The position numbers were made by a program, and so were the translations under genes. From positions 186,001 through 250,000 of the forward strand of contig NZ_JAFIQX010000011.1 in assembly GCF_017356035.1 (NCBI RefSeq): a stretch of 64,000 bases of DNA, read 5' to 3'. The notes beneath the pieces are model-generated. The model did no database searches and had not been told where the DNA came from. It was given only the letters and a program-made list of their open reading frames with translations. Origin of the DNA: Longitalea luteola (GTDB lineage Bacteria > Bacteroidota > Bacteroidia > Chitinophagales > Chitinophagaceae). Shown here in pieces: positions 1-64,000 of this stretch (position 1 is the first letter of the stretch; each line of letters opens with the position of its first letter).

Positions 1-79
1 GCTGCGCCTGGGCAGACTGACAAAAGCTTTTCCCGGAAAACACAGCTAAGGCAATAAACGCCAATGCGATGGATTTCAT
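1..79 (-). CDS. 5' end of an exported protein (partial)
   Basis: Reading leftwards from an ATG at 79, the 26 codons inside the window start MKSIALAFIALAVF and continue to an Ala/Gln-rich end. This is a lysine followed by a hydrophobic stretch and a plausible signal peptidase I site near SFCQSAQAQ. It is therefore the signal peptide of an exported protein whose body lies outside the window. The function cannot be told. It is divergent from the DinB-like gene that starts at 233, so the 150 bp between them should hold promoters for both. Confidence 0.6.
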   Translation of the reverse strand, partial: MKSIALAFIALAVFSGKSFCQSAQAQ

Positions 80-232
80 CGATATCAGATTAATGTATAA
101 GGCCCCAAGATAATAAGGATATTTTGAATATAAAAGGGGCGGTTTTGCCGTTTGCGGTTTGCCGATCTCCTGCTGACATACTGTTGTCACTGGCCATGCT
201 TTTCTTTGTAATAACAATTAAAAACAACGATC

Positions 233-766
233 ATGGCTACTAACAACATCACTGCAGCAGCAACAGCAACCGCTATTGGTTACTTAATGAAAAACTATGC
301 GAATTACAATTATTGGGCAAACAGCACACTGGTTAGCTGGTTAAAGACCAAACCAGCAGCAACGCTGGAGCAGGAAGTGGCTTCCAGCTTTCCGAGCATC
401 CGCCTTACATTGCAACATATCTGGCAAACCGAACGCTACTGGCTGACTATTATCAGAAAAGATCCGCCCCAAACTTTTGATGAATTTACCGGAACCGTGC
501 AGGAACTATTTGCTGCTTTGTTGAAAACAGCTGGCGAGCTGGCCGCTTATACCAATAGCATGACAGACGAAATGATCGAGGACCGCACCCTGATCGTGAG
601 CCCCTGGTTCCAGAGCGATTTCCCGAACTTCGAATACATCATGCATGTTGCCAATCACAGTACTTATCACCGCGGACAGATAATAACCATCGGCCGCCAG
701 CTTGGTTTTACCGATGCGCCTATGACGGACTACAATTTATATAATGTGGATGGGAAGGATTTTTAA
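233..766 (+). CDS. DinB-like four-helix protein
   Basis: The 177-residue product has the layout of the DinB/YfiT-type four-helix-bundle superfamily. There is an early His in LQHIW (about residue 62) and a late pair in ANHSTYHRGQ (about residues 140 and 144), the three positions that bind a divalent metal in this fold. Family members include thiol-dependent transferases and many damage- or stress-induced proteins of unknown reaction, so a precise role cannot be assigned. It is cytoplasmic, with no signal peptide. The ATG at 233 follows an A-rich leader rather than a Shine-Dalgarno sequence, which is normal in this phylum. It stands alone; the next gene starts about 180 bp downstream with its own promoter. 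Confidence 0.8.
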   Translation: MATNNITAAATATAIGYLMKNYANYNYWANSTLVSWLKTKPAATLEQEVASSFPSIRLTLQHIWQTERYWLTIIRKDPPQTFDEFTGTVQELFAALLKTAGELAAYTNSMTDEMIEDRTLIVSPWFQSDFPNFEYIMHVANHSTYHRGQIITIGRQLGFTDAPMTDYNLYNVDGKDF

Positions 767-887
767 GGTGTTACCGGGTTCCAGGTTGCAGGGCTCGAAA
801 TTCACAACTACCGATAAATAGCTTGCCTACTGAATTGCTTGACACCGGGGAAGATGGACTGCCATTTCGGGAGCAATTTGCCAATTG

Positions 888-918
888 TTTATTGTGAACT
901 GCCTATTGATTACATTTG
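888..918 (+). promoter_or_regulatory. Bacteroidota-type promoter of the OsmC-ferredoxin gene
   Basis: TACATTTG at 911-918 matches the TAnnTTTG minus-7 element of Bacteroidota. TTTA at 888-891, 19 bp upstream, is a near match to the TTTG minus-33 box. Transcription would begin near 923, which excludes the upstream in-frame start at 885 and favours the ATG at 945. Confidence 0.45.
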
Positions 919-944
919 TTTCCACAACACGCAAAAACAACCAA

Positions 945-1643
945 ATGGAATATAAATTACAAAACCCGGTTCATGGCACTATAGGTATGGAAAAGTATAC
1001 CTGTGTTATTGAATGGCGAAACGGACAATTCATAGCAGATGAACCGGTGAAACATGGTGGAAAAGACGCCGGTCCCGATCCTTTTACTTTATTATTATCC
1101 TCGCTGGCTTCCTGCACGCTTATCACCCTGCGTATGTATATCGACCGGAAAGGCTGGAATATTCCCGAGATAAAAGTGAACGCCAATTTGTTCCAGACAA
1201 AAGACAGTGAAAACCTGACTACCTATATAGATCGCGATATTTCATTCCCTGCCGGGGTAACACCGGAACAAAAGGACAGGCTGCTGGAAATTGCACAACA
1301 ATGTCCCGTCTCCAAATTACTTGAAGGCAATATCAAAGTAAGAAGTTATGTTTATCACGAAGAAGATGTTGACAAAAAACTGAAGTATAGCAATGATGAT
1401 ATAACCGTGGTGTGGAAGCCTGAACTGTGCAAACATTCCGGCCGCTGCGTTACGCAATTACCGAAAGTGTTCAACTTAAAAACAAAACCGTGGGTAACCA
1501 TGAGCGGCGCCGATACGGAGACGATTAAAGCGCAGGTTGACAAATGCCCAACGGGGGCGTTGAGTTGGTACCCGCAGGCAACTACCCCGCTACCAAATAC
1601 CCCCCAACCCTCTGAAGGGGGCGAAGCGCCGTCGATCCTTTAA
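945..1643 (+). CDS. OsmC-like protein fused to a divergent ferredoxin domain
   Basis: Two domains are joined in 232 residues. Residues about 8-140 are an OsmC/Ohr-type domain with the paired redox cysteines C57 (SSLASCTLITLRMY) and C120 (QQCPVSKLL). Residues about 145-210 match the YjdI-type divergent 4Fe-4S mono-cluster domain, with cysteines in LCKHSGRC and KCPTGALSW. Known OsmC proteins reduce organic hydroperoxides; the fused cluster could feed electrons to the thiol pair, which is inference. The ATG at 945 is chosen over an in-frame start at 885 because a good promoter lies between them. The last 20 or so residues are Pro-rich and read through a C-rich/G-rich hairpin repeat, so the tail is probably not functional. 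Confidence 0.8.
   Translation: MEYKLQNPVHGTIGMEKYTCVIEWRNGQFIADEPVKHGGKDAGPDPFTLLLSSLASCTLITLRMYIDRKGWNIPEIKVNANLFQTKDSENLTTYIDRDISFPAGVTPEQKDRLLEIAQQCPVSKLLEGNIKVRSYVYHEEDVDKKLKYSNDDITVVWKPELCKHSGRCVTQLPKVFNLKTKPWVTMSGADTETIKAQVDKCPTGALSWYPQATTPLPNTPQPSEGGEAPSIL
1600..1621. repeat. C5/G5 hairpin repeat inside the 3' end of the OsmC gene
   Basis: CCCCC, a short CAACCCTCTGAA-type loop and GGGGG form a small hairpin. It resembles the C-rich/G-rich intergenic hairpins scattered through Bacteroidota genomes. Here it has been read in frame and supplies the Pro-rich C-terminal tail. Confidence 0.5.
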
Positions 1644-1715
1644 TAGAAGCAAGATCTTTCAGGTCTTTAACTGTTCCTTCAGGAGCTAAATTGATAAACT
1701 CGTAACTACGTTTAC

Positions 1716-1763
1716 AACGGTGCCACGGTTTTGCACATGCGACAACCGTGACACCGTTTTTAC
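1716..1763 (+). terminator. Intrinsic terminator after the OsmC gene
   Basis: Arms 1716-1730 (AACGGTGCCACGGTT) and 1744-1758 pair with one mismatch around a 13-nt loop and are followed by TTTTT. This is a strong hairpin-plus-T-tract about 75 nt beyond the stop codon. Confidence 0.8.
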
Positions 1764-1801
1764 TGGCTACAGCCTTTTGCCTCGTTGCCTTTTTGCCATG
1801 C

Positions 1802-1871
1802 GCCTTCCGCCTTGCGCCTTTTGCTTTAAGCCTTGAGCCTTTAGCCTTGTGCCTTAAGCCTTGCGCCTTCC
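1802..1871. repeat. Ten-copy 7-bp tandem repeat (GCCTTNN)
   Basis: Ten consecutive heptamers of the form GCCTTNN (one reads GCTTTAA) run without interruption from 1802 to 1871, with looser copies from about 1772. The last two bases vary freely while the period of 7 is kept. It lies in a 529-bp gap that otherwise holds only the terminator at 1716-1763 and an AT-rich stretch before the next gene. Confidence 0.8.
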
Positions 1872-2172
1872 AACGAAAAAAACGCTGGCTACCACCAGGC
1901 GCTAAAAATTAAATAATGTTTAATTCATTGTTTCCAGAACTTTATTTATCTTAAATATATAAAGCTTTTAAGTTTATTAAACTTAAATAGCAGTTACTTT
2001 GGCAAAGAAATCAATGAACAGGCCTATTTGTAAATAGCCGGCAACACATCGGTTCGAACCGCCCTTTTAATTCATCCCCTTACAGTTTAATTATTGTGAA
2101 ACAATAATGGTTTATCTATTTCACCAAACTGATCTAACAACACAAAAAAGTACCAACTAAAACTTTGTCAAC

Positions 2173-4095
2173 ATGAAAAAAGGAAATTCTATCCGCCAGC
2201 AGGCGTGCAATCCCCGCATGCCCTGGAAAAATGCAGCCTACATAACAACCACCTGGTTCCTGGCGCTGGCCTTATGCCTGGCCGCCTGTACAAAACAGTT
2301 CCGGGATGCAACAAAAGAAGATGCCGACGGCCAACCAACCGCAAGAACCGCCAGTACCGAAAGCTATATTTCAGACATGAACCCTATTAAAGTAATGTCG
2401 TTTAACGTCAGGAACGACGCTGCTGGCGACCCCTTTTCGCAGGATGTGCGGAAGGATTATTGCCTGCAGATCATCCTCGAGAACAATGTGGATATTGTAG
2501 GTCTGCAGGAAATTGCGGTTACCGAGATCGAAGAATGGTTCAATACCCAGCTCGCAGCAGCCGGCTATGGCTATTACAAAAGCGGCACCTCTAACGGTTC
2601 CCCAAAAACGATCTATTACAAGAACGCGCGCTTTACCCGTACGGCTGCAGGCTGGTTCACTATGATAACGTCCGATATCCGCACCGGCAAATGGGTGGTG
2701 CTGCAGGACAAGCTCAACACTGCCAACAGCTACTTCGTAGTGAACAGTCACTGGACTACCGCTGGCTCTGCCGACCGCCAGCTCAATGCCGATACGGTAC
2801 TATTAAGTATCCGGCAAAACAATACCGCCAACCTGCCGGTCATCTGCCTCGGCGATTTCAATGCACGGCCAGGTACTGCGGAAATGTCGATCATTAAGGA
2901 CGCCAGCGGTTACAATATGGTGGATGCGTTGTTTGAAGCCGATGGCGCTCCTACTTTCCATGGCTGGGATGCAGTGGGCGATTCCAAGATCGATTATATC
3001 CTGAGCACCCGCAACCTCGCCTTCACTACTTCAAGCGTGATCACTAAAAGCTTTACCGTAAACGGACAAACGCTGTGGCCTTCCGACCATTATCCTATCA
3101 TGGCATCTTTTGTTCCTTATATCTTCGGCAGCGGACACAACGACGTCAATGGCATCAGCGCCAGCGCTGCTACCAAATACTATTTTGCCGATGTAGACGG
3201 TGATGGTGATGCCGATAAAATTTACTGGAACTATACGTTCGACAGCGGTAAACCCCGGGTATTCCTGTCGAATGGCAATGGTACTTTTGCAGCAACAGCT
3301 GTTACCCATGCGGCAGGGGCTTCTACGTCCTCAACAACGCGCTATCATTATGCCGATATCAATGGAGATGGCAAAGCCGATCAGATCCGCTGGAACCCTT
3401 CGCTGAATGCGGGACATACATTGGTATACCTGGCTACATCAGGCGGTAATTTCAGCACTACTGCTATTGACAATCCGGAAGGCACTAGCGCAGGCACTAC
3501 CACCATTTATAATTTTGCCGATGTGAATGGCGATGGCAGGGCAGATAAAATTTACTGGAATGCTACTTTCGACAACGGCCGTACCCGCGTGTACCTGGCT
3601 ACTTCAGGCGGCAGCTTCAGCGGCACTGTAGTCAACGGAAGTGAAGGCGCCAGCACTACTGCCGGTACGCAGTTCTGGTATGCCGATGTGAATGGCGATG
3701 GGAAAGCCGATAAAATATTATGGCATCCTGATCTTAACGCCGGCAAAACCATGGTCTATTTATCTGATGGCGATGGCACATTTACCGAGAACGCTTCCTT
3801 CAGCAATGCTGCCACCAGTGGGTTGAGCAATACACGCTTTTATTTTGCCGACATGAACGGTGACGGCCGGGCCGATAAAGTATACTGGAACCCCGACAAC
3901 TATGTTGGTTATTTGAAAGTGTATTATTCTGACGCCGGTGCTTTTAGCGGCCCCATCCATACCTTAAGAGGCACCTCACAAAGCGAGAACACCTGCTTCT
4001 ATTTTGCTGATATTAATGGAGATGGAAAGGCTGATCAGATCCGGTGGAATTATGGCGAGCATAGCGGGCAATTGAGAAATTATTTTGCCAGGTAA
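2173..4095 (+). CDS. Exported EEP-type phosphodiesterase/nuclease lipoprotein with six VCBS/FG-GAP repeats
   Basis: The 640-residue product begins with a hydrophobic segment ending in the lipobox LAAC, so it should be a lipoprotein at the cell surface or periplasm. Residues about 75-320 form an endonuclease/exonuclease/phosphatase domain: MSFNVRND, the catalytic Glu in VGLQE, GDFNARPG, DSKIDYIL and the terminal SDHYP. From about residue 333 six repeats follow with a period of 55 residues, each carrying ADxNGDGxADK-type calcium-binding loops and a YWN motif, as in VCBS/FG-GAP beta-propellers. EEP enzymes cleave phosphodiesters in DNA, inositol phosphates or sphingomyelin; the substrate cannot be told. 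The propeller probably binds calcium and a polymer or surface partner. Confidence 0.88.
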   Translation: MKKGNSIRQQACNPRMPWKNAAYITTTWFLALALCLAACTKQFRDATKEDADGQPTARTASTESYISDMNPIKVMSFNVRNDAAGDPFSQDVRKDYCLQIILENNVDIVGLQEIAVTEIEEWFNTQLAAAGYGYYKSGTSNGSPKTIYYKNARFTRTAAGWFTMITSDIRTGKWVVLQDKLNTANSYFVVNSHWTTAGSADRQLNADTVLLSIRQNNTANLPVICLGDFNARPGTAEMSIIKDASGYNMVDALFEADGAPTFHGWDAVGDSKIDYILSTRNLAFTTSSVITKSFTVNGQTLWPSDHYPIMASFVPYIFGSGHNDVNGISASAATKYYFADVDGDGDADKIYWNYTFDSGKPRVFLSNGNGTFAATAVTHAAGASTSSTTRYHYADINGDGKADQIRWNPSLNAGHTLVYLATSGGNFSTTAIDNPEGTSAGTTTIYNFADVNGDGRADKIYWNATFDNGRTRVYLATSGGSFSGTVVNGSEGASTTAGTQFWYADVNGDGKADKILWHPDLNAGKTMVYLSDGDGTFTENASFSNAATSGLSNTRFYFADMNGDGRADKVYWNPDNYVGYLKVYYSDAGAFSGPIHTLRGTSQSENTCFYFADINGDGKADQIRWNYGEHSGQLRNYFAR

Positions 4096-4098
4096 GCA

Positions 4099-4238
4099 AG
4101 TTTTAAAGTCCAAAGTTAATGAGTTATTGAGTTATTCAGTTCATAAGTTCATAAGTCCTTGAGGTTGTAAGTAGTCGCGAGGTTGAACAACTGAATAACT
4201 CAATAACTGAACAACTATAAACTTTGAACTTTAAACTA
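4099..4238. terminator. Long inverted repeat between convergent genes (bidirectional terminator)
   Basis: The left arm (about 4099-4142) and right arm (about 4188-4238) are imperfect reverse complements over some 45 nt. They include GAGTTATTGAGTTATTCAGT paired with ACTGAATAACTCAATAACT, and an outer pair AGTTTTAAAGTCCAAAGTT with AACTTTGAACTTTAAACT. The loop contains tandem TTCATAAG copies. Its place between two converging coding regions suits transcription termination in both directions. Confidence 0.7.
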
Positions 4239-4242
4239 TTAA

Positions 4243-5730
4243 CTATGAACCGATGGCCTTCTTCCATCCAAGATACCATTGTTTATGTGTATCTACATCC
4301 CTGGGAGACAAGTTATCTTTCACGAGTTTCAGCTCCTGCAGTTGATCCAGCCCGGTATATACGCCTGCTTTCAATCCGGCCATATAGGCCGCGCCTAATG
4401 CAGACACCTCCGGGAAACCACTGATGGCTACTTTGCGGTTCAACTGATTGGCCAGGAATTGCACCACAAAGCGATTACCGGTAATGCCGCCATCGACCAT
4501 CAGCTGATCTAACAACAGGCCGGCATCGGCTTCCATTGCGCCTATTACATCTTTAATCTGGTAGGGAATCGATTCCAGGGCTGCGCGTACCAAATGATTT
4601 TTGCTGGTAGCGAAGGTTAACCCATGAATACTGGCTTTCCTGTTCATTTCCCAGTAAGGAGCGCCGAGCCCGCTAAAAGCAGGGATCAGGTATACGCCCT
4701 GGTTATCTTCCACTGCGGTGGCCATGGCTTCCGTTTCCCGGCTGTCATGGAACAACTGCCATTCCTGTTTCAGCCATTCAATTGTAGCGCCACAGGTAAC
4801 GATCACGCCTTCCAGTGCATAACACACCTGTTGTTCCGTGCTCCAGCAAATAGTGGTCACCATGCCGGTCGATGACAAGATTGGCTGGCCGCCAATGTTC
4901 ATCATTACCGAGCATCCGGTTCCCAGGGTTGCTTTGGCCGAGCCAGGCGCAAAACAGTTCTGGCCAAAAGCCGCCGCATGCGAATCGCCGATCAAACCGG
5001 TGACAGGAATGGGCGTTTCAAACAAACCCAGCAGGTCGGTTTCACCAAAATGATAAGAAGAAGGGACACAACGGGGCAGGTTCAGCGATCGCAGGTTAAA
5101 CGATTGCAAGAGTTCTGCATCCCAGTTGAGGGTAGTTATATTGAAGAACAAGGTGCGGGAAGCATTGGTATAATCAGTATAATAGCTTTTTCCTTTCGTG
5201 AATTTATACAGCAGCCAGCTGTCGATGGTGCCAAAATAAGCCTCGCCATTATCGATGGCCTGACGCACAGCGGGTACGTTTTCGTACAACCAAACCAGTT
5301 TGGTACCGGAGAAATAAGGATCCACCAGCAGGCCCGTCTTTGTTTTGATAGCATCGGCAATGGGATCGGCTGCCAGGCGTTCGCAAATGTTCACCGAGCG
5401 TTTGCATTGCCACACGACGGCATTGTATAATGGCCGGCCGCTTTTATCCCATACCACGAATGTTTCGCGCTGGTTCGAGATTCCAATTGCTTTTATGGCG
5501 CGTACATCTCTATCCTGCCGTTTGAATTCTTCCAGACAATGCCGTACGGACGTAAGCACGTTCTGCACAATTCCTTCCGGGTCCTGCTCAACAAATCCAT
5601 CCGCCCCATAATTGGTTTGCAACGGCTCATGCCCGCGCGCCACCACTTTCCCATATTCGTTGAAGATAATGGTTTTGGTACTGCTGGTTCCCTGGTCTAT
5701 TGCTAATACATATTGTTGCTTATTGTTCAT
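4243..5730 (-). CDS. Glycerol-kinase-like FGGY carbohydrate kinase
   Basis: At 495 residues this is the length of glycerol kinase and shows the FGGY fold: AIDQGTSSTKTIIF near the N-terminus, ISNQRETFVVWDKSG, DPYFSGTKL, TNASRTLFFNI and the nucleotide-site LGTGCSVMMN. Compared with E. coli GlpK it keeps the glycerol-contacting Arg-Glu pair, Trp, Tyr and Asp, but GDQQ is replaced by GDSH and WQDRR by WQCKR. I infer a kinase for a related polyol or small ketose rather than glycerol itself. It is the last gene of the sugar locus, 106 bp after the permease, and no glycerol facilitator or dehydrogenase gene accompanies it. A plain glycerol kinase remains the alternative. Confidence 0.85.
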   Translation of the reverse strand: MNNKQQYVLAIDQGTSSTKTIIFNEYGKVVARGHEPLQTNYGADGFVEQDPEGIVQNVLTSVRHCLEEFKRQDRDVRAIKAIGISNQRETFVVWDKSGRPLYNAVVWQCKRSVNICERLAADPIADAIKTKTGLLVDPYFSGTKLVWLYENVPAVRQAIDNGEAYFGTIDSWLLYKFTKGKSYYTDYTNASRTLFFNITTLNWDAELLQSFNLRSLNLPRCVPSSYHFGETDLLGLFETPIPVTGLIGDSHAAAFGQNCFAPGSAKATLGTGCSVMMNIGGQPILSSTGMVTTICWSTEQQVCYALEGVIVTCGATIEWLKQEWQLFHDSRETEAMATAVEDNQGVYLIPAFSGLGAPYWEMNRKASIHGLTFATSKNHLVRAALESIPYQIKDVIGAMEADAGLLLDQLMVDGGITGNRFVVQFLANQLNRKVAISGFPEVSALGAAYMAGLKAGVYTGLDQLQELKLVKDNLSPRDVDTHKQWYLGWKKAIGS

Positions 5731-5836
5731 GCTGACTCCGTATAAAAAATTTCTCGATTTTGGGATTTTGAGATTTGTAATAAGGCTCTTAAGTAAATCT
5801 AAAAATCTCTACATCTCAAAATCAGCAATTAAATGG

Positions 5837-6814
5837 CTATTTCTTTTTCCCACCTTTATCAATGATCACGGCTATCAGGATCACCGCTCCTTTTACTACC
5901 TGTTGCCAGAAGGGAGAAACGTTCAACAGGACCAGGCCGTTGTTCAACACGCCGATGATCACAGCGCCCATTACCGTTCCACCGATACTGCCTTTACCGC
6001 CCGATAAAGAAGTACCACCGATCACCACCGCAGCAATGGCATCCAGCTCATAACCGGTACCGGCATTGGGTTGTGCAGAATCGAGCCGGGATGTAACCAT
6101 AATACCCCCTACTGCCGCCAGCGCACCGGCTATACTATATACAATGAGTTTTACTTTATTAATGCTGATGCCTGATAAAATGGCCGCATTTTCATTGCCG
6201 CCAATGGCATAAATGTACCGGCCCAGCCTCGTTTGCCGGGTAATAAAGGATGCGATCAGCACGACCATACCGGCAATCCACACAGGTACGGGAATACCCA
6301 GGAACCAACCGGTACCGATCACCGAAAACGCCGGCCCCAGATTGCTGATCGGATGGCCTTGTGTCCACAACATGGTGAGCCCGCGGGCAATGGTAAGCAT
6401 GGCCAGCGTGGCTACAAAAGGAGGTACTTTGAATTTCGTTATTACAAATCCGTTAAACCAGCCAAGCAGCGCACCTGCAATGATGCCAGCCAGCAAAGCG
6501 CCCAGTATCGTAAAGCCAATGAACAGATCGGCGGAAGGCATTTTGATCCCATTCTTTAATAAACCGGCGGTGATGGCGCCACACAGGGCGAGCACCGATC
6601 CTACAGACAGATCGATGCCTGCGGTAAGCACGATAAGCGTCATACCCACGGATATGCATACGTTCACTGCGATCTGCCGCAATACATTCCAGCCATTGTC
6701 CATGGTTAGGAATTTGTCGCTCAAAATGGCAATGATGGCACACAGAGTAACCAGCGCGATCAGGGATTGCAGCCGGGCAAGGTTTATTGTATTATTTTTT
6801 TGAATCGCAATCAT
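5837..6814 (-). CDS. Ribose-type ABC transporter permease
   Basis: This 325-residue protein is hydrophobic throughout with about 8-10 membrane segments. It carries the RbsC-family signatures LTAGIDLSVGSVLAL and GGTSLSGGKGSIGGTVMGA. It forms the inner-membrane channel for the sugar delivered by the binding lipoprotein encoded upstream. Its ATG overlaps the TGA of the ATPase gene (TGATG at 6812-6816), so the two are translationally coupled. The length is normal for the family. Confidence 0.93.
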   Translation of the reverse strand: MIAIQKNNTINLARLQSLIALVTLCAIIAILSDKFLTMDNGWNVLRQIAVNVCISVGMTLIVLTAGIDLSVGSVLALCGAITAGLLKNGIKMPSADLFIGFTILGALLAGIIAGALLGWFNGFVITKFKVPPFVATLAMLTIARGLTMLWTQGHPISNLGPAFSVIGTGWFLGIPVPVWIAGMVVLIASFITRQTRLGRYIYAIGGNENAAILSGISINKVKLIVYSIAGALAAVGGIMVTSRLDSAQPNAGTGYELDAIAAVVIGGTSLSGGKGSIGGTVMGAVIIGVLNNGLVLLNVSPFWQQVVKGAVILIAVIIDKGGKKK

Positions 6815-8328
6815 CAGGCAGTAATATTATGTTGTATGGCATATTTAAGCACATTGCTCTCGGTAGCTTCCGTCACCGGCATATCCGCAGTCAACCGTCC
6901 CTCTGCCATCACAAGCACCCGGTCAGATGCCGTAAGGATCTCCGGCAATTCGGAGGATACCAGCAGAATGGCCATACCGGCTTCCGCCAGCTTCTTCATG
7001 AGGTTGTAGATCTCGAAACGTGCATTGATATCGATCCCCCGCGTTGGTTCATCGAGCAGCAGGATGCGCGGATTGGTGGCAAGCCATTTGGCCAGCACGA
7101 TCTTTTGCTGATTGCCACCGCTCAGGTTACCGGCAATGTTGTTTTCTGAATAAGTTTTAATGCCCAGCCGTTGGATATAATCTTTTGAAAGCCGGGTCTC
7201 TTTTTTATTATGCAGTACGATGCCCCATTTTTCCAACTGGTTCAACACCGTAATGCTGATATTGGTCTTTATTTTTTGATCGAGGATGAGCCCATGCGCT
7301 TTGCGGTCTTCCGGCACCAGTGCAATGCCGTGTTTGATAGCCTGAATGGGCGTTTGTATGTGCACCTGTTGTTCATGCACAAATATATTACCCGTGGCTC
7401 TTTTCGGATGGAGCCCGAAAAGGGTTTCCATCAATTCTGTTCTGCCGGCGCCCATCAGTCCGTATAAACCTACGATCTCGCCTTTGTGCAGCGTGAATGA
7501 AATATCGGTGAGCACGTTGGCGCCATGCCGCGACGTGCTTTTCAAATTGATGTTTTGCACGCGCAGAACCGGTTCGGTGAACGTTTGCTTGGTATTTCCG
7601 GCTGGTCCGTTCACGGCACGGCCGGTCATTTTCCGGATCAATGCATCCTGCGTCATTTCCGCCATAACACCACTCTCCACCGTGCATCCATCGCGCATAA
7701 CGACAAAGCGGTCGGCAATGGTGAACAGCTCTTTCAGCTTATGGGAAATGTAAACGATCGTTTTGCCTTCACTCCTGAGCTCATCGATGATCACAAACAG
7801 GTTATCTACTTCTTTATCGCTGATGGCTGATGTAGGTTCATCCATGATGATGACACTGGCATTCGTATATAACGCCTTGGCAATTTCAACCAGCTGTTGT
7901 TGTCCTACTTTTAAAGAACCCACCAGCGCAGCAGGATCTGCGTCGAGCTTTACTTTGGCGAGCAGCTTTTGGGTTTGCCGCGTCATTTCTTTTTTATCCA
8001 GTATGCCAATGGCATTGCATTTTTCCCTGCCCAGGAAAATATTCTCAGTAATACTTAAGCCAGGCACCAGGTTCAGCTCCTGGTGAATGATCACTATGCC
8101 TTTGGCCTCCGCATCTTTTGTTCCCGTAAGCTGCAGCACCTCGTTGTTGAAGATAATGTCCCCTTCGTAATCCACATGTACGCCTGACAACACTTTCATG
8201 AGTGTTGATTTACCGGCGCCGTTCTCCCCGATGATAGCATTCACCTTACCAGGATGCAGTTCCAGGTTGACATTATTCAGGGCAACCACCCCGGCAAACT
8301 TTTTCGTTATGTTACGGGCGATCAACAT
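6814..8328 (-). CDS. Sugar ABC transporter ATPase (RbsA/MglA type, two ABC domains)
   Basis: Two nucleotide-binding domains lie in tandem over 504 residues. The first has Walker A GENGAGKST, signature LKVGQQQ and Walker B VIIMDEPTSA. The second has the degenerate Walker A GLYGLMGAGRTE, an intact signature LSGGNQQK and Walker B ILLLDEPTRGID. This asymmetry is typical of the carbohydrate-uptake CUT2 family that imports ribose, xylose, galactose and similar monosaccharides. The gene abuts the DUF2291 gene upstream with no gap and overlaps the permease gene downstream, which indicates one transcript. Confidence 0.95.
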   Translation of the reverse strand: MLIARNITKKFAGVVALNNVNLELHPGKVNAIIGENGAGKSTLMKVLSGVHVDYEGDIIFNNEVLQLTGTKDAEAKGIVIIHQELNLVPGLSITENIFLGREKCNAIGILDKKEMTRQTQKLLAKVKLDADPAALVGSLKVGQQQLVEIAKALYTNASVIIMDEPTSAISDKEVDNLFVIIDELRSEGKTIVYISHKLKELFTIADRFVVMRDGCTVESGVMAEMTQDALIRKMTGRAVNGPAGNTKQTFTEPVLRVQNINLKSTSRHGANVLTDISFTLHKGEIVGLYGLMGAGRTELMETLFGLHPKRATGNIFVHEQQVHIQTPIQAIKHGIALVPEDRKAHGLILDQKIKTNISITVLNQLEKWGIVLHNKKETRLSKDYIQRLGIKTYSENNIAGNLSGGNQQKIVLAKWLATNPRILLLDEPTRGIDINARFEIYNLMKKLAEAGMAILLVSSELPEILTASDRVLVMAEGRLTADMPVTEATESNVLKYAIQHNITA

Positions 8329-8982
8329 TTATTGTTGAATGATTTTACATTGAACAGGTATAATTTCCAGATCGCTGAGGCCATTCATCCGGCTGCGCTC
8401 GATATGCGCCCTGTTAAGCTCAATGGCGCCGGTACAGGTAATGCTGTCTGATTTCCTGACCTGCTCTTTAAAAGCGGGCAACACGCGTTTGCGAACCAGC
8501 TTATTTAATTCCTCCGATACATTGTTCAGGTCGGTGGTGTTTACAAAATCCCTGATATCCAGCAGGCGCGATGCATCGCGGATGGCGTTGCCATACACGT
8601 ATTCAGTTGTGATCTTTACAGTGAGTGGATCAGCTGCGCTGCCTGCCAGCACGGTAATATCGTCTTCATTTACGGCCAGCACCTTGCCGGTGAGTTTCAC
8701 CAGTCCATACCGAACATTACCAATGCTCATGGAATTGAACCAGGTATCGAAGGCATAGCCGGGGTTTGTTTTTATGGTTGATCGTAATACATCGAGCGTG
8801 ACAGCGCTATCGAGGGTTGCCGGCAGTTTCGTAACCCAGAGTTTTTCCGCAAAGGAAGCCGCATCAAAAGCGGTTTGTTCTTTTGTTTGTACTTCACTCA
8901 GTTTTTTTATGTAGACTGAATTATAGGCAAGCAATCCTATAACCAGCACCAGCAATAGATATTTGACTATTTTCCTGGTCAT
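8329..8982 (-). CDS. DUF2291 family protein of sugar ABC transporter operons
   Basis: The 217-residue protein has one N-terminal membrane anchor (KYLLLVLVIGLLAYN) and a periplasmic body. It matches the DUF2291 pattern: FDAASFAEKLWVTKLP near the start, a central GNAIRDASRLLDIRDFVN segment, and a C-terminal IELNRAH stretch. Proteins of this family are repeatedly encoded beside CUT2 sugar transporters but their role is not established. Here it sits 3 bp after the binding-protein gene and directly before the ATPase, which supports an accessory role in substrate delivery or transporter assembly. Confidence 0.8.
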   Translation of the reverse strand: MTRKIVKYLLLVLVIGLLAYNSVYIKKLSEVQTKEQTAFDAASFAEKLWVTKLPATLDSAVTLDVLRSTIKTNPGYAFDTWFNSMSIGNVRYGLVKLTGKVLAVNEDDITVLAGSAADPLTVKITTEYVYGNAIRDASRLLDIRDFVNTTDLNNVSEELNKLVRKRVLPAFKEQVRKSDSITCTGAIELNRAHIERSRMNGLSDLEIIPVQCKIIQQ

Positions 8983-8985
8983 GCA

Positions 8986-9939
8986 TTATTTTTTTCCGTA
9001 GGCGATGTATTCGTTAATGTTCTTGGGTGTTACCAGTTCCACGGCAACCGGGATCTTCTGCGGGAAATTCCTTCTGCCTTTGATGTATTCATCAGCAAAT
9101 TTCGCCGCCGTTTCTGCCATTACTTTGGGGAACTGCATACCGGTGCCGGCCACCTTGTTCTCTTTTATGGCGGTGATCACATCTTCGGCGCCGTCAAAAC
9201 CATACACTTTTACTTTCGAAGCTTTTCCGGCGGCGACCAGTGCCTGGTAAGCGCCCATGGCCATACCGTCATTGCCGCAAAAAACGGCGTCTATATCAGG
9301 ATGTGCCTGCAGAATGCTTTCCATTACTTCCATGGCTTTATTGCGGTCGAAGTCGGCGCTTTGCCGGGCAACCATCTTCAGCCCGGGGTAATTATCGGTA
9401 ACACTGTGAAAACCTTTTGAGCGGGCCCAGGTATTGTTATCTCCTACCAGCCCCAGCAATTCAACATAATTGCCTTTCTTGTTCAGCTGTTGCGTAAAGC
9501 TCATGCCGATGGCCACTGCGCCGGAATAACTGTCGGATAATATTTGGGAGGTAGCGGCATTGGTGGCATTGATCTCACGGTCCATACAAAATACCGGGAT
9601 GCCCGCGGCTTTTGCCTTCAGCACATTGGCCACAGAGCCATTGGCGTCGGTAGAGTTGAAGAGGATCGCATCAAAACCGGCCACAATGATGTTCTCGAAA
9701 TGGTCCCCTTCTGTAGCGGTGTTATTTTGTGAATCGAAGATCTTGGCATCGTAGCCCAGTGCTGTAGCCCGGGCAGCGGCGGTTTCGGCCAGGAAAACAA
9801 ACCAGGGATTGTTAAGTGTTGATACAACAACAGCCATCTTCTTTTTTCCTGATGCAGTCTTTTTTTGCTTACACTGGGTAAACACTACCAGCAGGCCAAG
9901 CAATACTATTTTTACATATAATGGCAAGACTCGTTTCAT
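8986..9939 (-). CDS. Ribose/galactose-type sugar-binding lipoprotein
   Basis: A type I periplasmic binding protein of 317 residues. The N-terminus [20 protein letters not shown] ends at a cysteine (TQCKQ) that suits lipid attachment. The body contains the RbsB-like [32 protein letters not shown] and the second-lobe [14 protein letters not shown] and GFDGAEDV motifs. It should capture the monosaccharide in the periplasm and pass it to the permease. The gene follows the transketolase C-subunit gene after a strong 14-bp stem-loop, which may set its own expression level. Confidence 0.93.
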
Positions 9940-9956
9940 CGGCGTAAAGTTTTTTC

Positions 9957-9985
9957 GGTGTGCACACTTTCAAAGTGTGCACACC
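9957..9985 (-). promoter_or_regulatory. Near-perfect stem-loop between transketolase and binding-protein genes
   Basis: GGTGTGCACACTTT (9957-9970) and AAAGTGTGCACACC (9972-9985) are perfect 14-nt arms around a single base. On the transcribed minus strand no T-tract follows, so it is not an ordinary terminator. In other sugar operons such stem-loops protect the binding-protein mRNA or tune its level. As DNA it would also suit a dimeric regulator. Confidence 0.6.
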
Positions 9986-9991
9986 TTTTCA

Positions 9992-10951
9992 TTATAACAA
10001 GCTCTTCACCACTTCAGCAATTCCATCTTTGGTAATATGATAGTGATTAAAGATATCCTGTTGTGAACCGGTGACGGTGTATTCATCCGGAATACCTACA
10101 ATACGGAACGGCTTATGCAAACCATGCTGCATGAGGTAAGCGGCGCAGGCTTCGCCCAATCCACCATATACACTGTGCTCTTCCACGGTCACAATGGCTT
10201 TGCAGGTAGCAGCCAGTTTTGCCAGCAGGCCGGTATCCAATGGTTTGATGGTATGCATACTCACCACGGTTACATGAATGCCCTCTTGCGCCAGCAATTG
10301 AGCAGCCTGCAAGGCGGGGTACACAGTTTCGCCACAGGCGATCAATGCAGCGTCGGTACCTTCGGTGATCACGCGGCCTTTACCAAATACAAACGCATCG
10401 TCGTTTACTTCCTTCAGGTTGTTCATCACCTTTTTGCCAAACCGCAGGTACACCGGACTGTTGGTTTTTGCTGCCAATGCCGTAGCCTGGGCTGTTTCAA
10501 AATTATCGGCCGGAACAACTACAGTAATATTATTAATGGCCCTGAGTGCTGCAAAGTCGTGCAGGCTGTGGTGGGTAGAACCCAACGCGCCATAACTTAC
10601 ACCGGCACTAATGCCCACAACGGTGACGGGATTGTCGCTATACGCCACATCGTTCTTGATCTGTTCCAGCGCCCGTGCTGTTAAAAAACAGGCCGGTGAT
10701 ACGGCAAACACTTTTTTGCCGGCAGCAGCCAGTCCCGCAGCAACCCCTACGAGGTTTTGTTCGGCAATGCCTACTTCTACGATCTGCTCAGGAAATTTCT
10801 TACCAAAGGGAACGAGCTTACCAGAGCCCCGCGAATCGCTGGTCACTGCAATAATGTCGCGATCATTGGCCGCCAGTTGCTGCAGCACTTCTGAAAAGAT
10901 CTCCTGGTTGGGTTTAAATCCGTTCGGATCTGTATTTTCTATATGCGCCAT
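9992..10951 (-). CDS. Transketolase C-terminal subunit (split transketolase)
   Basis: This 319-residue protein covers the pyrimidine-binding and C-terminal domains of transketolase. It has VEVGIAEQNLVGVAAGLAAAG with the conserved catalytic Glu, SPACFLTARALEQIKND, and the C-terminal domain beginning near ALIACGETV and VVSMHTIKPLD. It works with the N-terminal half encoded just upstream to form a thiamine-diphosphate enzyme that transfers two-carbon ketol units. Split transketolases of this sort sit in dedicated catabolic operons, whereas housekeeping transketolase is usually one chain. The 177-bp gap to the partner gene is long for an operon and contains short direct repeats of GGTTAC and CCGG type. 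Confidence 0.92.
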   Translation of the reverse strand: MAHIENTDPNGFKPNQEIFSEVLQQLAANDRDIIAVTSDSRGSGKLVPFGKKFPEQIVEVGIAEQNLVGVAAGLAAAGKKVFAVSPACFLTARALEQIKNDVAYSDNPVTVVGISAGVSYGALGSTHHSLHDFAALRAINNITVVVPADNFETAQATALAAKTNSPVYLRFGKKVMNNLKEVNDDAFVFGKGRVITEGTDAALIACGETVYPALQAAQLLAQEGIHVTVVSMHTIKPLDTGLLAKLAATCKAIVTVEEHSVYGGLGEACAAYLMQHGLHKPFRIVGIPDEYTVTGSQQDIFNHYHITKDGIAEVVKSLL

Positions 10952-11128
10952 TCTTTCTAATTACAGGTTACATGTTACAGGTTACACGGCCCTTTAAGAC
11001 GAGCTTTTGTTTTATTGGGAAGCTGTTACCGGTCACCGGTTCCGGTTGCCGGGAAAATACAGCTTTCAGGCAGCACAGTAAAAGTTACCGGGATCTTCCT
11101 ACTTTTTATTCCTTACTTCCTACTTCTT

Positions 11129-11962
11129 TTACACGGCTGCTTTTTGCATACTGTTATCCAGTTCACTTATCGCCAATGCATATTCTTCCTTACTTGGCAC
11201 GCCATGGTGCCACTTGAGATTGTTCTCCATAAAGCTCACGCCTTTTCCTTTTACCGTGTGGGCGATGATCACGCTGGGTTTGCCAGGTTCAAAAGGCAGG
11301 CTGTCGAATGCCGCTTTAAGCGCTTCTATATCGTGGCCATCCACTTCTTTTACGGCCCAGCCAAAAGCTTTCCACTTTTCGTCGAGCGGATCTGTATTAC
11401 ACACTTCTGCCGTAGGCGCCGTGATCTGCAATGTATTTTTATCTACGATAGCACAGAGGTTATCGAGCTTGTAATGCGCTGCTGTTAATGCGGCCTCCCA
11501 GTTGGAGCCTTCGGGCAATTCACCGTCGCCCATCAGCGTGTACACCTTGTAATCCTTTTTATCAAGTTTCGCGGCAATGGCATTACCAACGGCAATGGGT
11601 AGTCCGTGACCTAAAGCGCCGGTGTTCTGCTCAACACCTTTTACTTTTCGGGTGGGGTGTCCAATATAATGCGACTTATACTTACAAAGCGTTTCCAGGT
11701 GTTCTTCCGGAAAAAATCCTTTATCGGCCAGTACAACGAACAGGGCTTCCACACAATGGCCCTTACTTTGAATATACCTGTCCCTGGTGGGTGAGGTGAA
11801 ATTCTGTGGCGACACGTTCAAAACGTGGTTGTACAATACGTTCAGGATATCGATACAGGATAAGCTGCCACCGGTATGCCCGGCATTCGCACCCAATATG
11901 TACTTCAGGATCTTCTTCCTGTATTCGACCGACTTTATTTCCAAATCACTCCTTTTCATCAT
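11129..11962 (-). CDS. Transketolase N-terminal subunit (split transketolase)
   Basis: The 277 residues correspond to the thiamine-diphosphate-binding N-terminal domain. GHTGGSLSCIDILNVLY near residue 30 and the cofactor motif MGDGELPEGSNWEAA through VDKNTLQ are clear, as are PTRKVKGVEQNTGALGHGL and HTVKGKGVSFMEN. It pairs with the C-terminal subunit encoded next. Start at the first of two adjacent ATG codons (11962). It lies 26 bp after the isomerase stop, which places both in one transcript. Confidence 0.92.
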   Translation of the reverse strand: MMKRSDLEIKSVEYRKKILKYILGANAGHTGGSLSCIDILNVLYNHVLNVSPQNFTSPTRDRYIQSKGHCVEALFVVLADKGFFPEEHLETLCKYKSHYIGHPTRKVKGVEQNTGALGHGLPIAVGNAIAAKLDKKDYKVYTLMGDGELPEGSNWEAALTAAHYKLDNLCAIVDKNTLQITAPTAEVCNTDPLDEKWKAFGWAVKEVDGHDIEALKAAFDSLPFEPGKPSVIIAHTVKGKGVSFMENNLKWHHGVPSKEEYALAISELDNSMQKAAV

Positions 11963-11987
11963 AGATTCTTTTAATTGGCATTAAGCG

Positions 11988-13400
11988 TTAGGCGTGCTGA
12001 TAAACTTTCCAACCCAGGTAATTATCAAACGCTTCAGTAAGAATGCCTGCCGTTTTGCTGGCATTCATCACCACATGGTGCTCGAAGCCATTGCGGCAAA
12101 CGTACTGCATCAGGCCCTGCAGGTTGTTGATCTGAGCAACGGCCCTGTTACCGAACGTATTCAGGGCATCGTTGGTAAGCTCGCCTTCGCCTACATACGC
12201 TTTGATGATGCCGAGGCTATCGTCGGTGCTTATGCGGCCATAGGTAAGCGGAGAAGCAGGCGTACGGCCTTCCAATGCACCGTAGGTATTTTCAACGCCT
12301 ACGGTTGTTCCCAGGATCGGTGCCGTGCTGATCTGGATGTCGGGTAAAAAGGATTTGGCCCAGTTACCACAATGGAACAATACGCATTTGGTATCATCAT
12401 TGGCATAGTTGTTATTCCAGTCAACCAGGGCGCTGGGCGTGCCGGATGCCAGTTGCATGGCATACATGCTCAGCGTTCCGGTTACATCTACCTCGCAGGC
12501 GCTGGGCAGCATGTTCTCACTCATCATACTCATGTTGGTGCACACGTTGCAGCCATAGTTCTGTTGCAGCGAGGTCCAACATTGAATGGCAGTGGCATCG
12601 AGTGCATTTTCGGCCATGAAATCGGCCAGCACCACATCGAGCTTTGCGATCTGGATCAGCTTTTCATTAGGCGTTTTGCCGGTTGAAGTATATGCTTTAA
12701 TACCTTCCAGCTTCTCTTTTACGCGGGCATGGTCGGCGGTCAGTTTGCTGGCATTGCCGAGGATCTCCGACAGGTCGACCGTAGTTACAGAAATGCCATT
12801 GCGTTGCAGGATCTTTTCACTGTAACGAACGGTATTGAAAGCGCCGGGTCTTGCACCCACTGCACCAATGCGCACGTTACGCATACCTTTTACCACGCGG
12901 CAAACGGCGATAAAGTTTTTGAGGTCGGTGATGAAGGATTCATCGTTCGGACTTACCACATGTTTTGTAGTAAGGGAATATTTGATACCATATTGATACA
13001 GGTTGTTGCAAACAGAGATCTTTCCGCACCAGGCGTCCCTTCTGTTCACGACATCCATTTTATTCAGATCATCGGGATAACCCTGCACCAATACCGGCAC
13101 ATTGAGGTTAGCGAGCTTGATGGTTTCAGCAACGCCTTTTTCATCACCGAAGTTGGGCAATACGACCAGGATACCCTGTATGGCGTCTGCATGTTTCTTA
13201 AACAGATCGGCACAACGCTGCGCTTCTTTAAACGTTTCAACGCCGCCGAGTTTGGTATCGGCATCGGTGAGCAAGATGGGCGTAATGTTCAGCTTCTCAA
13301 ATAGCGCAACAATTTCGGTGCGTGCTTCGGCCACTAATTTATCGGGGAAGAAATCTCTGTTCCCGATAATCACACCGAGCGTTGTTTTTGCATTTTTCAT
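11988..13400 (-). CDS. L-fucose/L-arabinose-isomerase-like sugar isomerase
   Basis: The 470-residue product belongs to the fucose/arabinose isomerase-like superfamily. An N-terminal Rossmann-like part contains VLPNFGDEKGVAETI and VPVLVQGYPDD. The C-terminal catalytic region has MMSENMLPSACEVDVTGTLS, a following Asp in SALVDWNNNY, and a late His in NGFEHHVVMN, fitting the Glu/Asp/His manganese site. Family members interconvert aldoses and ketoses; the actual sugar is unknown. I choose the ATG at 13400 (MKNAKTTLGVIIG) over an upstream in-frame ATG at 13457, because the upstream one lies inside a perfect inverted repeat and adds 19 residues rich in Lys. First metabolic gene of the locus. Confidence 0.82.
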   Translation of the reverse strand: MKNAKTTLGVIIGNRDFFPDKLVAEARTEIVALFEKLNITPILLTDADTKLGGVETFKEAQRCADLFKKHADAIQGILVVLPNFGDEKGVAETIKLANLNVPVLVQGYPDDLNKMDVVNRRDAWCGKISVCNNLYQYGIKYSLTTKHVVSPNDESFITDLKNFIAVCRVVKGMRNVRIGAVGARPGAFNTVRYSEKILQRNGISVTTVDLSEILGNASKLTADHARVKEKLEGIKAYTSTGKTPNEKLIQIAKLDVVLADFMAENALDATAIQCWTSLQQNYGCNVCTNMSMMSENMLPSACEVDVTGTLSMYAMQLASGTPSALVDWNNNYANDDTKCVLFHCGNWAKSFLPDIQISTAPILGTTVGVENTYGALEGRTPASPLTYGRISTDDSLGIIKAYVGEGELTNDALNTFGNRAVAQINNLQGLMQYVCRNGFEHHVVMNASKTAGILTEAFDNYLGWKVYQHA

Positions 13401-13444
13401 CTGGTAATTAAAATTTTTCTTTTTGCCAGATGGATCTTTCCATT

Positions 13445-13484
13445 GCAAAATTTTCATTGTTAATTTTTATAATGAAAATTTTGC
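13445..13484. promoter_or_regulatory. Perfect 14-bp inverted repeat ahead of the sugar operon (operator candidate)
   Basis: GCAAAATTTTCATT (13445-13458) and AATGAAAATTTTGC (13471-13484) are exact reverse complements separated by 12 bp. It lies between the DeoR-type gene and the isomerase gene, 45 bp before the chosen isomerase start. That is the expected place for the operator of the adjacent regulator; an mRNA hairpin is the other reading. Confidence 0.6.
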
Positions 13485-13567
13485 CATGGACGATTCATCT
13501 TATATACTTGTTTCCGTTTTGTGATTTGTTCAAACTGTGGCACAACTCCAAGGTGCGCCTCACTTAT

Positions 13568-14335
13568 TTATGTAGCAATGATCAATTCAACTTCCTGTTC
13601 TTCAAATAATTTCTTGTCTTTATCGGTTATTCCGTCGTCGGTAATAATATAATTGATCAATGACAATGCGCCCAGACTGGCAAAAGCGTTCTTTCCTATT
13701 TTGGAGGAATCGGCCACCAGGTAAGTCGTTTCTGCCGCTTCTATCATGGCTTTCTTTACAACGATATCGCTCAGGCTGGGATAGGTCAATCCTGATTTTA
13801 AGGAGATCCCTGCGGTAGCCAGGAACAGTTTTGATACGTTGATGCCTTTAAAGAAATCAGCCGCTTTTTGACCGGTCAGTGATAAGGTAGGCGGTTTAAA
13901 TTCGCCGCCGGTCATTACTACTTCAATGCCCGGTTCGGTACCCAGCATCATGGCAATGTTGAGCGCGTTGGTGATCACGGTCAGGTTCCTGAACCCTTTT
14001 AACTTTTTGGCGATCTCGGTTACGGTAGAACCCGAATCGAGAATGATGGTATCGCCGCTTTCAATGAACTCAAGGCATTTGGCGGCGATCTTCTCTTTCT
14101 TCAGCGTATTGTCTTCCTGGTGGGCCACATAAAAGCCTTTCACCTGGTCTTCAATATTTTTCAAATAAGCGCCGCCGTGTTCGCGGATCACCATTTCCTC
14201 TTTTTCCAGCTTTTCAAGGTCCTGCCGGATGGTCACTTCCGTCACTTTAAAGATCCTCGCCAGGTCACCCACTTTTGCCGAACCATCTTCACGGAGCAAT
14301 TCCAGTATTTTTTCTCTCCTTTGATTGGGTAGCAT
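13568..14335 (-). CDS. DeoR-family transcriptional regulator
   Basis: A 255-residue DeoR/GlpR-type regulator. Residues 1-57 are the winged helix (RREKILELLREDGSAKVGDL and VTEVTIRQDLEKLEKE), followed by REHGGAYL. The C-terminal sugar-phosphate-sensing domain contains DSGSTVTEIAKKL, TNALNIAMML, MTGGEFKPPTLSLTG and YLVADSSKIGKNAF. Members usually repress and are relieved by a phosphorylated sugar intermediate of the pathway they control. It is encoded immediately upstream of the sugar genes on the same strand, with a perfect inverted repeat in between, so it very likely controls them. Confidence 0.93.
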   Translation of the reverse strand: MLPNQRREKILELLREDGSAKVGDLARIFKVTEVTIRQDLEKLEKEEMVIREHGGAYLKNIEDQVKGFYVAHQEDNTLKKEKIAAKCLEFIESGDTIILDSGSTVTEIAKKLKGFRNLTVITNALNIAMMLGTEPGIEVVMTGGEFKPPTLSLTGQKAADFFKGINVSKLFLATAGISLKSGLTYPSLSDIVVKKAMIEAAETTYLVADSSKIGKNAFASLGALSLINYIITDDGITDKDKKLFEEQEVELIIAT

Positions 14336-14679
14336 ACAGTTTGTTTTGAGGCGCGCATTTTATCGTTTTCGACCCGCGCCTTTGCGAATCTATGACGAAC
14401 GGCAGAACGAAAAGAAAATATTTTCGAACTACCATGCAAACCCCGGGCGTTGACCAAAAATAAGTAAACGATCGAAAAGAACCAAAAATAAACAAAAGAA
14501 AAGAAAGATGAAACCGGGTACATCAGCGGCATCCATTATTCCAAAACTAAAACATATCTACTTGATTTTCATAATAAACTATAGAAACGGTTATTTTCTG
14601 CCTTTTACCGTTTAGACCTAAAAAGAAAAAGATCGTAAAATGAAAGAAAGCGGCCCACAAGGATCTGGATTCCATAAAA
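14336..14679. other. Gene-free stretch upstream of the DeoR gene
   Basis: No convincing coding region is present. The stretch holds the promoter region of the DeoR gene on the minus strand, rich in A/G runs. I could not fix a minus-7 box with confidence. Confidence 0.4.
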
Positions 14680-14714
14680 AAAGCCATTCCGCCAGGCGGA
14701 ACGGCCTTTTATCA
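14680..14714 (-). terminator. Intrinsic terminator of the GH3 gene
   Basis: Read on the minus strand, GGCCGTTCCGCC, TGGCGGAATGGC and then TTTTTTTAT form a GC-rich hairpin with a T-tract about 25 nt after the GH3 stop codon. Confidence 0.85.
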
Positions 14715-14737
14715 GACACTAAAATTTCAGGTTAAAA

Positions 14738-17122
14738 CTATTTTATAAAAAAGCTTGCTCTTTGCCTGATGTCCTCAGACGATGCGCCGATCATTACACT
14801 GAACTCACCCGGCTCCAGCACAAATTTCATATCGCGGTTATACAGTTTCAACTCATCGCGCGGAATGGTAAAAGAAACTGTTTTCGTTTCACCAGCCTTT
14901 AAATGCACGCGCTCAAACCCTTTCAACAGTTTCTCATAGGTAGTCACCGAGCTCAATACATCGCGGATGTACAGTTGCACCACTTCATCGCCTGCCACCT
15001 TACCGGTATTGGTAACGTCGACCTTTACGGCAATAGCGTCTTTGGCGGTTTTGCCGGCATCGATCTTCAGGTGGTTATAGCCAAAGCTGGTATAACTTAA
15101 GCCATGGCCAAAAGGATACAACAACCCTTTGACCTTTGCGCCCTCGCCATCATCGCTTTGCGCATTGGGTTTGGAAGGAAAATTCAATGGCAACTGCCCT
15201 ACCGACTTCGGAAAGGTGAGCGTGAGCTTGCCTCCGGGATTGTAATCGCCAAACAACACATCGGCCACGGCAATTCCCCCTTTCACGCCCGGGTAACCGG
15301 CATAGATAATACCATCAATATTTTTATCGATCCAGTTAATCGTCATGGGTTGTGAACCGATCAGTACCACCACTACCGGTTTCCCGGTTGCTTTTATGGC
15401 TTTGATCAGCTCCAGCTGATGACCCGGCAGGTCAAGACTCGTGCGGCTTTTATTTTCTCCGGCCGTTCTGGTATTGCCGCCTAAAACGACAACCGCCAAT
15501 TCCGCCTGCCTGGCAAGCTGCACTGCAGAATCAAGCCGGGCCTGTTCATCGGCATCCATTGGTTCGGGCAGGATCTCGCTTTCAGGCCAGTGTCTGTCAA
15601 CCAGCTCCACTCCTTTAGCATATAATACCTTATCAGCGCCCAGTTTTGCCTGCAACCCCTGCAGCACGTTTACACTTTTTGATTCCAGCGGACCATAATG
15701 CGTATGCGCATACGCGGCATTGGCAGCATTGGGACCTATCACGGCTATTTTCGCTAGATCCCTGGACAAAGGCAGGATGTTGTTTTTATTCTTCAGCAGC
15801 ACGATGCTTTCGCGCGATGCCTGTAATGCTACCTGCTGACTGGCTTCGTTATTCACGATCTTCCTGCTTTCAGCCGCGTCCTGAACATAGGGATGATCGA
15901 ACAATCCCAGGCGGAATTTCACCCGCAGCACATCCGCCACCCGGCGGTTGATGGTATCCATGGGAATACGTTTCTCTTTTACAAGCTCGCGCAGGTAAAT
16001 GATGATGCTATCGGGCGGACGGAAAGTAGTGCGCACGTTCATACCCGCCATAAATGCCTGGTAAACGGCTTCTTTTAAATTAGCAGCTACCTGGTGTTTG
16101 GAGCTCAGGTATTCCAGCGCATCGCTGTCGCTAACCACGTAACCGGTAAAACCCATTTCAATGCGCAGCCGCTGGATCAGCCAGTAATTGCTGCCGGAAA
16201 CAGGAATGCCATCATAATCATTGTAAGAGCTCATAACGCCCATGATGCCGGCTTCTTTGATCACCTTTTTGAATGGATACAACAGGATGTTCTCTACCTC
16301 GCGGGGCGCCACCTGCGGGTCTGTGCGGGCCTGGCCTTCACGTGCGCCTTTGTTGGCACTGTACACGGCAAAATGTTTCGCGGTGGCTGCGGCCTGCCCG
16401 TTATGCTGAATGCCTTTCGCCATAGCAACGCCCATGCTGGCCACCAGATACGGATCTTCACCAAAGGTTTCTTCCAGCCGTCCCCAGCGCTGGTCGCGGG
16501 CTACATCGAGAATAGGTGCATATACATTGGTATACCCCAAAGCGCGGGCTTCGCGTCCGGTGATAAGCCCTTCCTGGTACACCAGCTCTTTATTCCAGGT
16601 CATGCCCATATTGAGCGCTGTGGGAAAACCGGTAGCTTCATAGGCTTCTATACCGCGGATACCTTCATCGGTAAAATCAACCGGGATGCCGAGGCGGGTC
16701 TGTTCTATAAAGAAACGCTGGGTTTCGTTCATTCCCCAGACATGTTTTTCGATATCTGCTACCAGGTCGGTTGTTAAGGCCGGCTTGTCAAAACCGGTAA
16801 AACCATTCAGGTGTTCATCGATGTTGGCAATACCATCTTTCCAGATCGCCTTTTTCCAGGCCTCAGTAGGCAACGAATCTTTCAATACCCGCCGCCAGCC
16901 ATATAAGGTAGCCATCTGGCAGGTCTTTTCTTCGAGCGTCATTTGCGACAACAGGTCAGCGGTGCGGGCGTCAACTGATCTGGTGGGATCTTCATAAATG
17001 TCTTTTTTACCATTTTTATTCAGGTCAATCCAGCCATCCTTGTATATAGAGGTGAGCGGTTTGAATGAGACCATACTGATCAGGACCATCCAGGCAAAAA
17101 GCCGGTAAACATTTCTTTTCAT
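14738..17122 (-). CDS. GH3 family beta-glucosidase/beta-xylosidase, exported
   Basis: The start at 17122 gives a clear signal peptide (MKRNVYRLFAWMVLISMVSF), so I prefer it to an in-frame start seven codons upstream. Of about 794 residues, the first 380 or so form the GH3 barrel with KHFAVYS and the nucleophile Asp in GYVVSDSDALEYL (about residue 330). The second alpha/beta domain has SIVLLKNKNNILPLS and AVIGPNA, and a C-terminal fibronectin-III-like domain contains VTNTGKVAGDEVVQLYIRD. The protein should release terminal beta-linked glucose or xylose from oligosaccharides in the periplasm. It could supply monosaccharide to the adjacent sugar locus, but it has its own terminator. Confidence 0.93.
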   Translation of the reverse strand: MKRNVYRLFAWMVLISMVSFKPLTSIYKDGWIDLNKNGKKDIYEDPTRSVDARTADLLSQMTLEEKTCQMATLYGWRRVLKDSLPTEAWKKAIWKDGIANIDEHLNGFTGFDKPALTTDLVADIEKHVWGMNETQRFFIEQTRLGIPVDFTDEGIRGIEAYEATGFPTALNMGMTWNKELVYQEGLITGREARALGYTNVYAPILDVARDQRWGRLEETFGEDPYLVASMGVAMAKGIQHNGQAAATAKHFAVYSANKGAREGQARTDPQVAPREVENILLYPFKKVIKEAGIMGVMSSYNDYDGIPVSGSNYWLIQRLRIEMGFTGYVVSDSDALEYLSSKHQVAANLKEAVYQAFMAGMNVRTTFRPPDSIIIYLRELVKEKRIPMDTINRRVADVLRVKFRLGLFDHPYVQDAAESRKIVNNEASQQVALQASRESIVLLKNKNNILPLSRDLAKIAVIGPNAANAAYAHTHYGPLESKSVNVLQGLQAKLGADKVLYAKGVELVDRHWPESEILPEPMDADEQARLDSAVQLARQAELAVVVLGGNTRTAGENKSRTSLDLPGHQLELIKAIKATGKPVVVVLIGSQPMTINWIDKNIDGIIYAGYPGVKGGIAVADVLFGDYNPGGKLTLTFPKSVGQLPLNFPSKPNAQSDDGEGAKVKGLLYPFGHGLSYTSFGYNHLKIDAGKTAKDAIAVKVDVTNTGKVAGDEVVQLYIRDVLSSVTTYEKLLKGFERVHLKAGETKTVSFTIPRDELKLYNRDMKFVLEPGEFSVMIGASSEDIRQRASFFIK

Positions 17123-17298
17123 AATAGCTTGTGTAGCCAACAAATATAACTACAGCCGGCTTGTACATATAAAACGATTACGCTAACGTTTGCGTACTGT
17201 CTTAAGCATCAGCTATCTTATCAATGTGTCCATTCGGTCAGGGTCATTTTCCCGGGTGTACATGTTCATCATGCCCTGCGTGATGGTTACCGACACCC

Positions 17299-17970
17299 CT
17301 AGCCCAACACCCTGAAGAGCATATCAAGGATAAACTGGCTGGTAAACTCCGCATTATTTTTACTCTTATTATCCGTTAACCGCGGCAAATTGATGCTGAA
17401 GAACTGCTGCTGGTGCGACGCTTCAATTAAAGTAGTGCTTAATGATTTGGGATATTTGTAATGCGGATTGTATTCTTTTATAACCTCGGAGATCTTGCCG
17501 CACAGATCCTTATACGGTTTAAAAGCCTCATCTCTGTTGATCTCAGCCACCTCCTTGATCAAATAGACCTTGCTGCTTTCCGCAATTACCACCTGGTTTA
17601 ACGCGCTTTTGTCATAATCATATAATCCGGAACTTGCCGGCAATTCATTGGTCAGCAGGTCGACTATGATCTTTAATTTATCTTTGGGCTGTTTAACATT
17701 TTGCAGCTTGAACAGCAGCAGGAACTCCATATAACTCCAGTACCAGTTGAGAATATAGAGCAGGATGCGGTGCTTGCTTTCAAAATACCTGTAAATGGTA
17801 GCTTCCGTGGTGTTTATTTCTGTGGCCAGTTTTTTAATAGTGAACTGCTCAAATCCTAATTTGTAGATCAGGTCAATCGACTTTTTTACGATCTCTTTTC
17901 CGATCGCGCTGCTTTCCGGGTCCTTTAAATAGATTTTCCCGTTCACCTTAAAATTTACCAGGAAGTCCAT
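17299..17970 (-). CDS. TetR/AcrR-family transcriptional regulator
   Basis: A 223-residue protein whose residues about 25-75 form the TetR helix-turn-helix: GFEQFTIKKLATEINTTEATIYRYFESKHRILLYI. The rest is an all-helical ligand domain with no recognisable pocket signature. It is divergent from the carbonic anhydrase gene, and a perfect 15-bp palindrome sits between the two starts. I infer that it controls itself and possibly the carbonic anhydrase. The ligand is unknown. Confidence 0.88.
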   Translation of the reverse strand: MDFLVNFKVNGKIYLKDPESSAIGKEIVKKSIDLIYKLGFEQFTIKKLATEINTTEATIYRYFESKHRILLYILNWYWSYMEFLLLFKLQNVKQPKDKLKIIVDLLTNELPASSGLYDYDKSALNQVVIAESSKVYLIKEVAEINRDEAFKPYKDLCGKISEVIKEYNPHYKYPKSLSTTLIEASHQQQFFSINLPRLTDNKSKNNAEFTSQFILDMLFRVLG

Positions 17971-18033
17971 TCATTACAATTTGCCGTAAAGATATTTAAT
18001 ATTTCAAGCGATAAAATTAATCCTATATTTAAC

Positions 18034-18048
18034 AATAGTATTACTATT
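18034..18048. promoter_or_regulatory. Perfect palindrome between divergent tetR-type and carbonic anhydrase genes
   Basis: AATAGTA, one central base, TACTATT form an exact dyad. It lies 64 bp from the TetR-type start and 88 bp from the carbonic anhydrase start, overlapping the likely promoter zone. This fits a TetR-dimer operator. Confidence 0.55.
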
Positions 18049-18135
18049 ATTCGATAAAGTAATTATATTTTGCGCCCCGAATGTAACCTATTGGAACAGA
18101 CAAGTCCCATTTGTTATTTTAAAACCTAAAGAAGC

Positions 18136-18759
18136 ATGCGCACACAAACCAAAGAAACTCAAATGAGTTTAACACCCGAAAAAGCTTTGACCATATTAAA
18201 GGAGGGCAACGAAAGATTTATCCATAATTTAAAAGCCAACAGGAACCTGCTGCAACAGGTAAATGAAACGTCTACCGGACAATTCCCGTTTGCTACGATC
18301 TTAAGCTGCATAGACAGCCGCACCTCCGCCGAGCTTATTTTCGACCAGGGCCTGGGCGACATTTTCAGTATCCGCATAGCCGGTAATATATTAAATGAAG
18401 ATATCCTGGGCAGTATGGAATTCGCCACCAAAGTGGCAGGCTCGAAGATCATTGTGGTGCTTGGCCATACGAAATGCGGCGCTATCGTGGGAGCCTGTAA
18501 CCATGTTGAGCTGGGCAACCTGACCACATTGTTAAGTAAAATTCAACCCGCTATTGAGCAGGAAACCACTATCAAAGAGAACCGCACAGGCAGCAACCCT
18601 GAATTCGTAAAAAATGTAACCAGCCTGAACGTAAAACTCACGATAGAAAGAATAAGAAAAGAAAGCCCTGTAGTGGCTGAACTGGAGAAAGAAGGTAAAA
18701 TAAAGATCATTGGTGCTATGTACGATGTAGAAACAGGTAAAGTGACCTTTGATGAATAA
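18136..18759 (+). CDS. Beta-class carbonic anhydrase
   Basis: The 207-residue protein shows the beta-carbonic anhydrase zinc ligands: C58 with the Asp-Arg dyad in SCIDSR, and H111 with C114 in GHTKCGA. It catalyses reversible hydration of CO2 to bicarbonate in the cytoplasm. There is no signal peptide. An alternative start is the Met at residue 10 (18163). The gene is monocistronic: divergent regulator upstream and strong terminator downstream. Confidence 0.93.
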   Translation: MRTQTKETQMSLTPEKALTILKEGNERFIHNLKANRNLLQQVNETSTGQFPFATILSCIDSRTSAELIFDQGLGDIFSIRIAGNILNEDILGSMEFATKVAGSKIIVVLGHTKCGAIVGACNHVELGNLTTLLSKIQPAIEQETTIKENRTGSNPEFVKNVTSLNVKLTIERIRKESPVVAELEKEGKIKIIGAMYDVETGKVTFDE

Positions 18760-18787
18760 TTAGCATCGAACCGACCTGAAGGCAAGG

Positions 18788-18820
18788 GGCTTCCGCAGAA
18801 CGGCGGAAGCCTTTTGTTTT
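18788..18820 (+). terminator. Intrinsic terminator of the carbonic anhydrase gene
   Basis: GGCTTCCGC and GCGGAAGCC form a perfect 9-bp stem with a 6-nt loop, followed by TTTTGTTTT. Confidence 0.9.
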
Positions 18821-18949
18821 ATTAACAGAAGCCATTTGATGAAATTTTGCCATAGAAGTGTGGAACGAAACTGACTAAATGAGCGTTAAATGCAATCTTT
18901 CAGATGGCAGGCGAATTGAGGTTTTGATACCATATTAAATTAAAGGATC

Positions 18950-19414
18950 ATGAAAACAACGGCAATTGCGCAGCTTACCATTTCAAGCCCTGCATTCGGT
19001 AACGAGGAAAATATTCCGTCGAAATATACCTGCAATGGCGATGGAATAAACCCTCCGTTGGAGATCAAAAACATACCTGAGGGTACGCAAACACTTGCCA
19101 TCATTGTTGAAGACCCGGATGCACCAAACGGAATATACGATCATTGGGTTGTATGGAATATAAAACCTACCAACATCATCCCTGAAAATTCCAACCCCGG
19201 TATTTCCGGTAATAACTCTGCCGGTAAAACCGGCTACCATCCCCCCTGTCCGCCAACCGGCACGCATCGATATTATTTTCATGTATTCGCCCTGGACCAT
19301 CATCTTGACCTGATACCGGGAGGACCCAAAGAAAAATTGCAGGAGGCCATGGAGGCGCACATCCTTGCCAGTGGAACCATCATAGGTACTTATAAGAGGC
19401 TGGCCAAATTATAA
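18950..19414 (+). CDS. YbhB/YbcL-type PEBP (Raf kinase inhibitor-like) protein
   Basis: The 154 residues contain the PEBP signatures SPAFGNEENIPSKYTCNGDG, VEDPDAPNG, DHWVVWNI and the ligand-site GYHPPCPPTGTHRYYFHVFAL. The family binds anionic or phospholipid-like ligands, but the bacterial role is not established. No signal peptide is seen. It stands alone between the carbonic anhydrase gene and a convergent SRPBCC gene. Confidence 0.9.
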   Translation: MKTTAIAQLTISSPAFGNEENIPSKYTCNGDGINPPLEIKNIPEGTQTLAIIVEDPDAPNGIYDHWVVWNIKPTNIIPENSNPGISGNNSAGKTGYHPPCPPTGTHRYYFHVFALDHHLDLIPGGPKEKLQEAMEAHILASGTIIGTYKRLAKL

Positions 19415-19460
19415 TGTGACCAGCGGCCACGCTTGGCTGAAACAGCGGTTACGCTTATAA

Positions 19461-19961
19461 TTACTCTACCCGATGTTGATTAGGCCAAGGCCGGCCCTTG
19501 CCTGTTTCGCAGAAGCGTTTCAGGCTTCGCAGAAACCTGCCCCACGTGTAATTGCATTCCGAAAACATGGGCGTGTATTCCTGCCAGTTATCGTGCTGGA
19601 AGATCAGCAGGGTTATATTGTCAGTATTTGTAAGTTGTTGTAGCTGATCTGCTAATTCCGGATGGGCATTCAGCAGGGCATCTTTATCTCCCGGTAGTAG
19701 TTTAAAGCTGATGGTAGTATCTAACCATTCGTTTGCCCCTGCAATGCAAACCCATTTAACCGCTTCGTTGGGTTTCAGTTCCATGATCTCCATTTCCTTA
19801 AAATATTCCGGTCCAAACGGGAACCGCGCCACGCTTTCAGGTTCGGGCTTTGCCTGTGCGTCGGGTGTCCACCAGGCCGATAATCCTTCCTGACCTGCAA
19901 TGGCATTATAAACTTTTTCCACTGGTGCTCCTATAATCAATTCATGGCGGATGTGTGGCAT
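19461..19961 (-). CDS. SRPBCC (AHSA1-like) domain protein
   Basis: From the ATG at 19961 the protein has 166 residues and opens directly with the START-like fold: HELIIGAPVEKVYNAIAGQEGLSAWWTPDA. The middle contains WVCIAGANEWLDTTISF and the end NYTWGRFLRSLKRFCETGKG, typical of AHSA1/polyketide-cyclase-like proteins. These form a hydrophobic ligand cavity, and the ligand here is unknown. An in-frame start 45 codons upstream is rejected because the added residues are basic and unlike the family. Confidence 0.85.
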   Translation of the reverse strand: MPHIRHELIIGAPVEKVYNAIAGQEGLSAWWTPDAQAKPEPESVARFPFGPEYFKEMEIMELKPNEAVKWVCIAGANEWLDTTISFKLLPGDKDALLNAHPELADQLQQLTNTDNITLLIFQHDNWQEYTPMFSECNYTWGRFLRSLKRFCETGKGRPWPNQHRVE

Positions 19962-20156
19962 TTTCGATATGTTTCTGTTACCCAAATTTACAATGGAACC
20001 GGATACAAAAGCGTTGACTTTCGTCAACCGTTTTGGCAAGTGCCTAATCATTGTCATGAAAAAATGTAAAACCCCGGCGATACGGCGCAGCTGCATTCCA
20101 TGTAAACCGTTGTATTGCGTGGATTCGCGTTTCTATATAAGGTTTTGTTTGTCGCT

Positions 20157-21638
20157 TTATTGATTCACCATCATAAAGTCTTTGAAGAACGCTGCTTGTT
20201 CAACCGATCCTTTTGACACCAGGCCTACCCGTACGGCCCTGTCCCACGGGGGCAGATACGAGATGTCGGCAGCTTTCCTGTTAAGCACATTAAACTTTCT
20301 ACCACCTGCCCTGTACGTAAAGGTGGCCTGCGTATTATTCTTTACCTGTACCCTTAATTTTACATTTGAGGCTTTCTTAATTCGGTGTTCAACAATAATG
20401 TGCGCTTCATCTTTCTTCACTTCTACCAAACGAATGCTATTGCTGTCGATCACTGCATATAAAATATTCTTATCATCCCCTATCAAAGCAAGTCCTGCCT
20501 GTGATGTAGATCTTTTTTGCACGGTAACTTCTGCTGAATAATTGGCGGCTAAAACAGACTGGCCAATGTAAGCGCCGGAATTTGAAGAAAGTGCAGCCAG
20601 TTTAAGAGTATTCTTTTCAATTTGGTATTGCACCTTTTGAAAGATGCTCCAATGCCAGTTACCGGAAAGTTGCTGGTCTGAAAAGTCATCAACAATTTTT
20701 TCCGGCTTCGTCGTCTTGCCATAATTAGTACCATTTAAAAACCGCAGCCATCCATCGGGGGTAAATTGAAACTCATTCAGCAAACCCTGCCTTCCGCCGT
20801 ATGCTCCCGTATTTGTGCTATAAGCATGGTAAAGAAAATAATACTTACCATCCTTTTCAACTGGTGTTCCATGGCCCGGACATTTCCAATCAGTATCGTC
20901 TGCCAACACCGGGTTGCCCGGATATTTTTCCCAGGGACCAAGCAGGTTCTTAGCTCTTGCAATGCCGGTTCCATAAGTGCAGGTTTTACCGCAGCAGGCA
21001 GCTGCCGCATAAAACGCATAATAGTAATCGTTCTTTTTTATTATAGAAACACCTTCCACCAGGCCTTTTTCCCATGCCACATCTGCACGGAACAGTTCCT
21101 TTTTTTCCCCTACCAAAGCTGTTCTGTCTTCCTTTATTTCTGCGGCCCAGATAGGGGTGGGTTTGCCTACACTGTTACCATCTTCCTTCCAGATCACATA
21201 CAGCTTTCCATCTTCATCCCGCATGGGAAAAGCGTCTATGGAACCCACTTCCTGGCACATAAGCGGTCCAAGGTCCCGATAAGGCCCTTCGGGTTTGTCT
21301 GCAACCGCTGCTGCAATACAGAGGTTCCCATCTTTTTTGTGGGCGGTATAATACAAATACACCTTGCCATTATCGTAAGTGATCTCGGGCGCCCACATGT
21401 AATAGTCGGCCCAGGCGGGCACGGTTGTAAACACATGACCAGCCGGTTTCCAGTTCACCAGGTCGGCCGAGCGGTATAAAGGGAAAGCGGGAAACCAGTT
21501 GGAGGTTGTACCTACCGCCCAGTAGGCATCGCCGATCCTGACCACTGAAGGATCAGGATGATCACCAGGCAATACCAGCTGCTGCGCATTACCGCTAAAG
21601 ATAAACAGGAAGATTATCAATGATAAGAACAATCGCAT
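20157..21638 (-). CDS. GH43-family glycoside hydrolase, exported
   Basis: A signal peptide (MRLFLSLIIFLFIFSGNAQQ) precedes a five-bladed propeller of GH43 type with the three expected acids: D29 in HPDPSVVR, D135 in SIDAFP and E195 in VEGVSI. The C-terminal 170 residues or so form a beta-sandwich of the kind that follows GH43 beta-xylosidases (VDDFSDQQLSGNWHWS, GAYIGQS). Likely substrates are xylo- or arabino-oligosaccharides; the exact linkage cannot be read from sequence. CCGKTC near residue 222 suggests a structural disulfide. Monocistronic, transcribed away from the small open frame at 21737. Confidence 0.92.
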   Translation of the reverse strand: MRLFLSLIIFLFIFSGNAQQLVLPGDHPDPSVVRIGDAYWAVGTTSNWFPAFPLYRSADLVNWKPAGHVFTTVPAWADYYMWAPEITYDNGKVYLYYTAHKKDGNLCIAAAVADKPEGPYRDLGPLMCQEVGSIDAFPMRDEDGKLYVIWKEDGNSVGKPTPIWAAEIKEDRTALVGEKKELFRADVAWEKGLVEGVSIIKKNDYYYAFYAAAACCGKTCTYGTGIARAKNLLGPWEKYPGNPVLADDTDWKCPGHGTPVEKDGKYYFLYHAYSTNTGAYGGRQGLLNEFQFTPDGWLRFLNGTNYGKTTKPEKIVDDFSDQQLSGNWHWSIFQKVQYQIEKNTLKLAALSSNSGAYIGQSVLAANYSAEVTVQKRSTSQAGLALIGDDKNILYAVIDSNSIRLVEVKKDEAHIIVEHRIKKASNVKLRVQVKNNTQATFTYRAGGRKFNVLNRKAADISYLPPWDRAVRVGLVSKGSVEQAAFFKDFMMVNQ

Positions 21639-21736
21639 AACATTACTTTATTGTAATAACCAGACGCTTACCACGTCAAAATAAATAAACCGTACCCAAA
21701 TTTACTGTTCAAAATTTGCCGAATCGTACCAAATCT

Positions 21737-21862
21737 ATGCAACTCATTCCTCAAAATGCTAATATTATAACCGCCATTTTTAATGATGGAAACGTCAGCA
21801 TTTACAATTCCGAAAAAGCAGATGGCAGTAAGGTCAGGATCGTTCATAAAAGCCTGCGTTAG
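21737..21862 (+). CDS. Possible 41-residue peptide
   Basis: An ATG frame encodes MQLIPQNANIITAIFNDG and continues to KVRIVHKSLR before its stop. The composition looks protein-like and it fills the gap between two minus-strand genes. It has no signal peptide, domain or clear ribosome-binding site, so it may equally be chance or a gene remnant. Confidence 0.2.
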   Translation: MQLIPQNANIITAIFNDGNVSIYNSEKADGSKVRIVHKSLR

Positions 21863-21876
21863 GCAAACACAAGCTT

Positions 21877-23682
21877 TTATTGCAGACCTATCTCAATTTG
21901 CCGCTCGAGGTAAGGCACGATGTCTTCGCTGGCGCCAACGGATCTGTTAATGATGCGGCCGTTCTTATCAATTACGATATGTACCGGTAAAGCGTCAATA
22001 TTATACCGTTCAATAACACCTGCCACATTGTTCACAACCGTATAGTTGAATTGCCTGTTCCTGAAAAAGGAACGCAGCTTTTCTGTTTTATCTGATGTGA
22101 TGGCCAGAAAAACGACCTTGTCATTTGATCTGAACTTTTCTACCAGCTTGTTGAGTTGAGGCATTTCTCTAATACAGGGGCCGCAGCCTGTTCCCCAAAA
22201 GTTCAGTACTACCACTTTTCCCTTCAGGCTTGACAGCTGCACCTTATTGCCGGCCAGATCGGAGCCGCTCAAATCGGGTGCCACAAGTTGGTCAACCGGG
22301 TTGGGCCTGCTCCTGACTTTATTTGTAAATTCATCCCAGTTTTTATGCGGGGTACTGCAATAGGGAAATATAACCCGCATGCTATCCAGCCATTCGGCTT
22401 TTCCCGATCTATACAGCGCTGTATAGTCATCCAGTGCACAATTCCAGTTGCCCACCGCCCGGTAGGCCCTGGCCCGTACCTGCAACAGCTCCGGTGTGAA
22501 ATTATCTTCATGGTTAGTTCCTTTGATGTGATACAAGCCAGCCGAAGCATACACGATCGCTTGCTGGTAGTTTTGCTGCAACAGGTATAACTGCGACAGC
22601 ATTTGTAATAATGAACTCATGTATCTGTTATGGTTAGATAGCCGGTACTCATGATTGATGCTGCCGTCCTGCCATTGACGAAGGGCCCGCAAGAGCATCG
22701 CTTCAGCCGAATCCAGGTGCTCGCGGCGATCAATGTAAATGCCGGGCAGTATGCTCAGGCCGAGGTAAGACATCTTTCCCTGCCGGTAAAGCGGTAATAA
22801 CGTCTGCTCAAAATCGCCTACGGTCATTGTGCGGTCATCATACAGGTACCAGTTTACAACCAGATCTGAAGCCAACGCCGAACCGGGCCATTTTTTATAG
22901 ATCGCGGCCAATTGCCGCTTAACAGTATCCTGTATCGGCTTGCCGGATGCTTTATAATACTCATAGTCGTAGATGGTGAATGCAAAATCCGTTTCCTCGG
23001 CTGCAGGATAACGATGAAACATTTCAAAGAGACAGGTACGTGCCTCGTTCAATTTATTCGTCTTTGCATAGCCGATACAGATGGCAGCCAGCAGTCCCGC
23101 CTCCGGCAATCGCTGACGTTTACGGGCTGCTACCAAACGGGGGAGTAATCTATCGATGACGGACTGGCATTCCTCGGGTGACTTCTTCAAGGACAACACA
23201 TTAAAATATTTGCCATAAGCCAGGTAATTATCGGGATGATAGCCAATCTCCTTCTCAAATGCGGCACTCAGTTTTCCTGTTAAAAAGCTTTCAAAAAAAG
23301 CGCCTGCCACCGGTGTTTTCCTGTCGGATTCATACACATGCATCTGCTGCATCGCCTTTTCATCATCTTTGTTGAGCGAATAAAACCGGATACTAAGCGA
23401 AGCTGCATCGGCAGGCACCAGCAGCGACGCATGCAATACAGAATCACCCGACAGGCTGCGGGTATACCATTGAAACCCTCCATGCCGCGTGAAAATGGAG
23501 ATCTTTGCATACAAGGGTACAGACCCACTTAATGTGGCTTGAGGATGATCGGGCCGGTACGTGATCAGCAGGCTGTCTCCGGCACAGGGATATTGCGGTT
23601 GTACAGTCACTGGCTGGGCAAATGCGCTTGCGGCAGGCAGCAGTAAAAGTGCGCTTATAGCAACATGCAATTGTTTTGTCAC
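21877..23682 (-). CDS. TlpA/ResA-like thioredoxin-domain protein with helical repeats
   Basis: A 601-residue exported protein: signal peptide MTKQLHVAISALLLLPAASAFA, a beta-rich N-terminal part to about residue 120, then a long TPR-like helical stretch (residues about 130-440). The C-terminal thioredoxin fold of AhpC/TlpA type has VVVLNFWGTGCGPCIREMP with the redox pair CGPC, and the cis-Pro region ALPVHIVIDKNG. It should act as a periplasmic thiol-disulfide oxidoreductase; this multi-domain layout is common in Chitinophagaceae. It is divergent from the two-component pair at 23.9 kb. Confidence 0.85.
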   Translation of the reverse strand: MTKQLHVAISALLLLPAASAFAQPVTVQPQYPCAGDSLLITYRPDHPQATLSGSVPLYAKISIFTRHGGFQWYTRSLSGDSVLHASLLVPADAASLSIRFYSLNKDDEKAMQQMHVYESDRKTPVAGAFFESFLTGKLSAAFEKEIGYHPDNYLAYGKYFNVLSLKKSPEECQSVIDRLLPRLVAARKRQRLPEAGLLAAICIGYAKTNKLNEARTCLFEMFHRYPAAEETDFAFTIYDYEYYKASGKPIQDTVKRQLAAIYKKWPGSALASDLVVNWYLYDDRTMTVGDFEQTLLPLYRQGKMSYLGLSILPGIYIDRREHLDSAEAMLLRALRQWQDGSINHEYRLSNHNRYMSSLLQMLSQLYLLQQNYQQAIVYASAGLYHIKGTNHEDNFTPELLQVRARAYRAVGNWNCALDDYTALYRSGKAEWLDSMRVIFPYCSTPHKNWDEFTNKVRSRPNPVDQLVAPDLSGSDLAGNKVQLSSLKGKVVVLNFWGTGCGPCIREMPQLNKLVEKFRSNDKVVFLAITSDKTEKLRSFFRNRQFNYTVVNNVAGVIERYNIDALPVHIVIDKNGRIINRSVGASEDIVPYLERQIEIGLQ

Positions 23683-23914
23683 AAGTAGTAATTTTAGCTC
23701 AAAATAATCATGGGTACCGGACGGAGAAAAAAAGTATTGACGAATTAACTATTCGTTGTGTTGAACTGCCTGATCAGGCAACCCGGAATACTAAAGCCAT
23801 CCGGTATTTGATAATGGTCACCCGGAATAACAGATTCGTCATCGTTTTAATGGAGTTCGTCCCTGAAAAAAATAGTTTACTGAAAAAAGAAGAACTTTAC
23901 AGGGCTAATTGCTT

Positions 23915-25045
23915 ATGAATGCTATCGCCGCAAAAAAACAAGGTATCGGGCGCCGTTTTACCCAATGGCTTATTAGCACCTGGGAGCTTTCGTTTATAAA
24001 TAAATGGTACCGCATCGCACTGCATACCGGTTTCTGGCTGGTGCTATTGTTCTTTGGACTAAGGGAAAGTGTAATTGTGCATATTACTGTCAGGGACCCC
24101 TTTGCAGTCGCTTTTTCAGGCATTCTTCTTACGCTTTATTTGTTCTATCCATTGGTATATTGTATTGTGCCATTATTTCAAAAAAGGAAATGGGTAACAG
24201 TAGTATGTCTGTTTATAATCTATTATATAGCGGCTGTCTATCTCCGCTCATATCACATTGTGCGTAATGTAAGCGGGCCCAATGTATGGGTGGAAGGGCA
24301 GGATTTCTGGACATTTGTGTACAGGAACCATGTGCGCCCCTTCAAGCTTTTGGAAGGCTTTATCAGCAGTATTACAGGGCTTATAAGTATCATATACATT
24401 CCGTTAACCCTGAAATTCCTTCGTTATGCTTATAAAAAGAACGCACGGCAAAACCAGCTTGAAAAAGAAAAAACCCAACTTGAGCTGAATTTCCTGAAAG
24501 CACAGATCAATCCGCATCTCCTGTTCAATACGCTCAACAACCTGCAATCGTTCATTATACATGGGGAGAAAGAAAGATCGGTGGGTTTACTGACCGGACT
24601 GGCGAATCTGCTTCGATTGTCGCTGTATGAATACAGGGATGAATATGTTACCCTTTCGCAGGAGATCAAATTACTGCGCAATTATATTGCGGTGGAAAGT
24701 GTGCGGCATGACGAATATTCACAGATTGAATTGGATATAGCGGAAACTAACTTATCTTACCAGCTGCCTGCCTTGTTATTCATGCCCCTGGTTGAAAATG
24801 CTTTTAAATACAGTTATACGCTGGAAAGATCTTACGTTCGCATCTGCCTCCGGACCGTTAACGACCAACTGCAGTTGGAAATATTTAATACCTGTACCAC
24901 ACAGAGAAGTGCATCAGGAGGAATAGGTCTGGCGAATGTTAAAAAACGGCTGGAGTACTATTTCCCCGGCCGCCATAATTTTACCTGTACCGACAAAGGC
25001 GACAATTATACCGTGAACCTAACAATCTATCCCGCTAAAAAATGA
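23915..25045 (+). CDS. LytS/YehU-type sensor histidine kinase
   Basis: About 376 residues. The N-terminal 160 carry four hydrophobic membrane helices without a large periplasmic sensor. The kinase core has the family His motif LELNFLKAQINPHLLFNTLNN, the N box MPLVENAFKYS and the G box GGIGLANVKKRL. It phosphorylates the LytTR regulator encoded next, whose ATG overlaps this gene's stop (ATGA at 25042). The start at 23915 is an ATG; a TTG two codons upstream is the alternative. Confidence 0.93.
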   Translation: MNAIAAKKQGIGRRFTQWLISTWELSFINKWYRIALHTGFWLVLLFFGLRESVIVHITVRDPFAVAFSGILLTLYLFYPLVYCIVPLFQKRKWVTVVCLFIIYYIAAVYLRSYHIVRNVSGPNVWVEGQDFWTFVYRNHVRPFKLLEGFISSITGLISIIYIPLTLKFLRYAYKKNARQNQLEKEKTQLELNFLKAQINPHLLFNTLNNLQSFIIHGEKERSVGLLTGLANLLRLSLYEYRDEYVTLSQEIKLLRNYIAVESVRHDEYSQIELDIAETNLSYQLPALLFMPLVENAFKYSYTLERSYVRICLRTVNDQLQLEIFNTCTTQRSASGGIGLANVKKRLEYYFPGRHNFTCTDKGDNYTVNLTIYPAKK

Positions 25046-25728
25046 ATTGTATTATTGTTGATGATGAACCCCAGGCAAGAAAATTATTGAATACGTACCT
25101 GGACGCTATACCTGGCTGCACGGTGGTTAAAGTATGCAGAAATGCGGTAGAAGCTTACGAGGTTTTACAAACAGCATCAATCGATGCACTCTTCCTGGAT
25201 ATCAAAATGCCCATGTTAACAGGCACAGATTTCCTGCGTTCGCTTAAAAATCCACCGCTTGTGGTATTTACTACCGCTTATGATAAATATGCTTTGGAGG
25301 GGTATGAATTAAATGTCGTTGATTACCTGCTGAAGCCCATTGCCCTTCCAAGGCTGTTGCAGGCCGTTGAAAAGATCAGAAGCAGGTTGAGCGAGCAAAA
25401 AGCAGTTGCCTCTGCTGACGATCATATCTTTATCAAACAGGATCAAAAACTGCTGAAGTTATCGTTTAACGAGATCCTGTATGTAGAAGGACTGCAGAAC
25501 TATGTTCGAATACACCTGGTACAGCAAACCATCATTGCCGGATACACGATGAAATTGTTTGAAGAAATGTTACCGGCGCAACTATTCATGCGGATCCACC
25601 GGTCGTATATAGTGTATCTTCCTGCTATCAAAGCCATTAAAGGCAACATGGTAGAATTAGCGGCGATCAGTCTACCCATTGGCCTTAGTTATAAAGAGCA
25701 GTTGCTGAGTGCGATCAAAAGAATGTAG
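25042..25728 (+). CDS. LytTR-type response regulator
   Basis: The 228-residue protein has a CheY-like receiver with acidic residues D7/D8 and phosphoacceptor D53 in FLDIKMPMLTG, followed from about residue 130 by a LytTR DNA-binding domain (FIKQDQKLLKLSFNEILYVE, RIHRSYIVYL). It is translationally coupled to the kinase gene. LytTR regulators bind direct repeats at promoters; targets are not evident here. Confidence 0.94.
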   Translation: MNCIIVDDEPQARKLLNTYLDAIPGCTVVKVCRNAVEAYEVLQTASIDALFLDIKMPMLTGTDFLRSLKNPPLVVFTTAYDKYALEGYELNVVDYLLKPIALPRLLQAVEKIRSRLSEQKAVASADDHIFIKQDQKLLKLSFNEILYVEGLQNYVRIHLVQQTIIAGYTMKLFEEMLPAQLFMRIHRSYIVYLPAIKAIKGNMVELAAISLPIGLSYKEQLLSAIKRM

Positions 25729-26295
25729 CCTTTCATTCTTTTTGAAGCGGATCTTCAATAGAATCTTGCAGGCGCCCGCAATTAAAATCATACTTTTTAC
25801 CATAATGTATTTTTCCAAACGAATCAAAATATACGTTTACCGGGAGATGCGCCATTGCCAAACTATACAAGGAGAAACCCCGAATATAGCTTTCAGGGCA
25901 TTATCAGAGAAAATAAAATGGTGTGATTTTGATGCACTATCACCCGATGACATCAACAATTAATACCATAGTAATAGGACAAAGGGGGATCAAGCTGACA
26001 TACCTCTATAAATAGACTGGACAAACCAATAAGTTAGAGTTATCCAGTTTGGGTCCGGGTGACTGGACAATTGTCGAACTCGTATCTAAATGACGTGATG
26101 GAGATTCAACGATTTAAACATGTGACAAATTTCGCGGCTAGAACATTCATTTAATAAAAAAGGCAAGAAAGCTGTTGTTGAGATCTCACATAACACATAT
26201 ACGGAAGGGAAATTGGCTTTTCCCTCGCTTTACAAAAGTTTCTTTAGTGTTTGAGCCAATCCAGCCTGACTGCATTCACATAGTGATAAAAACAA
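25729..26295. other. AT-rich gap with repeated ACTGGACAA motifs
   Basis: No convincing gene. ACTGGACAA occurs at 26016 and, in a longer form (ACTGGACAATTGTCGAAC), at 26062-26079; the same 18-mer returns with one change at 26339-26356. The stretch marks the change from GC-richer core genes to the AT-rich island, so it may be a junction or the ends of a lost mobile element. Confidence 0.4.
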
Positions 26296-26330
26296 ACAAG
26301 GCAGCATTTCTGCTGCCTTGTTTATTTTTG
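26296..26330. terminator. Bidirectional hairpin terminator
   Basis: ACAAGGCAGCA and TGCTGCCTTGT form a perfect 11-bp stem with a 4-nt loop, followed by TTATTTTTG on the plus strand and a T-rich run on the minus strand. It lies downstream of the minus-strand DUF4145 gene. Confidence 0.75.
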
Positions 26331-26448
26331 TCGGGAGCACTGGACAATTGGCGAACCAATTTTTAAATGATTTAAAGGCAATAACGGCTTTTATCGAACA
26401 ATTAGAGTATTAATTACGCCAGCGTATTAAACGGCAATAATAACTGTT

Positions 26449-27234
26449 TTACTTCTTTCCTGCACGTTTTGTCCTAATAGGTTTTTTCCGTTTGTTAATG
26501 GTTTTACTTAAAGCTTTTATCCTGTGGCTATCTTTCTCATAAAGTCTTGTCGTTACAAGATCCAATATCTCATATGCGTCTAGGGTGTCATCCTTTTTCA
26601 ATTCATCGTTAACATGGCTACCGCTATTACCGATCCATTTTATTGCCATTAGTAAATCAGCTTCTTCAGACTTTGCAGCTTTGAACAATTCAATCCTTTT
26701 ATGCAAACTGTACCCTTTGCGCTTCCCTCGATCTTTATAAGTCTTTGGAACCTTTTGCTCATCCATTATCAATTCTACTACCGTCCTGATTTTATTTGCA
26801 CATGATGACGAGTCAATCCAAAATAGTTTAAAAGATTCTTTAATCGCATTACAAACTTCTTCTGGAACATCCTTGTGAAGTTCAAAGATGTTTAAAGTAG
26901 GAACGAAAATGTTAGGTTGAAGAATTTCTATATATTCAAAATTATAACCTTCATATTGTTCATCATATACATGTTCTGCTTCTACGGCCATTTTTCCTGC
27001 AATTACAACAGTTTCCTCGCAAACATCGCACTTTAGATTTCCTGTAAATTGTCCCCAAATCTGTTCAGGGTCCCAATCTTCTTCTCGATGCAACTTTTGA
27101 GAGGAGATCGCTTCATAAGATTTAATGTCTTTCTTATCTCCAATTAAGGTTCCCTTATTACAAGACGGACAAGGCCAGGAAGGTATATTGTTTTCGGTAA
27201 ACCAATTTTTCCAAATAGTTCGTGTGACTGCCAT
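26449..27234 (-). CDS. DUF4145-domain protein with zinc-ribbon N-terminus
   Basis: The 261-residue protein starts with two cysteine pairs (PCPSC near residue 22 and KCDVC near residue 70), a likely zinc ribbon. A helical DUF4145-type region follows, with IRTVVELIMDE, HKRIELFKAA and WIGNSGSHVND. It ends in a Lys/Arg-rich tail. DUF4145 occurs alone and inside restriction and other defence proteins; its function is not established. Its AT-rich setting beside a toxin-antitoxin-like pair and IS elements points to an accessory or defence gene. Not recognised more precisely. Confidence 0.65.
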   Translation of the reverse strand: MAVTRTIWKNWFTENNIPSWPCPSCNKGTLIGDKKDIKSYEAISSQKLHREEDWDPEQIWGQFTGNLKCDVCEETVVIAGKMAVEAEHVYDEQYEGYNFEYIEILQPNIFVPTLNIFELHKDVPEEVCNAIKESFKLFWIDSSSCANKIRTVVELIMDEQKVPKTYKDRGKRKGYSLHKRIELFKAAKSEEADLLMAIKWIGNSGSHVNDELKKDDTLDAYEILDLVTTRLYEKDSHRIKALSKTINKRKKPIRTKRAGKK

Positions 27235-27554
27235 AAAAGTGTTTGCTAAGGTGTCACAATATACAGAACCGCTTCTTTAAGAGTTTAGGAAATCATAATT
27301 TTTCCTCCTTAACTGGATTTTACTACTCTTAAGTGTCGAAAAACGTTCAATCAGCACCAAACGAAAGGATATGAGGTTTGAGCTGCAATTGACCCAACCT
27401 CCTTCATTACAGGCGGATGCAAAGTAGATGAAAATATTGCCATTGATAAAACATTGATTATCTGAGCCAATTATGGCTTAAAGCAATATTGGAATATAAT
27501 TTGGAATATTTTAAATAGAATTATTAATTTCGTCCTACATCAAATTACTAATCC
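27235..27554. other. Gene-free divergent intergenic region
   Basis: This 320-bp AT-rich stretch separates the minus-strand DUF4145 gene from the plus-strand pair at 27555. It must hold both promoters. I see no clear repeat, hairpin or small gene in it. Confidence 0.4.
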
Positions 27555-28154
27555 ATGCGTGACAGTTACACAATTTCAAAAGAGGAGGCCAGAGAGCTCT
27601 TAATTCCGTTTGCTCAATCATTCTATGAGGCAATCACAGGCGGTTTTCAGGATTATAAAATAAATGATTCGCCTCGTGGGCACATCCACAACAAGACTGT
27701 AAAATCAAATCTTGTTAGGTCATATGTAATAGACAGGCTAAAGAAGATCGTAATTGAAAATCCAAACTTAAGGTTGATCGAGAAGCAAAGAATGCTTGTT
27801 GTAGCAATTGGAGACAAGTTAAGAGTTAGGTTTAAAAAATTAGATAAAAAGTACCGATCGCAGAATGTCAGAACTAAACAAGCAAAGGAATTTAGGAATA
27901 GAACAATAACATTTAATGGTCAAAAGGCTTTACCTGTGGATGCAGGTTGGAGAGTTGACCAGCTGTACAATGAAATAAGCGACGTTCATTTTGTTTGTCC
28001 CGATGGAGTAGGCAATCTCTGGAGAATACCATTGACTGATTTAGCGGCACAAAAAAGCCAGGCAGTGTTTTTTCCTGTGCCGGAAGATGAGATTATTCAA
28101 ATTGTAACTCCTAAACATGGAAAAGAAAGTGGAAACAGAAAGAAAACCGGTTAA
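27555..28154 (+). CDS. Unrecognised basic protein paired with an XRE-ImmA/IrrE gene
   Basis: I do not recognise the 199-residue product. It is basic (many Lys/Arg around residues 85-120), with a helical N-terminal half (EEARELLIPFAQSFYEAI, SYVIDRLKKIVIENP) and a C-terminal half with VDAGWRVDQLYNEI and HFVCPDGVGNLWRIPL. There is no signal peptide or membrane segment. The next gene starts 38 bp before this one ends, so the two are co-translated. Such tight pairing with an XRE-ImmA/IrrE protein suggests a toxin-antitoxin or phage-defence module with this protein as effector. That is inference only. Confidence 0.55.
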   Translation: MRDSYTISKEEARELLIPFAQSFYEAITGGFQDYKINDSPRGHIHNKTVKSNLVRSYVIDRLKKIVIENPNLRLIEKQRMLVVAIGDKLRVRFKKLDKKYRSQNVRTKQAKEFRNRTITFNGQKALPVDAGWRVDQLYNEISDVHFVCPDGVGNLWRIPLTDLAAQKSQAVFFPVPEDEIIQIVTPKHGKESGNRKKTG

Positions 28155-29196
28155 TCATAAAACAATTGAAGTAGCAAGAATAGCAAGAGGTTATAGCCAG
28201 GCAGAATTGGCCGAAAAAATGGGGATAGAACAGGGGACATTATCCAAGTTGGAGAAGGGTCTTTTACGTCCCAAAGAAGAATATATGACAAAGCTTTGCG
28301 AGGCGTTGGATTATCCTATAACTTTTTTCGAAGAAGAAATAAAAGTTCTATCTCCTTTAGTTACTCATTATAGGAAGCGGAAAGCTCTTACTAAAACTAA
28401 GATTGACTGTATAGAGTACAACCTTTATATAAGGAAACATTTCATAAAGAAATTGTTAGCGTCAGCTAACATTCCTAATAATCTAATTCAGGTAAGCCCA
28501 GAGGAGCATGAGCCTGAGACAATTGCAAGAATTGTAAGGCAAAAATGGAATATACCGCGTGGGCCGATTTCAAACATAGTTTCATTATTAGAGCGCAATG
28601 GTATCATTGTTTTAGAGATTGAAGTAAATGATGAAAAGCTGGATGGCGAAATGATTCCTGATGAAAACAACCTGCCAGTCATTTATATAAATAAAAACGT
28701 AAGCGGAGACAGACAACGCTTTACATTGGCTCATGAACTTGGGCATTTGGTCATGCATCAATCATCTTATATTCCCACGGTTGATGAAGCTGAAAACGAA
28801 GCGAATGCTTTCGCTTCTGAATTTTTAATGCCATCTGATGAAATCAGATATCAATTATCCGACATTTCTTTTTTGGCTTTGGCTGATTTAAAACGTCATT
28901 GGAAAGTGTCAATGGCTTCACTGGTTAGAAAGGCGTATGATTTAGGAGTTATAGATAAGTCGAGATACACGTCATTGAATGTACAATTGAGCAGCGCTGG
29001 ATTTAAAAAGAAGGAACCAGAAATGGATGTGGTGTATGAGCGTCCAATGATAATAGATCAATTATTGAAATTACATCTTCAGCATTTTAATTACACTGTT
29101 GAAGAATTATCTTCAATGCTTTGCGTCAAGGAAACAGAGTTATTGAATATGTTGTCGTTTTATTCCAAGTCGCCAAAAGGATTGAGAGCAGTATAA
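28117..29196 (+). CDS. XRE helix-turn-helix protein with ImmA/IrrE metallopeptidase domain
   Basis: Of 359 residues, about 12-70 form an XRE helix-turn-helix (IARGYSQAELAEKMGIEQGTLSKLEKG). The central part has the gluzincin motif HELGHLVMH with a downstream acidic stretch (DEAENEANAFASEFLMP), as in ImmA/IrrE/COG2856 proteases. ImmA cleaves the repressor of an ICE, and related fusions act as antitoxins or stress regulators. Here the protein probably represses the two-gene unit. It starts inside the upstream coding region (38-bp overlap). Confidence 0.85.
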   Translation: MEKKVETERKPVNHKTIEVARIARGYSQAELAEKMGIEQGTLSKLEKGLLRPKEEYMTKLCEALDYPITFFEEEIKVLSPLVTHYRKRKALTKTKIDCIEYNLYIRKHFIKKLLASANIPNNLIQVSPEEHEPETIARIVRQKWNIPRGPISNIVSLLERNGIIVLEIEVNDEKLDGEMIPDENNLPVIYINKNVSGDRQRFTLAHELGHLVMHQSSYIPTVDEAENEANAFASEFLMPSDEIRYQLSDISFLALADLKRHWKVSMASLVRKAYDLGVIDKSRYTSLNVQLSSAGFKKKEPEMDVVYERPMIIDQLLKLHLQHFNYTVEELSSMLCVKETELLNMLSFYSKSPKGLRAV

Positions 29197-29425
29197 TTTA
29201 CCGTAAATTATTAATTGGGGAATAATTGCGGATTAATTAGAAAACAGGATAATTATTGCGGATAAGCTGTTGAAATGATTTGATTTTGTCTCATATGGGG
29301 TTTTATATCCTGTCTCGTCCTAAAATCACGGGACTTCGCGGGTGGAAGCCCATAATCTTTCTGGAACAGGCGTCTGTGATCAAAGACAAGGTAAAAACAG
29401 CAACTAATTCATTTGCAAAGGCATG

Positions 29426-29515
29426 TTAATCGAATTTACCTTTATCTGTTCTAAATGCTAAATAGAAAGCATATCCTATTACCGGGATATGAAGGATAAG
29501 AATAATAATTTCCAT
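29426..29515 (-). CDS. Possible 29-residue hydrophobic peptide
   Basis: An ATG frame encodes MEIIILILHIPVIGYAFYLA followed by a charged tail RTDKGKFD. That is one membrane helix and a Lys-containing end, the shape of small membrane proteins and type I toxins. It lies 12 bp beyond a terminator-like hairpin, downstream of the minus-strand HTH gene. It may be a real small gene or chance. Confidence 0.3.
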   Translation of the reverse strand: MEIIILILHIPVIGYAFYLAFRTDKGKFD

Positions 29516-29526
29516 AAAACTTGATT

Positions 29527-29560
29527 ATAAAACCGCCACATATTTAATGTGGCGGTTTAT
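29527..29560 (-). terminator. Hairpin terminator after the IS-split operon
   Basis: ATAAACCGCCACA and TGTGGCGGTTTAT are near-perfect 13-nt arms around a 7-nt loop. It sits 37 nt after the stop of the minus-strand gene at 29597. The rest of the 29197-29596 gap shows no other structure apart from the small frame at 29426. Confidence 0.7.
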
Positions 29561-29596
29561 GATTATGGGGAACGGACTACTTACTAAAAGATACTG

Positions 29597-30007
29597 CTAT
29601 TCTTCGCTTTTAATGTTTAAATCATACCGCTTCAGTAGGATCTTCATTTGCACTGCATTGTCTTTTGCAAATGAAATGGTCGTTTTTTGAGCCTCATTTA
29701 AATCTCTCATTAACTCCAATTCTTTTTTCAGTAGATTTATTTCTTCTACCTTATCTCTTATAGATAGATTCAATCTTGCAACTTCATCATTTCGCAAATC
29801 ATTCATTGGACCTTCATTATATAAAAGGGATACAAAGTCCCTTTTAAGGGCAATAGAAATTGAAACGAGTAATTCTGTTGAAACACTTGCCCTCACATAT
29901 ATGTCTGGTACCGTTTTCTCGTGTTTATTTATCAGAGCACCAAATTCTTTATGAGTGAGGCGCTGACTTTCTACCTCAGATTGAATTATTTGGCCAAGGT
30001 GTATCAC
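29597..30007 (-). CDS. XRE-like helix-turn-helix protein with C-terminal coiled coil
   Basis: The 136-residue protein has an N-terminal DNA-binding-like fold (LGQIIQSEVESQRLTHKEFGALINKH) and, from about residue 75, a heptad-rich coiled coil (IRDKVEEINLLKKELELM). Its start is a GTG at 30007. In the reconstructed pre-insertion sequence this GTG is five bases after the stop of the 71-residue HTH gene, so it was the third or later gene of one operon. Its promoter is now separated from it by two IS21 elements, 17 bp away on one side, so expression may have been lost or changed. Confidence 0.65.
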   Translation of the reverse strand: MIHLGQIIQSEVESQRLTHKEFGALINKHEKTVPDIYVRASVSTELLVSISIALKRDFVSLLYNEGPMNDLRNDEVARLNLSIRDKVEEINLLKKELELMRDLNEAQKTTISFAKDNAVQMKILLKRYDLNIKSEE

Positions 30008-30270
30008 AAAATTTAATTATCGCTGTAGATTCCTGCGCATGTTGACCCACCGATATTTTTTATGTTGACCCACCATTCCTGCATGCTGACCCACTCCCTT
30101 AAAGGAACGGTTTTGTCATAATAAGTAATAATTCTTGCATGTTGACCCACCTCAGGACAGGCCGTCTTATTTTTTAAGAACGCTGACATTCCTGCATGTT
30201 GACCCACCGCTGAGATCAGTAAGAGTTCGAAGGTTTGATGTTTTTTGCTCCTAAAAACGACGACAGGAGC

Positions 30271-31806
30271 ATGGCACAAAAACCTATAGCAATGGAACAA
30301 TTGAAACAGCTTCTTCAGCTTCAAAAAGACGGGATCGGCATCCGGGAGATGGCCCGCCGATTAGGAATCAGCCGCAATAGCGTACGTAAATATCTCTCGT
30401 TGCTTGGCCGCGAGAAAGAGCTTTCAGACAGAGAGTTGGTCGATAAAGCTTACTGCAACGATATGCTTCAGCGTGATGCAGAGCGACTTAAGCAACTTAC
30501 CATTCACTTTAAGACGGCTGGTACCGAGTTATCTAAAACTGGTGTAACCCGGCAATTACTTTGGCAGGAGTACATCAATAATTATCCTGATGGATACAGT
30601 TATAGCCGGTACTGTTATCATTTAAAAGAATATCTCAATAACCGGGATTTATCCATGCACCTGGATTATCAGGCGGCAGATATGATCATGATTGACTTTG
30701 CTGGTAAGCCATTACACTATGTAGATGTCCATACCGGAGAATGTATCGAATGTCAGGTGTTTATTGCTATACTCCCTTTTAGCGGGCTGATTTTTTGTTA
30801 TGCTGTTCACTCCCAACGTAGCGAGGATTTTACCATCTGCATTAACGCTATGCTGACATATTATGGGGGCATACCTGCCACCATCTTATGTGATAACCTC
30901 AAAACGGCGGTAGTCCGGCCAGACCGCTACGAACCAGTATTTACAGAACTATGCCAGCAGTTGAGCGAACACTACACAACCACCTTCAGCGCTACCCGGC
31001 CTTACAGCCGCCGGGATAAAGCCATGGTAGAACGTGCTGTTCGCATTGTCTACACTCACGTATACGCCCCATTACGCAATCATCATTTTTCCAGCCTTAA
31101 ACAACTCAACGCGTCTATACAGGAGCAATTAATCCTTCTTAACAATAAACCTTATAAAAATACGCCGTATAGTCGGCGGTATTTTTTTGAGCAACAAGAA
31201 CAAGCGTTACTTAAAGAACTGCCTTGCGAACCGTTTACACCCAAGAAAGTAGTACAGCTTACAGTTCAACGCAACTACCATGTGCAACTCTCCGAAGATC
31301 ACCGCTATTACAGTGTCCCTTACCAATATGTAGGCAAAAAAGTAAAAGTGTGCTATAACAGCCGCGTAGTGGAAGTTTACCTGGATCATGACCGGATAGC
31401 CTTGCATATCCGCAATGCACATCAAAAGGCGTACACTACCTTGGGGGAACATATGCCCCCTCATCATCAACGTATGCAGCAGATCAAAGGCTTTAACCGG
31501 GAAGACCTGCTTGAACAGGCAGCTCGGATCGGCACAGCTACCCTGCGGGCAGCTACGCTGATGCTCGAAAACAGCATTTATGTGGAGCAGAATTATAAAG
31601 CCTGCTTCGGTATGCTGATGCTACAAAAGAAATATAGTGCGGCCCGACTTGAAGCAGCCTGTACCCGTGCTTTACAGGGCACTCGGGTCAATTATACCAT
31701 GATTAAGAATATCCTGGAGCGTGGACTCGATAAACAGCTATCCTTCCCAGATGCGCCGTCCACACCCTCACATGATAATATCAGGGGTAAAGATCACTAT
31801 CAATAA
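30271..31806 (+). CDS. istA: IS21-family transposase IstA
   Basis: About 511 residues from the ATG at 30271, which follows AGGAG. An N-terminal helix-turn-helix (IREMARRLGISRNSVRKYL) binds the terminal repeats. The DDE integrase core has the first Asp in MIMIDFAGKPLHY, the second in ILCDNLKTAV and the Glu near DKAMVERAVRIVY. A C-terminal basic part (HVQLSEDHRYYSVPYQYVGKKV) follows. It catalyses cut-and-paste of the element together with IstB. In-frame starts upstream at 30238 exist. Confidence 0.93.
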   Translation: MAQKPIAMEQLKQLLQLQKDGIGIREMARRLGISRNSVRKYLSLLGREKELSDRELVDKAYCNDMLQRDAERLKQLTIHFKTAGTELSKTGVTRQLLWQEYINNYPDGYSYSRYCYHLKEYLNNRDLSMHLDYQAADMIMIDFAGKPLHYVDVHTGECIECQVFIAILPFSGLIFCYAVHSQRSEDFTICINAMLTYYGGIPATILCDNLKTAVVRPDRYEPVFTELCQQLSEHYTTTFSATRPYSRRDKAMVERAVRIVYTHVYAPLRNHHFSSLKQLNASIQEQLILLNNKPYKNTPYSRRYFFEQQEQALLKELPCEPFTPKKVVQLTVQRNYHVQLSEDHRYYSVPYQYVGKKVKVCYNSRVVEVYLDHDRIALHIRNAHQKAYTTLGEHMPPHHQRMQQIKGFNREDLLEQAARIGTATLRAATLMLENSIYVEQNYKACFGMLMLQKKYSAARLEAACTRALQGTRVNYTMIKNILERGLDKQLSFPDAPSTPSHDNIRGKDHYQ

Positions 31807-31836
31807 ATTATTACTAACAATAAATCAATAAGTAAA

Positions 31837-32577
31837 ATGAACACCACACAAACACTTGAACAAATGAAGCAACTTAGGTTGCTGGGTATGCATCAGTCTT
31901 ATCATGCTCAATTGGAATTGCCCCTTGATAAGCAACTCGACAGTCACGAACTGATAGGCAGCTTACTACAGGCAGAGATGCTCAACAGGGCCAACGAGAA
32001 AACCGCCTATTACCTGAAACTGGCGAAACTGAGATTGCCAGCTACCCTGGACCAGATAGAATGCAGTGCAGCACGCAACCTGACCAAAGCACAACTATCT
32101 TTACTGGCAGAAGGTCGTTACCTTAATCAAGGAGAAAACATCCTGATCACAGGTGCTACAGGCTGCGGCAAAAGTTTCCTGGCCTGCGCTCTCGGCCACC
32201 AGGCCTGCCTGCAGGGATATAAAACCATTTACCTCAACCTCAATAGGCTTATTGAAAAAATAACCCTATCCAAACTGGATGGTTCATACATCAAGTTCCT
32301 TAATCACCTGGAACGCCAAACACTTATTATCCTGGATGATTTTGGACTGGCGCCAATGACTCAGGAAATAAGACTTACTTTATTACAACTACTGGAAGAC
32401 CGTTATGGAAGGAAAAGCATAATAGTAACCTCTCAGCTACCTGTTGCTAAATGGTATGAATATATAAATGACCCAACTCTTGCCGATGCAATAATGGACA
32501 GAATGACAGCAAATGCAATGCGTTTAGATCTTAAAGGTGAGTCCTTAAGAAGGAAAAAGTCGAAGACGAATCAATAA
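31837..32577 (+). CDS. istB: IS21-family ATPase helper IstB
   Basis: The 246-residue AAA+ protein has Walker A GATGCGKSFLACAL and Walker B TLIILDDFG, plus sensor region SIIVTSQLPVAKWYEYI. IstB remodels target DNA and activates IstA. It lies 30 bp after istA. Full length for the family. Confidence 0.95.
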   Translation: MNTTQTLEQMKQLRLLGMHQSYHAQLELPLDKQLDSHELIGSLLQAEMLNRANEKTAYYLKLAKLRLPATLDQIECSAARNLTKAQLSLLAEGRYLNQGENILITGATGCGKSFLACALGHQACLQGYKTIYLNLNRLIEKITLSKLDGSYIKFLNHLERQTLIILDDFGLAPMTQEIRLTLLQLLEDRYGRKSIIVTSQLPVAKWYEYINDPTLADAIMDRMTANAMRLDLKGESLRRKKSKTNQ

Positions 32578-32665
32578 GACGTTGTATTTTTATCAAACCT
32601 ACATCAAGCTCTTACTCTTACTGACCCACAGGGGTGGGTCAACATCCAGTAACCCTGGGTCAACA

Positions 32666-32881
32666 TCACGAGAATTTACAATCGCTACATTCAAGAATTT
32701 CTTCATCCGGTAACCCTGTTACTTCACGAATTATCCGTAAAGCTGCTGCTTTAGTAAGATTATCACTGTTTTTTTGGATATATCTAGCTATTGTAAACTC
32801 TGTACAACCAAGAACATCCATTAATCGGCGGCGTGTAATCGGATTATTTATTGCATTTAATGCTTTTGGGCTGAGTTTCAT
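32666..32881 (-). CDS. 71-residue helix-turn-helix protein, 3' end replaced by IS21 element A
   Basis: The product (MKLSPKALNAINNPITRRRL, then VLGCTEFTIARYIQ and a final acidic tail) resembles short DNA-binding proteins of Bacteroidota. Its last four codons and stop lie inside the end of IS21 element A. Removing the IS and one target copy restores a reading frame that ends after ...ECSDN, so the protein lost nothing essential. It begins 40 bp after the restored stop of the gene at 35541-36038. Longer in-frame starts exist upstream, but they run into element B or overlap the preceding gene. Confidence 0.6.
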   Translation of the reverse strand: MKLSPKALNAINNPITRRRLMDVLGCTEFTIARYIQKNSDNLTKAAALRIIREVTGLPDEEILECSDCKFS

Positions 32882-33085
32882 AAAAGGAAAAGATAATAGG
32901 TGTAGAATATTGAGTAGACAGTTAGACGCTTTTTGATTTATGGAGGGCATCTTCTCTGACATTTGTAGTCGGTAAGCAACAATGCAGAGTTTTTGGCAAT
33001 AAGAAGTGCAGAACTTTTGGCAACAACCAGTACACAAAAATTGGCAACAAGAGTGCAGAGCGGTGTCAAAAATAAGAGCATTGAT

Positions 33086-33835
33086 TTAGTCTTCAAAAAT
33101 TGTTTTCCTGTTTTCCAGCCGGTAGCTCTTGCCGGACAGGTTAATCACTTCACATTGGAACAGTAAGCGGTCTAGTAATGCCGTTGCCAGTACTTCATCT
33201 CCGAGCATTTGCACCCACTCCGCTGGTTTCTTATTGGTGGTGATGATAAAGGATGTTCTTTCATAAATCTGATTGATAAAATTAAACAGGCTCACTGCTT
33301 CCTTTTTTTCCACAGGGAACAGCATGATGTCATCGATTACGATCAGGTGTGCCTGTAGTAACCGTTTGTATTCAGCTTTAGCAGTCCGGGTGATCTCTTT
33401 CATCTTCAGGGTACTGATCAGGCCGTCCATAGTTCTGAAGTAAGCCTTATAGCCCTTTTTGATAGCTTCAAAACAAAGTCCTCCCGAGAGGAACGTTTTT
33501 CCGGTACCCGATGGCCCCATACAGATAATGTTAAAAATCTGGTCCATCCAGTGCAGTTCCTGCAACTGGTGTAGTTTAGCGATCGTGAACCCGTTATTGA
33601 CGCTGTGATCGTACGTGCTGAGGTCACAGTGTTTCGGTAAGCAAGCCAGCTTCATTCGCTTTTTAATGTCTTTTTGCTGCCGGTAATCTGCCTCCGCGCG
33701 CAGGAAGCTAAGGGTATAATCCATATACCCCTGTGCTTTAGCTTCTGCTTCGGTAATAAGTTCATCAATGACCTTGTTTATGCCACTCATGTTAAACTGT
33801 TGGCAATACTGCCTGATTAATTGCTTTTGTTCCAT
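33086..33835 (-). CDS. istB: IS21-family ATPase helper IstB (element B)
   Basis: 249 residues with Walker A GPSGTGKTFLSGGL, Walker B LIVIDDIM and a C-terminal arginine-bearing LLDRLLFQCEVINLSGKSYR. Compared with element A's IstB it belongs to a different subgroup. Intact length. A decayed relative of this same subgroup lies at 38403-38667. Confidence 0.94.
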   Translation of the reverse strand: MEQKQLIRQYCQQFNMSGINKVIDELITEAEAKAQGYMDYTLSFLRAEADYRQQKDIKKRMKLACLPKHCDLSTYDHSVNNGFTIAKLHQLQELHWMDQIFNIICMGPSGTGKTFLSGGLCFEAIKKGYKAYFRTMDGLISTLKMKEITRTAKAEYKRLLQAHLIVIDDIMLFPVEKKEAVSLFNFINQIYERTSFIITTNKKPAEWVQMLGDEVLATALLDRLLFQCEVINLSGKSYRLENRKTIFED

Positions 33836-33859
33836 TTGTTGATTGTTTATTAAAAAAGA

Positions 33860-35425
33860 TTAAAACATGTCATAGTCGTTGATAGAGCTGGTTGCCGGCT
33901 GTATCAGCGCCTGGTCTGGCGGTTGATTGTTTAAGGGATTTAGTGTTAGTTGTAAGCTGGTACCCTGCTGGGGATCGTCCGTTTGTTCGTAGAGGTAGTG
34001 GTTCACAATGGCTTTAAAGTCACCGGCTCCGTTGATACCATGCTGCTGACAGTAGGCCAGCGCTTCGTCAACTATCTGTGGTGTTGTGGTGCTGGCTACC
34101 TGCACCAGTATCATCAACTGGTCGCGGACGTAGCGTGGTTTATCCTGCCGGATGGCTGATACCAGTTTGCGTCCTTTTTGAGGATCGGCAAGCATAGAAT
34201 AGAACCTATCCTCCAATTCTATGATAGCCTGGCTCTTTTCCCTTCTGTGGTCATTATTGATAATCTTTTCTCCTCTGCCGGCACTAATTAGGTGCCGGCA
34301 AAGCTCCCGGTGCCCCAGATCATACAACACAATACAGGAGCCTTGTCTTTCGAGCAATACCTTGCTTCCCCGGCCCTTATAGGTTCCCCCTGGCAGCGAG
34401 TAAAAATTCCCTTTGTAAGAGAAGCTGTTGTCCTTACGGACGGTATATTCAACAGCGTTGGGCCGGCAGGTGACCGCTAGGCTAACAGGACGCAGGAATG
34501 GTTTTTCTATTTCCCATTCCGCTACAGGACGTTTTCTGGTAAAACTGTGAGGAAGCTCATTGGCGGTCCTTGCCAGCCATGCCAACGCTTCGGAGTTCAG
34601 CAAATCGATATCGATATAGGTTCTGTTATACAAAAAGTTCTGTTTAACATACTTGACCACGTTTTCGACTTTGCCTTTGCTTTGCGGATCTGATTTACGA
34701 CAAAAGTGAAGCCGGAAGCCGCGTTGGTGTTGATAGCTTTTGAAAGCATCAGTTAAAATCAGATCGCCATTGTTTTCATCGACCATAAATACCCTGTCCT
34801 GATCGTATACCAACGTATCTGGTATCCCTTCCAAAAAGGCAAAGGCTTTTTCGTGGGCATCTATCGCCGTTTGGGACGTAAATGGCTCGGTAGAGAAAAG
34901 AACATATTTGTAGCGAGACCGGGAGAGCACCATCATGAAAAAATAGACCCTGATCCTTTTGCCCTGGCTGTTACGCATATTGTAAACTCCAAAATCTACC
35001 TGCCCCTGAAGGCCGTAAGGCGTTTCTTCTACCATTCCGTAAATGCGGACTTCATCTGTCTTTGGCAGATGATACTGCTGTCGCACCCAGGCAACAAAAT
35101 TGAATACTGTTTTGGGAGATACGCAAGGGAAGCTGGTAAAATGTTCTTTGAGCCAATCGTGCATCTGAGCCGAGGAAGTGTCTCGATATAGTTCCAGCTT
35201 GGATTTTATGAAGCTCTCGTAGGGCTCGAGCACTTTATTTTTAGTTGAGCAGGTTTGGAGGTATTGCTCATAGTCGCGGTCATCTTCGATGGATAATAAC
35301 CTTTTAACGGTCCGCCAGTTTAGGCCAAGAAACTTACTGATATAGCTGATGGAAAAGCCATCTCTGGATAGTTGATGTACCTGGTGATAGATCATAAGCT
35401 TCGATAAATAAGGGGTCATTGACAT
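33860..35425 (-). CDS. istA: IS21-family transposase IstA (element B)
   Basis: A 521-residue transposase with N-terminal helix-turn-helix (DGFSISYISKFLGLNWRTVKRLL). The DDE core has QGQVDFGVY, the Asp in TLVYDQDRVFM and the Glu in SKGKVENVVKYVK. The C-terminal region carries YTVRKDNSFSYKGNFYSLP. It lies 24 bp before istB in transcription order. A perfect 36-bp palindrome sits just upstream of its start. Confidence 0.93.
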   Translation of the reverse strand: MSMTPYLSKLMIYHQVHQLSRDGFSISYISKFLGLNWRTVKRLLSIEDDRDYEQYLQTCSTKNKVLEPYESFIKSKLELYRDTSSAQMHDWLKEHFTSFPCVSPKTVFNFVAWVRQQYHLPKTDEVRIYGMVEETPYGLQGQVDFGVYNMRNSQGKRIRVYFFMMVLSRSRYKYVLFSTEPFTSQTAIDAHEKAFAFLEGIPDTLVYDQDRVFMVDENNGDLILTDAFKSYQHQRGFRLHFCRKSDPQSKGKVENVVKYVKQNFLYNRTYIDIDLLNSEALAWLARTANELPHSFTRKRPVAEWEIEKPFLRPVSLAVTCRPNAVEYTVRKDNSFSYKGNFYSLPGGTYKGRGSKVLLERQGSCIVLYDLGHRELCRHLISAGRGEKIINNDHRREKSQAIIELEDRFYSMLADPQKGRKLVSAIRQDKPRYVRDQLMILVQVASTTTPQIVDEALAYCQQHGINGAGDFKAIVNHYLYEQTDDPQQGTSLQLTLNPLNNQPPDQALIQPATSSINDYDMF

Positions 35426-35456
35426 CGCCGCAAAAATTTAGGCGGCAAAAGTGACT

Positions 35457-35492
35457 TTTTCCCTTTGCGGGGCATGCCCCGCAAAGGGAAAA
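35457..35492. repeat. Perfect 36-bp palindrome upstream of istA
   Basis: The sequence reads the same on both strands across 18 bp per side, with GGGGCATGCCCC at its centre. It lies 32 bp upstream of the istA start and just inside the terminal repeats of element B. It could be a hairpin that blocks read-through transcription from outside, or a site that limits istA expression. Confidence 0.85.
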
Positions 35493-35540
35493 GCTCTGCA
35501 CTCTTTGTTGCCAATTTCTTTGCACCCTTGTTACCAAAAG

Positions 35541-36038
35541 TTATGTACTCTTGTTGCCAATTGTTGTGTATTCCTGATTACCAAAAACTCTGTAGTTGTA
35601 ATTACCGATTACAACATTTTTCAATAGGCACTCATACTTATGTTTAACCCAACTCATAAATTCTAAATCATAGGTCTTGCCAGTGTGCCACTTTAATCGA
35701 TCCAATTGTGCCAAATACATTTCATTCCCTCTTATACCCCAACAAAATTTTACCATTCTATCCAGCATTTTGCATAAGTAGAAGTAATGAGTATGGCCAA
35801 TTTCTTGTTCTAATTTTTTGGCGACATCTGTCAAAGCGAAAGCTCTTAATGCTGATGAACAAGCAAACGGATAATACTCAATACAATCTTTAAATGCATC
35901 TTCTCCAAATAAATAATAGACTTCAGTTGCGATTTCTTCCTCAAATTCCAGTCCTATACTTTTTTCATTCAAATACTGCACTATGAGGTTTAATATTTCT
36001 CTATTTAAAATTTTTTGGGCATTTTTATTATCGTCCAT
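35541..36038 (-). CDS. Unrecognised protein with 3' end altered by IS21 element B
   Basis: A 165-residue, mostly helical acidic protein from the ATG at 36038 (MDDNKNAQKILNREIL), with LEFEEEIATEVYYLFGEDAF and MLDRMVKFCWGIRGNEMYL. I do not recognise it. After ...ECLLKNV the frame enters the IS end and picks up about 22 residues coded by terminal repeats. Removing the IS and one ACATT copy gives an ending ...KNVREDALHKSKSV and a stop at 32922. The original protein was therefore about the same length and probably still works. Confidence 0.6.
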   Translation of the reverse strand: MDDNKNAQKILNREILNLIVQYLNEKSIGLEFEEEIATEVYYLFGEDAFKDCIEYYPFACSSALRAFALTDVAKKLEQEIGHTHYFYLCKMLDRMVKFCWGIRGNEMYLAQLDRLKWHTGKTYDLEFMSWVKHKYECLLKNVVIGNYNYRVFGNQEYTTIGNKST

Positions 36039-36132
36039 AATAATTGTTTTGAGTGGTTGAATAAATACCACCAGTGGAAACTGGTGAGCTAAGTTCAAAA
36101 AAGCTGCGTTGATTAAAACACGGCCACACTTT

Positions 36133-36798
36133 TCATTGATGCTTCGTTATTGAAGCAATTACCTTAAATATGCCCGCTATCTGCTGCCAGTTTCTTTCAA
36201 TGGGTGGATACCTAATTTGATCAGCATTATCCGAAATCAGCTTTATACTGTTTTCATCTTCGCCTACATATACCCTCCGTACAAGGCCATGATAATTATA
36301 ATCGATAATGTAATAATATTTTCCAGGCTCGATAATTCTATTATCGTACAAACGAGAAACTGCAATTCGGCATCCGTTTCGAAATGTCGGCTCCATGCTT
36401 TCACCGGTTACTTCAACCACACCTTCAACCGCTCCCAGGAATGGAGCTGTTATACGGTCTACAATAAGCTCAGGTTCATTATTATGCACGGTTACTGTTC
36501 CGGCTGCCGCCTTACCATCGGTTTGTGGAACAGCCAGTTTATCGCGGCTGAAAGGAAGACGCATGGTAGCAGGCTTTTGGTCTTCCATATCCAACCGGTT
36601 AATCTCCAGTTGATGTTCCATTTTATCGAGGTACGCCTTCAGTTTAAAATAATCATTGAGGTTGCTGGGCCTGGTGCCCTTCTCCCATTTGTATAAAGTT
36701 TCCTTTGCAAGTCCGGTAGCGGCAGCAATGGCAGGCATTTTAATATTTGATCTTTGTCTGAATGCCTTAAGTCTGTGTCCGATTTGATAGTCCATCAT
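36133..36798 (-). CDS. LexA/CI-like regulator: XRE helix-turn-helix plus S24 peptidase-like domain
   Basis: The 221-residue protein opens with a helix-turn-helix (RLKAFRQRSNIKMPAIAAATGLAKETLYKWEKG) and ends with an S24/LexA-like fold. The Ser appears in TGESMEPTFRNGCRIAVSRL and the RRVYVGEDENSIKLISDN strand follows. The Ser of the S24 dyad is present. The ATG at 36798 overlaps the stop of the preceding gene (ATGA), so the two are coupled. It probably represses its own operon and may respond to DNA damage like phage CI proteins; that is inference. Confidence 0.82.
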   Translation of the reverse strand: MMDYQIGHRLKAFRQRSNIKMPAIAAATGLAKETLYKWEKGTRPSNLNDYFKLKAYLDKMEHQLEINRLDMEDQKPATMRLPFSRDKLAVPQTDGKAAAGTVTVHNNEPELIVDRITAPFLGAVEGVVEVTGESMEPTFRNGCRIAVSRLYDNRIIEPGKYYYIIDYNYHGLVRRVYVGEDENSIKLISDNADQIRYPPIERNWQQIAGIFKVIASITKHQ

Positions 36799-37688
36799 GA
36801 TATTGGTTCGGTCATTTTGGAATCATACCATAATGTATTATCATATTTTTTAAGCAAGCAGTCGGCACATTCGATGAGACACAAAGTAGTCCTATAAATG
36901 TTTAGGACTTGAACCTCTTTAAAATTATCTGGCCACGGGTGAACGAAGGCAATCCCGGCATCTAGCATATCTTCCAGCTCCCTTTTAATATACTTCATAG
37001 GGTAAGATCCAAAAAATTCAGTAACTACATTTTTAGGATGGCCAATCTGTTCTTTAGTTAGTAAGGTGGTTTTGTTTCTAATTTTAAATTTATTCTTAAC
37101 ATTATCGTCTGTAAGATTATAAATGAATATTACTGCCATTATTTCAATGAATAAAATTAGGTCTTCATAAAACTGCATGAATTGGCAACGATGATCACTA
37201 TTATTATATACACTGAATTCTGCAGATAAACTAACAAACTTCCAATTGTTAAGTTTTTCTATAAGTGATTGCGCCGTGTTATTTTTGAAGATTTTAGATA
37301 TGACATACATAGAATCACTATGCGCACTTTCATATATTGAAGCAGGCTTACCTAACAAAACATCTTCCTCTGGTTCTTCATCAATTTCTTCATCATCCAA
37401 CACGGGTGATTCAACAGGCTGTGCGTTTTGCTCTTTTTTATGATTATTCAAGATCACCGAACACGCCTCAATTAATTTGGATACAAATTCATATGTTCCC
37501 AAGTGATTATAAGCATCTGTTGCTTTGTAATTCATAGCGTCTCGATACATATTCAGTAAGTCGGTTCGAATGTCTGTCAAATGGTACTGTTTAAAAAAAT
37601 CCTGAAGTACAGCAAAAGGATTCTCAATTTCACCGATTGACAATAGAAATGGCTGCTTGTGATAGGTGGGGAAATCTTTTGAGCTCAT
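36795..37688 (-). CDS. Unrecognised protein, first gene of the IS-split operon
   Basis: A 297-residue protein with no signal peptide. Residues about 95-115 form a highly acidic linker (LDDEEIDEEPEEDVLLG) between two helical parts, and a hydrophobic stretch (LILFIEIMAVIFIYNL) lies near residue 195. I do not recognise a family. It is coupled by a 4-bp overlap to the CI-like regulator downstream and is transcribed away from the XRE gene at 38124, sharing an intergenic region with strong repeats. The role may be an accessory or defence function of the cassette. Confidence 0.55.
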   Translation of the reverse strand: MSSKDFPTYHKQPFLLSIGEIENPFAVLQDFFKQYHLTDIRTDLLNMYRDAMNYKATDAYNHLGTYEFVSKLIEACSVILNNHKKEQNAQPVESPVLDDEEIDEEPEEDVLLGKPASIYESAHSDSMYVISKIFKNNTAQSLIEKLNNWKFVSLSAEFSVYNNSDHRCQFMQFYEDLILFIEIMAVIFIYNLTDDNVKNKFKIRNKTTLLTKEQIGHPKNVVTEFFGSYPMKYIKRELEDMLDAGIAFVHPWPDNFKEVQVLNIYRTTLCLIECADCLLKKYDNTLWYDSKMTEPIS

Positions 37689-37786
37689 AAAACATGATTT
37701 GAGGTGGGAAAAATGAAGTTCTATGAGACTATCCCTAAAAAAAAATGGCGCGGGTTAGTCCTTATGGTCTGAAGGCTTCGACACCT

Positions 37787-37845
37787 GATCCCAATAAAGA
37801 CGCCCACGCCGTAACGTGAGCGTTTCTCTTTATTACTCTGGGATC
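37787..37845. repeat. 59-nt imperfect hairpin
   Basis: GATCCCA and TGGGATC at the ends, AATAAAGA/TCTTTATT inside, and GCnnACG/CGTnnGC near the loop pair in order. It sits about 100 bp upstream of the minus-strand operon start at 37688. It could be a leader RNA structure or the end of a mobile element. Confidence 0.5.
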
Positions 37846-37988
37846 ATTGAATAACACAGACACAAAGTGCCTATGGTCGAAGAATTCAGGACCAGAAATA
37901 AAGCGAACGCTTAAATCCTTTTATGTGTTCGCAAAACTATTAAATCCTTATTTAACTATCGTCGAAATACATTTTTTTAGTCATAGTT

Positions 37989-38046
37989 TATACCTCTAAT
38001 GTACAAATTATACTTTAAAAGTAGATAAATATACTTAAAAAGTATA
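37989..38046. promoter_or_regulatory. Tandem palindromic operators between divergent regulators
   Basis: TATACTTTAAAAGTAGA (38009-38025) and TATACTTAAAAAGTATA (38030-38046) are near-perfect 17-bp dyads whose centres are 21 bp apart. A weaker copy, TATACCTCTAATGTACA, lies at 37989-38005 at the same spacing. Two helical turns between sites allow cooperative binding on one DNA face. The neighbouring XRE proteins (38124 or 36133) are the obvious candidates. Confidence 0.65.
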
Positions 38047-38123
38047 ACTCATTCTTTATTAATCACTTACCTCATTTTCGAACAGGAAGTATATATATTT
38101 GAGCCTTTAAGTAGAAGGTAAGA

Positions 38124-38336
38124 ATGGAAAAAGTGGAATTAAATAGACTAAAAATTGTATTGGCAGAAAAGAAGCGCACTAACAGATGGCTTGCCGATCA
38201 ATTAGGCTATAATGAAAATACAGTTTCCAGGTGGTCGCAAAATTATCAGCAGCCTGCCTTGGAAACACTCTATCAAGTATCTCTGCTTTTAGACTGTGAC
38301 CTAAAGGATCTTATAGCGTCTACCCGGACCAAGTGA
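38124..38336 (+). CDS. Small XRE-family (Cro/CI-like) regulator
   Basis: The 70 residues are essentially one helix-turn-helix domain: LKIVLAEKKRTNRWLADQLG, NENTVSRWSQNYQQPALETL and LLDCDLKDLI. Such single-domain proteins act as Cro-like repressors. Three 17-bp dyads lie 78-135 bp upstream of its start, in the space shared with the divergent minus-strand operon. It likely controls one or both. Confidence 0.88.
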   Translation: MEKVELNRLKIVLAEKKRTNRWLADQLGYNENTVSRWSQNYQQPALETLYQVSLLLDCDLKDLIASTRTK

Positions 38337-38402
38337 ATAATCTTGAATGAAATCAAAGAAAAAAAGTAATTACTGCGACCTTTGTAGCAATGTCAAACAG
38401 GC

Positions 38403-38667
38403 ATAGAAATAATATTAAATTGGAAGAATCCAAAATAGGCCCTATATCCTGTTTTAATAGCGTAATAACATAATCCTGCTGTGAGCATTGTTTTTCCGAT
38501 TCCATTAGGTCCCTTGATAACCAGGCTAAAGTTCTGATCAAGCCCGGGTTAATTCTTTAAGCTGTTCAAGGCGATTGACAGGTATGCCTTCCACGGCAGT
38601 GCAGTCATAATGCTTTAGGTCATAGTTAACCGGCAGTTGCTCTCCAGATTCTGTTTTTGATGTTCAT
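38403..38667 (-). pseudogene. Decayed istB fragment (third IS21-type insertion)
   Basis: Read from the ATG at 38667 leftwards with frame changes, the sequence gives LPVNYDLKHYD, RLEQLKELT, LDQNFSLVIKGPNGIGKT and LTAGLCYYAIKTGYRAYF. These align in order with LPKHCDLSTYD, KLHQLQELH, MDQIFNIICMGPSGTGKT and LSGGLCFEAIKKGYKAYF of the intact IstB at 33086-33835. The frame is broken and both ends are missing. TTTTTGCCAAAAGG at about 38705 may be a leftover terminal repeat. Confidence 0.8.
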
Positions 38668-38808
38668 TTGTTTTGTATTGTTTGATTAAAAAAATAGAGA
38701 TATCTCACTTTTTGCCAAAAGGGCGAAAAAAGCGTGCAAAGTATGACCAATGACCAACTTTGGGCAAAACATGAATCGATAGTTCTTTGCCAGTTTTAAG
38801 CAGTAATG

Positions 38809-38917
38809 TAACTTTAATGTATATCTGTCAGGGACTCCCAGCAATTTTTCAAGAAGGTTTATGAAGATTTGGAAAATAACTCCTAAAGAATGGCAGAAGC
38901 AAAATGGAATTGCATAA
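38809..38917 (+). pseudogene. Remnant of an AraC-type DNA-binding domain
   Basis: The plus strand encodes NFNVYLSGTPSNFSRRFMKI followed by WKITPKEWQKQNGIA and a stop, the last helix and tail of an AraC/XylS domain (compare ITPKEWQ with VTPTEWQ in the gene at 39693). Stop codons lie immediately upstream and no start is present. Confidence 0.7.
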
Positions 38918-38983
38918 CCCAACCTTATGGGCACTATCTAACGGTTAACATAAACCGTGTATTTTAATAAAATAGTGCGCAAA

Positions 38984-39011
38984 TGAATATCTTTTGTGCT
39001 GAATTGAATAT
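38984..39011. repeat. 21-bp-spaced direct repeats after the AraC remnant
   Basis: TGAATAT occurs at 38984 and 39005, 21 bp apart. The same 21-bp spacing recurs after both intact AraC genes. The motif TAACTTGCTTACAGAATGAA follows at 39022. Confidence 0.5.
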
Positions 39012-39021
39012 TTTATGATTG

Positions 39022-39050
39022 TAACTTGCTTACAGAATGAATGAAGCGAA
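39022..39050. repeat. Copy 1 of the TAACTTGC-TACAGAATGAATGA motif
   Basis: TAACTTGC, one variable base, then TACAGAATGAATGA. It returns almost exactly at 41023-41045 and in weaker form at 40134-40156. Each copy follows the 21-bp direct repeats. Confidence 0.6.
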
Positions 39051-39140
39051 CTTTCCTGAAATCAAGAATTATTACTTATTTAAATGACCAATATGAAAAC
39101 TCAACATAACTAATTAACTCAATAGAAATGCTTTTACTTT

Positions 39141-39482
39141 ATGCAAGTTATCCAATACGATAAATATGAATTGCAATACATCTTAGATGCACTTAAGTCA
39201 TTAGATCTTCCAAAATGTAAGTTAATTGCGAATTGGCTTTCTGAATATATCAAGATGCAAGAGATCGATTATTATGAGATATCTCATAAGAGCATTCAAG
39301 AGTTAAATTTATCACCCCGTGCAGAAAAAGTGCTTAAGAATAATAATATACACACCATTGGATCATTAATAAATCGAGCATCTAATTGGGATAACATTAG
39401 AATATTAAAAGGAGCAGGAAAGGTAGTAGTTAATGAATTAGCTCAAAAAATTAAAGAAATTCAAAAAGGATTAGTTAAATGA
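39141..39482 (+). CDS. Orphan RNA polymerase alpha C-terminal-domain-like protein
   Basis: Of 113 residues, about 48-108 match the alpha-CTD/helix-hairpin-helix pattern: SIQELNLSPRAEKVLKNNNI, HTIGSLINRAS, then ILKGAGKVVVNELAQKIKEI. In RNA polymerase this domain contacts UP elements and activators. There is no N-terminal dimerisation domain, so it cannot be a complete alpha subunit. The first 45 residues are helical and unrecognised. Encoded among stand-alone AraC domains, it may recruit or block polymerase at local promoters, which is inference. Confidence 0.75.
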   Translation: MQVIQYDKYELQYILDALKSLDLPKCKLIANWLSEYIKMQEIDYYEISHKSIQELNLSPRAEKVLKNNNIHTIGSLINRASNWDNIRILKGAGKVVVNELAQKIKEIQKGLVK

Positions 39483-39692
39483 TTTGAAGCAGATCAGTCA
39501 GCACAACCAAATTCAATGTGATATAGTTACCTCCCAATTCAAAGGCAAACAAGAACACCTCACAGTTCTGTCCCGTTGATTACTATTTAACCGTTAAATA
39601 TCCAAGCCCTACCAGTAACGATAAACCTTACTTAATTTATCAGAATTACTATTTGTATTGTAAAATTGATTTAATAAGTAAAATCTTATCCC

Positions 39693-40061
39693 ATGCTTAA
39701 TAATGAATTCAAACGCTGTTCAGTGAATGTATTGTTATCAGTAGAATCAATTAAAAAACACATTGACGACGATCCATTTCAATTCAAAACCACAGCCGAT
39801 TTGATCAGGCATGTAAGTAAAGCACATCGTAATTCGGTCGAAAAGGTATTTAAAGAAGTATATGGAACGGGTGTTAAAGAATACCAGGTAAAGAAACGAT
39901 TGGAAGCTTCCAAGACATTTCTCCGTGAGGGAATGGAAAAAGATAAAATAGCATCCAAATGCTTTTATAGCAGTCAAACAGCTTATTGCCGAGCTTTTAA
40001 AAGTGAGTTTAATGTCACTCCTACTGAATGGCAAGTAAAAGAATTTTTAACGAAGCAGTAA
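39693..40061 (+). CDS. Stand-alone AraC-type DNA-binding protein
   Basis: The 122 residues cover the two helix-turn-helix units of an AraC/XylS domain. The second is clear: MEKDKIASKCFYSSQTAYCR followed by AFKSEFNVTPTEWQ. The N-terminal 50 residues hold an extra helix-turn-helix-like segment (TTADLIRHVSKAHRNSVEKVF). No ligand-binding or receiver domain exists. Three direct repeats spaced 21 bp lie directly after the stop codon, as expected for AraC-type binding sites. Confidence 0.8.
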   Translation: MLNNEFKRCSVNVLLSVESIKKHIDDDPFQFKTTADLIRHVSKAHRNSVEKVFKEVYGTGVKEYQVKKRLEASKTFLREGMEKDKIASKCFYSSQTAYCRAFKSEFNVTPTEWQVKEFLTKQ

Positions 40062-40068
40062 ACTCCTT

Positions 40069-40122
40069 GCAAAAATGTAACTGCTTTTTGCAAAAATGTA
40101 ATATAGTGGGGCAAAAATGTAA
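40069..40122. promoter_or_regulatory. Three GCAAAAATGTAA direct repeats, 21-bp period
   Basis: The 12-mer GCAAAAATGTAA is exact at 40069, 40090 and 40111, so spacing is 21 bp twice. They begin 8 bp after the AraC gene at 39693. AraC-family activators classically bind direct half-sites 21 bp apart, which makes this a probable operator for one of the AraC proteins. Confidence 0.75.
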
Positions 40123-40132
40123 ATCTGTAAAT

Positions 40133-40190
40133 GTAACTTACACATAGAAATAATGCTCCGGATTGATTGCCACCGGAAGAAATAATAAGA
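40133..40190. repeat. Intergenic repeat block, copy 2
   Basis: The block runs from TAACTTACACATAG through GCTCCGG to ATTGCCACCGGAAGAA (40166-40181). It aligns along about 60 bp with the block at 41022-41084. A third, partial copy, ATTGCTACCGGAAGAA, is at 40370-40385. Position downstream of 21-bp repeats suggests a conserved promoter-leader unit. Confidence 0.65.
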
Positions 40191-40355
40191 TCAAACAAAG
40201 GCCATTTGTAGCTCAATGCTTCTCAAAACACCACTGGCAATTAACTTTCCGCGCAACAGGTAATAGAAGGATGCAGCCTACATTTCATTAAATGGGAATG
40301 ATCGGGTATACTTTCTAGTGGGTGAATCGAATGATAAATTAATAAACGAAGGATT

Positions 40356-40400
40356 GGTACTCTGATTCGATTGCTACCGGAAGAAGGAAAGAAAATAAAT
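40356..40400. repeat. Intergenic repeat block, partial copy 3
   Basis: TCTGATTCGATTGC is followed by TACCGGAAGAAGGAAAG, matching the last half of the blocks at 40133 and 41022. It lies 64 bp upstream of the AraC-like gene at 40464. Confidence 0.55.
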
Positions 40401-40463
40401 TCTGCGAATGTATTTTGCTTGAGAATTTTATAAAACCTTATTGTACACACAACCTTACCTACC

Positions 40464-40961
40464 ATGCTCAATCAAAGTCAATACAGCCAGAGAGAGCTGA
40501 GAGCACTTGCAAAAGCCATCGAATATATCAATCAGCATCCGCCGGAATGGAAGAGTCCCGGTGCCACTAATGAAAATCATTTTAGCCGCAAAACGCTGAA
40601 AGCATTCGACAAAGCCATTCAATATATAAATAAACACCCGCTTGAATGGACAAGTCCGGACGAGCTTTCTCGTTATAGTGGGATTAATCAATCAACATTG
40701 CAGGCGATTTTCCTGTACAAAACCGGAAGAACAATAAGTGAATACTGTGAGATAATCCGGATAACAATCTCCTGTATTTTGCTTACCGATGATACATTGA
40801 GCACAAAAGAAATAGCCGCACTGTGCGGATACAGCAGCCAAAGTAGTTTCAATAAGGCTTTCAAAAGAGTGAAGGGCGTTTCGCCTGGTAAATGGGGGAT
40901 AGTAGATGGAGATCAACCCGGGAAAATAAAAGTTAACTTATCGGACAAAGAAACTTATTAA
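40464..40961 (+). CDS. AraC-type DNA-binding protein with an internal N-terminal duplication
   Basis: Residues about 65-152 form an AraC/XylS domain: SPDELSRYSGINQSTLQAIF, STKEIAALCGYSSQSSFNKA and FKRVKGVSPGKWG. Before it, a unit of about 22 residues occurs twice: LRALAKAIEYINQHPPEWKS (from residue 13) and LKAFDKAIQYINKHPLEWTS (from residue 45). The first copy lost the helix-turn-helix that should follow. No ligand domain is present. Direct repeats of 21-bp period overlap its 3' end. Confidence 0.8.
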   Translation: MLNQSQYSQRELRALAKAIEYINQHPPEWKSPGATNENHFSRKTLKAFDKAIQYINKHPLEWTSPDELSRYSGINQSTLQAIFLYKTGRTISEYCEIIRITISCILLTDDTLSTKEIAALCGYSSQSSFNKAFKRVKGVSPGKWGIVDGDQPGKIKVNLSDKETY

Positions 40962-40991
40962 TCGGACAAAAATGTTAAGCAATTTGACAAA
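40941..40991. promoter_or_regulatory. Three GGACAAA-type direct repeats, 21-bp period
   Basis: TCGGACAAA occurs at 40941 and 40962, and TTTGACAAA at 40983, each 21 bp from the next. The second continues as ACAAAAATGTTAA, close to the GCAAAAATGTAA motif at 40069. TAAATTTG at about 40994-41002 fits a Bacteroidota minus-7 element just downstream. Confidence 0.7.
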
Positions 40992-41021
40992 CAATAAATT
41001 TGCATTCCCGTTATCTTCATC

Positions 41022-41084
41022 CTAACTTGCATACAGAATGAATGAGGCTCCGGTTATTGCCACCGGAAGAAAATAGTAAGACGG
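41022..41084. repeat. Intergenic repeat block, copy 4 (best preserved)
   Basis: TAACTTGCATACAGAATGAA at 41023, GGCTCCGG, then ATTGCCACCGGAAGAA at 41056-41071. It joins both conserved motifs of the family in one block. The following stretch to 41549 has no gene; it contains a TTACCAT/ATGGTAA dyad (41167-41193) and a TTCCGC/GCGGAA hairpin near 41345. Confidence 0.65.
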
Positions 41085-41549
41085 TTAAGGCCAAAATTCA
41101 AAGTGCTTCTACGAAGGCAATACAGTGTTTCGCAACCATTTTTATTAGCTGTGACTCATTAGTGATTACCATAATATTAGAATCACCATGGTAAACCATA
41201 ATTATAAATCCTACCGAAAGGTAGCATTAAAAATTCTATCCTAACTGGATAAGGTTTCGGCCGGTACGCCGCGTCTTTCCAGATGCAGCTAATACGGCGC
41301 CCCTCACCTGTAAATCATTTTTGATATTGAAACAATTCCTACACCATTCCGCCGAATAGCGGAACAAAGGTGCTGGCATATAACCCGGTTCAAAGTCCGG
41401 TGAGGCAATTTATTGACTTTAACGAGGGACCATTGTTGCTGTTTTCCAAATTGTCAAGCTATAATGGCAGGATGTCGCCCCATCCATCGCCGGCTTTGTT
41501 TCCGGGTAGTTCAACCATATAACCATTAAACATTATCAACCTAATAACA

Positions 41550-42044
41550 ATGGAAGGCCCTGCAATTCAAAATCGAAGAATATTCTCCTTTGCGTGGTTA
41601 TCGAAAGCAACGATCGTTGAAATTACTTCAGTACTGTTTATTATTTTATTCTTATACACCGGCATCAGCAAACTGATGGAGTATTCAGTTTTTAAAGAAC
41701 AAATAGCCGATTCACCTATATTAAAACCTATGGCCCCTTTTATTGCCTGGGCATTACCTCTGACCGAGTTCCTAGTTTCCTTATTATTAATAATACCGCG
41801 CTGGCGGCTGAAGGGATTATATGCTTCCCTGTCGCTGATGATCGCATTCACGATATACATTATTGCGATTATGACCTTCAATAAAGAGCTGCCCTGCAGC
41901 TGCGGAGGCATCATCTCTTTGCTTTCCTGGGAAGGCCACCTGGTATTCAACAGCGCATTTATTCTTCTGGCATTTATCGGCGTACGGTTAGAAAGACAGA
42001 ACCGGCGAGCTATCAAAGCCGATATGAACATACTCAATGCATAA
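41550..42044 (+). CDS. MauE/DoxX-like redox-associated membrane protein (copy 1)
   Basis: A 164-residue protein with four membrane helices: ITSVLFIILFLYTGISKLM, MAPFIAWALPLTEFLVSLLL, ASLSLMIAFTIYIIAIM and a last one near residues 130-150. Between helices 3 and 4 it has PCSCGG (C116, C118), the cysteine pair of MauE-type proteins. MauE is needed for disulfide maturation of methylamine dehydrogenase, and relatives are thought to pass electrons or disulfides across the membrane. It opens the plus-strand cluster and has a paralogue at 44609. Confidence 0.82.
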   Translation: MEGPAIQNRRIFSFAWLSKATIVEITSVLFIILFLYTGISKLMEYSVFKEQIADSPILKPMAPFIAWALPLTEFLVSLLLIIPRWRLKGLYASLSLMIAFTIYIIAIMTFNKELPCSCGGIISLLSWEGHLVFNSAFILLAFIGVRLERQNRRAIKADMNILNA

Positions 42045-42061
42045 CTGATAAAACGTAGCGT

Positions 42062-42958
42062 ATGGCAGGCATTATCAATCAAAACAACGAGGTTACTACA
42101 CAAACTACTGTAGTTAACCAACCCGAAGTGGCTAATGCAGAAAGCAGCTCTTCAGATACAGCGAAAGTAAATGGTGAACAAGCAGTAATTATCAGCCGGC
42201 TTTCCATCATTATACCAGCGTATAACGAAGAGAAGACGATAGCGAAGATCCTTGACCGCATCAATGAAGTAAAGTTGCTGCGGAATATAGAAAAGGAAGT
42301 GATCATTGTAAATGACTGTTCCAGTGATAATACAGAAGCGGTAGTACAGAATTATATTTCCAATACGCCAGACCTTACGATCAACTATTTCAAATATATC
42401 AAACACGAGGTAAACCAGGGGAAGGGTGCGGCGATCCATACAGGTATAGCCCAGGCAACCGGCGATTACTTGTTGGTACAGGATGCCGATCTCGAATATG
42501 ATCCGGGTGAGTACAACACACTCTTGAAACCCATTGTACTTGGCTCGGCAGATGTGGTATACGGCTCTCGTTTTATGGGTGGCAATCCTCACCGCATCCT
42601 GTTCTTCTGGCATTCGATCGGGAACAAATTTTTAACGTTCCTGAGCAACATGTTCACCAATTTAAATTTGACGGATATGGAGACGGGTTATAAGATGTTC
42701 AAGACTTCCATAATTCAACGGATCGACCTTGCAGAGAAGCGGTTTGGATTTGAACCGGAGATTACGGCAAAGATTGCAATGGTGCCAGGGATAAGGATTT
42801 ATGAAGTTGGTATTTCTTATTACGGAAGAACGTTTGCAGAAGGAAAGAAAATTGGTTGGAAAGATGGATTTAAAGCGATTTACTGCATTTTGAAATATTC
42901 ATTGTTTCATAATAGAAGTGTTGAGTCAGACAAGGTGCGAACAGCCAATAATAAGTGA
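42062..42958 (+). CDS. Family 2 glycosyltransferase (polyprenyl-phosphate mannosyl/glucosyltransferase-like)
   Basis: The 298-residue protein has a GT-A fold with LSIIIPAYNEEKTIAKIL, VIIVNDCSSDNT, GKGAAIHTGIAQATGDYLLV and the metal-binding QDADLEYDP, followed by YGSRFMGGNPHR and LTDMETGYKMF. This pattern is that of dolichol/undecaprenyl-phosphate sugar transferases. It would load a sugar on a lipid carrier, which is the donor used by GT-C membrane transferases such as the two encoded next. The first 45 residues are a Gln/Asn/Ser-rich extension absent from typical family members. Confidence 0.9.
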   Translation: MAGIINQNNEVTTQTTVVNQPEVANAESSSSDTAKVNGEQAVIISRLSIIIPAYNEEKTIAKILDRINEVKLLRNIEKEVIIVNDCSSDNTEAVVQNYISNTPDLTINYFKYIKHEVNQGKGAAIHTGIAQATGDYLLVQDADLEYDPGEYNTLLKPIVLGSADVVYGSRFMGGNPHRILFFWHSIGNKFLTFLSNMFTNLNLTDMETGYKMFKTSIIQRIDLAEKRFGFEPEITAKIAMVPGIRIYEVGISYYGRTFAEGKKIGWKDGFKAIYCILKYSLFHNRSVESDKVRTANNK

Positions 42959-43022
42959 CAGTACTGAAACTGTTGAATGGATATTAAAATAAAGATTTTC
43001 TAGACCTATTTCAACGCATTGT

Positions 43023-44582
43023 ATGAATAGATCAATCAGCATTTCGTCAGCCACAATTTCCTTTAGAGAATTTATTTGGGCTGATCGGCATAATAGAGTC
43101 TTATTGATAATTGCAGTAACAGCAATTGCTATTCAATTCGTAATTTTTAAGTATTTCTACCCTTTTGCTAGCTACATACATGGTGATTCATTTGCATATT
43201 TAAATGCAGCAGATCGGAATTCCCCAATTAACACCTATATGATAGGCTATTCCAAGTTCCTTCGACTAATCAGCGTATTTACAAGGTCCGACATGGGATT
43301 GACAGTCCTTCAGTATTTAATGATTCAAGGGGCATCCTTACTACTATTATTTACACTATTTTATTTCTATAAGCCATATAAGATAACTCAATACATAATG
43401 TTGTCCTTTATTGTTGTTAATCCCTTGTATTTGCATCTGGCAAACCTTGTAAGTAGCGACTGTATATTTACAGCTCTCAGTCTTAGCTGGGTTTCGTTAT
43501 TGTTGTGGACAATACACAGGCCCTCAAACGCCATAATAGTTACGCATGCGTTAATACTTTTTATCGCCTTCACAGTACGATACAATGCCTTGATATATCC
43601 GATTATAGCAGTATTCGCGTTTTATATTTCAAAACTGGAACTTAAGAAGAAGATGATGGCTCTAGGTTTGTGTGGAATATTGTGTGGATCATTTGTAATT
43701 CTAACCATGTATGAGTACCATAAACTAACTGGACATTGGCAGTATTCACCCTTCAGCGGATGGCAAATGGCCAACAACGCCATGTATACATACAGGTACG
43801 TGAACAATGCTGAACGCAAACAAGTGCCGAAAAAATTTCACCAACTGCATAAAATGATCAACGAATATTTTGACAGCACACGTGATATTTCAAAGCATCC
43901 ACAAGAAGCACTTGTTGCCAGCACAGTTTATATGTGGTCACTGAAACTACCGCTATTTGAATATCGCAACGGCCTATTCAAAAATGATAGCAATGCTACC
44001 GAGCTAAAAAAGTGGGCAAGCATGGGTCCTCTATATAGATCTTATGGTTCATATATTATCACGCAATATCCCTTCAAGTTCCTACAGCATTTTATAATAC
44101 CGAATGCCGGAAAATATTATGCTCCACCAGTTGAATTCTTAGAGCAATATAATTCTGGAAATGAGGATGTCACAACCCAGGCAAAAGAGTGGTTTAATTA
44201 TAAAAGTACCAAAGTACACACACGAACAAAAAACAACTGGGTTACAGTCCTCGACCATTACCCAATACTCTCGGGAATAGTAAACGTATTAATGTTATTT
44301 GGTCTAATCTTTTACCTGATCTTGAAGGGATGGCGTAGCAATTCAGATTTAAGTAAAGGAATATTTTTAGGAGCAATGGTTTGGCTTCTAAATGCTGGGT
44401 TTACAATATTTGCGTCATCAGCCGCCTTACGCTTTCAATCCTTTCCAATTTTGCTTACCACCGTCACAGTGGCCCTATTAATAGATTGGTTGTGGAAAAT
44501 GGCCATGAAGACAGAATCAAAAATTAAAGAGGCTTCAAATGAAAATAAAGTCGTTGTTGTTTCTCCAACCACTATCGCATAA
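43023..44582 (+). CDS. GT-C-like polytopic membrane glycosyltransferase (copy 1)
   Basis: 519 residues with about ten membrane helices. The first external loop holds an Asp (D55 in YIHGDSFAYLN), where GT-C enzymes of the GT39/ArnT type have their catalytic acid. IGYSKFLRLISVFTRSD and NLVSSDCIFTALSLSW are conserved in the paralogue at 45142. A soluble loop between helices (FSGWQMANNAMYTYRYV) is also shared. GT-C enzymes take sugar from polyprenyl-phosphate and place it on exported protein or lipid; the adjacent GT2 would supply that donor. The enzymatic role is inferred from topology, not proven. Confidence 0.65.
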   Translation: MNRSISISSATISFREFIWADRHNRVLLIIAVTAIAIQFVIFKYFYPFASYIHGDSFAYLNAADRNSPINTYMIGYSKFLRLISVFTRSDMGLTVLQYLMIQGASLLLLFTLFYFYKPYKITQYIMLSFIVVNPLYLHLANLVSSDCIFTALSLSWVSLLLWTIHRPSNAIIVTHALILFIAFTVRYNALIYPIIAVFAFYISKLELKKKMMALGLCGILCGSFVILTMYEYHKLTGHWQYSPFSGWQMANNAMYTYRYVNNAERKQVPKKFHQLHKMINEYFDSTRDISKHPQEALVASTVYMWSLKLPLFEYRNGLFKNDSNATELKKWASMGPLYRSYGSYIITQYPFKFLQHFIIPNAGKYYAPPVEFLEQYNSGNEDVTTQAKEWFNYKSTKVHTRTKNNWVTVLDHYPILSGIVNVLMLFGLIFYLILKGWRSNSDLSKGIFLGAMVWLLNAGFTIFASSAALRFQSFPILLTTVTVALLIDWLWKMAMKTESKIKEASNENKVVVVSPTTIA

Positions 44583-44608
44583 TTTGAAAATGAAATTAAT
44601 TCATCAAT

Positions 44609-45055
44609 ATGAGACGAAGCACCATTATTGAAACCGTGACAGTTTTATATATTATACTGTTTTTATACACCGCTATCAGCAAGATTATTGACTATCCAAT
44701 CTTCAAAGAACAATTAGAGCTCTCACCTATTTTGAGTTTTTCGGCTAAACCTGTTGCCGTTTTAGTTCCGGTCGCAGAACTAATTGCTGTCATTGGACTT
44801 ATGATACCAAGGTGGAGATTAAAGGGACATTTCTTAAGCATATTGTTGATGGTTGGCTTCACACTGTATATAACAGTCCTTATGATGATTAGTGAACACT
44901 TGCCATGTAGCTGCGGTGGCATAATTGGTTTACTATCGTGGAAGCAGCATGTGATTCTTAACTGTCTGTTTATTGGGTTAAGTGTGGCTGCAATCGTATT
45001 GCAAATCAAACAAAAAAAAGAATTTGAAAAAAACTGGGAACCCTCATACGGATAA
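44609..45055 (+). CDS. MauE/DoxX-like redox-associated membrane protein (copy 2)
   Basis: The 148-residue paralogue of the gene at 41550 has four membrane helices, the same opening IIETVTVLYIILFLYTAISK, IPRWRLKGH and the cysteine pair C100/C102 in LPCSCGGIIGLLSW. It sits 26 bp after the first GT-C gene and 86 bp before the second. The MauE and GT-C genes therefore occur as a duplicated pair. Confidence 0.82.
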   Translation: MRRSTIIETVTVLYIILFLYTAISKIIDYPIFKEQLELSPILSFSAKPVAVLVPVAELIAVIGLMIPRWRLKGHFLSILLMVGFTLYITVLMMISEHLPCSCGGIIGLLSWKQHVILNCLFIGLSVAAIVLQIKQKKEFEKNWEPSYG

Positions 45056-45141
45056 AAATAAAATCGTGTAAAAAAAACGATAATAACTCCTGATTGACTA
45101 CGTAAGGCTAAACAGACAAAGTAAAACTTCAAATCTCAAGC

Positions 45142-46689
45142 ATGTTAAAGAAAGAAAATATTTGTCAATTAACATTTTCTACATGGATTTATCATGATAG
45201 AGAAAATAAAAGACTATTGTGGTTTTCTTTTGCGGCTCTTATTGCGTGCTTTACCTGGCTAAAAATAATTTACCCATACCCAAATTTTATGCCGCCTGAT
45301 TCGATTTCCTATGTTGAGGCAGCCCAAAATAATCAGTTCATCAATCTTTGGGCTATAGGTTACTCCAAATTCCTGCGTCTTACAAGTTGTTTCACTCGTT
45401 CGGATTTTATTTTAGTCTTAATACAATATCTGATTTTACAGGTATCGCTTTTATATTTTTTATTTACACTACGCTATTTTATCGACATGAGCACCTGGAC
45501 CTTTAGGATTGTTGTATTAATAATAATCGCTAATCCCTTGTTATTACATATATCGAATTTTGTGTCGAGTGACTGTTTATTTACCGCCGTAAGTGTTTTT
45601 TGGTTTACCCAAATAATGTGGATCTTGTATCGTCCATCAACAAGACTAATATTTGTTCATGCTTTAACTGTAGTATTAGCTTTCACAATAAGATTTAATG
45701 CACTTTATTATCCAGCAATAAGCGTTTTAATAATAGCTTTTTCAGAGTTTCCTTTTCTCAAAAAAGTTCAAGCTGTGAGCGTCATATTAATGTTACCGTC
45801 GCTTTTTATAAGTTGTACTTACCGCGAATACAAATTACAAACTGGAACGAGGCAGTATTCTGCTTTTAGTGGATGGCAACTGGCAGCTAACGCTTTGTAC
45901 GGTTATGCGTATTCTGACCCTATTAAACTCGATGAGGTGCCAAAAAAGTTTAAGCCATTGCACTGGATTGTTAACAGGCACATGGATTCACTGCGGCATC
46001 TGCAAATCAGACCCGATAATGAAGTTGCACTTTATTACCAGTGGGGTATAAATTCACCATTAAGGGTTTTCATGGTCCAACACCTTAAACATCCCGATTC
46101 AAAGAACTATTTACAGCAATGGTCGTCTGTATCCGTCCTTTACAGTGAATACGGAAAGTATATTATCTCCAAACGACCATGGCAATTCATGAAGTATTAT
46201 CTCTGGCCAAACTTTCTAAAATTTTATGTTCCACCAACAAAATTTATGGGACTCTATAATCTTGAACAAGACACAGTCGATTCTACCATTACTAAGTGGT
46301 TTAATTGGAATGATAATAAAGTATCCGTTCTATCATCAACCAAACAAATAAAAATAGCTGAAGTTTTTCCCATAACTATAGCCATTGTAAATCTCATCTA
46401 TATATTATCTTATCTCTTAATTTATTTTCTCCGTATCCATCGAGATGAGAATAAGATGTTCAAACGAATTTTAAACTGGAGTTTCATAGTCTGGATTGCG
46501 AATTTATCCTTTAGCGTATTCGCCGCCCCTATAGAAATACGTTACCAACTGTTTTCTATGGTAATAACGTTCTGCCTTGTGCCTTTACAACTATCTCTCT
46601 TAATTAAAAAGGTTATGCTTGATCCATCGAATTCATCATATGATAAAGAAGACAGTCTGCTGTACTCAAAAACACAAAACATGATTTAA
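45142..46689 (+). CDS. GT-C-like polytopic membrane glycosyltransferase (copy 2)
   Basis: 515 residues, about ten membrane helices, colinear with the protein at 43023. Shared landmarks are the first-loop Asp (D53 in PPDSISYVEAA), AIGYSKFLRLTSCFTRSDF, NFVSSDCLFTAVSVFW, FTIRFNALYYPAISV and FSGWQLAANALYGYAY. The two copies are divergent enough to be old duplicates with possibly different acceptors. The stop is two bases before the start of the thioredoxin-like gene, which indicates co-translation. Confidence 0.65.
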   Translation: MLKKENICQLTFSTWIYHDRENKRLLWFSFAALIACFTWLKIIYPYPNFMPPDSISYVEAAQNNQFINLWAIGYSKFLRLTSCFTRSDFILVLIQYLILQVSLLYFLFTLRYFIDMSTWTFRIVVLIIIANPLLLHISNFVSSDCLFTAVSVFWFTQIMWILYRPSTRLIFVHALTVVLAFTIRFNALYYPAISVLIIAFSEFPFLKKVQAVSVILMLPSLFISCTYREYKLQTGTRQYSAFSGWQLAANALYGYAYSDPIKLDEVPKKFKPLHWIVNRHMDSLRHLQIRPDNEVALYYQWGINSPLRVFMVQHLKHPDSKNYLQQWSSVSVLYSEYGKYIISKRPWQFMKYYLWPNFLKFYVPPTKFMGLYNLEQDTVDSTITKWFNWNDNKVSVLSSTKQIKIAEVFPITIAIVNLIYILSYLLIYFLRIHRDENKMFKRILNWSFIVWIANLSFSVFAAPIEIRYQLFSMVITFCLVPLQLSLLIKKVMLDPSNSSYDKEDSLLYSKTQNMI

Positions 46690-46690
46690 A

Positions 46691-47182
46691 ATGAAACGAA
46701 TATTTTGGATTCTTCTTGTATATGCTATAATTGGATGTAATGGGCGCCGAACCGTTATTAAAACAGGTTTGGAAGGAACCTTGCTTCCAAGTTTTAGTCT
46801 ATTGTATATTGATAGTGTAACTTATATAAATACGAGTAGTTTTCCGGTTAATAAACCTGTTGTATTGTTTTACTTCAGTCCTCATTGTCCTTACTGCCGT
46901 GCTCAAACCGAAGACTTCATTGACAATATGAAATCATTATCAGATATAACTATTTGTATGTTTTCAAATTTTCCTCTAAAAAATATTAAAGACTATTATA
47001 AACATTACGATCTTGCTAAATATCCTAATATCATTGTTGGTCAAGATTATAAAGTGTACTTCAGTAAACACTTTAATGCTATTGGGGTGCCCTATTTGGC
47101 AATTTATAATCGCGAAAAAAAATTAAATAGCGTATTGATGGGCAAAGTTAATATATCAGAAATAAAAGAACTTGCTGAGTAA
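46691..47182 (+). CDS. Thioredoxin-fold lipoprotein
   Basis: A 163-residue protein with lipoprotein signal MKRIFWILLVYAIIGC (lipid Cys16). A thioredoxin-like domain follows, with the active-site pair C66/C69 in FYFSPHCPYCRAQTEDF and the cis-Pro region AIGVPYLAIYNREKK. The CPYC dipeptide is of the DsbA/PDI-like, oxidising-to-isomerising type. It would act on the periplasmic face, likely linked to the MauE-like proteins of the same transcript and to the four-cysteine peptides encoded next. Confidence 0.82.
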   Translation: MKRIFWILLVYAIIGCNGRRTVIKTGLEGTLLPSFSLLYIDSVTYINTSSFPVNKPVVLFYFSPHCPYCRAQTEDFIDNMKSLSDITICMFSNFPLKNIKDYYKHYDLAKYPNIIVGQDYKVYFSKHFNAIGVPYLAIYNREKKLNSVLMGKVNISEIKELAE

Positions 47183-47432
47183 ATCTTTGTTGCGCAACAT
47201 ACGTGCATGGTAATACTATAATGCACAAACCAAAGTAAACAGTATCGAGTGAGTGGCCACGATCTCGAATTACTGGGATTTACTTTAATACCTGGAAAAA
47301 TCAAATGTCTGATTTCAGAGGAAATGGTTATCCAGCATGTCCACTTTCGCATAAAAAGTGGAAAAAGGATCAGCCGAAAACCTTTAGAAAAGAGTAGGCA
47401 ATTTATTAAGTCAAAACCAAAAGCAGTTTTTT

Positions 47433-47726
47433 ATGAAAAAAGCAAAAATCATGTTGTTGTCTATTGCAATTTTAGCAGTAGTTGGTGGCGCATTAGCTTT
47501 TAAAGTTAAGAAAGACCAATTTAAATATGTATGCTATAATCTGACAGCACCACCCGCATCTGGTACTGATACTAAAACCACATGCGAATTCTCTTATACT
47601 GTAACCAATAGAATAGGAAGTGGAACACAGAGAAATATCCACTATACGCTTGTAGACACATATGATAAATGCCTGAACAATCAGGTTACTTGTCCTACAG
47701 TAGTTTCTACAATTGTTGCAGAATAA
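47433..47726 (+). CDS. Small exported protein with four conserved cysteines (copy 1)
   Basis: The 97-residue product has an N-terminal signal-like segment (KIMLLSIAILAVVGGALAFK) and a mature part with cysteines C34, C51, C80 and C87. Conserved blocks are KDQFKYVCYN, DTKTTCEF and VDTYDKC. The tandem neighbour at 47919 keeps the same four cysteines. In layout it recalls the short Bacteroidota exported proteins of the DUF6520 sort, but I cannot confirm membership. I infer a disulfide-bonded periplasmic or secreted peptide that is the client of the upstream redox and glycosylation genes. A terminator follows. Confidence 0.65.
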   Translation: MKKAKIMLLSIAILAVVGGALAFKVKKDQFKYVCYNLTAPPASGTDTKTTCEFSYTVTNRIGSGTQRNIHYTLVDTYDKCLNNQVTCPTVVSTIVAE

Positions 47727-47767
47727 CTGACAGGTTATTTAATGTCTTCAATTTCATTAAGAATCGT

Positions 47768-47797
47768 GGTTGGCGAATATTCGCCAACCTCTTTTTT
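47768..47797 (+). terminator. Intrinsic terminator between the two small-protein genes
   Basis: GGTTGGCGAATATTCGCCAACC is a perfect 22-bp palindrome followed by TCTTTTTT, 42 nt after the first small gene. The second small gene therefore needs read-through or its own promoter. Confidence 0.88.
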
Positions 47798-47918
47798 CTA
47801 TTAGTCTATTAATTAACTTTCAAGATCTATTCGGATACATCCTAAAAGAAAACGATGGTGACAAGGCCACCTAGACAAATTCCTTTTAACCATACAAGAA
47901 CAACTTAAAAATAATTTT

Positions 47919-48209
47919 ATGAAGCTTGCAAAATTTATGTTATCGTCTTTAGTGATTTTGACTATATCAGGAGGAATATTAGCATTCAAAATACGAAAAG
48001 ACCAATTTAACTACATATGTTATAATGAAACAGCACCGCCCATATCAGGTGTCGACACTAAAACTACATGCGTCTTCATTTATCTTGTTACCGGTCGAAC
48101 TTTAGTTGGAGGCAATCGAAAAATACATTACACGGTTGTAGACTCATATCATAAATGCGTTAACGAAGTTACGTGCCCGTCTATTGCATCGACTATTACC
48201 CTTGAGTAA
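47919..48209 (+). CDS. Small exported protein with four conserved cysteines (copy 2)
   Basis: The 96-residue tandem paralogue of the gene at 47433 has signal-like KFMLSSLVILTISGGILAFK and cysteines C34, C51, C80 and C86. It retains KDQFNYICYNETAPP, DTKTTC, KIHYTVVDSYHKC and EVTCPS. The cysteines and flanking residues are better kept than the rest, as expected if they are paired. Function unknown. Confidence 0.65.
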   Translation: MKLAKFMLSSLVILTISGGILAFKIRKDQFNYICYNETAPPISGVDTKTTCVFIYLVTGRTLVGGNRKIHYTVVDSYHKCVNEVTCPSIASTITLE

Positions 48210-48468
48210 CAGTTATGCTTATCAAAAATGCATCTAATAGCAAAGGCCGAAGAGTTATGGACGAAGTTTTTAGAAAGCTTTCCATGATTTCGGCACAACC
48301 AGCTTTTATCGCTGATACAAAAACGGCCTCTATTTCCTTTATCTATCAAAATTAAACTGCAATGGCCACTTCGCCGTTTGTAGCCGTTATTAAAATTAAA
48401 TTCGTCGCCAAGTATGAAAAAGCCCCTCACTCCTCTAAATACTAGCAATTTGGACTTCAGACTTTGAA

Positions 48469-51297
48469 TTAAGGAATATTGCCGCTTTCATCAGGCTTCA
48501 TACCATCGTCGATTCCTTTCAGACTTAGCGGTACACCTTTTGTCATCCAATTGGCTGGGGGGCTTTTTTTCAAATAATAATCAAAAAATTGCTGTACCCG
48601 AATGGTATAATCAAGTGCATCTTTGCCAGTTAAACTATGATCCCCTGAATCATACTGAAGCAACCACACTTTTTTTTGCAACCTTCGTAAGGCCATATAC
48701 ATTTCTACACCTTGATTCCAATCACAAGCTCCATCGTTTTGATTGTGTATTAAAAGTAGCGGAGTGCTTACCTTGTCAGCTCTAAACACAGGGGACGATC
48801 GGATGTATAAATCTGGTCGCTCCCATAAGGTAGCCCCTATCTTGTTGTGACCGATTTCAGAATGCAGCATTTTGCTTTCCTCTGCTTTGCCCTTCGTTCT
48901 AAGAATGCCCAAATATGTAGATATCTCATTGCTAACGGTTGGAGCCGCTGCACAGGCAGCAGCAAACACATTGGTAGAAGTAATTGCATATAATGTTTCC
49001 CCTCCCCCAAAACTATGGCCTTGCAATCCAATTTTATTTTTGTCAATAAAAGGTAACTCTGACAGGTATTTTGCTGCTCCTGCAACTGAATTAACAGCAC
49101 AATCGCCAACTACTTTATTACTTTCACTCGCAACTGAGTAAAAAATGTCTGGTGTAAAAATCAAGTAACCTCTACTTACATACCACGGAATATTTATTCT
49201 ATCCTGGGATATTTTAGGCCTCGGAAACTGATATAGGTTTTGAGAAAACTTTTCGTATATTGAAAATATAAGAGGATATTTTTTCTTTGGATCAAAATTC
49301 TCTGGTTTATACAATACGCCCTGACAGAGAGTCCCATCGAGTTGTCTATAAGTTACTAACTCAGTAGTTAGCCAATTGTACGACATCTGGGGTTGTAAAT
49401 TCGTTAACTTCTTGAAGGTCTTGAAGTCATGAGTAAGGAAAAAATTAGGCGCTTCACTTGAAGATTCACGCTTTACAATCCAGACATCTTTAGAAATGGC
49501 CTTTAAGGGCAAGAAATTGGCAAAGAAACCATCGCTTGGTATCATTTCGAGGTCACCATGACAAACGGACCACGGACCCATGGACAACAATTCCAGCTTA
49601 GGAATTTTACTTATTATTAAATTGTAAAATCCATTGTGTTTGCTATCCATGTTAAAAGCAACTAATCGCAACGATTTATTTTTAGGCACGATACCTCGCT
49701 CATCAGTCGGGTTGCCAAGCCACCTAAATTTGATATGTTTTTTGCGTCCTCCTGTAATATTTAATGGAGGAATCTTTCCATCGAGATCTAACTGCCAAAT
49801 ATCATAATTGTCAAAAACTAATACCGCTGTCTCCTCCGGCAACCAGCCGGCTATCCCTAACGGAGTTTTTGGATAGCGCTCCGAAAATGGGTGTGGTTCT
49901 TCTGAACAAAACCAATCACCAGGTACATCTCCTGAAATATTATATGTTTTAGACGTCTTCAAATTTTGACTATAAAAGTGCATACGGCCAGGATCAAAAA
50001 AAACCTGATACTGGTAATCAGGAGAGAAAAAATAGCTTGCATTAGTAATTAACTTCTTTCGACTGCCGTCTTTTAGAGATACCAACCATTGCGATTTATC
50101 AGATAAGGATGGCCACCAATATTCAATAATAGGCATCTTATCCATTACAATACCATAATCACCAAATGTTCCATAACATTTTTCGCCTTCTTTTTCGACT
50201 ACGGTAATTACACTATTCTGTAAATTATACGCGACCAGCTTGGATGTTAAATTAAGAACGGCATTTGCAAACGAATTAGGATCAATCCTCTTCATTTGCT
50301 CGATTTGTAACACGCTATCTTTATAACTCCACACATCAACTTGTACACCTTTCCTTGACTCGTCATTAATTTTTGAGGAGATGATAGGGCATACTTTGAA
50401 AAGAATATATCTTCCATCATCTGTAAATGACGGACATTGATCAAATATTTTCAGATTTGAATCAATTCCTCTCGATTTATTATTAATCTTAATAACTGCA
50501 CTGTCCATTCCGCTACTGAAATACCAAATACTGTTTCCACTTTTACTATTTCGATGAAACTCCAGTGAATCCGAATCGATAAATGTATTTGGTAAGGATT
50601 TTATCAGCAACAATAATTGACTCCCAGTTACATCAATATTCCAATCCAATACACTAGCATCCCTGGCTGGAACTGACTGAGGTTTCCAGATTGTTCTTAT
50701 TACACCGCTCTTTAAATCAAACCACCGAATTTCATTACCTTTCGTCTTTAGTATTAATACTTTAGCGCGATCATTAAATAAGTAATTCGATGTGGATGAA
50801 AATCGCTTCTCCTCATTTTTTTCTAAATCATACATTACAAGATCACCGTTTCGAGCCATATATAAAGTCAATTCGGTATCAGGCCCGGAAACAAGCTTAT
50901 AATTTACCACGCCCAAAACGCAGCGCATCTCATCACTTCCAAGTTTCAAATAACATAGGCTGTCTTTATTTTGGAAGACAAAATATTTAGAGTTTTTTGT
51001 AAAATTTCCAACGTCACGGACTCCTATAAGTTGTTTCGACCATCCAGTCTCAGTACTGGCTACAATAGTTGTCCTACTATTTATTGGCTGGTTTTCGATT
51101 CTGTATTTGAAAAATTCTCCATCTGAGCTAATTAAACAATCTGTTTCTAACGTTGGCCATGCCTTTATCGCTTCCAAGTCAATCACCGGCTTATTTCTTG
51201 AAGTAAAAGAATTTGGAATCTCTTGTAAGTTTGTGGATTGAGGATAAGATGATTGACAAAACCAAATTATAAAAAACAAAAAAGATATCTTTTTCAT
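48469..51297 (-). CDS. Exported S9-family (prolyl oligopeptidase-like) serine peptidase
   Basis: A 942-residue protein with signal peptide MKKISFLFFIIWFCQSSYPQ. The first 620 or so residues form a beta-propeller-like region. The C-terminal alpha/beta-hydrolase domain has the Ser in GLQGHSFGGGETL (about residue 760), Asp in HNQNDGACDW (about 855) and His in YDSGDHSLTG (about 885). S9 enzymes of this size (dipeptidyl peptidase or acylaminoacyl peptidase type) cut short peptides. Last gene of the SusC/SusD locus, 280 bp after the thioredoxin gene. Confidence 0.88.
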   Translation of the reverse strand: MKKISFLFFIIWFCQSSYPQSTNLQEIPNSFTSRNKPVIDLEAIKAWPTLETDCLISSDGEFFKYRIENQPINSRTTIVASTETGWSKQLIGVRDVGNFTKNSKYFVFQNKDSLCYLKLGSDEMRCVLGVVNYKLVSGPDTELTLYMARNGDLVMYDLEKNEEKRFSSTSNYLFNDRAKVLILKTKGNEIRWFDLKSGVIRTIWKPQSVPARDASVLDWNIDVTGSQLLLLIKSLPNTFIDSDSLEFHRNSKSGNSIWYFSSGMDSAVIKINNKSRGIDSNLKIFDQCPSFTDDGRYILFKVCPIISSKINDESRKGVQVDVWSYKDSVLQIEQMKRIDPNSFANAVLNLTSKLVAYNLQNSVITVVEKEGEKCYGTFGDYGIVMDKMPIIEYWWPSLSDKSQWLVSLKDGSRKKLITNASYFFSPDYQYQVFFDPGRMHFYSQNLKTSKTYNISGDVPGDWFCSEEPHPFSERYPKTPLGIAGWLPEETAVLVFDNYDIWQLDLDGKIPPLNITGGRKKHIKFRWLGNPTDERGIVPKNKSLRLVAFNMDSKHNGFYNLIISKIPKLELLSMGPWSVCHGDLEMIPSDGFFANFLPLKAISKDVWIVKRESSSEAPNFFLTHDFKTFKKLTNLQPQMSYNWLTTELVTYRQLDGTLCQGVLYKPENFDPKKKYPLIFSIYEKFSQNLYQFPRPKISQDRINIPWYVSRGYLIFTPDIFYSVASESNKVVGDCAVNSVAGAAKYLSELPFIDKNKIGLQGHSFGGGETLYAITSTNVFAAACAAAPTVSNEISTYLGILRTKGKAEESKMLHSEIGHNKIGATLWERPDLYIRSSPVFRADKVSTPLLLIHNQNDGACDWNQGVEMYMALRRLQKKVWLLQYDSGDHSLTGKDALDYTIRVQQFFDYYLKKSPPANWMTKGVPLSLKGIDDGMKPDESGNIP

Positions 51298-51577
51298 TGC
51301 TTTTCAACACTTGTTTAAGGACTTTATTAAATTAACAATATTATTATTCTAATTGACGCAACAGTAATAATATGATGATGCTTGCTTTCAATGAAGTAGT
51401 CAGTCAACGCATTATCATTTTTCAAAGGGATGGGAAATTAAAGTCATATTAAGTTACAAAAAAACCGAAGACAGTTGAGAAAATGGTTGCCCTTTTCTTT
51501 TAAAATATATCACTCAATTTAACCTATAAAATGTCGACAAAACCAAAAAAGATTCTCCCACAAGACAAGACCAATTG

Positions 51578-53188
51578 CTAATTTTTCATATTTGTCCAGG
51601 TGGGAATTCCCGCTTTCATTTTTGCGATAACAACTTCATATACTTTTACTTTATACTCCAACCTTTCGGAAATCGAAATCTCTAAGGCTTTTTGCTCCCA
51701 AGCGAGTGCTTCTTTTTTCTTACCCGTCTTATATAAGAGATTCGCGTAGGTATCTAAATAGCCAACATTATCAGAACGTCGCTTTACAATGTCACTCATT
51801 AATCTAATTCCTCTTTTCAATTGCTTAATATCGTTACAATGAAAAAAAACGTCATTATACAAAAATGCATTAACATCATAGTCTCTGAAGTAGTTAGAAG
51901 TATCGGTCTTTATTTTTTCGAAAACCTGAAGGTTATATTCGATATACTGCGGCCAATTCCTATTATATTTTTGTGTCCTATAGTTGTAGAATCTCGCTTT
52001 TGAAAAAAGTATTACCCGTTTTGCATGATAGCGGTTGTACTTTTTATTTATGATTTGATATAGACTATCCCAATTCGGATCATCATTTTTATCCTTGCAT
52101 AAACTCCAGCTTGAATCCAGATTCTCACCTATGATGATGTCATCTACGATGTTATCGGCATAATCCTTTTCTTGCATTGCGGCATCGATTATTGACGCTT
52201 TTTCAAATAATATTCTGAAGCCTATATCCTTACTCGATTGGGTAAATGCCGTAATGAACCGTATATCGTTTTTAGAATACTGAATCCTTGACGACAAATG
52301 ATAGATGTATTTATCAGCTCTTTCTTTCAAGGCTTGATTTTCCTTAAACAATGTCATTAACACAAGATTGTTGGCGTTATCCCAACTATCATCATTAAGA
52401 CTAGATAAGTATTGAAGCGCAAATGCTTGTACTGATTTGTTTTCTTTAAATGCGTTAATCAAATTGACTATTCTATTCTCCGTAATTTCATTGCGACTTA
52501 AAGTATTTAAGAAATTCGCAACCAAATCTTGAACGGGTTTAAGTTCATTATAGTCTGACATAAATTCGATATTATCGGCTGAGCCCAATTGCGATAGTGA
52601 TATTCTGTTTAAATAGTCAAGGGCAATTTTTTGTGACAATTCCATATCAGTATTTTGAAAAGCCCTAGCCAGTCCCTTTAATTCACTTGTATCAAACATT
52701 CCTGGTCTAAAATTATTTAAGATTGCATAATATTGTTTATTTGGGGTTAATGCGTTGATTACTTCTTCCCTAAACTTTGTAGTGTCTCGATACCCGACCG
52801 CTTTATGAATAGGTTCTCCATTTGAATTGAAAAATAGGAAGGTAGGGAATGAAGTTACATTATAAGCAGATTCGATTAAACTAGCAGTATGATACCAATT
52901 TCTAACATCGAGATTATCTGTGTCAGTTTTATCCATCTGAACCTTTACACAAATAAATTTGTCATTCAACTTCGACACAATATTCTCATTTGTAAAAACG
53001 TATTTGTCCATTGCTTTGCACGGGCCACACCAAGTTGCAAAGCAATCGAGGAAAATAAATTTGTTATTTTGTTTTGCCTTTTCTACTATTTGATCCCAGC
53101 TTTTACCTTTTTCATATTTGACACCCACTCCCTGTTGTGCAATGAGTGACATAGGAATTAACGTTAACAAGATGAATACTTTCTTCAT
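51578..53188 (-). CDS. Exported thioredoxin-domain protein with long helical C-terminus
   Basis: From the ATG at 53188 the protein has about 536 residues with signal peptide MKKVFILLTLIPMSLIAQQ. A thioredoxin-like domain with FLDCFATWCGPCKAMDKYVF comes next, with NVTSFPTFLFFNSNGEP as the cis-Pro region. The remaining 380 residues are helical and TPR-like, ending with KAL/EIS repeats. It is a periplasmic thiol-disulfide protein, lying between SusD and the S9 peptidase genes. A start 17 codons upstream adds a Lys-rich tail and is less likely. Confidence 0.85.
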   Translation of the reverse strand: MKKVFILLTLIPMSLIAQQGVGVKYEKGKSWDQIVEKAKQNNKFIFLDCFATWCGPCKAMDKYVFTNENIVSKLNDKFICVKVQMDKTDTDNLDVRNWYHTASLIESAYNVTSFPTFLFFNSNGEPIHKAVGYRDTTKFREEVINALTPNKQYYAILNNFRPGMFDTSELKGLARAFQNTDMELSQKIALDYLNRISLSQLGSADNIEFMSDYNELKPVQDLVANFLNTLSRNEITENRIVNLINAFKENKSVQAFALQYLSSLNDDSWDNANNLVLMTLFKENQALKERADKYIYHLSSRIQYSKNDIRFITAFTQSSKDIGFRILFEKASIIDAAMQEKDYADNIVDDIIIGENLDSSWSLCKDKNDDPNWDSLYQIINKKYNRYHAKRVILFSKARFYNYRTQKYNRNWPQYIEYNLQVFEKIKTDTSNYFRDYDVNAFLYNDVFFHCNDIKQLKRGIRLMSDIVKRRSDNVGYLDTYANLLYKTGKKKEALAWEQKALEISISERLEYKVKVYEVVIAKMKAGIPTWTNMKN

Positions 53189-53472
53189 TTTACTTTTAAT
53201 TTTACTGAATCCTTTTTTAAACGCTCTAATTACTATCAAAATGAATTTGCTTTATTGAAGTGATATTTGATCCCCTCAAGACTTTGAGCAGGCTCACAAT
53301 CGTGATATGATTAATTTTGTATCGGTTTAGAAATGGAAATGTTATGTTGAAAGCAGCGGCTCTACAAAATGAACAGCATAATGGAAATTGTAGGTGCAAA
53401 TGATAGTTCCTAATTTAAACTAACAATTAAGTGTTCACTAAGGATCACCGTTGCTTCACCATTATTCTCGAA

Positions 53473-54954
53473 TTATTCGTATCCTGGATTTTGAGCTAAC
53501 TGGCCGGCTTTCTGCAATTCAGTTAAAGGGATCGGATATAGTTGCTGAAATGACCGCCAAACATTGGTATTTGATTTCAGTGGACATACGACGGTCATTA
53601 CATTATCAACGTTATTAGTTCTTTTTAAATCAAACCACCGATGTCCGAACTCTGAAAATAATTCGACTTGTTTTTCATGTATTATCGCTGTTAGCAGGGA
53701 AGCTTGACTATTTGCGTTTGTATTGTCCAATCCAGACCGATTTCTTACAATATTTAAATCAGTTTTAGCGTCATCTATTTTATTAAGTTGTGCCCTTGCC
53801 TCAGCTCTTATTAAGTACTGCTCGCTTAAGCGCAGTATGGTTAGATGCTCATTGATTGAGGTGCTATTCTGGTCAATCTTATATTTTTTCGGAAAATAGT
53901 AAATGTCTGATCCAATTTTGATACTATCTACCCATTTTCCATATCTCCTTTGGTCTGCTGGCTCAAAAGCGCCCAGCAATTGATTGCTAAGAAAAACAGG
54001 ATTTTGATAATCGTTCGGCCCAGAGGATGGGATTATAAAAACTCTTGCATCCTGAGTATTATAACCATCATAAACCGGTTGTAATTGCCATATCGCTTCC
54101 TTGTTTCCTTTACTGGCCTTTAAGAACGCATTATCCAATGAACTTAAAGAATACAATGAATTGTTACCGATAACAGCGCTCGATTGGATCTCGGCATTTG
54201 TCCAATCTCCAAAATATAGATACACACGTGCCAATAAAGCGGTAGCAGCCCATTTGTTAGGTCGCAGCCGTTCACTGCTATTTTTCAATAGAGTTCCATC
54301 AAGGTAAACTTCTTTTAGTACCGTTTGGGCATCCAACAGATCAGCAATTAGTTGCTTATAAACTTCAGATTTAGCAGATCGAGGAAGTTGGGAATTCAAC
54401 TTGTAATCAGTGGTTAGAGCTAGCGGAACATCACCGTATAGATTTGTTAAATAGAAAAAATAAAAAGCTCTCAAAAATTTTGCTTCTCCGAGCAATTGAC
54501 TTTTTACGTCTGGTGTCAACTTATTGGTGCTACTTAAACCCTCAATGGCACTATTACACAAAAAAATCATATTATATAATGGTGCCCAATATTCTGTGCC
54601 TGGTGTCGTGGAGGGAACATCAGCGTATAGAGAATTTATATAATAATAAAATTTTGCATCTGGGCTGGAGATACCGCTAAATAGTGTGAACTCGTCGGAT
54701 GACAACCCAGTATATAATGACATACTGTTTGAACCAGTAAAAATACTTTCTGAACTCATGGTTGCATATAAGTTAGTCAATACAGCTATCGCTGTGCCGT
54801 CACTATTGTACACATTGCCATCGGCGAGAAACGTGTCGGGTGGACTAACCTCTACTAATTTCTTGCACCTGATGAAACCAACTACAAGAAAACATACAAC
54901 TACAATTATTATTCTGTTGAAGATTGGAATAAGTAACTTATTATAAGAATTCAT
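53473..54954 (-). CDS. SusD/RagB-family outer-membrane substrate-binding lipoprotein
   Basis: A 493-residue lipoprotein: a long hydrophobic segment ending at the lipid cysteine in VGFIRCKKLVEVSPPD, then SusD helices with NLYATMSS, LLGEAKFLRAFYFFYLTNLYGDVPLA, ATALLARVYLYFGDWTNAE and the C-terminal VRNRSGL, LFSEFGHRWFDLKRTN, LYPIP and NPGY. It caps the SusC transporter encoded 17 bp upstream in transcription and captures substrate at the cell surface. Confidence 0.95.
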   Translation of the reverse strand: MNSYNKLLIPIFNRIIIVVVCFLVVGFIRCKKLVEVSPPDTFLADGNVYNSDGTAIAVLTNLYATMSSESIFTGSNSMSLYTGLSSDEFTLFSGISSPDAKFYYYINSLYADVPSTTPGTEYWAPLYNMIFLCNSAIEGLSSTNKLTPDVKSQLLGEAKFLRAFYFFYLTNLYGDVPLALTTDYKLNSQLPRSAKSEVYKQLIADLLDAQTVLKEVYLDGTLLKNSSERLRPNKWAATALLARVYLYFGDWTNAEIQSSAVIGNNSLYSLSSLDNAFLKASKGNKEAIWQLQPVYDGYNTQDARVFIIPSSGPNDYQNPVFLSNQLLGAFEPADQRRYGKWVDSIKIGSDIYYFPKKYKIDQNSTSINEHLTILRLSEQYLIRAEARAQLNKIDDAKTDLNIVRNRSGLDNTNANSQASLLTAIIHEKQVELFSEFGHRWFDLKRTNNVDNVMTVVCPLKSNTNVWRSFQQLYPIPLTELQKAGQLAQNPGYE

Positions 54955-54971
54955 AGCTTTTACTTTAAAGA

Positions 54972-57900
54972 TTAAAATTCGATTTGTAATCCCGCTGTAA
55001 TTAATCGAAGTGGTGGCAATGCAGATATACTTTTCGTTTCAGGATCTCCCATATAATTTGTAAAAGTGAAAAGGTTTTGAGCCTGTGAATAAAGGCGTGC
55101 CCTCTTAAGTCCTATTTTTTCGATATATCGGCTGGGTACCAAATAGGAAATCGAAATGTTTTTTAATCTTACATACGATGCATCTGAATAAAAATATTCA
55201 CTCGATGTAGCAGCAAAATATCCCGTAGTACTGGAAAATTTTGCAACAGGTTTCTCGTCACCCGGCTTCTGCCACCTGTTTAATACTGAAATTGGCTGGT
55301 TGCTACCTCCACTAACGAACTGGCCTGGAAAAACTAAGCCCGAAAAAGAATAATTACCGCCAATTTGTTTAACAAATTGAAAAAGAAAATCCAAGGTAAA
55401 CTCCTTGTAAACAAAGCTGTTTTGGAAGCCTCCGTAATATTCAGGATAAGGCGTAAAAAATATTGTGCGATCAGTGCGGAAGTTCGGAGAAGTGGTTTGA
55501 TTCCCATGCAGATCTTTGAATTGATATTTTCCGGTGCTTGGATCAACGTATAGATAGTCGAATGCTTTAATTAATGAAATAGGTTTCCCTATTACGTAAT
55601 TGTTAACATAACCGGATGTTTCAAGTTCTGGAAATTCTAGAAGTTTGTTTCGCGGTATTGTGAAATTGATACTTGTACTCCAAGTAAACTTTCCTTTTTT
55701 TATATTTGTTGAATTTAATTGAAACTCCCAACTTGTATTTTCAATTGTCGCCGGGAAATTGTCTATTATGCTGTTAGTTCCAGTTATGTCCGGAAGTTGA
55801 TAGCCTAACAGCTGATTGGAAGAGCGATTTCGAGAAAATGTAACGTTCAGGAGGAGTCGCTCTTTAAAAAGACCGAGTTCAATTCCAGTCTGTAGTTTTT
55901 TGGTTTCTTCCCATTCAAGGTAAGGATTGGACAAACTAGTTGTAAGGCCTGTAATATTTTGATACGGAACTTCTACTCCATTTGGATAATAAACGCTCAT
56001 ATAATTATAATCTCCGATCTGATCGTTGCCAGTTGTTCCAAAACTTCCTTTCAATTTACCATAGTTCAGAAACTTAACTTTGTTCCGCATAAATGCTTCC
56101 TGAGTAAAAATCCAAGCGGCACCTATACTGCCGAAATTGTGAAAGCGATTCTTTGGACCAAATCGGCTACTACCATCACGCCGCGCAGTTAGATTCAGTA
56201 TATACTTGTCCTGCCAAATATAATTAACGCGACCAAAAAGAGCATTGTATTTATACTTTGAAATTGTAGTATAGCCTGTCAAAGAAGTTGCCGCTGCCAT
56301 ATTACCGATGATCTGATCACTACTGTATCCTGTTCCCTCTACAAGTTGATAATTTAAATTGTTTTGCTGAATAGTTGCCCCAATCAACACACTAAGTTTC
56401 CCCTCTGCAATTTTAGATTCATAATTAATTTGAGGTTCTACTATTATTGAATTAGACTTTGAAACTCCGTATACAGCACCTCTGTTTGTGGTTGCACGAC
56501 TCTCAGGTCTTACTGCTGCTGTTAAGTTTTGAGCTTGAAACAATTCGCTTTGTGTAAAAGTATTTCCGAAACTGCTCCTTAATTCTAACCCAGTAAAGAG
56601 CCTATAACTAACAACCAAATTGTTTATAACGTTATGTGTTTTATTTTTATAAGTAAGGCTTAATGGAGCAATTGGATTATTCCAAGTTGAACTTCCTGCC
56701 GAATTGGGTGCCCAATTTAAAGTTCCATCTGAATTATATAGCGCAGGTGCATTAGGCTCCAAGAAAATAGCTTTTCTTGTCAAGTCTGTTGACGGCAGTC
56801 TATTATTATTTAGCATGTAATTGCTAGTAAAGCGAACTTGAAAACGCTGATTTGCTGAATTGCTATTGATACTTAAATGAAGTGCTCCAACTTCATTTGC
56901 AAAGTCACCGGGAAATAGCGTTGTTTCCCTACGAAACGTCGTACCAATCAGATATTGCATTAGGGTAGTGCCTCCGGAAACACTTGCATTAACATTTGTA
57001 TAATGGGCGGTATTACCTATAAGCGTCTTCTGCCAATCCGTATACCTAGTAGTATCCCAAACCATTAAATCAGGTGCATACTTAAAAGCTCCACTAGCCG
57101 ACGGATTGCCAGATGGCGTTAAGCCATCATTTTTAAATGCTTCGTTCCTCATTTCAAGGTATTGTTCTGTATTAAGCATTTTGGCCGGCTTAGCTATTTG
57201 TCCCCAACCTTGCTGAAAATTTAATTCAACGCGAGCATTACCCACTTTTCCTTTCTTTGTTGTAATTAAAATAGCTCCATTTGCAGCTCGTGATCCGTAA
57301 ATCGCTGTAGCGTCAGCGTCCTTTAAAACACTTATACTTTCAATGTCGGATGGATTAATATATGAAAGTGGGTTGCCGGCGATATTTGCTTTTCCAGACG
57401 TTGCCAAAATATTAAGACCTATTTCACTTGGGAGCTGAGGTTCAATGGGAACTCCATCAACTACATAAAGAGGGTCATTTCCAACAAGTAGACTGTTTTC
57501 ACCTTGTATTCGTACCGTGATTCCGCCGCCTGGTACGCCATTATTTTGAGTAATAAATAATCCTGGAACTTGTCCTTCAAGAGCTAAAAGAACGTTATTT
57601 ATTGGTTGCCTTTCTATGTCTACAGCCCTCACAGTGCTAACATTGCCCGTTTGAAATCGTTTTGTAGTTTGGCCGTATGCTACCACTTGTACCTCATCTA
57701 ATTCAGCGTTTTTTGTTTTCATTCGTGCTATTATCTCTGTTTGCCCCCCTATATTAATTTCATAAGCGTTCATATTTACACTGCTAAACAATAAGACTGC
57801 GTCATCATCAACGTTTTCAAATTTGAAAAAACCATCGTCGTTAGTAATCGTCTGTTTTTTTGTTCCCTTGACTGTAACCGTTACACCTGCTAGCGGTTTT

Positions 57901-58403
57901 CCGTTTTCATCTACTACTTTACCGCGGATGTCAATCGGAGGAATTTCATTAAGCGGTTGTTCTATATTATTTTTGCGCAGATATTTCTGCGGACGAATAA
58001 TTATGGTCTTTTCGTCGATCTCAAATTCCAGCATCCTGCCCCTAAGGCAATATTCAAGTACTTCCTGGATAGTCGCATTTTTTACTCTTATATTGATTCT
58101 AGGACTATGTTCAAGTAAGTGATCGGAGTAAAGAAACTTATAATCGGTTTGCTCCTGAATTTTTTCAAAAATTCGTTCTATTGCAATGTCTTTTTCGGAA
58201 AGTGTGACTCTTTGTCCGAACCCTGCGGCATGTAAGTGGAGACATGCCCCAAGTAATAATACAGCAGTTATCTTCATAATTCGGGCTGCTGATTGCAGCA
58301 TTTTGTTGGTGCCGGCCAAGGCACTTAAGCATTGTTTTGGTTTAGTAGCCTGAATGCTCATAAAAGGCAATAAAGGCTTACGTACGCAAAATAAAATTTG
58401 CAT
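54972..58403 (-). CDS. SusC/RagA-type TonB-dependent outer-membrane transporter with STN domain
   Basis: A 1143-residue product. After a signal segment (MKITAVLLLGACLHLHAAGF) come an STN domain (VTLSEKDIAIERIFEKIQEQ), a carboxypeptidase-like domain (IDIRGKVVDENGKPLAGVTV), the TonB box and plug (VQVVAYGQTTKRF, YVVDGVPIEPQ, SVLKDADATAIYGSRAANG), and a large beta-barrel ending in LITAGLQIEF. The STN domain links transport to the FecR/ECF sigma pair upstream. The true start may be one of several in-frame ATG codons (58361, 58301 or 58277). Confidence 0.95.
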   Translation of the reverse strand: MQILFCVRKPLLPFMSIQATKPKQCLSALAGTNKMLQSAARIMKITAVLLLGACLHLHAAGFGQRVTLSEKDIAIERIFEKIQEQTDYKFLYSDHLLEHSPRINIRVKNATIQEVLEYCLRGRMLEFEIDEKTIIIRPQKYLRKNNIEQPLNEIPPIDIRGKVVDENGKPLAGVTVTVKGTKKQTITNDDGFFKFENVDDDAVLLFSSVNMNAYEINIGGQTEIIARMKTKNAELDEVQVVAYGQTTKRFQTGNVSTVRAVDIERQPINNVLLALEGQVPGLFITQNNGVPGGGITVRIQGENSLLVGNDPLYVVDGVPIEPQLPSEIGLNILATSGKANIAGNPLSYINPSDIESISVLKDADATAIYGSRAANGAILITTKKGKVGNARVELNFQQGWGQIAKPAKMLNTEQYLEMRNEAFKNDGLTPSGNPSASGAFKYAPDLMVWDTTRYTDWQKTLIGNTAHYTNVNASVSGGTTLMQYLIGTTFRRETTLFPGDFANEVGALHLSINSNSANQRFQVRFTSNYMLNNNRLPSTDLTRKAIFLEPNAPALYNSDGTLNWAPNSAGSSTWNNPIAPLSLTYKNKTHNVINNLVVSYRLFTGLELRSSFGNTFTQSELFQAQNLTAAVRPESRATTNRGAVYGVSKSNSIIVEPQINYESKIAEGKLSVLIGATIQQNNLNYQLVEGTGYSSDQIIGNMAAATSLTGYTTISKYKYNALFGRVNYIWQDKYILNLTARRDGSSRFGPKNRFHNFGSIGAAWIFTQEAFMRNKVKFLNYGKLKGSFGTTGNDQIGDYNYMSVYYPNGVEVPYQNITGLTTSLSNPYLEWEETKKLQTGIELGLFKERLLLNVTFSRNRSSNQLLGYQLPDITGTNSIIDNFPATIENTSWEFQLNSTNIKKGKFTWSTSINFTIPRNKLLEFPELETSGYVNNYVIGKPISLIKAFDYLYVDPSTGKYQFKDLHGNQTTSPNFRTDRTIFFTPYPEYYGGFQNSFVYKEFTLDFLFQFVKQIGGNYSFSGLVFPGQFVSGGSNQPISVLNRWQKPGDEKPVAKFSSTTGYFAATSSEYFYSDASYVRLKNISISYLVPSRYIEKIGLKRARLYSQAQNLFTFTNYMGDPETKSISALPPLRLITAGLQIEF

Positions 58404-58466
58404 AACTTTGGGTTGAATGTTAACAATAAATGTGATGACCTAGCAGTTTCACAGGTTGACATTCCG

Positions 58467-58498
58467 AAAGCCAGCAATGCGTCACCATTGTTGGCTTT
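58467..58498 (-). promoter_or_regulatory. Stem-loop in the susC leader
   Basis: AAAGCCAGCAATG and CATTGTTGGCTTT pair with one mismatch around a 6-nt loop, 64 bp before the longest susC start. It should lie in the 5' untranslated region and could affect mRNA stability or translation. Confidence 0.45.
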
Positions 58499-58673
58499 AA
58501 CTTTTAGATTGCCCCAATCATTGTCGTGGCACTAAAATATAGATATGTCAATCCCTTTTCTATAAGGAAATGGACCTGGCCTAATGTCAATGGAATTTGA
58601 CTAGCATGTTGCAGCCTTTCCCGGCTTGGCACTGGTTTGAATTATGATAGGTAGGTTTAGATATGCAGAGCAA

Positions 58674-58890
58674 TTAATTTTTATTTACCTTTTTTTGATG
58701 AAAGTCGGCTTTCGCTCGTTCCAAGGTCACTTCATCATTACCATTACCAGTAAACTCAACAATATGGTCAATCATTCCTGTCATTCAGGAGCTCATGGTA
58801 TTTTCCGGCCTTAACTTTATCGTCCTCGAGTAATACCAGAAGTTCCGATCTTTCAGCTTCATTTATTTCACCGAATTCGTGAGCGATCAT
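58674..58890 (-). pseudogene. Two overlapping short frames, probably a decayed gene
   Basis: The minus strand encodes 40 residues (MIAHEFGEINEAERSELLVL...ND) from 58890 to 58768, and then 33 residues (MIDHIVEFTGNGNDEVTLER...) from 58775 to 58674, overlapping at the stop. Both look protein-like and acidic. An upstream MKECQLIERFS fragment is cut by a stop. I take this as one frameshifted gene, perhaps an anti-sigma or antitoxin-like protein, but cannot name it. The rest of the 58404-58962 gap is the susC leader. Confidence 0.3.
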
Positions 58891-58962
58891 CAACTCGAGA
58901 ATCTCTCAATTAGCTGACATTCTTTCATATTTGATTATCAATTTCTGGCCATTAAAATATCT

Positions 58963-60207
58963 TTATTGTTGACTAACTATTATTTGTTTGCCTTCTAGTT
59001 TAAAACTTGCGGTACCAGTTTTTTCCAGTAGCTCAATAACTTTTGATGCGTTATTGTACCTTGATATTTCACCGTTAAATCCAAATTGCTTAAGGGTTTC
59101 ATTTTTGTATTTGGTTGGATCGAGATCATACCAGCGTTCCATCTGGCGCATGATCAACTGGATATTGGTTTTTTTAAAAACGAACTTGCCTTCTTTCCAG
59201 GCAATTACCTGGTTTCCATTTATATCTTTGATCACTCTTATATTTTTCTCACCTAAAACAGCCTGTTGTCCGGGTTTTATGGTTACACTTGTCACTTTAC
59301 CATTTGCAGTTGACTGAACACTGACGCGTCCTTCTAATAGTGTGACTTTAATATTTTCTTCATTCTCGTATGCGTTTACATTGAATTTTGTTCCCAAAAC
59401 CTTTACATCCATTCCATCTTTACTGACAATAAAGCTTTTTTTGTGACCGCTTCCATTGTTGGTTGGAGAGCTCGCAATTTCAAAATACGCTTCGCCAGTT
59501 ATTTCCACTTTCCGCTCATTAGCTATAAAAGCTGTGGGATACCGAATAGACGAAGCCGCATTCATCCAAACTTTGCTGCCATCGGATAATGTTAGAAATA
59601 TTACGTCGCTGCCTTTGGGAACGGTGATAGTGTTGTAAAAAACACCCCCCTCCAATCCTACACCGTTAGGGGAGGTTTTATAAGCGATCTGACCATTGGC
59701 TGTTTTTTCTACCTTCATTCGTCCTTGTGTAGCCAGTGTACCATTTTGTACACTGTCAAGAACGATGGTAGTACCATCATCAAGTGTAAGCACTGCATTT
59801 TTAGTATTGGGCTTTACATCGTTAACTTCCTTTGGCGTGACAACTACTTCTGTCGGTTGTTGTTTGCCCGGTCCTAACCACAGCCAGGCGCCAGCCAATG
59901 CCACAACAAGCAGCGATGCAGCTACAGCATATTTCCACCAAAGAAAACTCAGCAACCTTGAATGGCGTATTTCTTTCTCTGCACCAATATCCATCTTTTG
60001 CCATACATCCTGCTTATCGTTTTCCAGTCGCTCCCAATCGCGGATATTCCGCATCAGATCTTCCGCATCAGTCCATTTTTCAAACAGCTTTTTATTGTCG
60101 TCACTTTCGTTAATCCATTCATTCAATTGTTTTTGTTCTTCTTCCGTCAATTCTTTTTGAAGATATTTGCCTACCAGTTTGCCGATATTTTCGAGTTTTG
60201 TGATCAT
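58963..60207 (-). CDS. FecR-family anti-sigma/sigma-regulatory protein
   Basis: The 414-residue protein has a cytoplasmic N-terminus (LEELTEEEQ-type helices, DWERLENDKQDVWQKM), one membrane helix (YAVAASLLVVALAGAWLWLG near residue 100) and a periplasmic FecR domain (ITVPKGSDVIFLTLSDGSKV, EITGEAYFEIA, VKVLGTKFNVNAYENEE, VTLLEGRVSV). A C-terminal STN-like domain follows (NIQLIMRQMERWYDLDP). It holds the ECF sigma factor encoded upstream and releases it when the SusC STN domain signals substrate. Confidence 0.94.
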   Translation of the reverse strand: MITKLENIGKLVGKYLQKELTEEEQKQLNEWINESDDNKKLFEKWTDAEDLMRNIRDWERLENDKQDVWQKMDIGAEKEIRHSRLLSFLWWKYAVAASLLVVALAGAWLWLGPGKQQPTEVVVTPKEVNDVKPNTKNAVLTLDDGTTIVLDSVQNGTLATQGRMKVEKTANGQIAYKTSPNGVGLEGGVFYNTITVPKGSDVIFLTLSDGSKVWMNAASSIRYPTAFIANERKVEITGEAYFEIASSPTNNGSGHKKSFIVSKDGMDVKVLGTKFNVNAYENEENIKVTLLEGRVSVQSTANGKVTSVTIKPGQQAVLGEKNIRVIKDINGNQVIAWKEGKFVFKKTNIQLIMRQMERWYDLDPTKYKNETLKQFGFNGEISRYNNASKVIELLEKTGTASFKLEGKQIIVSQQ

Positions 60208-60377
60208 TTGATAAAAATGTTATCGTATATATTTTTTTCTTCCCATTACCTGGGGTACTTAATTGAACTATACTTAACAAAAAAATAAACTACGCTTAAC
60301 AAAATAGAAACGATGGCGCTTGAAAAAGCGTCTAAAAGGAAACAGGAAAACTTTAGATTCTTTTTGGGTAGAAATTT

Positions 60378-60974
60378 TTATTGCAATAAATGCTCTAATT
60401 CCAAAACACTCAGAAAGATCAGCCATGTAATAGCATATTCATTGTTAACCAGGGAGATGCGTAATAGTTCAATAGCACGTTTCTTATGATTCCGAACGGT
60501 GGATTGAGTAATGGAAAGCTCTTGGGCTATTTCCGCCGGTTTCATACCGTAAACATATAAAAGTTTAAAAACCCTTCTGCATTCCGGTGGAAGCTGTTCT
60601 ATGGCTTCGTACACCTCCTTTATAATTACTGACTCTATGATTTTATTATCAACCATCTTTTCATCCACCAGCTTAGAAAGCTGTTTTTCGTGACTGCGTT
60701 TTCTTTGAAGTGAGCGCAGATAGTCAAGACAATGGTTCCGGGCTGTAATGAATAAAAATGCTTTTATGTTGGTCAGGGAATTGAACCGGTCATGCATTTT
60801 AAAAAGCTTGGTGAAGGTCTGTGCAGCAATATCTTCACCCTCTTCACGACTGCCGGTTAATTTTTCGCAGAAATAGCGAATCTGTGTATAATATAAATTA
60901 AAAACCGCATTGAATCCCCTTGGCTTTCCGTTTACGAATGCTTCTAAACTTCCTGTATCGAGTTGCTCGTTCAT
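60378..60974 (-). CDS. ECF-type RNA polymerase sigma factor
   Basis: The 198-residue sigma-70-family ECF factor shows region 2 (FNLYYTQIRYFCEKLTGSRE, DIAAQTFTKLFKMHDRF, AFLFITARNHCLDYLRS) and region 4 (LPPECRRVFKLLYVYGMKPA, ITQSTVRNHKKRAIELLR). The C-terminus carries an extra hydrophobic tail (YAITWLIFLSVLELEHLL), seen in several Bacteroidetes ECF factors. It pairs with the FecR protein to control the susC/susD genes downstream. Confidence 0.94.
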   Translation of the reverse strand: MNEQLDTGSLEAFVNGKPRGFNAVFNLYYTQIRYFCEKLTGSREEGEDIAAQTFTKLFKMHDRFNSLTNIKAFLFITARNHCLDYLRSLQRKRSHEKQLSKLVDEKMVDNKIIESVIIKEVYEAIEQLPPECRRVFKLLYVYGMKPAEIAQELSITQSTVRNHKKRAIELLRISLVNNEYAITWLIFLSVLELEHLLQ

Positions 60975-62126
60975 TGATAGTGTGCAGTTAGGGTTATAGC
61001 TTATAATTCTGGTTCGGCTTTTCGACTTTCAGGATAGGGAAAACCATTATGAACACTCAGCGCCTATCTCACTTCATTGCGTTTTAACCAATCAAGGATT
61101 TCGATTTTATGAATTTTCGACAGGAGCAGGTTTGTATAGAGTAAATGGTTTTTATTATCCGGGGAATCGACCGTATTAGCTACGCCACTTATTAGCTGTA
61201 GCACCCAAATAGGAAAGGATATATAATAAGGTGTCAGTTACTTAATCAATAATTGCAAAACTTGTTCCTCTAAATACGAAGACAGTACTTGGCATTTCTG
61301 AATTGAACCTTTTTCAAGGATGAATACATCGGTCAGAGCGGTTACTTTAAATTAAGTGTTTTCCATTATAAATCAAAGTGGAATAAAGAAAAAACCGTTT
61401 AAATACGGGGCAAAATACCGTATAATTTATTTGGAAATTTCGAAGTCTTTAAAAGTTGACCAAAAACAAGTAATTCCTTTATTTCCCGCCGCTGCATGGT
61501 GTTATCACATGCAGCTGAAGGGCAGGGTTAACTAAGCCAGGTAGGAACAGTTGGCATTTAAATCCTGGCAAGGTCGGCGAGGCCGGGATTTATTTTTTGC
61601 CTACAAAAGTTGTAATGATCTCAGAAGGGCGGGGTAGTTGCTGCTAACCCAGGCGGTGTTTGGGGTTGTTGTGTTTATCCCTCAATGAAGGATAACCAGC
61701 CAGCCGCAACAATAGAGGGTGACCACGATCTTACGAGATAGAACGGGAAACAAAAATGTTCGCGTCTTTTATTTATATAGTGCATATACAATCGGAGGCT
61801 GGTAGCAACATGTGGGGCTGCTTCATATGGTCTTTAATACACTTAGATTGCGACTTTCCTAAAAAGTATATCTCTTTTTGGGCTTTATAATCTGAAAAAT
61901 AGGCTACTGGTGTAAGTACATCTATTTATACTCTCGCTGTAATAACTATGTACAACTAAAATCTGATCACGTTATTTTTTTAAAATTTAATGGTAAGGCA
62001 ATAAATTTCATCTTAGATAACCTTACATCCTTGAAAGGCGTAGACTCCATTAATAATAATAACTATAACCAAAAACAACTAATCATGTAAACAATTAATT
62101 GTTATATCCAAAAATCCAAAACCGTT
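60975..62126. other. 1.15-kb AT-rich region without recognised genes
   Basis: No frame of convincing quality is present. The region marks the passage from the SusC/SusD locus to the next accessory segment. It contains three adjacent stem-loops at 61485-61600 and a weaker one (TTATCC/GGATAA) near 61680. The 200 bp before 62127 are A/T-rich and should contain the promoter of the first HTH gene. Confidence 0.5.
61485..61600 (+). ncRNA. Possible structured RNA ending in a terminator
   Basis: Three elements lie in order. GCTGCATG/CATGCAGC is an 8-bp hairpin (61491-61515). A middle stretch has the complementary pieces GCCA and TGGC around AGGTAGGAACAG. AAATCCTGGC/GCCGGGATTT (61558-61592) is followed by TATTTTTTG, an intrinsic terminator. 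No coding frame precedes the terminator, so a small RNA is the simplest explanation. I compared it by eye with SRP RNA and common riboswitch motifs and found no match. Confidence 0.4.
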
Positions 62127-62348
62127 ATGAGTGAGATTAAGAAGGTTATCAATGTTGTCGATGTAAAACCTTACACCCCATCCGACTTAGCTGAAATTTA
62201 TGGAACGTCATGGAAGATTATGAATAAATGGCTGAAAAGGCTGGAACCCCATATTGGTGAAAGAGACGGTCGGTATTTTACGCCACTTCAGGTTTCAAAA
62301 ATATTCGAAAAATTGGGAGCACCAGCCAAAGTTGAATTTGAAGATTGA
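62127..62348 (+). CDS. Small helix-turn-helix protein (copy 1)
   Basis: 73 residues. KPYTPSDLAEIYGTSWKIMN, KWLKRLEPHIGERDGRYFTP and LQVSKIFEKLGAP form a MerR/excisionase-like winged helix in which a Tyr-bearing wing follows a recognition helix. The protein at 63145 has the same pattern. It is monocistronic with a terminator 20 bp downstream. Probably a regulator of the accessory segment that follows. Confidence 0.65.
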   Translation: MSEIKKVINVVDVKPYTPSDLAEIYGTSWKIMNKWLKRLEPHIGERDGRYFTPLQVSKIFEKLGAPAKVEFED

Positions 62349-62367
62349 GTATCTTTATTGAGATAGT

Positions 62368-62398
62368 AAACCGCTTTTCTAAAGAAGGCGGTTTTTTT
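62368..62398 (+). terminator. Intrinsic terminator after the first HTH gene
   Basis: AAACCGC and GCGGTTT close a stem with additional TTTT/AGAA pairing, followed by a run of seven T. Confidence 0.85.
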
Positions 62399-62579
62399 AT
62401 GTCTGTTCCACAAGGAACTAAAAAACAGAATTAGATATATTATAGTAGAATGTTTTTCCTTCTGTGCCTTTATTTTTCCAAGCTTTTCCCGACTTCTCCT
62501 TTAGTCTCCCAGAGGTATATCAGTCATTGTATGTTTGTCTTGCAATTGAAATTAATCCCTAAGAAAACCCAAGACAACA

Positions 62580-63137
62580 ATGACACAATCTTCTGCTACG
62601 AGCCATTTATCAAATCCTCTGCCTGACTTTTCTGTAATCTTCGGTAATAAGGATGAAATCACCAATTTAGTTGATACCGCCTGGCTATTTACTTATTCCA
62701 CCCTTTGGAATAATCATGAGTTTTCCTCCCTTGAAAAATCAGAAGCTAAATATTATATCAAGGAGTGGATCACAGGTGGTAAAAAACCCTTAAAGGCATT
62801 TACTAATTTTTGCCAGCGGATTATTCTTGCCCGACAAAATATTAAATCCCTTAATACGGATTTTTTAACACTTCCATCATTGTGGTTGGATAAAGAGAAT
62901 ATAGAAGGCTACGCCAGTACAAAAGAGCTTTTGGAGAGAATAAAAGTTATACGGCATTCTCTCCCCAATTTCCAAATTGAAATCAAAGCGTTGGCCGAAG
63001 CAGTTCTGGAATTTGCCGAGGAACCAACTAAGGAGAACTTTATTTATTGGCGTAGTTACTTTATTGAAAAGGACGAACCGGTACTGCTGAACATCTATAG
63101 CGTATTTGCCGCAAACAAAACTTTTAATATCCAATAA
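62580..63137 (+). CDS. Unrecognised helical protein of an accessory segment
   Basis: The 185-residue protein has no signal peptide. It is largely helical, with two Trp-rich stretches (DTAWLFTYSTLWNNHEF and FIYWRSYFIEKDEP) and a Lys-rich centre (KYYIKEWITGGKKPLKAF). No family is recognised. It is followed after 7 bp by the second HTH gene, then by a short membrane protein and an LEA14-like protein, so it is the first gene of a four-gene run. The gene set may belong to a phage- or ICE-like element. Confidence 0.55.
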   Translation: MTQSSATSHLSNPLPDFSVIFGNKDEITNLVDTAWLFTYSTLWNNHEFSSLEKSEAKYYIKEWITGGKKPLKAFTNFCQRIILARQNIKSLNTDFLTLPSLWLDKENIEGYASTKELLERIKVIRHSLPNFQIEIKALAEAVLEFAEEPTKENFIYWRSYFIEKDEPVLLNIYSVFAANKTFNIQ

Positions 63138-63144
63138 TAAACCA

Positions 63145-63402
63145 ATGGGAGCGCACAAATCAAAACAATACTTTGACCAGCAGGGCAACCTGAATATCAA
63201 ACCTTACCGGCTTAAAGATTTGATTGCCATATTTGATGTAAACGAAAACACTTTCAAGAAATGGATGGCCCGATATCCTGAACAATTAGGTGAAAAAGAC
63301 GGCAAGTATTATTCCATTCGTCAGGTTGAATTTATGATTGAAAAATTCGGGTTACCTAAAAAAGTGTATATCATGCAAGTTCCATTCTCAAAAGCTGCGT
63401 AA
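63145..63402 (+). CDS. Small helix-turn-helix protein (copy 2)
   Basis: From the ATG at 63145 (MGAHKSKQYFDQQ) the protein has 85 residues. KPYRLKDLIAIFDVNENTFK, KWMARYPEQLGEKDGKYYSI and RQVEFMIEKFGLPKKV align with the protein at 62127 across the whole winged-helix core. A longer frame from 63106 overlaps the preceding gene and is less likely. It sits 7 bp after the preceding stop codon. Confidence 0.7.
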   Translation: MGAHKSKQYFDQQGNLNIKPYRLKDLIAIFDVNENTFKKWMARYPEQLGEKDGKYYSIRQVEFMIEKFGLPKKVYIMQVPFSKAA

Positions 63403-63422
63403 AAAATATTAAATAAGACTCC

Positions 63423-63602
63423 ATGAAAACAAATGAAACAGGTTCTAATGTTCTGCTTACCGGTATAGTGCTACTTGCCAACTTTGACCTTGCCGGATTG
63501 GCAGATTATGGTTTGAAAGCGCTGGTTGGCGGTGCCATATGGTTGGGATATAAGTTAACAGCCGATTACCTCGCCGACCGGAAGAAAATGCAAAACAAAT
63601 AA
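63423..63602 (+). CDS. Small membrane protein
   Basis: 59 residues with one or two hydrophobic segments (NVLLTGIVLLANFDLAGLAD and LKALVGGAIWLGYKL) and a charged end (DYLADRKKMQNK). Size and shape are like holins or other small phage membrane proteins, but nothing is diagnostic. Its stop is three bases before the start of the next gene, and it starts 20 bp after the second HTH gene. Confidence 0.55.
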   Translation: MKTNETGSNVLLTGIVLLANFDLAGLADYGLKALVGGAIWLGYKLTADYLADRKKMQNK

Positions 63603-63604
63603 GG

Positions 63605-64000
63605 ATGCGAAACGCAGATATTGTTACAACGGCTATTGTGATAACGGGCATGGCAGGGGTATATGTATTGCTTGCAAAATTTGCCCGTATGCAGGAGGAG
63701 CTTGAAGTGTTGCCCACCGCAAGCGTTCACAAGATTGATTTAAAAGGACTGACCCTACGAATTGATTTGCTGATGAAAAATCCAACGGCGGGAAGTTTAA
63801 AAATCAAATTTCCCTTTGTAAAGGTTTATTACAAAGACAGTTTGGTAGGCAGCTCTCAGGTGGTGAACAAAGACATATCTATACCTGCATACGGGCAGGT
63901 TGTAGTTGATAAAATTCTGCTTGACCTGCCGCTTACCAGCCTGTTAACGACAGCAGTATCGATGCTAAACGCAATAAAGAAAAAAGAACCTGTAAAACTA
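63605..64000 (+). CDS. LEA14-like (LEA type 2) domain protein, cut by the window end
   Basis: 132 codons are visible from the ATG at 63605. After a hydrophobic anchor (IVTTAIVITGMAGVYVLLA) comes a beta-rich part with DLKGLTLRIDLLMKNPTAGS, KIKFPFVKVYYKDSLVGSS and IPAYGQVVVDKILLDLPL. These fit the LEA14/WHy fold with its NP motif. Bacterial members are membrane-anchored and of unknown role. The 3' end is outside the window. Confidence 0.6.
   Translation, partial: MRNADIVTTAIVITGMAGVYVLLAKFARMQEELEVLPTASVHKIDLKGLTLRIDLLMKNPTAGSLKIKFPFVKVYYKDSLVGSSQVVNKDISIPAYGQVVVDKILLDLPLTSLLTTAVSMLNAIKKKEPVKL

Follow-up and report, generated by a model that had tools for sequence, protein, structure and literature searches.

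The cassette and the convergent operon

The window (the whole stretch of 64,000 nucleotides of Longitalea luteola DNA analysed here) contains two groups of genes which face each other. The first is a cassette in the order MauE1, GT2, GT-C1, MauE2, GT-C2, TrxLP, pepA, pepB. A first-pass annotation had placed seven coding units on the plus strand between 41550 and 48209; the strand is right, and the ORF check gives eight units. The second group (48469-60974), missed in that annotation, is an operon convergent to the cassette. It encodes an S9 peptidase, a thioredoxin-TPR protein, SusD, SusC with an STN domain, FecR and an ECF sigma factor. The features are:

39693-40061 and 40464-40961, plus strand: two small HTH_18/AraC-type regulators (Pfam HTH_18, E=2e-11 and 6.8e-18)
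41550..42044, plus strand: MauE-like membrane protein 1 (MauE1), PCSCGG motif (Pfam MauE, E=1e-33)
42062..42958, plus strand: GT2, polyprenyl-phosphate sugar synthase-like (Pfam GT2, E=2.1e-33)
43023..44582, plus strand: GT-C-like multi-pass membrane protein 1 (GT-C1; family conservation and AF2 model)
44609..45055, plus strand: MauE-like membrane protein 2 (MauE2), PCSCGG motif (Pfam MauE, E=9.9e-28)
45142..46689, plus strand: GT-C-like protein 2 (GT-C2), paralogue of GT-C1 (36% identity, E=1e-111)
46691..47182, plus strand: TrxLP, thioredoxin-fold lipoprotein with CPYC (Pfam Redoxin, E=2.2e-6; Thioredoxin_2, E=2.9e-6)
47433..47726, plus strand: exported peptide A (pepA), conserved leader and four-Cys core (alignments)
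47768..47789, plus strand: terminator-like perfect hairpin with a T-rich run behind it, in the gap from pepA to pepB (sequence)
47919..48209, plus strand: exported peptide B (pepB), conserved leader and four-Cys core (63% identical to pepA)
48469..51297, minus strand: S9 (prolyl-oligopeptidase family) peptidase with a signal-peptide-like start (Pfam Peptidase_S9, E=2.8e-18)
51578..53239, minus strand: thioredoxin-TPR protein with WCGPC (Pfam Thioredoxin_2, E=3.7e-12)
53473..54954, minus strand: SusD of the peptide-facing subfamily (Pfam SusD_RagB; top profile match, 619 bits)
54972..58403, minus strand: SusC TonB-dependent transporter with STN domain (Pfam Plug, STN)
58963..60207, minus strand: FecR anti-sigma factor (Pfam FecR, FecR_C)
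60378..60974, minus strand: ECF-type sigma factor (Pfam Sigma70_r2, Sigma70_r4_2)

The upstream genes and the peptides had been called a coherent set, and neighbourhood comparison bears this out: the same set recurs in many loci and is thus more than a chance arrangement. HTH_18/AraC-type genes like the window pair are also found upstream in many related loci. The reported CSC(GG) motifs of both MauE-like proteins and the CPYC motif of the lipoprotein are present in the translations. Both MauE copies pass the PF07291 cut-off of 27 (116.8 and 97.4 bits), and CxCGG occurs in 65 of 66 copies of the family. TrxLP copies have CxxC in 32 of 43 cases and CPYS in seven; neither motif was found in the other four.

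The S9 catalytic triad is well kept across copies (nucleophile S 60/60, D 56/60, H 59/60). The best NCBIfam model for the window S9 is lasso isopeptidase (E=5e-11), at 42 bits against the NF033523 cut-off of 400. A profile built from 26 of 47 listed S9 sequences sets four proteins apart in the host genome (747-905 bits, the next at 135), all with the triad. WCGPC or WCAPC is present in 24 of 33 thioredoxin-TPR copies. The window genes carry the SusD_RagB and TonB plug domains of a SusCD pair, and also the domain set of FecR/ECF trans-envelope signalling: STN on SusC (E=8.4e-10), FecR and sigma factor. All three SusC scanned in the host genome have STN; the one scanned from another bacterial family does not, so signalling is not universal.

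Peptides, redox genes and glycosyltransferases

The four cysteines said to be conserved between the two peptides do align (34/51/80/87 in pepA, 34/51/80/86 in pepB), within an overall identity of 63%. In the wider family, the leader is conserved while the core is hypervariable and Thr-rich, and several tandem peptides often lie opposite one SusCD. Profile searches matched 132 ORFs; the 130 counted exclude ORFs of at least 180 aa and those overlapping a gene with a better score, and the weakest hits of one search may in part be chance. Four conserved cysteines were rejected as the defining feature of the family, as counts of 0, 2, 4 and 6 occur. The number is even in 125/130 peptides, and eleven have no cysteine at all. 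MauE or TrxLP lies within 9 kb upstream of 72/119 Cys-containing peptides and of 0/11 Cys-free ones (Fisher p=7.8e-5); per peptide cluster, the figures are 54/87 and 0/10 (p=1.5e-4). A redox gene is absent from this range in the remaining 47/119 Cys-containing peptides. The disulfide bonding proposed in the first-pass annotation agrees with both patterns, and disulfide maturation of the exported peptides is well supported by gene and cysteine content. A TAnnTTTG promoter before the peptide genes was rejected: it was found in 11 of 129 upstream stretches, against 13.3 expected.

The paralogy of the two GT-C-like proteins, also proposed earlier, extends over 491 positions. Neither window copy has a Pfam match at E<=0.1; PMT_2 is matched by one and DUF2142 by two of the 58 family members. 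Q97, D146 and N361 are invariant, and D55 is present in at least 90% of members. The AlphaFold2 model of GT-C1 (pLDDT 94.4, pTM 0.92) has a long first helix, a loop with D55 and two short helices, then more long helices, and is hydrophobic at the expected membrane-helix positions. When GT-C profiles were compared with solved structures, A2 found none up to E=1 and the best match of A4 was at E=0.88. The case from sequence for calling the window proteins GT-C-like is thin. In the host's bacterial family the GT genes are an addition to the set: GT-C is present in 19 of its 147 genomes, and in none of 15 DUF6520-carrying genomes of other bacterial families (E<=1e-20).

Recurrence of the layout and pairing with SusD

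The two-sided layout is repeated at a second place in the host genome and in other genera. Of the family peptides, 98 are separated from the nearest locus edge by over 5 kb; a convergent S9, SusD, TrxTPR or DUF4397 gene lies within 5 kb of 77 of these. Stripped to its core, the layout consists of MauE, a small exported peptide and a facing SusD/SusC, usually with S9. This core is the usual setting of DUF6520 (Pfam PF20130), a family of unknown function: at the 20 loci fetched from 23 hit places, MauE lies upstream in 18 and a convergent S9 or SusD within 5 kb in 18. No facing SusD was found at L212, a DUF6520/MauE locus of the host genome. DUF6520 proteins resemble the window peptides in size, exported leader, mostly four cysteines, upstream MauE and facing S9/SusD, but the window peptides have different cores, richer in Thr. 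Against the DUF6520 model, pepA and pepB have no match at E<=0.1 and three C11 paralogue peptides none at E<=1. Of eight peptides from MauE- or SusD-only type loci in the host's bacterial family, three pass its cut-off and five fall below.

SusD genes are numerous in the host genome (93 in 7.3 Mb, about one per 78 kb). A profile built from other genomes only (45 of 64 listed sequences) ranks the window SusD first among them and that of C11 second, and this ranking led to additional peptides facing SusD. Small exported ORFs were called with a single crude signal-peptide rule. Eight of the top 14 SusD have a convergent ORF of this kind, and none of 20 lower-ranked SusD do (p=1.7e-4); these controls are ranks 17-37 without 20, with about 3.7-5.3 kb of downstream sequence for a search range of 4.5 kb. 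Counting the window and C11, where S9 sits in between, ten of the top 14 face such an ORF. No facing peptide was found for ranks 7, 10 and 13, and rank 3 reaches a contig end. Two peptides of the host genome (L259 and L261) have four cysteines and face SusD, with MauE absent within the scanned range. Judging by gene content, the end of contig C3 and the start of contig C39 could plausibly belong to a single system interrupted by an insertion element; the ends compared share no 20-mers. In other genomes, such a peptide, with MauE, faces one of two SusD above 450 bits, one of five at 240-285 bits and none of three controls. Downstream of one SusD of 469 bits (in G029), a small exported ORF runs in the same direction as SusD and so does not face it.

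Of the genes compared, SusD shows the strongest co-variation with peptide cores: Mantel r=0.57 when all pairs among 40 units are taken (from 55 with SusD, after a leader-length filter), and r=0.55 (p=0.006) for the 28 pairs within genomes; p-values are optimistic because the sequences are related. Cores are correlated with MauE, S9 and TrxTPR too (r 0.46-0.51 over all pairs; for MauE, 0.42 within genomes), and the leaders follow SusD more closely (r=0.70) than the cores do. Much of the SusD signal is therefore shared history. In a subset of 33 units, TrxLP ranks above SusD (0.44 vs 0.34). SusC is weakly correlated with cores (0.22), many SusC ORFs being cut at locus edges.

Interpretation and comparison with known systems

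The recurrence, in several bacterial families, of exported-peptide genes facing a matching import/peptidase operon suggests that a self-made peptide is released and retaken. The explanation favoured here, at slightly below an even chance, is a make-and-take system in which the peptide would be exported, taken up again through its own SusCD and cleaved by S9. A Sec-type leader, conserved among the small peptides, would direct their export to the periplasm, where the MauE membrane protein and the thioredoxin-fold lipoprotein probably form their disulfides, as gene and cysteine patterns indicate. In the host's bacterial family, GT2 would make a polyprenyl-phosphate sugar, which the GT-C-like enzymes might conceivably attach to the Thr-rich core. 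The mature peptide would then leave the cell; the conserved pairing suggests that the convergent cognate SusD/SusC binds and re-imports it. Judging by their domains, the thioredoxin-TPR protein would reduce the returning peptide in the periplasm and the S9 peptidase would cut it. Where SusC has STN and lies beside FecR and a sigma factor, as in the window, import may be sensed and the import operon induced.

In the earlier view, which leaves uptake unaddressed, the upstream genes serve to make a secreted peptide with disulfides and glycans, the GT-C proteins transferring a lipid-linked sugar from GT2. This is unlikely as the full account, though far from negligible. The best solved relative of GT2 is a dolichol-phosphate mannose synthase (5mlz, E=7.2e-15), and many loci have their GT-C genes placed with MauE or GT2 on one side and the peptides on the other. 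Thr makes up 18.0% of 57 GT-C-adjacent cores, against 13.3% in 14 with redox genes and no adjacent GT-C (p=0.008), 12.7% in six from GT-C-less genomes of the bacterial family (p=0.013) and 8.6% in 16 DUF6520 cores elsewhere (p=1.2e-8; from 18 loci outside the host genome, leaving out L220, with no listed ORF, and L225, a likely chance match). These differences are, however, confounded by descent. Thr is 17.4% in 53 peptides with neither GT-C nor redox genes adjacent, whose genomes have GT-C elsewhere, and the excess beside GT-C is not significant when every other peptide of the family serves as the comparison (p=0.095). N-glycosylation is unsupported: 35 of the 57 GT-C-adjacent cores contain N-X-S/T sequons, and shuffling predicts 35.8. 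Within genomes, cores do not co-vary with GT-C (r=-0.07; 0.14 over all pairs), and 14 of 91 mapped loci have GT-C and no peptide match (one of them, L078, has one loose-pattern candidate). Peptides are also common without GT genes, which the first-pass annotation had named as evidence against its view: GT-C is absent within 9 kb upstream of 73/130. Of that annotation's interpretation, the recurrent set and the probable disulfides are supported; glycosylation of the peptides is no more than possible.

The pairing of peptides with one SusD subfamily, and their co-variation with it, would also fit small accessory subunits, lids or periplasmic partners of SusCD rather than a released ligand. This is improbable, given that the peptides lie, with maturation genes of their own, on the strand opposite to the SusCD operon, have hypervariable cores behind conserved leaders, are accompanied by S9 peptidases and often number several per SusCD. 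TonB-dependent receptors are common entry doors for bacteriocins, and variable, exported, tandem, mostly Cys-paired peptides could be toxins which enter through sister SusCD, self-uptake and S9 cleavage serving as immunity. The chance of this is slight: the scan of the main ORFs brought up no immunity-type gene, and about ten paralogous facing pairs in a single genome would suit sensing or scavenging better. That an ordinary peptide-scavenging SusCD/S9 operon adjoins the cassette by accident is very improbable. The host genome does carry many SusCD loci (93 SusD), but facing genes occur at 18/20 DUF6520 loci and 77/98 family peptides, and the 0/20 result for lower-ranked SusD disfavours it.

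The make-and-take reading can be extended, more tentatively, to the class: Bacteroidota may encode self-made ligands for their own SusCD, with DUF6520 as one branch and the ligands serving as private signals or as carriers of cargo. Some ten parallel ligand-receptor pairs would exist in one genome, each peptide matched to a SusD of the dedicated subfamily; the ligands would be exported, disulfide-stapled and, in some groups, possibly glycosylated. SusCD transporters are usually regarded as importers of glycans or peptides from the environment, a view that would change if a genome encodes the ligand beside its transporter. If the reading is true, the orphan family DUF6520 also gains a function, Bacteroidota have a testable make-and-take or signalling loop, and MauE looks like a general factor in the disulfide maturation of exported peptides. 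Keyword searches of the open-licence literature found no description of the two-sided system, nor DUF6520 by name.

SusCD utilisation loci with ECF sigma/FecR share SusC, SusD, FecR, sigma factor and an exported hydrolase with the window; they differ from it in the convergent small exported peptide and maturation genes, which are missing at the 20 lower-ranked SusD of the host genome. The proposed retaking of a self-made peptide resembles methanobactin, which, in the accessible part of one account, is reimported via a specific TonB-dependent transporter (PMC9601215). Pfam and NCBIfam scans of the main ORFs gave no methanobactin biosynthetic gene, and, unlike methanobactin, some peptides of the family are Cys-free. 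The accessible part of the decRiPPter report describes MauE-containing candidate RiPP clusters of Streptomyces with predicted precursors of at least eight Cys (PMC7794033). As far as the accessible texts go, both methylamine dehydrogenase maturation by MauE/MauD and these clusters have MauE (MauD in one) beside a Cys-rich small product; the Streptomyces clusters belong to a different phylum, and no SusCD/S9 part is mentioned in those texts. The isopeptidase-type lasso clusters (astexin, sphingopyxin, benenodin) combine, in the accessible part of their description, a precursor, a prolyl-oligopeptidase-family peptidase, a TonB-dependent transporter and a sigma/anti-sigma pair (PMC9266682). The window likewise has precursor peptide, S9 peptidase, TonB-dependent transporter and sigma/anti-sigma in one locus. 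It differs in the Sec-type leaders of its peptides, its redox and GT genes and the addition of SusD, and neither a lasso cyclase nor a transglutaminase-like leader peptidase is found among its nine main ORFs at 41550-51297 (Pfam and NCBIfam). The likeness is best read as one of logic, not of membership; if the make-and-take reading is true, the window offers a parallel to the still-unexplained isopeptidase lasso clusters of Proteobacteria.

Gene content of the two-sided locus

The Longitalea luteola genome is 7.3 Mb in size; a scan with the GT-C proteins places Niastella species and Longitalea arenae as its nearest named relatives, followed by Chitinophaga and Puia. Eight plus-strand genes lie at 41550-48209: MauE1, GT2, GT-C1, MauE2, GT-C2, a thioredoxin-fold lipoprotein with a CPYC motif (TrxLP), and two tandem exported peptides, each with four cysteines which align between the two. 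The first-pass annotation had these genes and their layout right, but counted seven and described only one half of the locus. It overlooked a convergent operon immediately 3' of the peptides (48469-60974), which encodes an S9 peptidase, a thioredoxin-TPR protein (TrxTPR), SusD, SusC with an STN domain, FecR and an ECF sigma factor. Between the two peptide genes (47768-47789) lies a perfect hairpin of 22 bases, together with a T-rich run; it could uncouple the second peptide from the first, or fix their ratio. Judged by the look of their ORFs, two adjacent IstA/IstB-type transposase pairs lie 5' of the cassette (30235-35425).

The same two-sided layout is found at a second place in this genome, C11, with three tandem six-cysteine peptides, one MauE and one GT-C; its S9 peptidase is 31% identical to that of the window. 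A third peptide cassette, a biosynthesis half, is found at the start of contig C39 (L070). The end of contig C3 (L250) carries an import half and a transposase-like ORF; these two halves may be one further system.

Distribution and variation of the locus

Peptide models detect the peptide family in 38 of 394 Chitinophagaceae genomes, where the weakest matches are possibly due to chance, and in 6 of 248 genomes of an order sample, all six from the Chitinophagaceae. The GT-C family is present in 19 of 147 Chitinophagaceae genomes. Purpose-built profiles served to map 91 loci in addition to the window. The recurring order is AraC-type regulators, MauE and GT2, GT-C, TrxLP and one or more peptides, facing S9, TrxTPR, sometimes DUF4397, SusD, SusC, FecR and sigma factor. 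Parts of this layout are absent from some loci; simplified loci have MauE and peptide alone, facing SusD/SusC. Peptide leaders are conserved and the cores are hypervariable. One locus (L179) holds eight small leader-bearing peptides with 2-3 cysteines, on both strands within 20 kb. In some loci GT-C is fused to a flavin oxidoreductase, giving proteins of about 1030-1090 aa (one was scanned against Pfam); no separate GT2 was detected in the five loci below.

GT-C fused to an N-terminal flavin-dependent amine-oxidase-type domain
L072, 7440-10718
L075, 5961-9098
L076, 7694-10861
L079, 8772-11918
L080, 7434-10538

Three of eight peptides from simplified loci score above the cut-off for DUF6520 (PF20130), a Pfam small-protein family of unknown function, and four or five more have weak scores. 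DUF6520 is present in 18 of 296 genomes of the phylum by profile scan. In the neighbourhoods examined (20 of 23 match places), MauE is upstream in 18 and a convergent S9/SusD/SusC lies within 5 kb in 18. Loci with this layout come from families f24, f25 and f28 and from the Chitinophagaceae; the facing pair with MauE is also present in f23 (L286). The core of the system thus extends over several families of the class. No GT genes were seen to accompany it outside the Chitinophagaceae (0 of 15 genomes). In other families (L210, L211, L213, L215-L223, L226 and L227) the MauE before DUF6520 is about 495-560 aa long and carries roughly 350 additional residues at its C-terminus; in L208 a region of similar appearance forms a gene of its own.

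Pairing with SusD, cysteines and possible glycosylation

The peptide genes are paired with a subfamily of SusD. When the 93 SusD (Pfam SusD-like_3) of L. luteola are scored with a profile of 45 peptide-facing SusD from other genomes, the window SusD comes out on top (619 bits), with the C11 SusD second (608 bits). With a single crude signal-peptide rule, small exported ORFs in convergent orientation were found within 4.5 kb of 8 of the 14 best SusD versus 0 of 20 that rank lower (ranks 17-37, omitting 20; p=1.7e-4). Adding the window and C11, where S9 is interposed, 10 of 14 face a peptide; of the other four, one (C3) reaches a contig end and three have no facing peptide. Ten places were read in five further genomes. 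One of two SusD above 450 bits (G604) faces a four-cysteine peptide, with MauE and S9; the small exported ORF downstream of the other (G029), with one cysteine, runs in the same orientation and does not face it. One of five SusD at 240-285 bits faces two tandem peptides with MauE, and none of three control SusD faces such peptides. S9 shows a similar pattern: four copies in L. luteola score 747-905 bits and the next 135; near one of the four (C39:345667) neither SusD nor peptide was recognised.

Core similarity tracks SusD most closely (r=0.57 overall and 0.55 within genomes, the latter with p=0.006), followed by MauE (0.51), S9 (0.50), TrxTPR (0.46), TrxLP (0.34), SusC (0.22) and GT-C (0.14). 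Leaders co-vary more strongly (SusD 0.70, MauE 0.71), so the core/SusD signal is partly shared descent. Among 18 complete units the core values are SusD 0.44, TrxLP 0.31, S9 0.11 and GT-C -0.11; in one pairwise subset (n=33) TrxLP (0.44) exceeds SusD (0.34).

Cysteine number is almost always even: of 130 peptides, 11 have none, 40 two, 53 four, 21 six and five an odd number, and 16 of 16 DUF6520 cores checked elsewhere are even. MauE or TrxLP lies within 9 kb upstream of 72 of 119 cysteine-containing versus 0 of 11 cysteine-free peptides (p=7.8e-5; per peptide cluster 54/87 versus 0/10, p=1.5e-4). However, 47 cysteine-containing peptides lack a redox gene over this distance, and two DUF6520-like four-cysteine peptides at L259 and L261 in L. 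luteola have no MauE within the scanned range. CxCGG is conserved in 65 of 66 MauE copies and CxxC in 32 of 43 TrxLP copies. Three small exported proteins have one core cysteine and no MauE in reach:

L253, 8920-9243
L254, inside ORF 11492-12001
L283, 5290-5607

Those of L253 and L254 face L. luteola SusD of the peptide-facing subfamily; that of L283, the G029 protein mentioned above, lies 3' of a SusD from this subfamily and is co-oriented with it. The L254 and L283 proteins share a W[FY]xDxDxTxPTG stretch.

Glycosylation of the peptides by the GT genes, as first proposed, is possible. GT2 is akin to polyprenyl-phosphate sugar synthases, and the structure model of the putative GT-C is confident. 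Threonine makes up 18.0% of cores beside GT-C (n=57), 17.4% without adjacent GT-C or redox genes (n=53), 13.3% with redox genes only (n=14), 12.7% in GT-C-less Chitinophagaceae genomes (n=6) and 8.6% in DUF6520 cores elsewhere (n=16). This pattern leans towards threonine glycosylation, but is confounded with descent. Against the proposal, peptide cores are not enriched in sequons and do not follow GT-C within genomes.

Proposed function and known systems

The analysis establishes gene content, its recurrence, the conservation of active sites, the parity of cysteines and the pairing with a SusD subfamily. The peptide would be exported, disulfide-bonded and released from the cell, then bound and imported by SusCD, and presumably reduced and cleaved inside; FecR and the sigma factor may mediate induction. 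The STN domain is present in all three L. luteola SusC scanned and absent from the one scanned from another family; import and cleavage would thus be more general, and sensing an addition. In Streptomyces, the combination of MauE and cysteine-rich precursors has been noted as a candidate RiPP type (PMC7794033). After tests where possible, we claim membership neither in this type nor among lasso peptide clusters. Lasso clusters have an isopeptidase, a TonB-dependent transporter and a sigma/anti-sigma pair, whose role is called enigmatic (PMC9266682); the L. luteola system is alike in logic.
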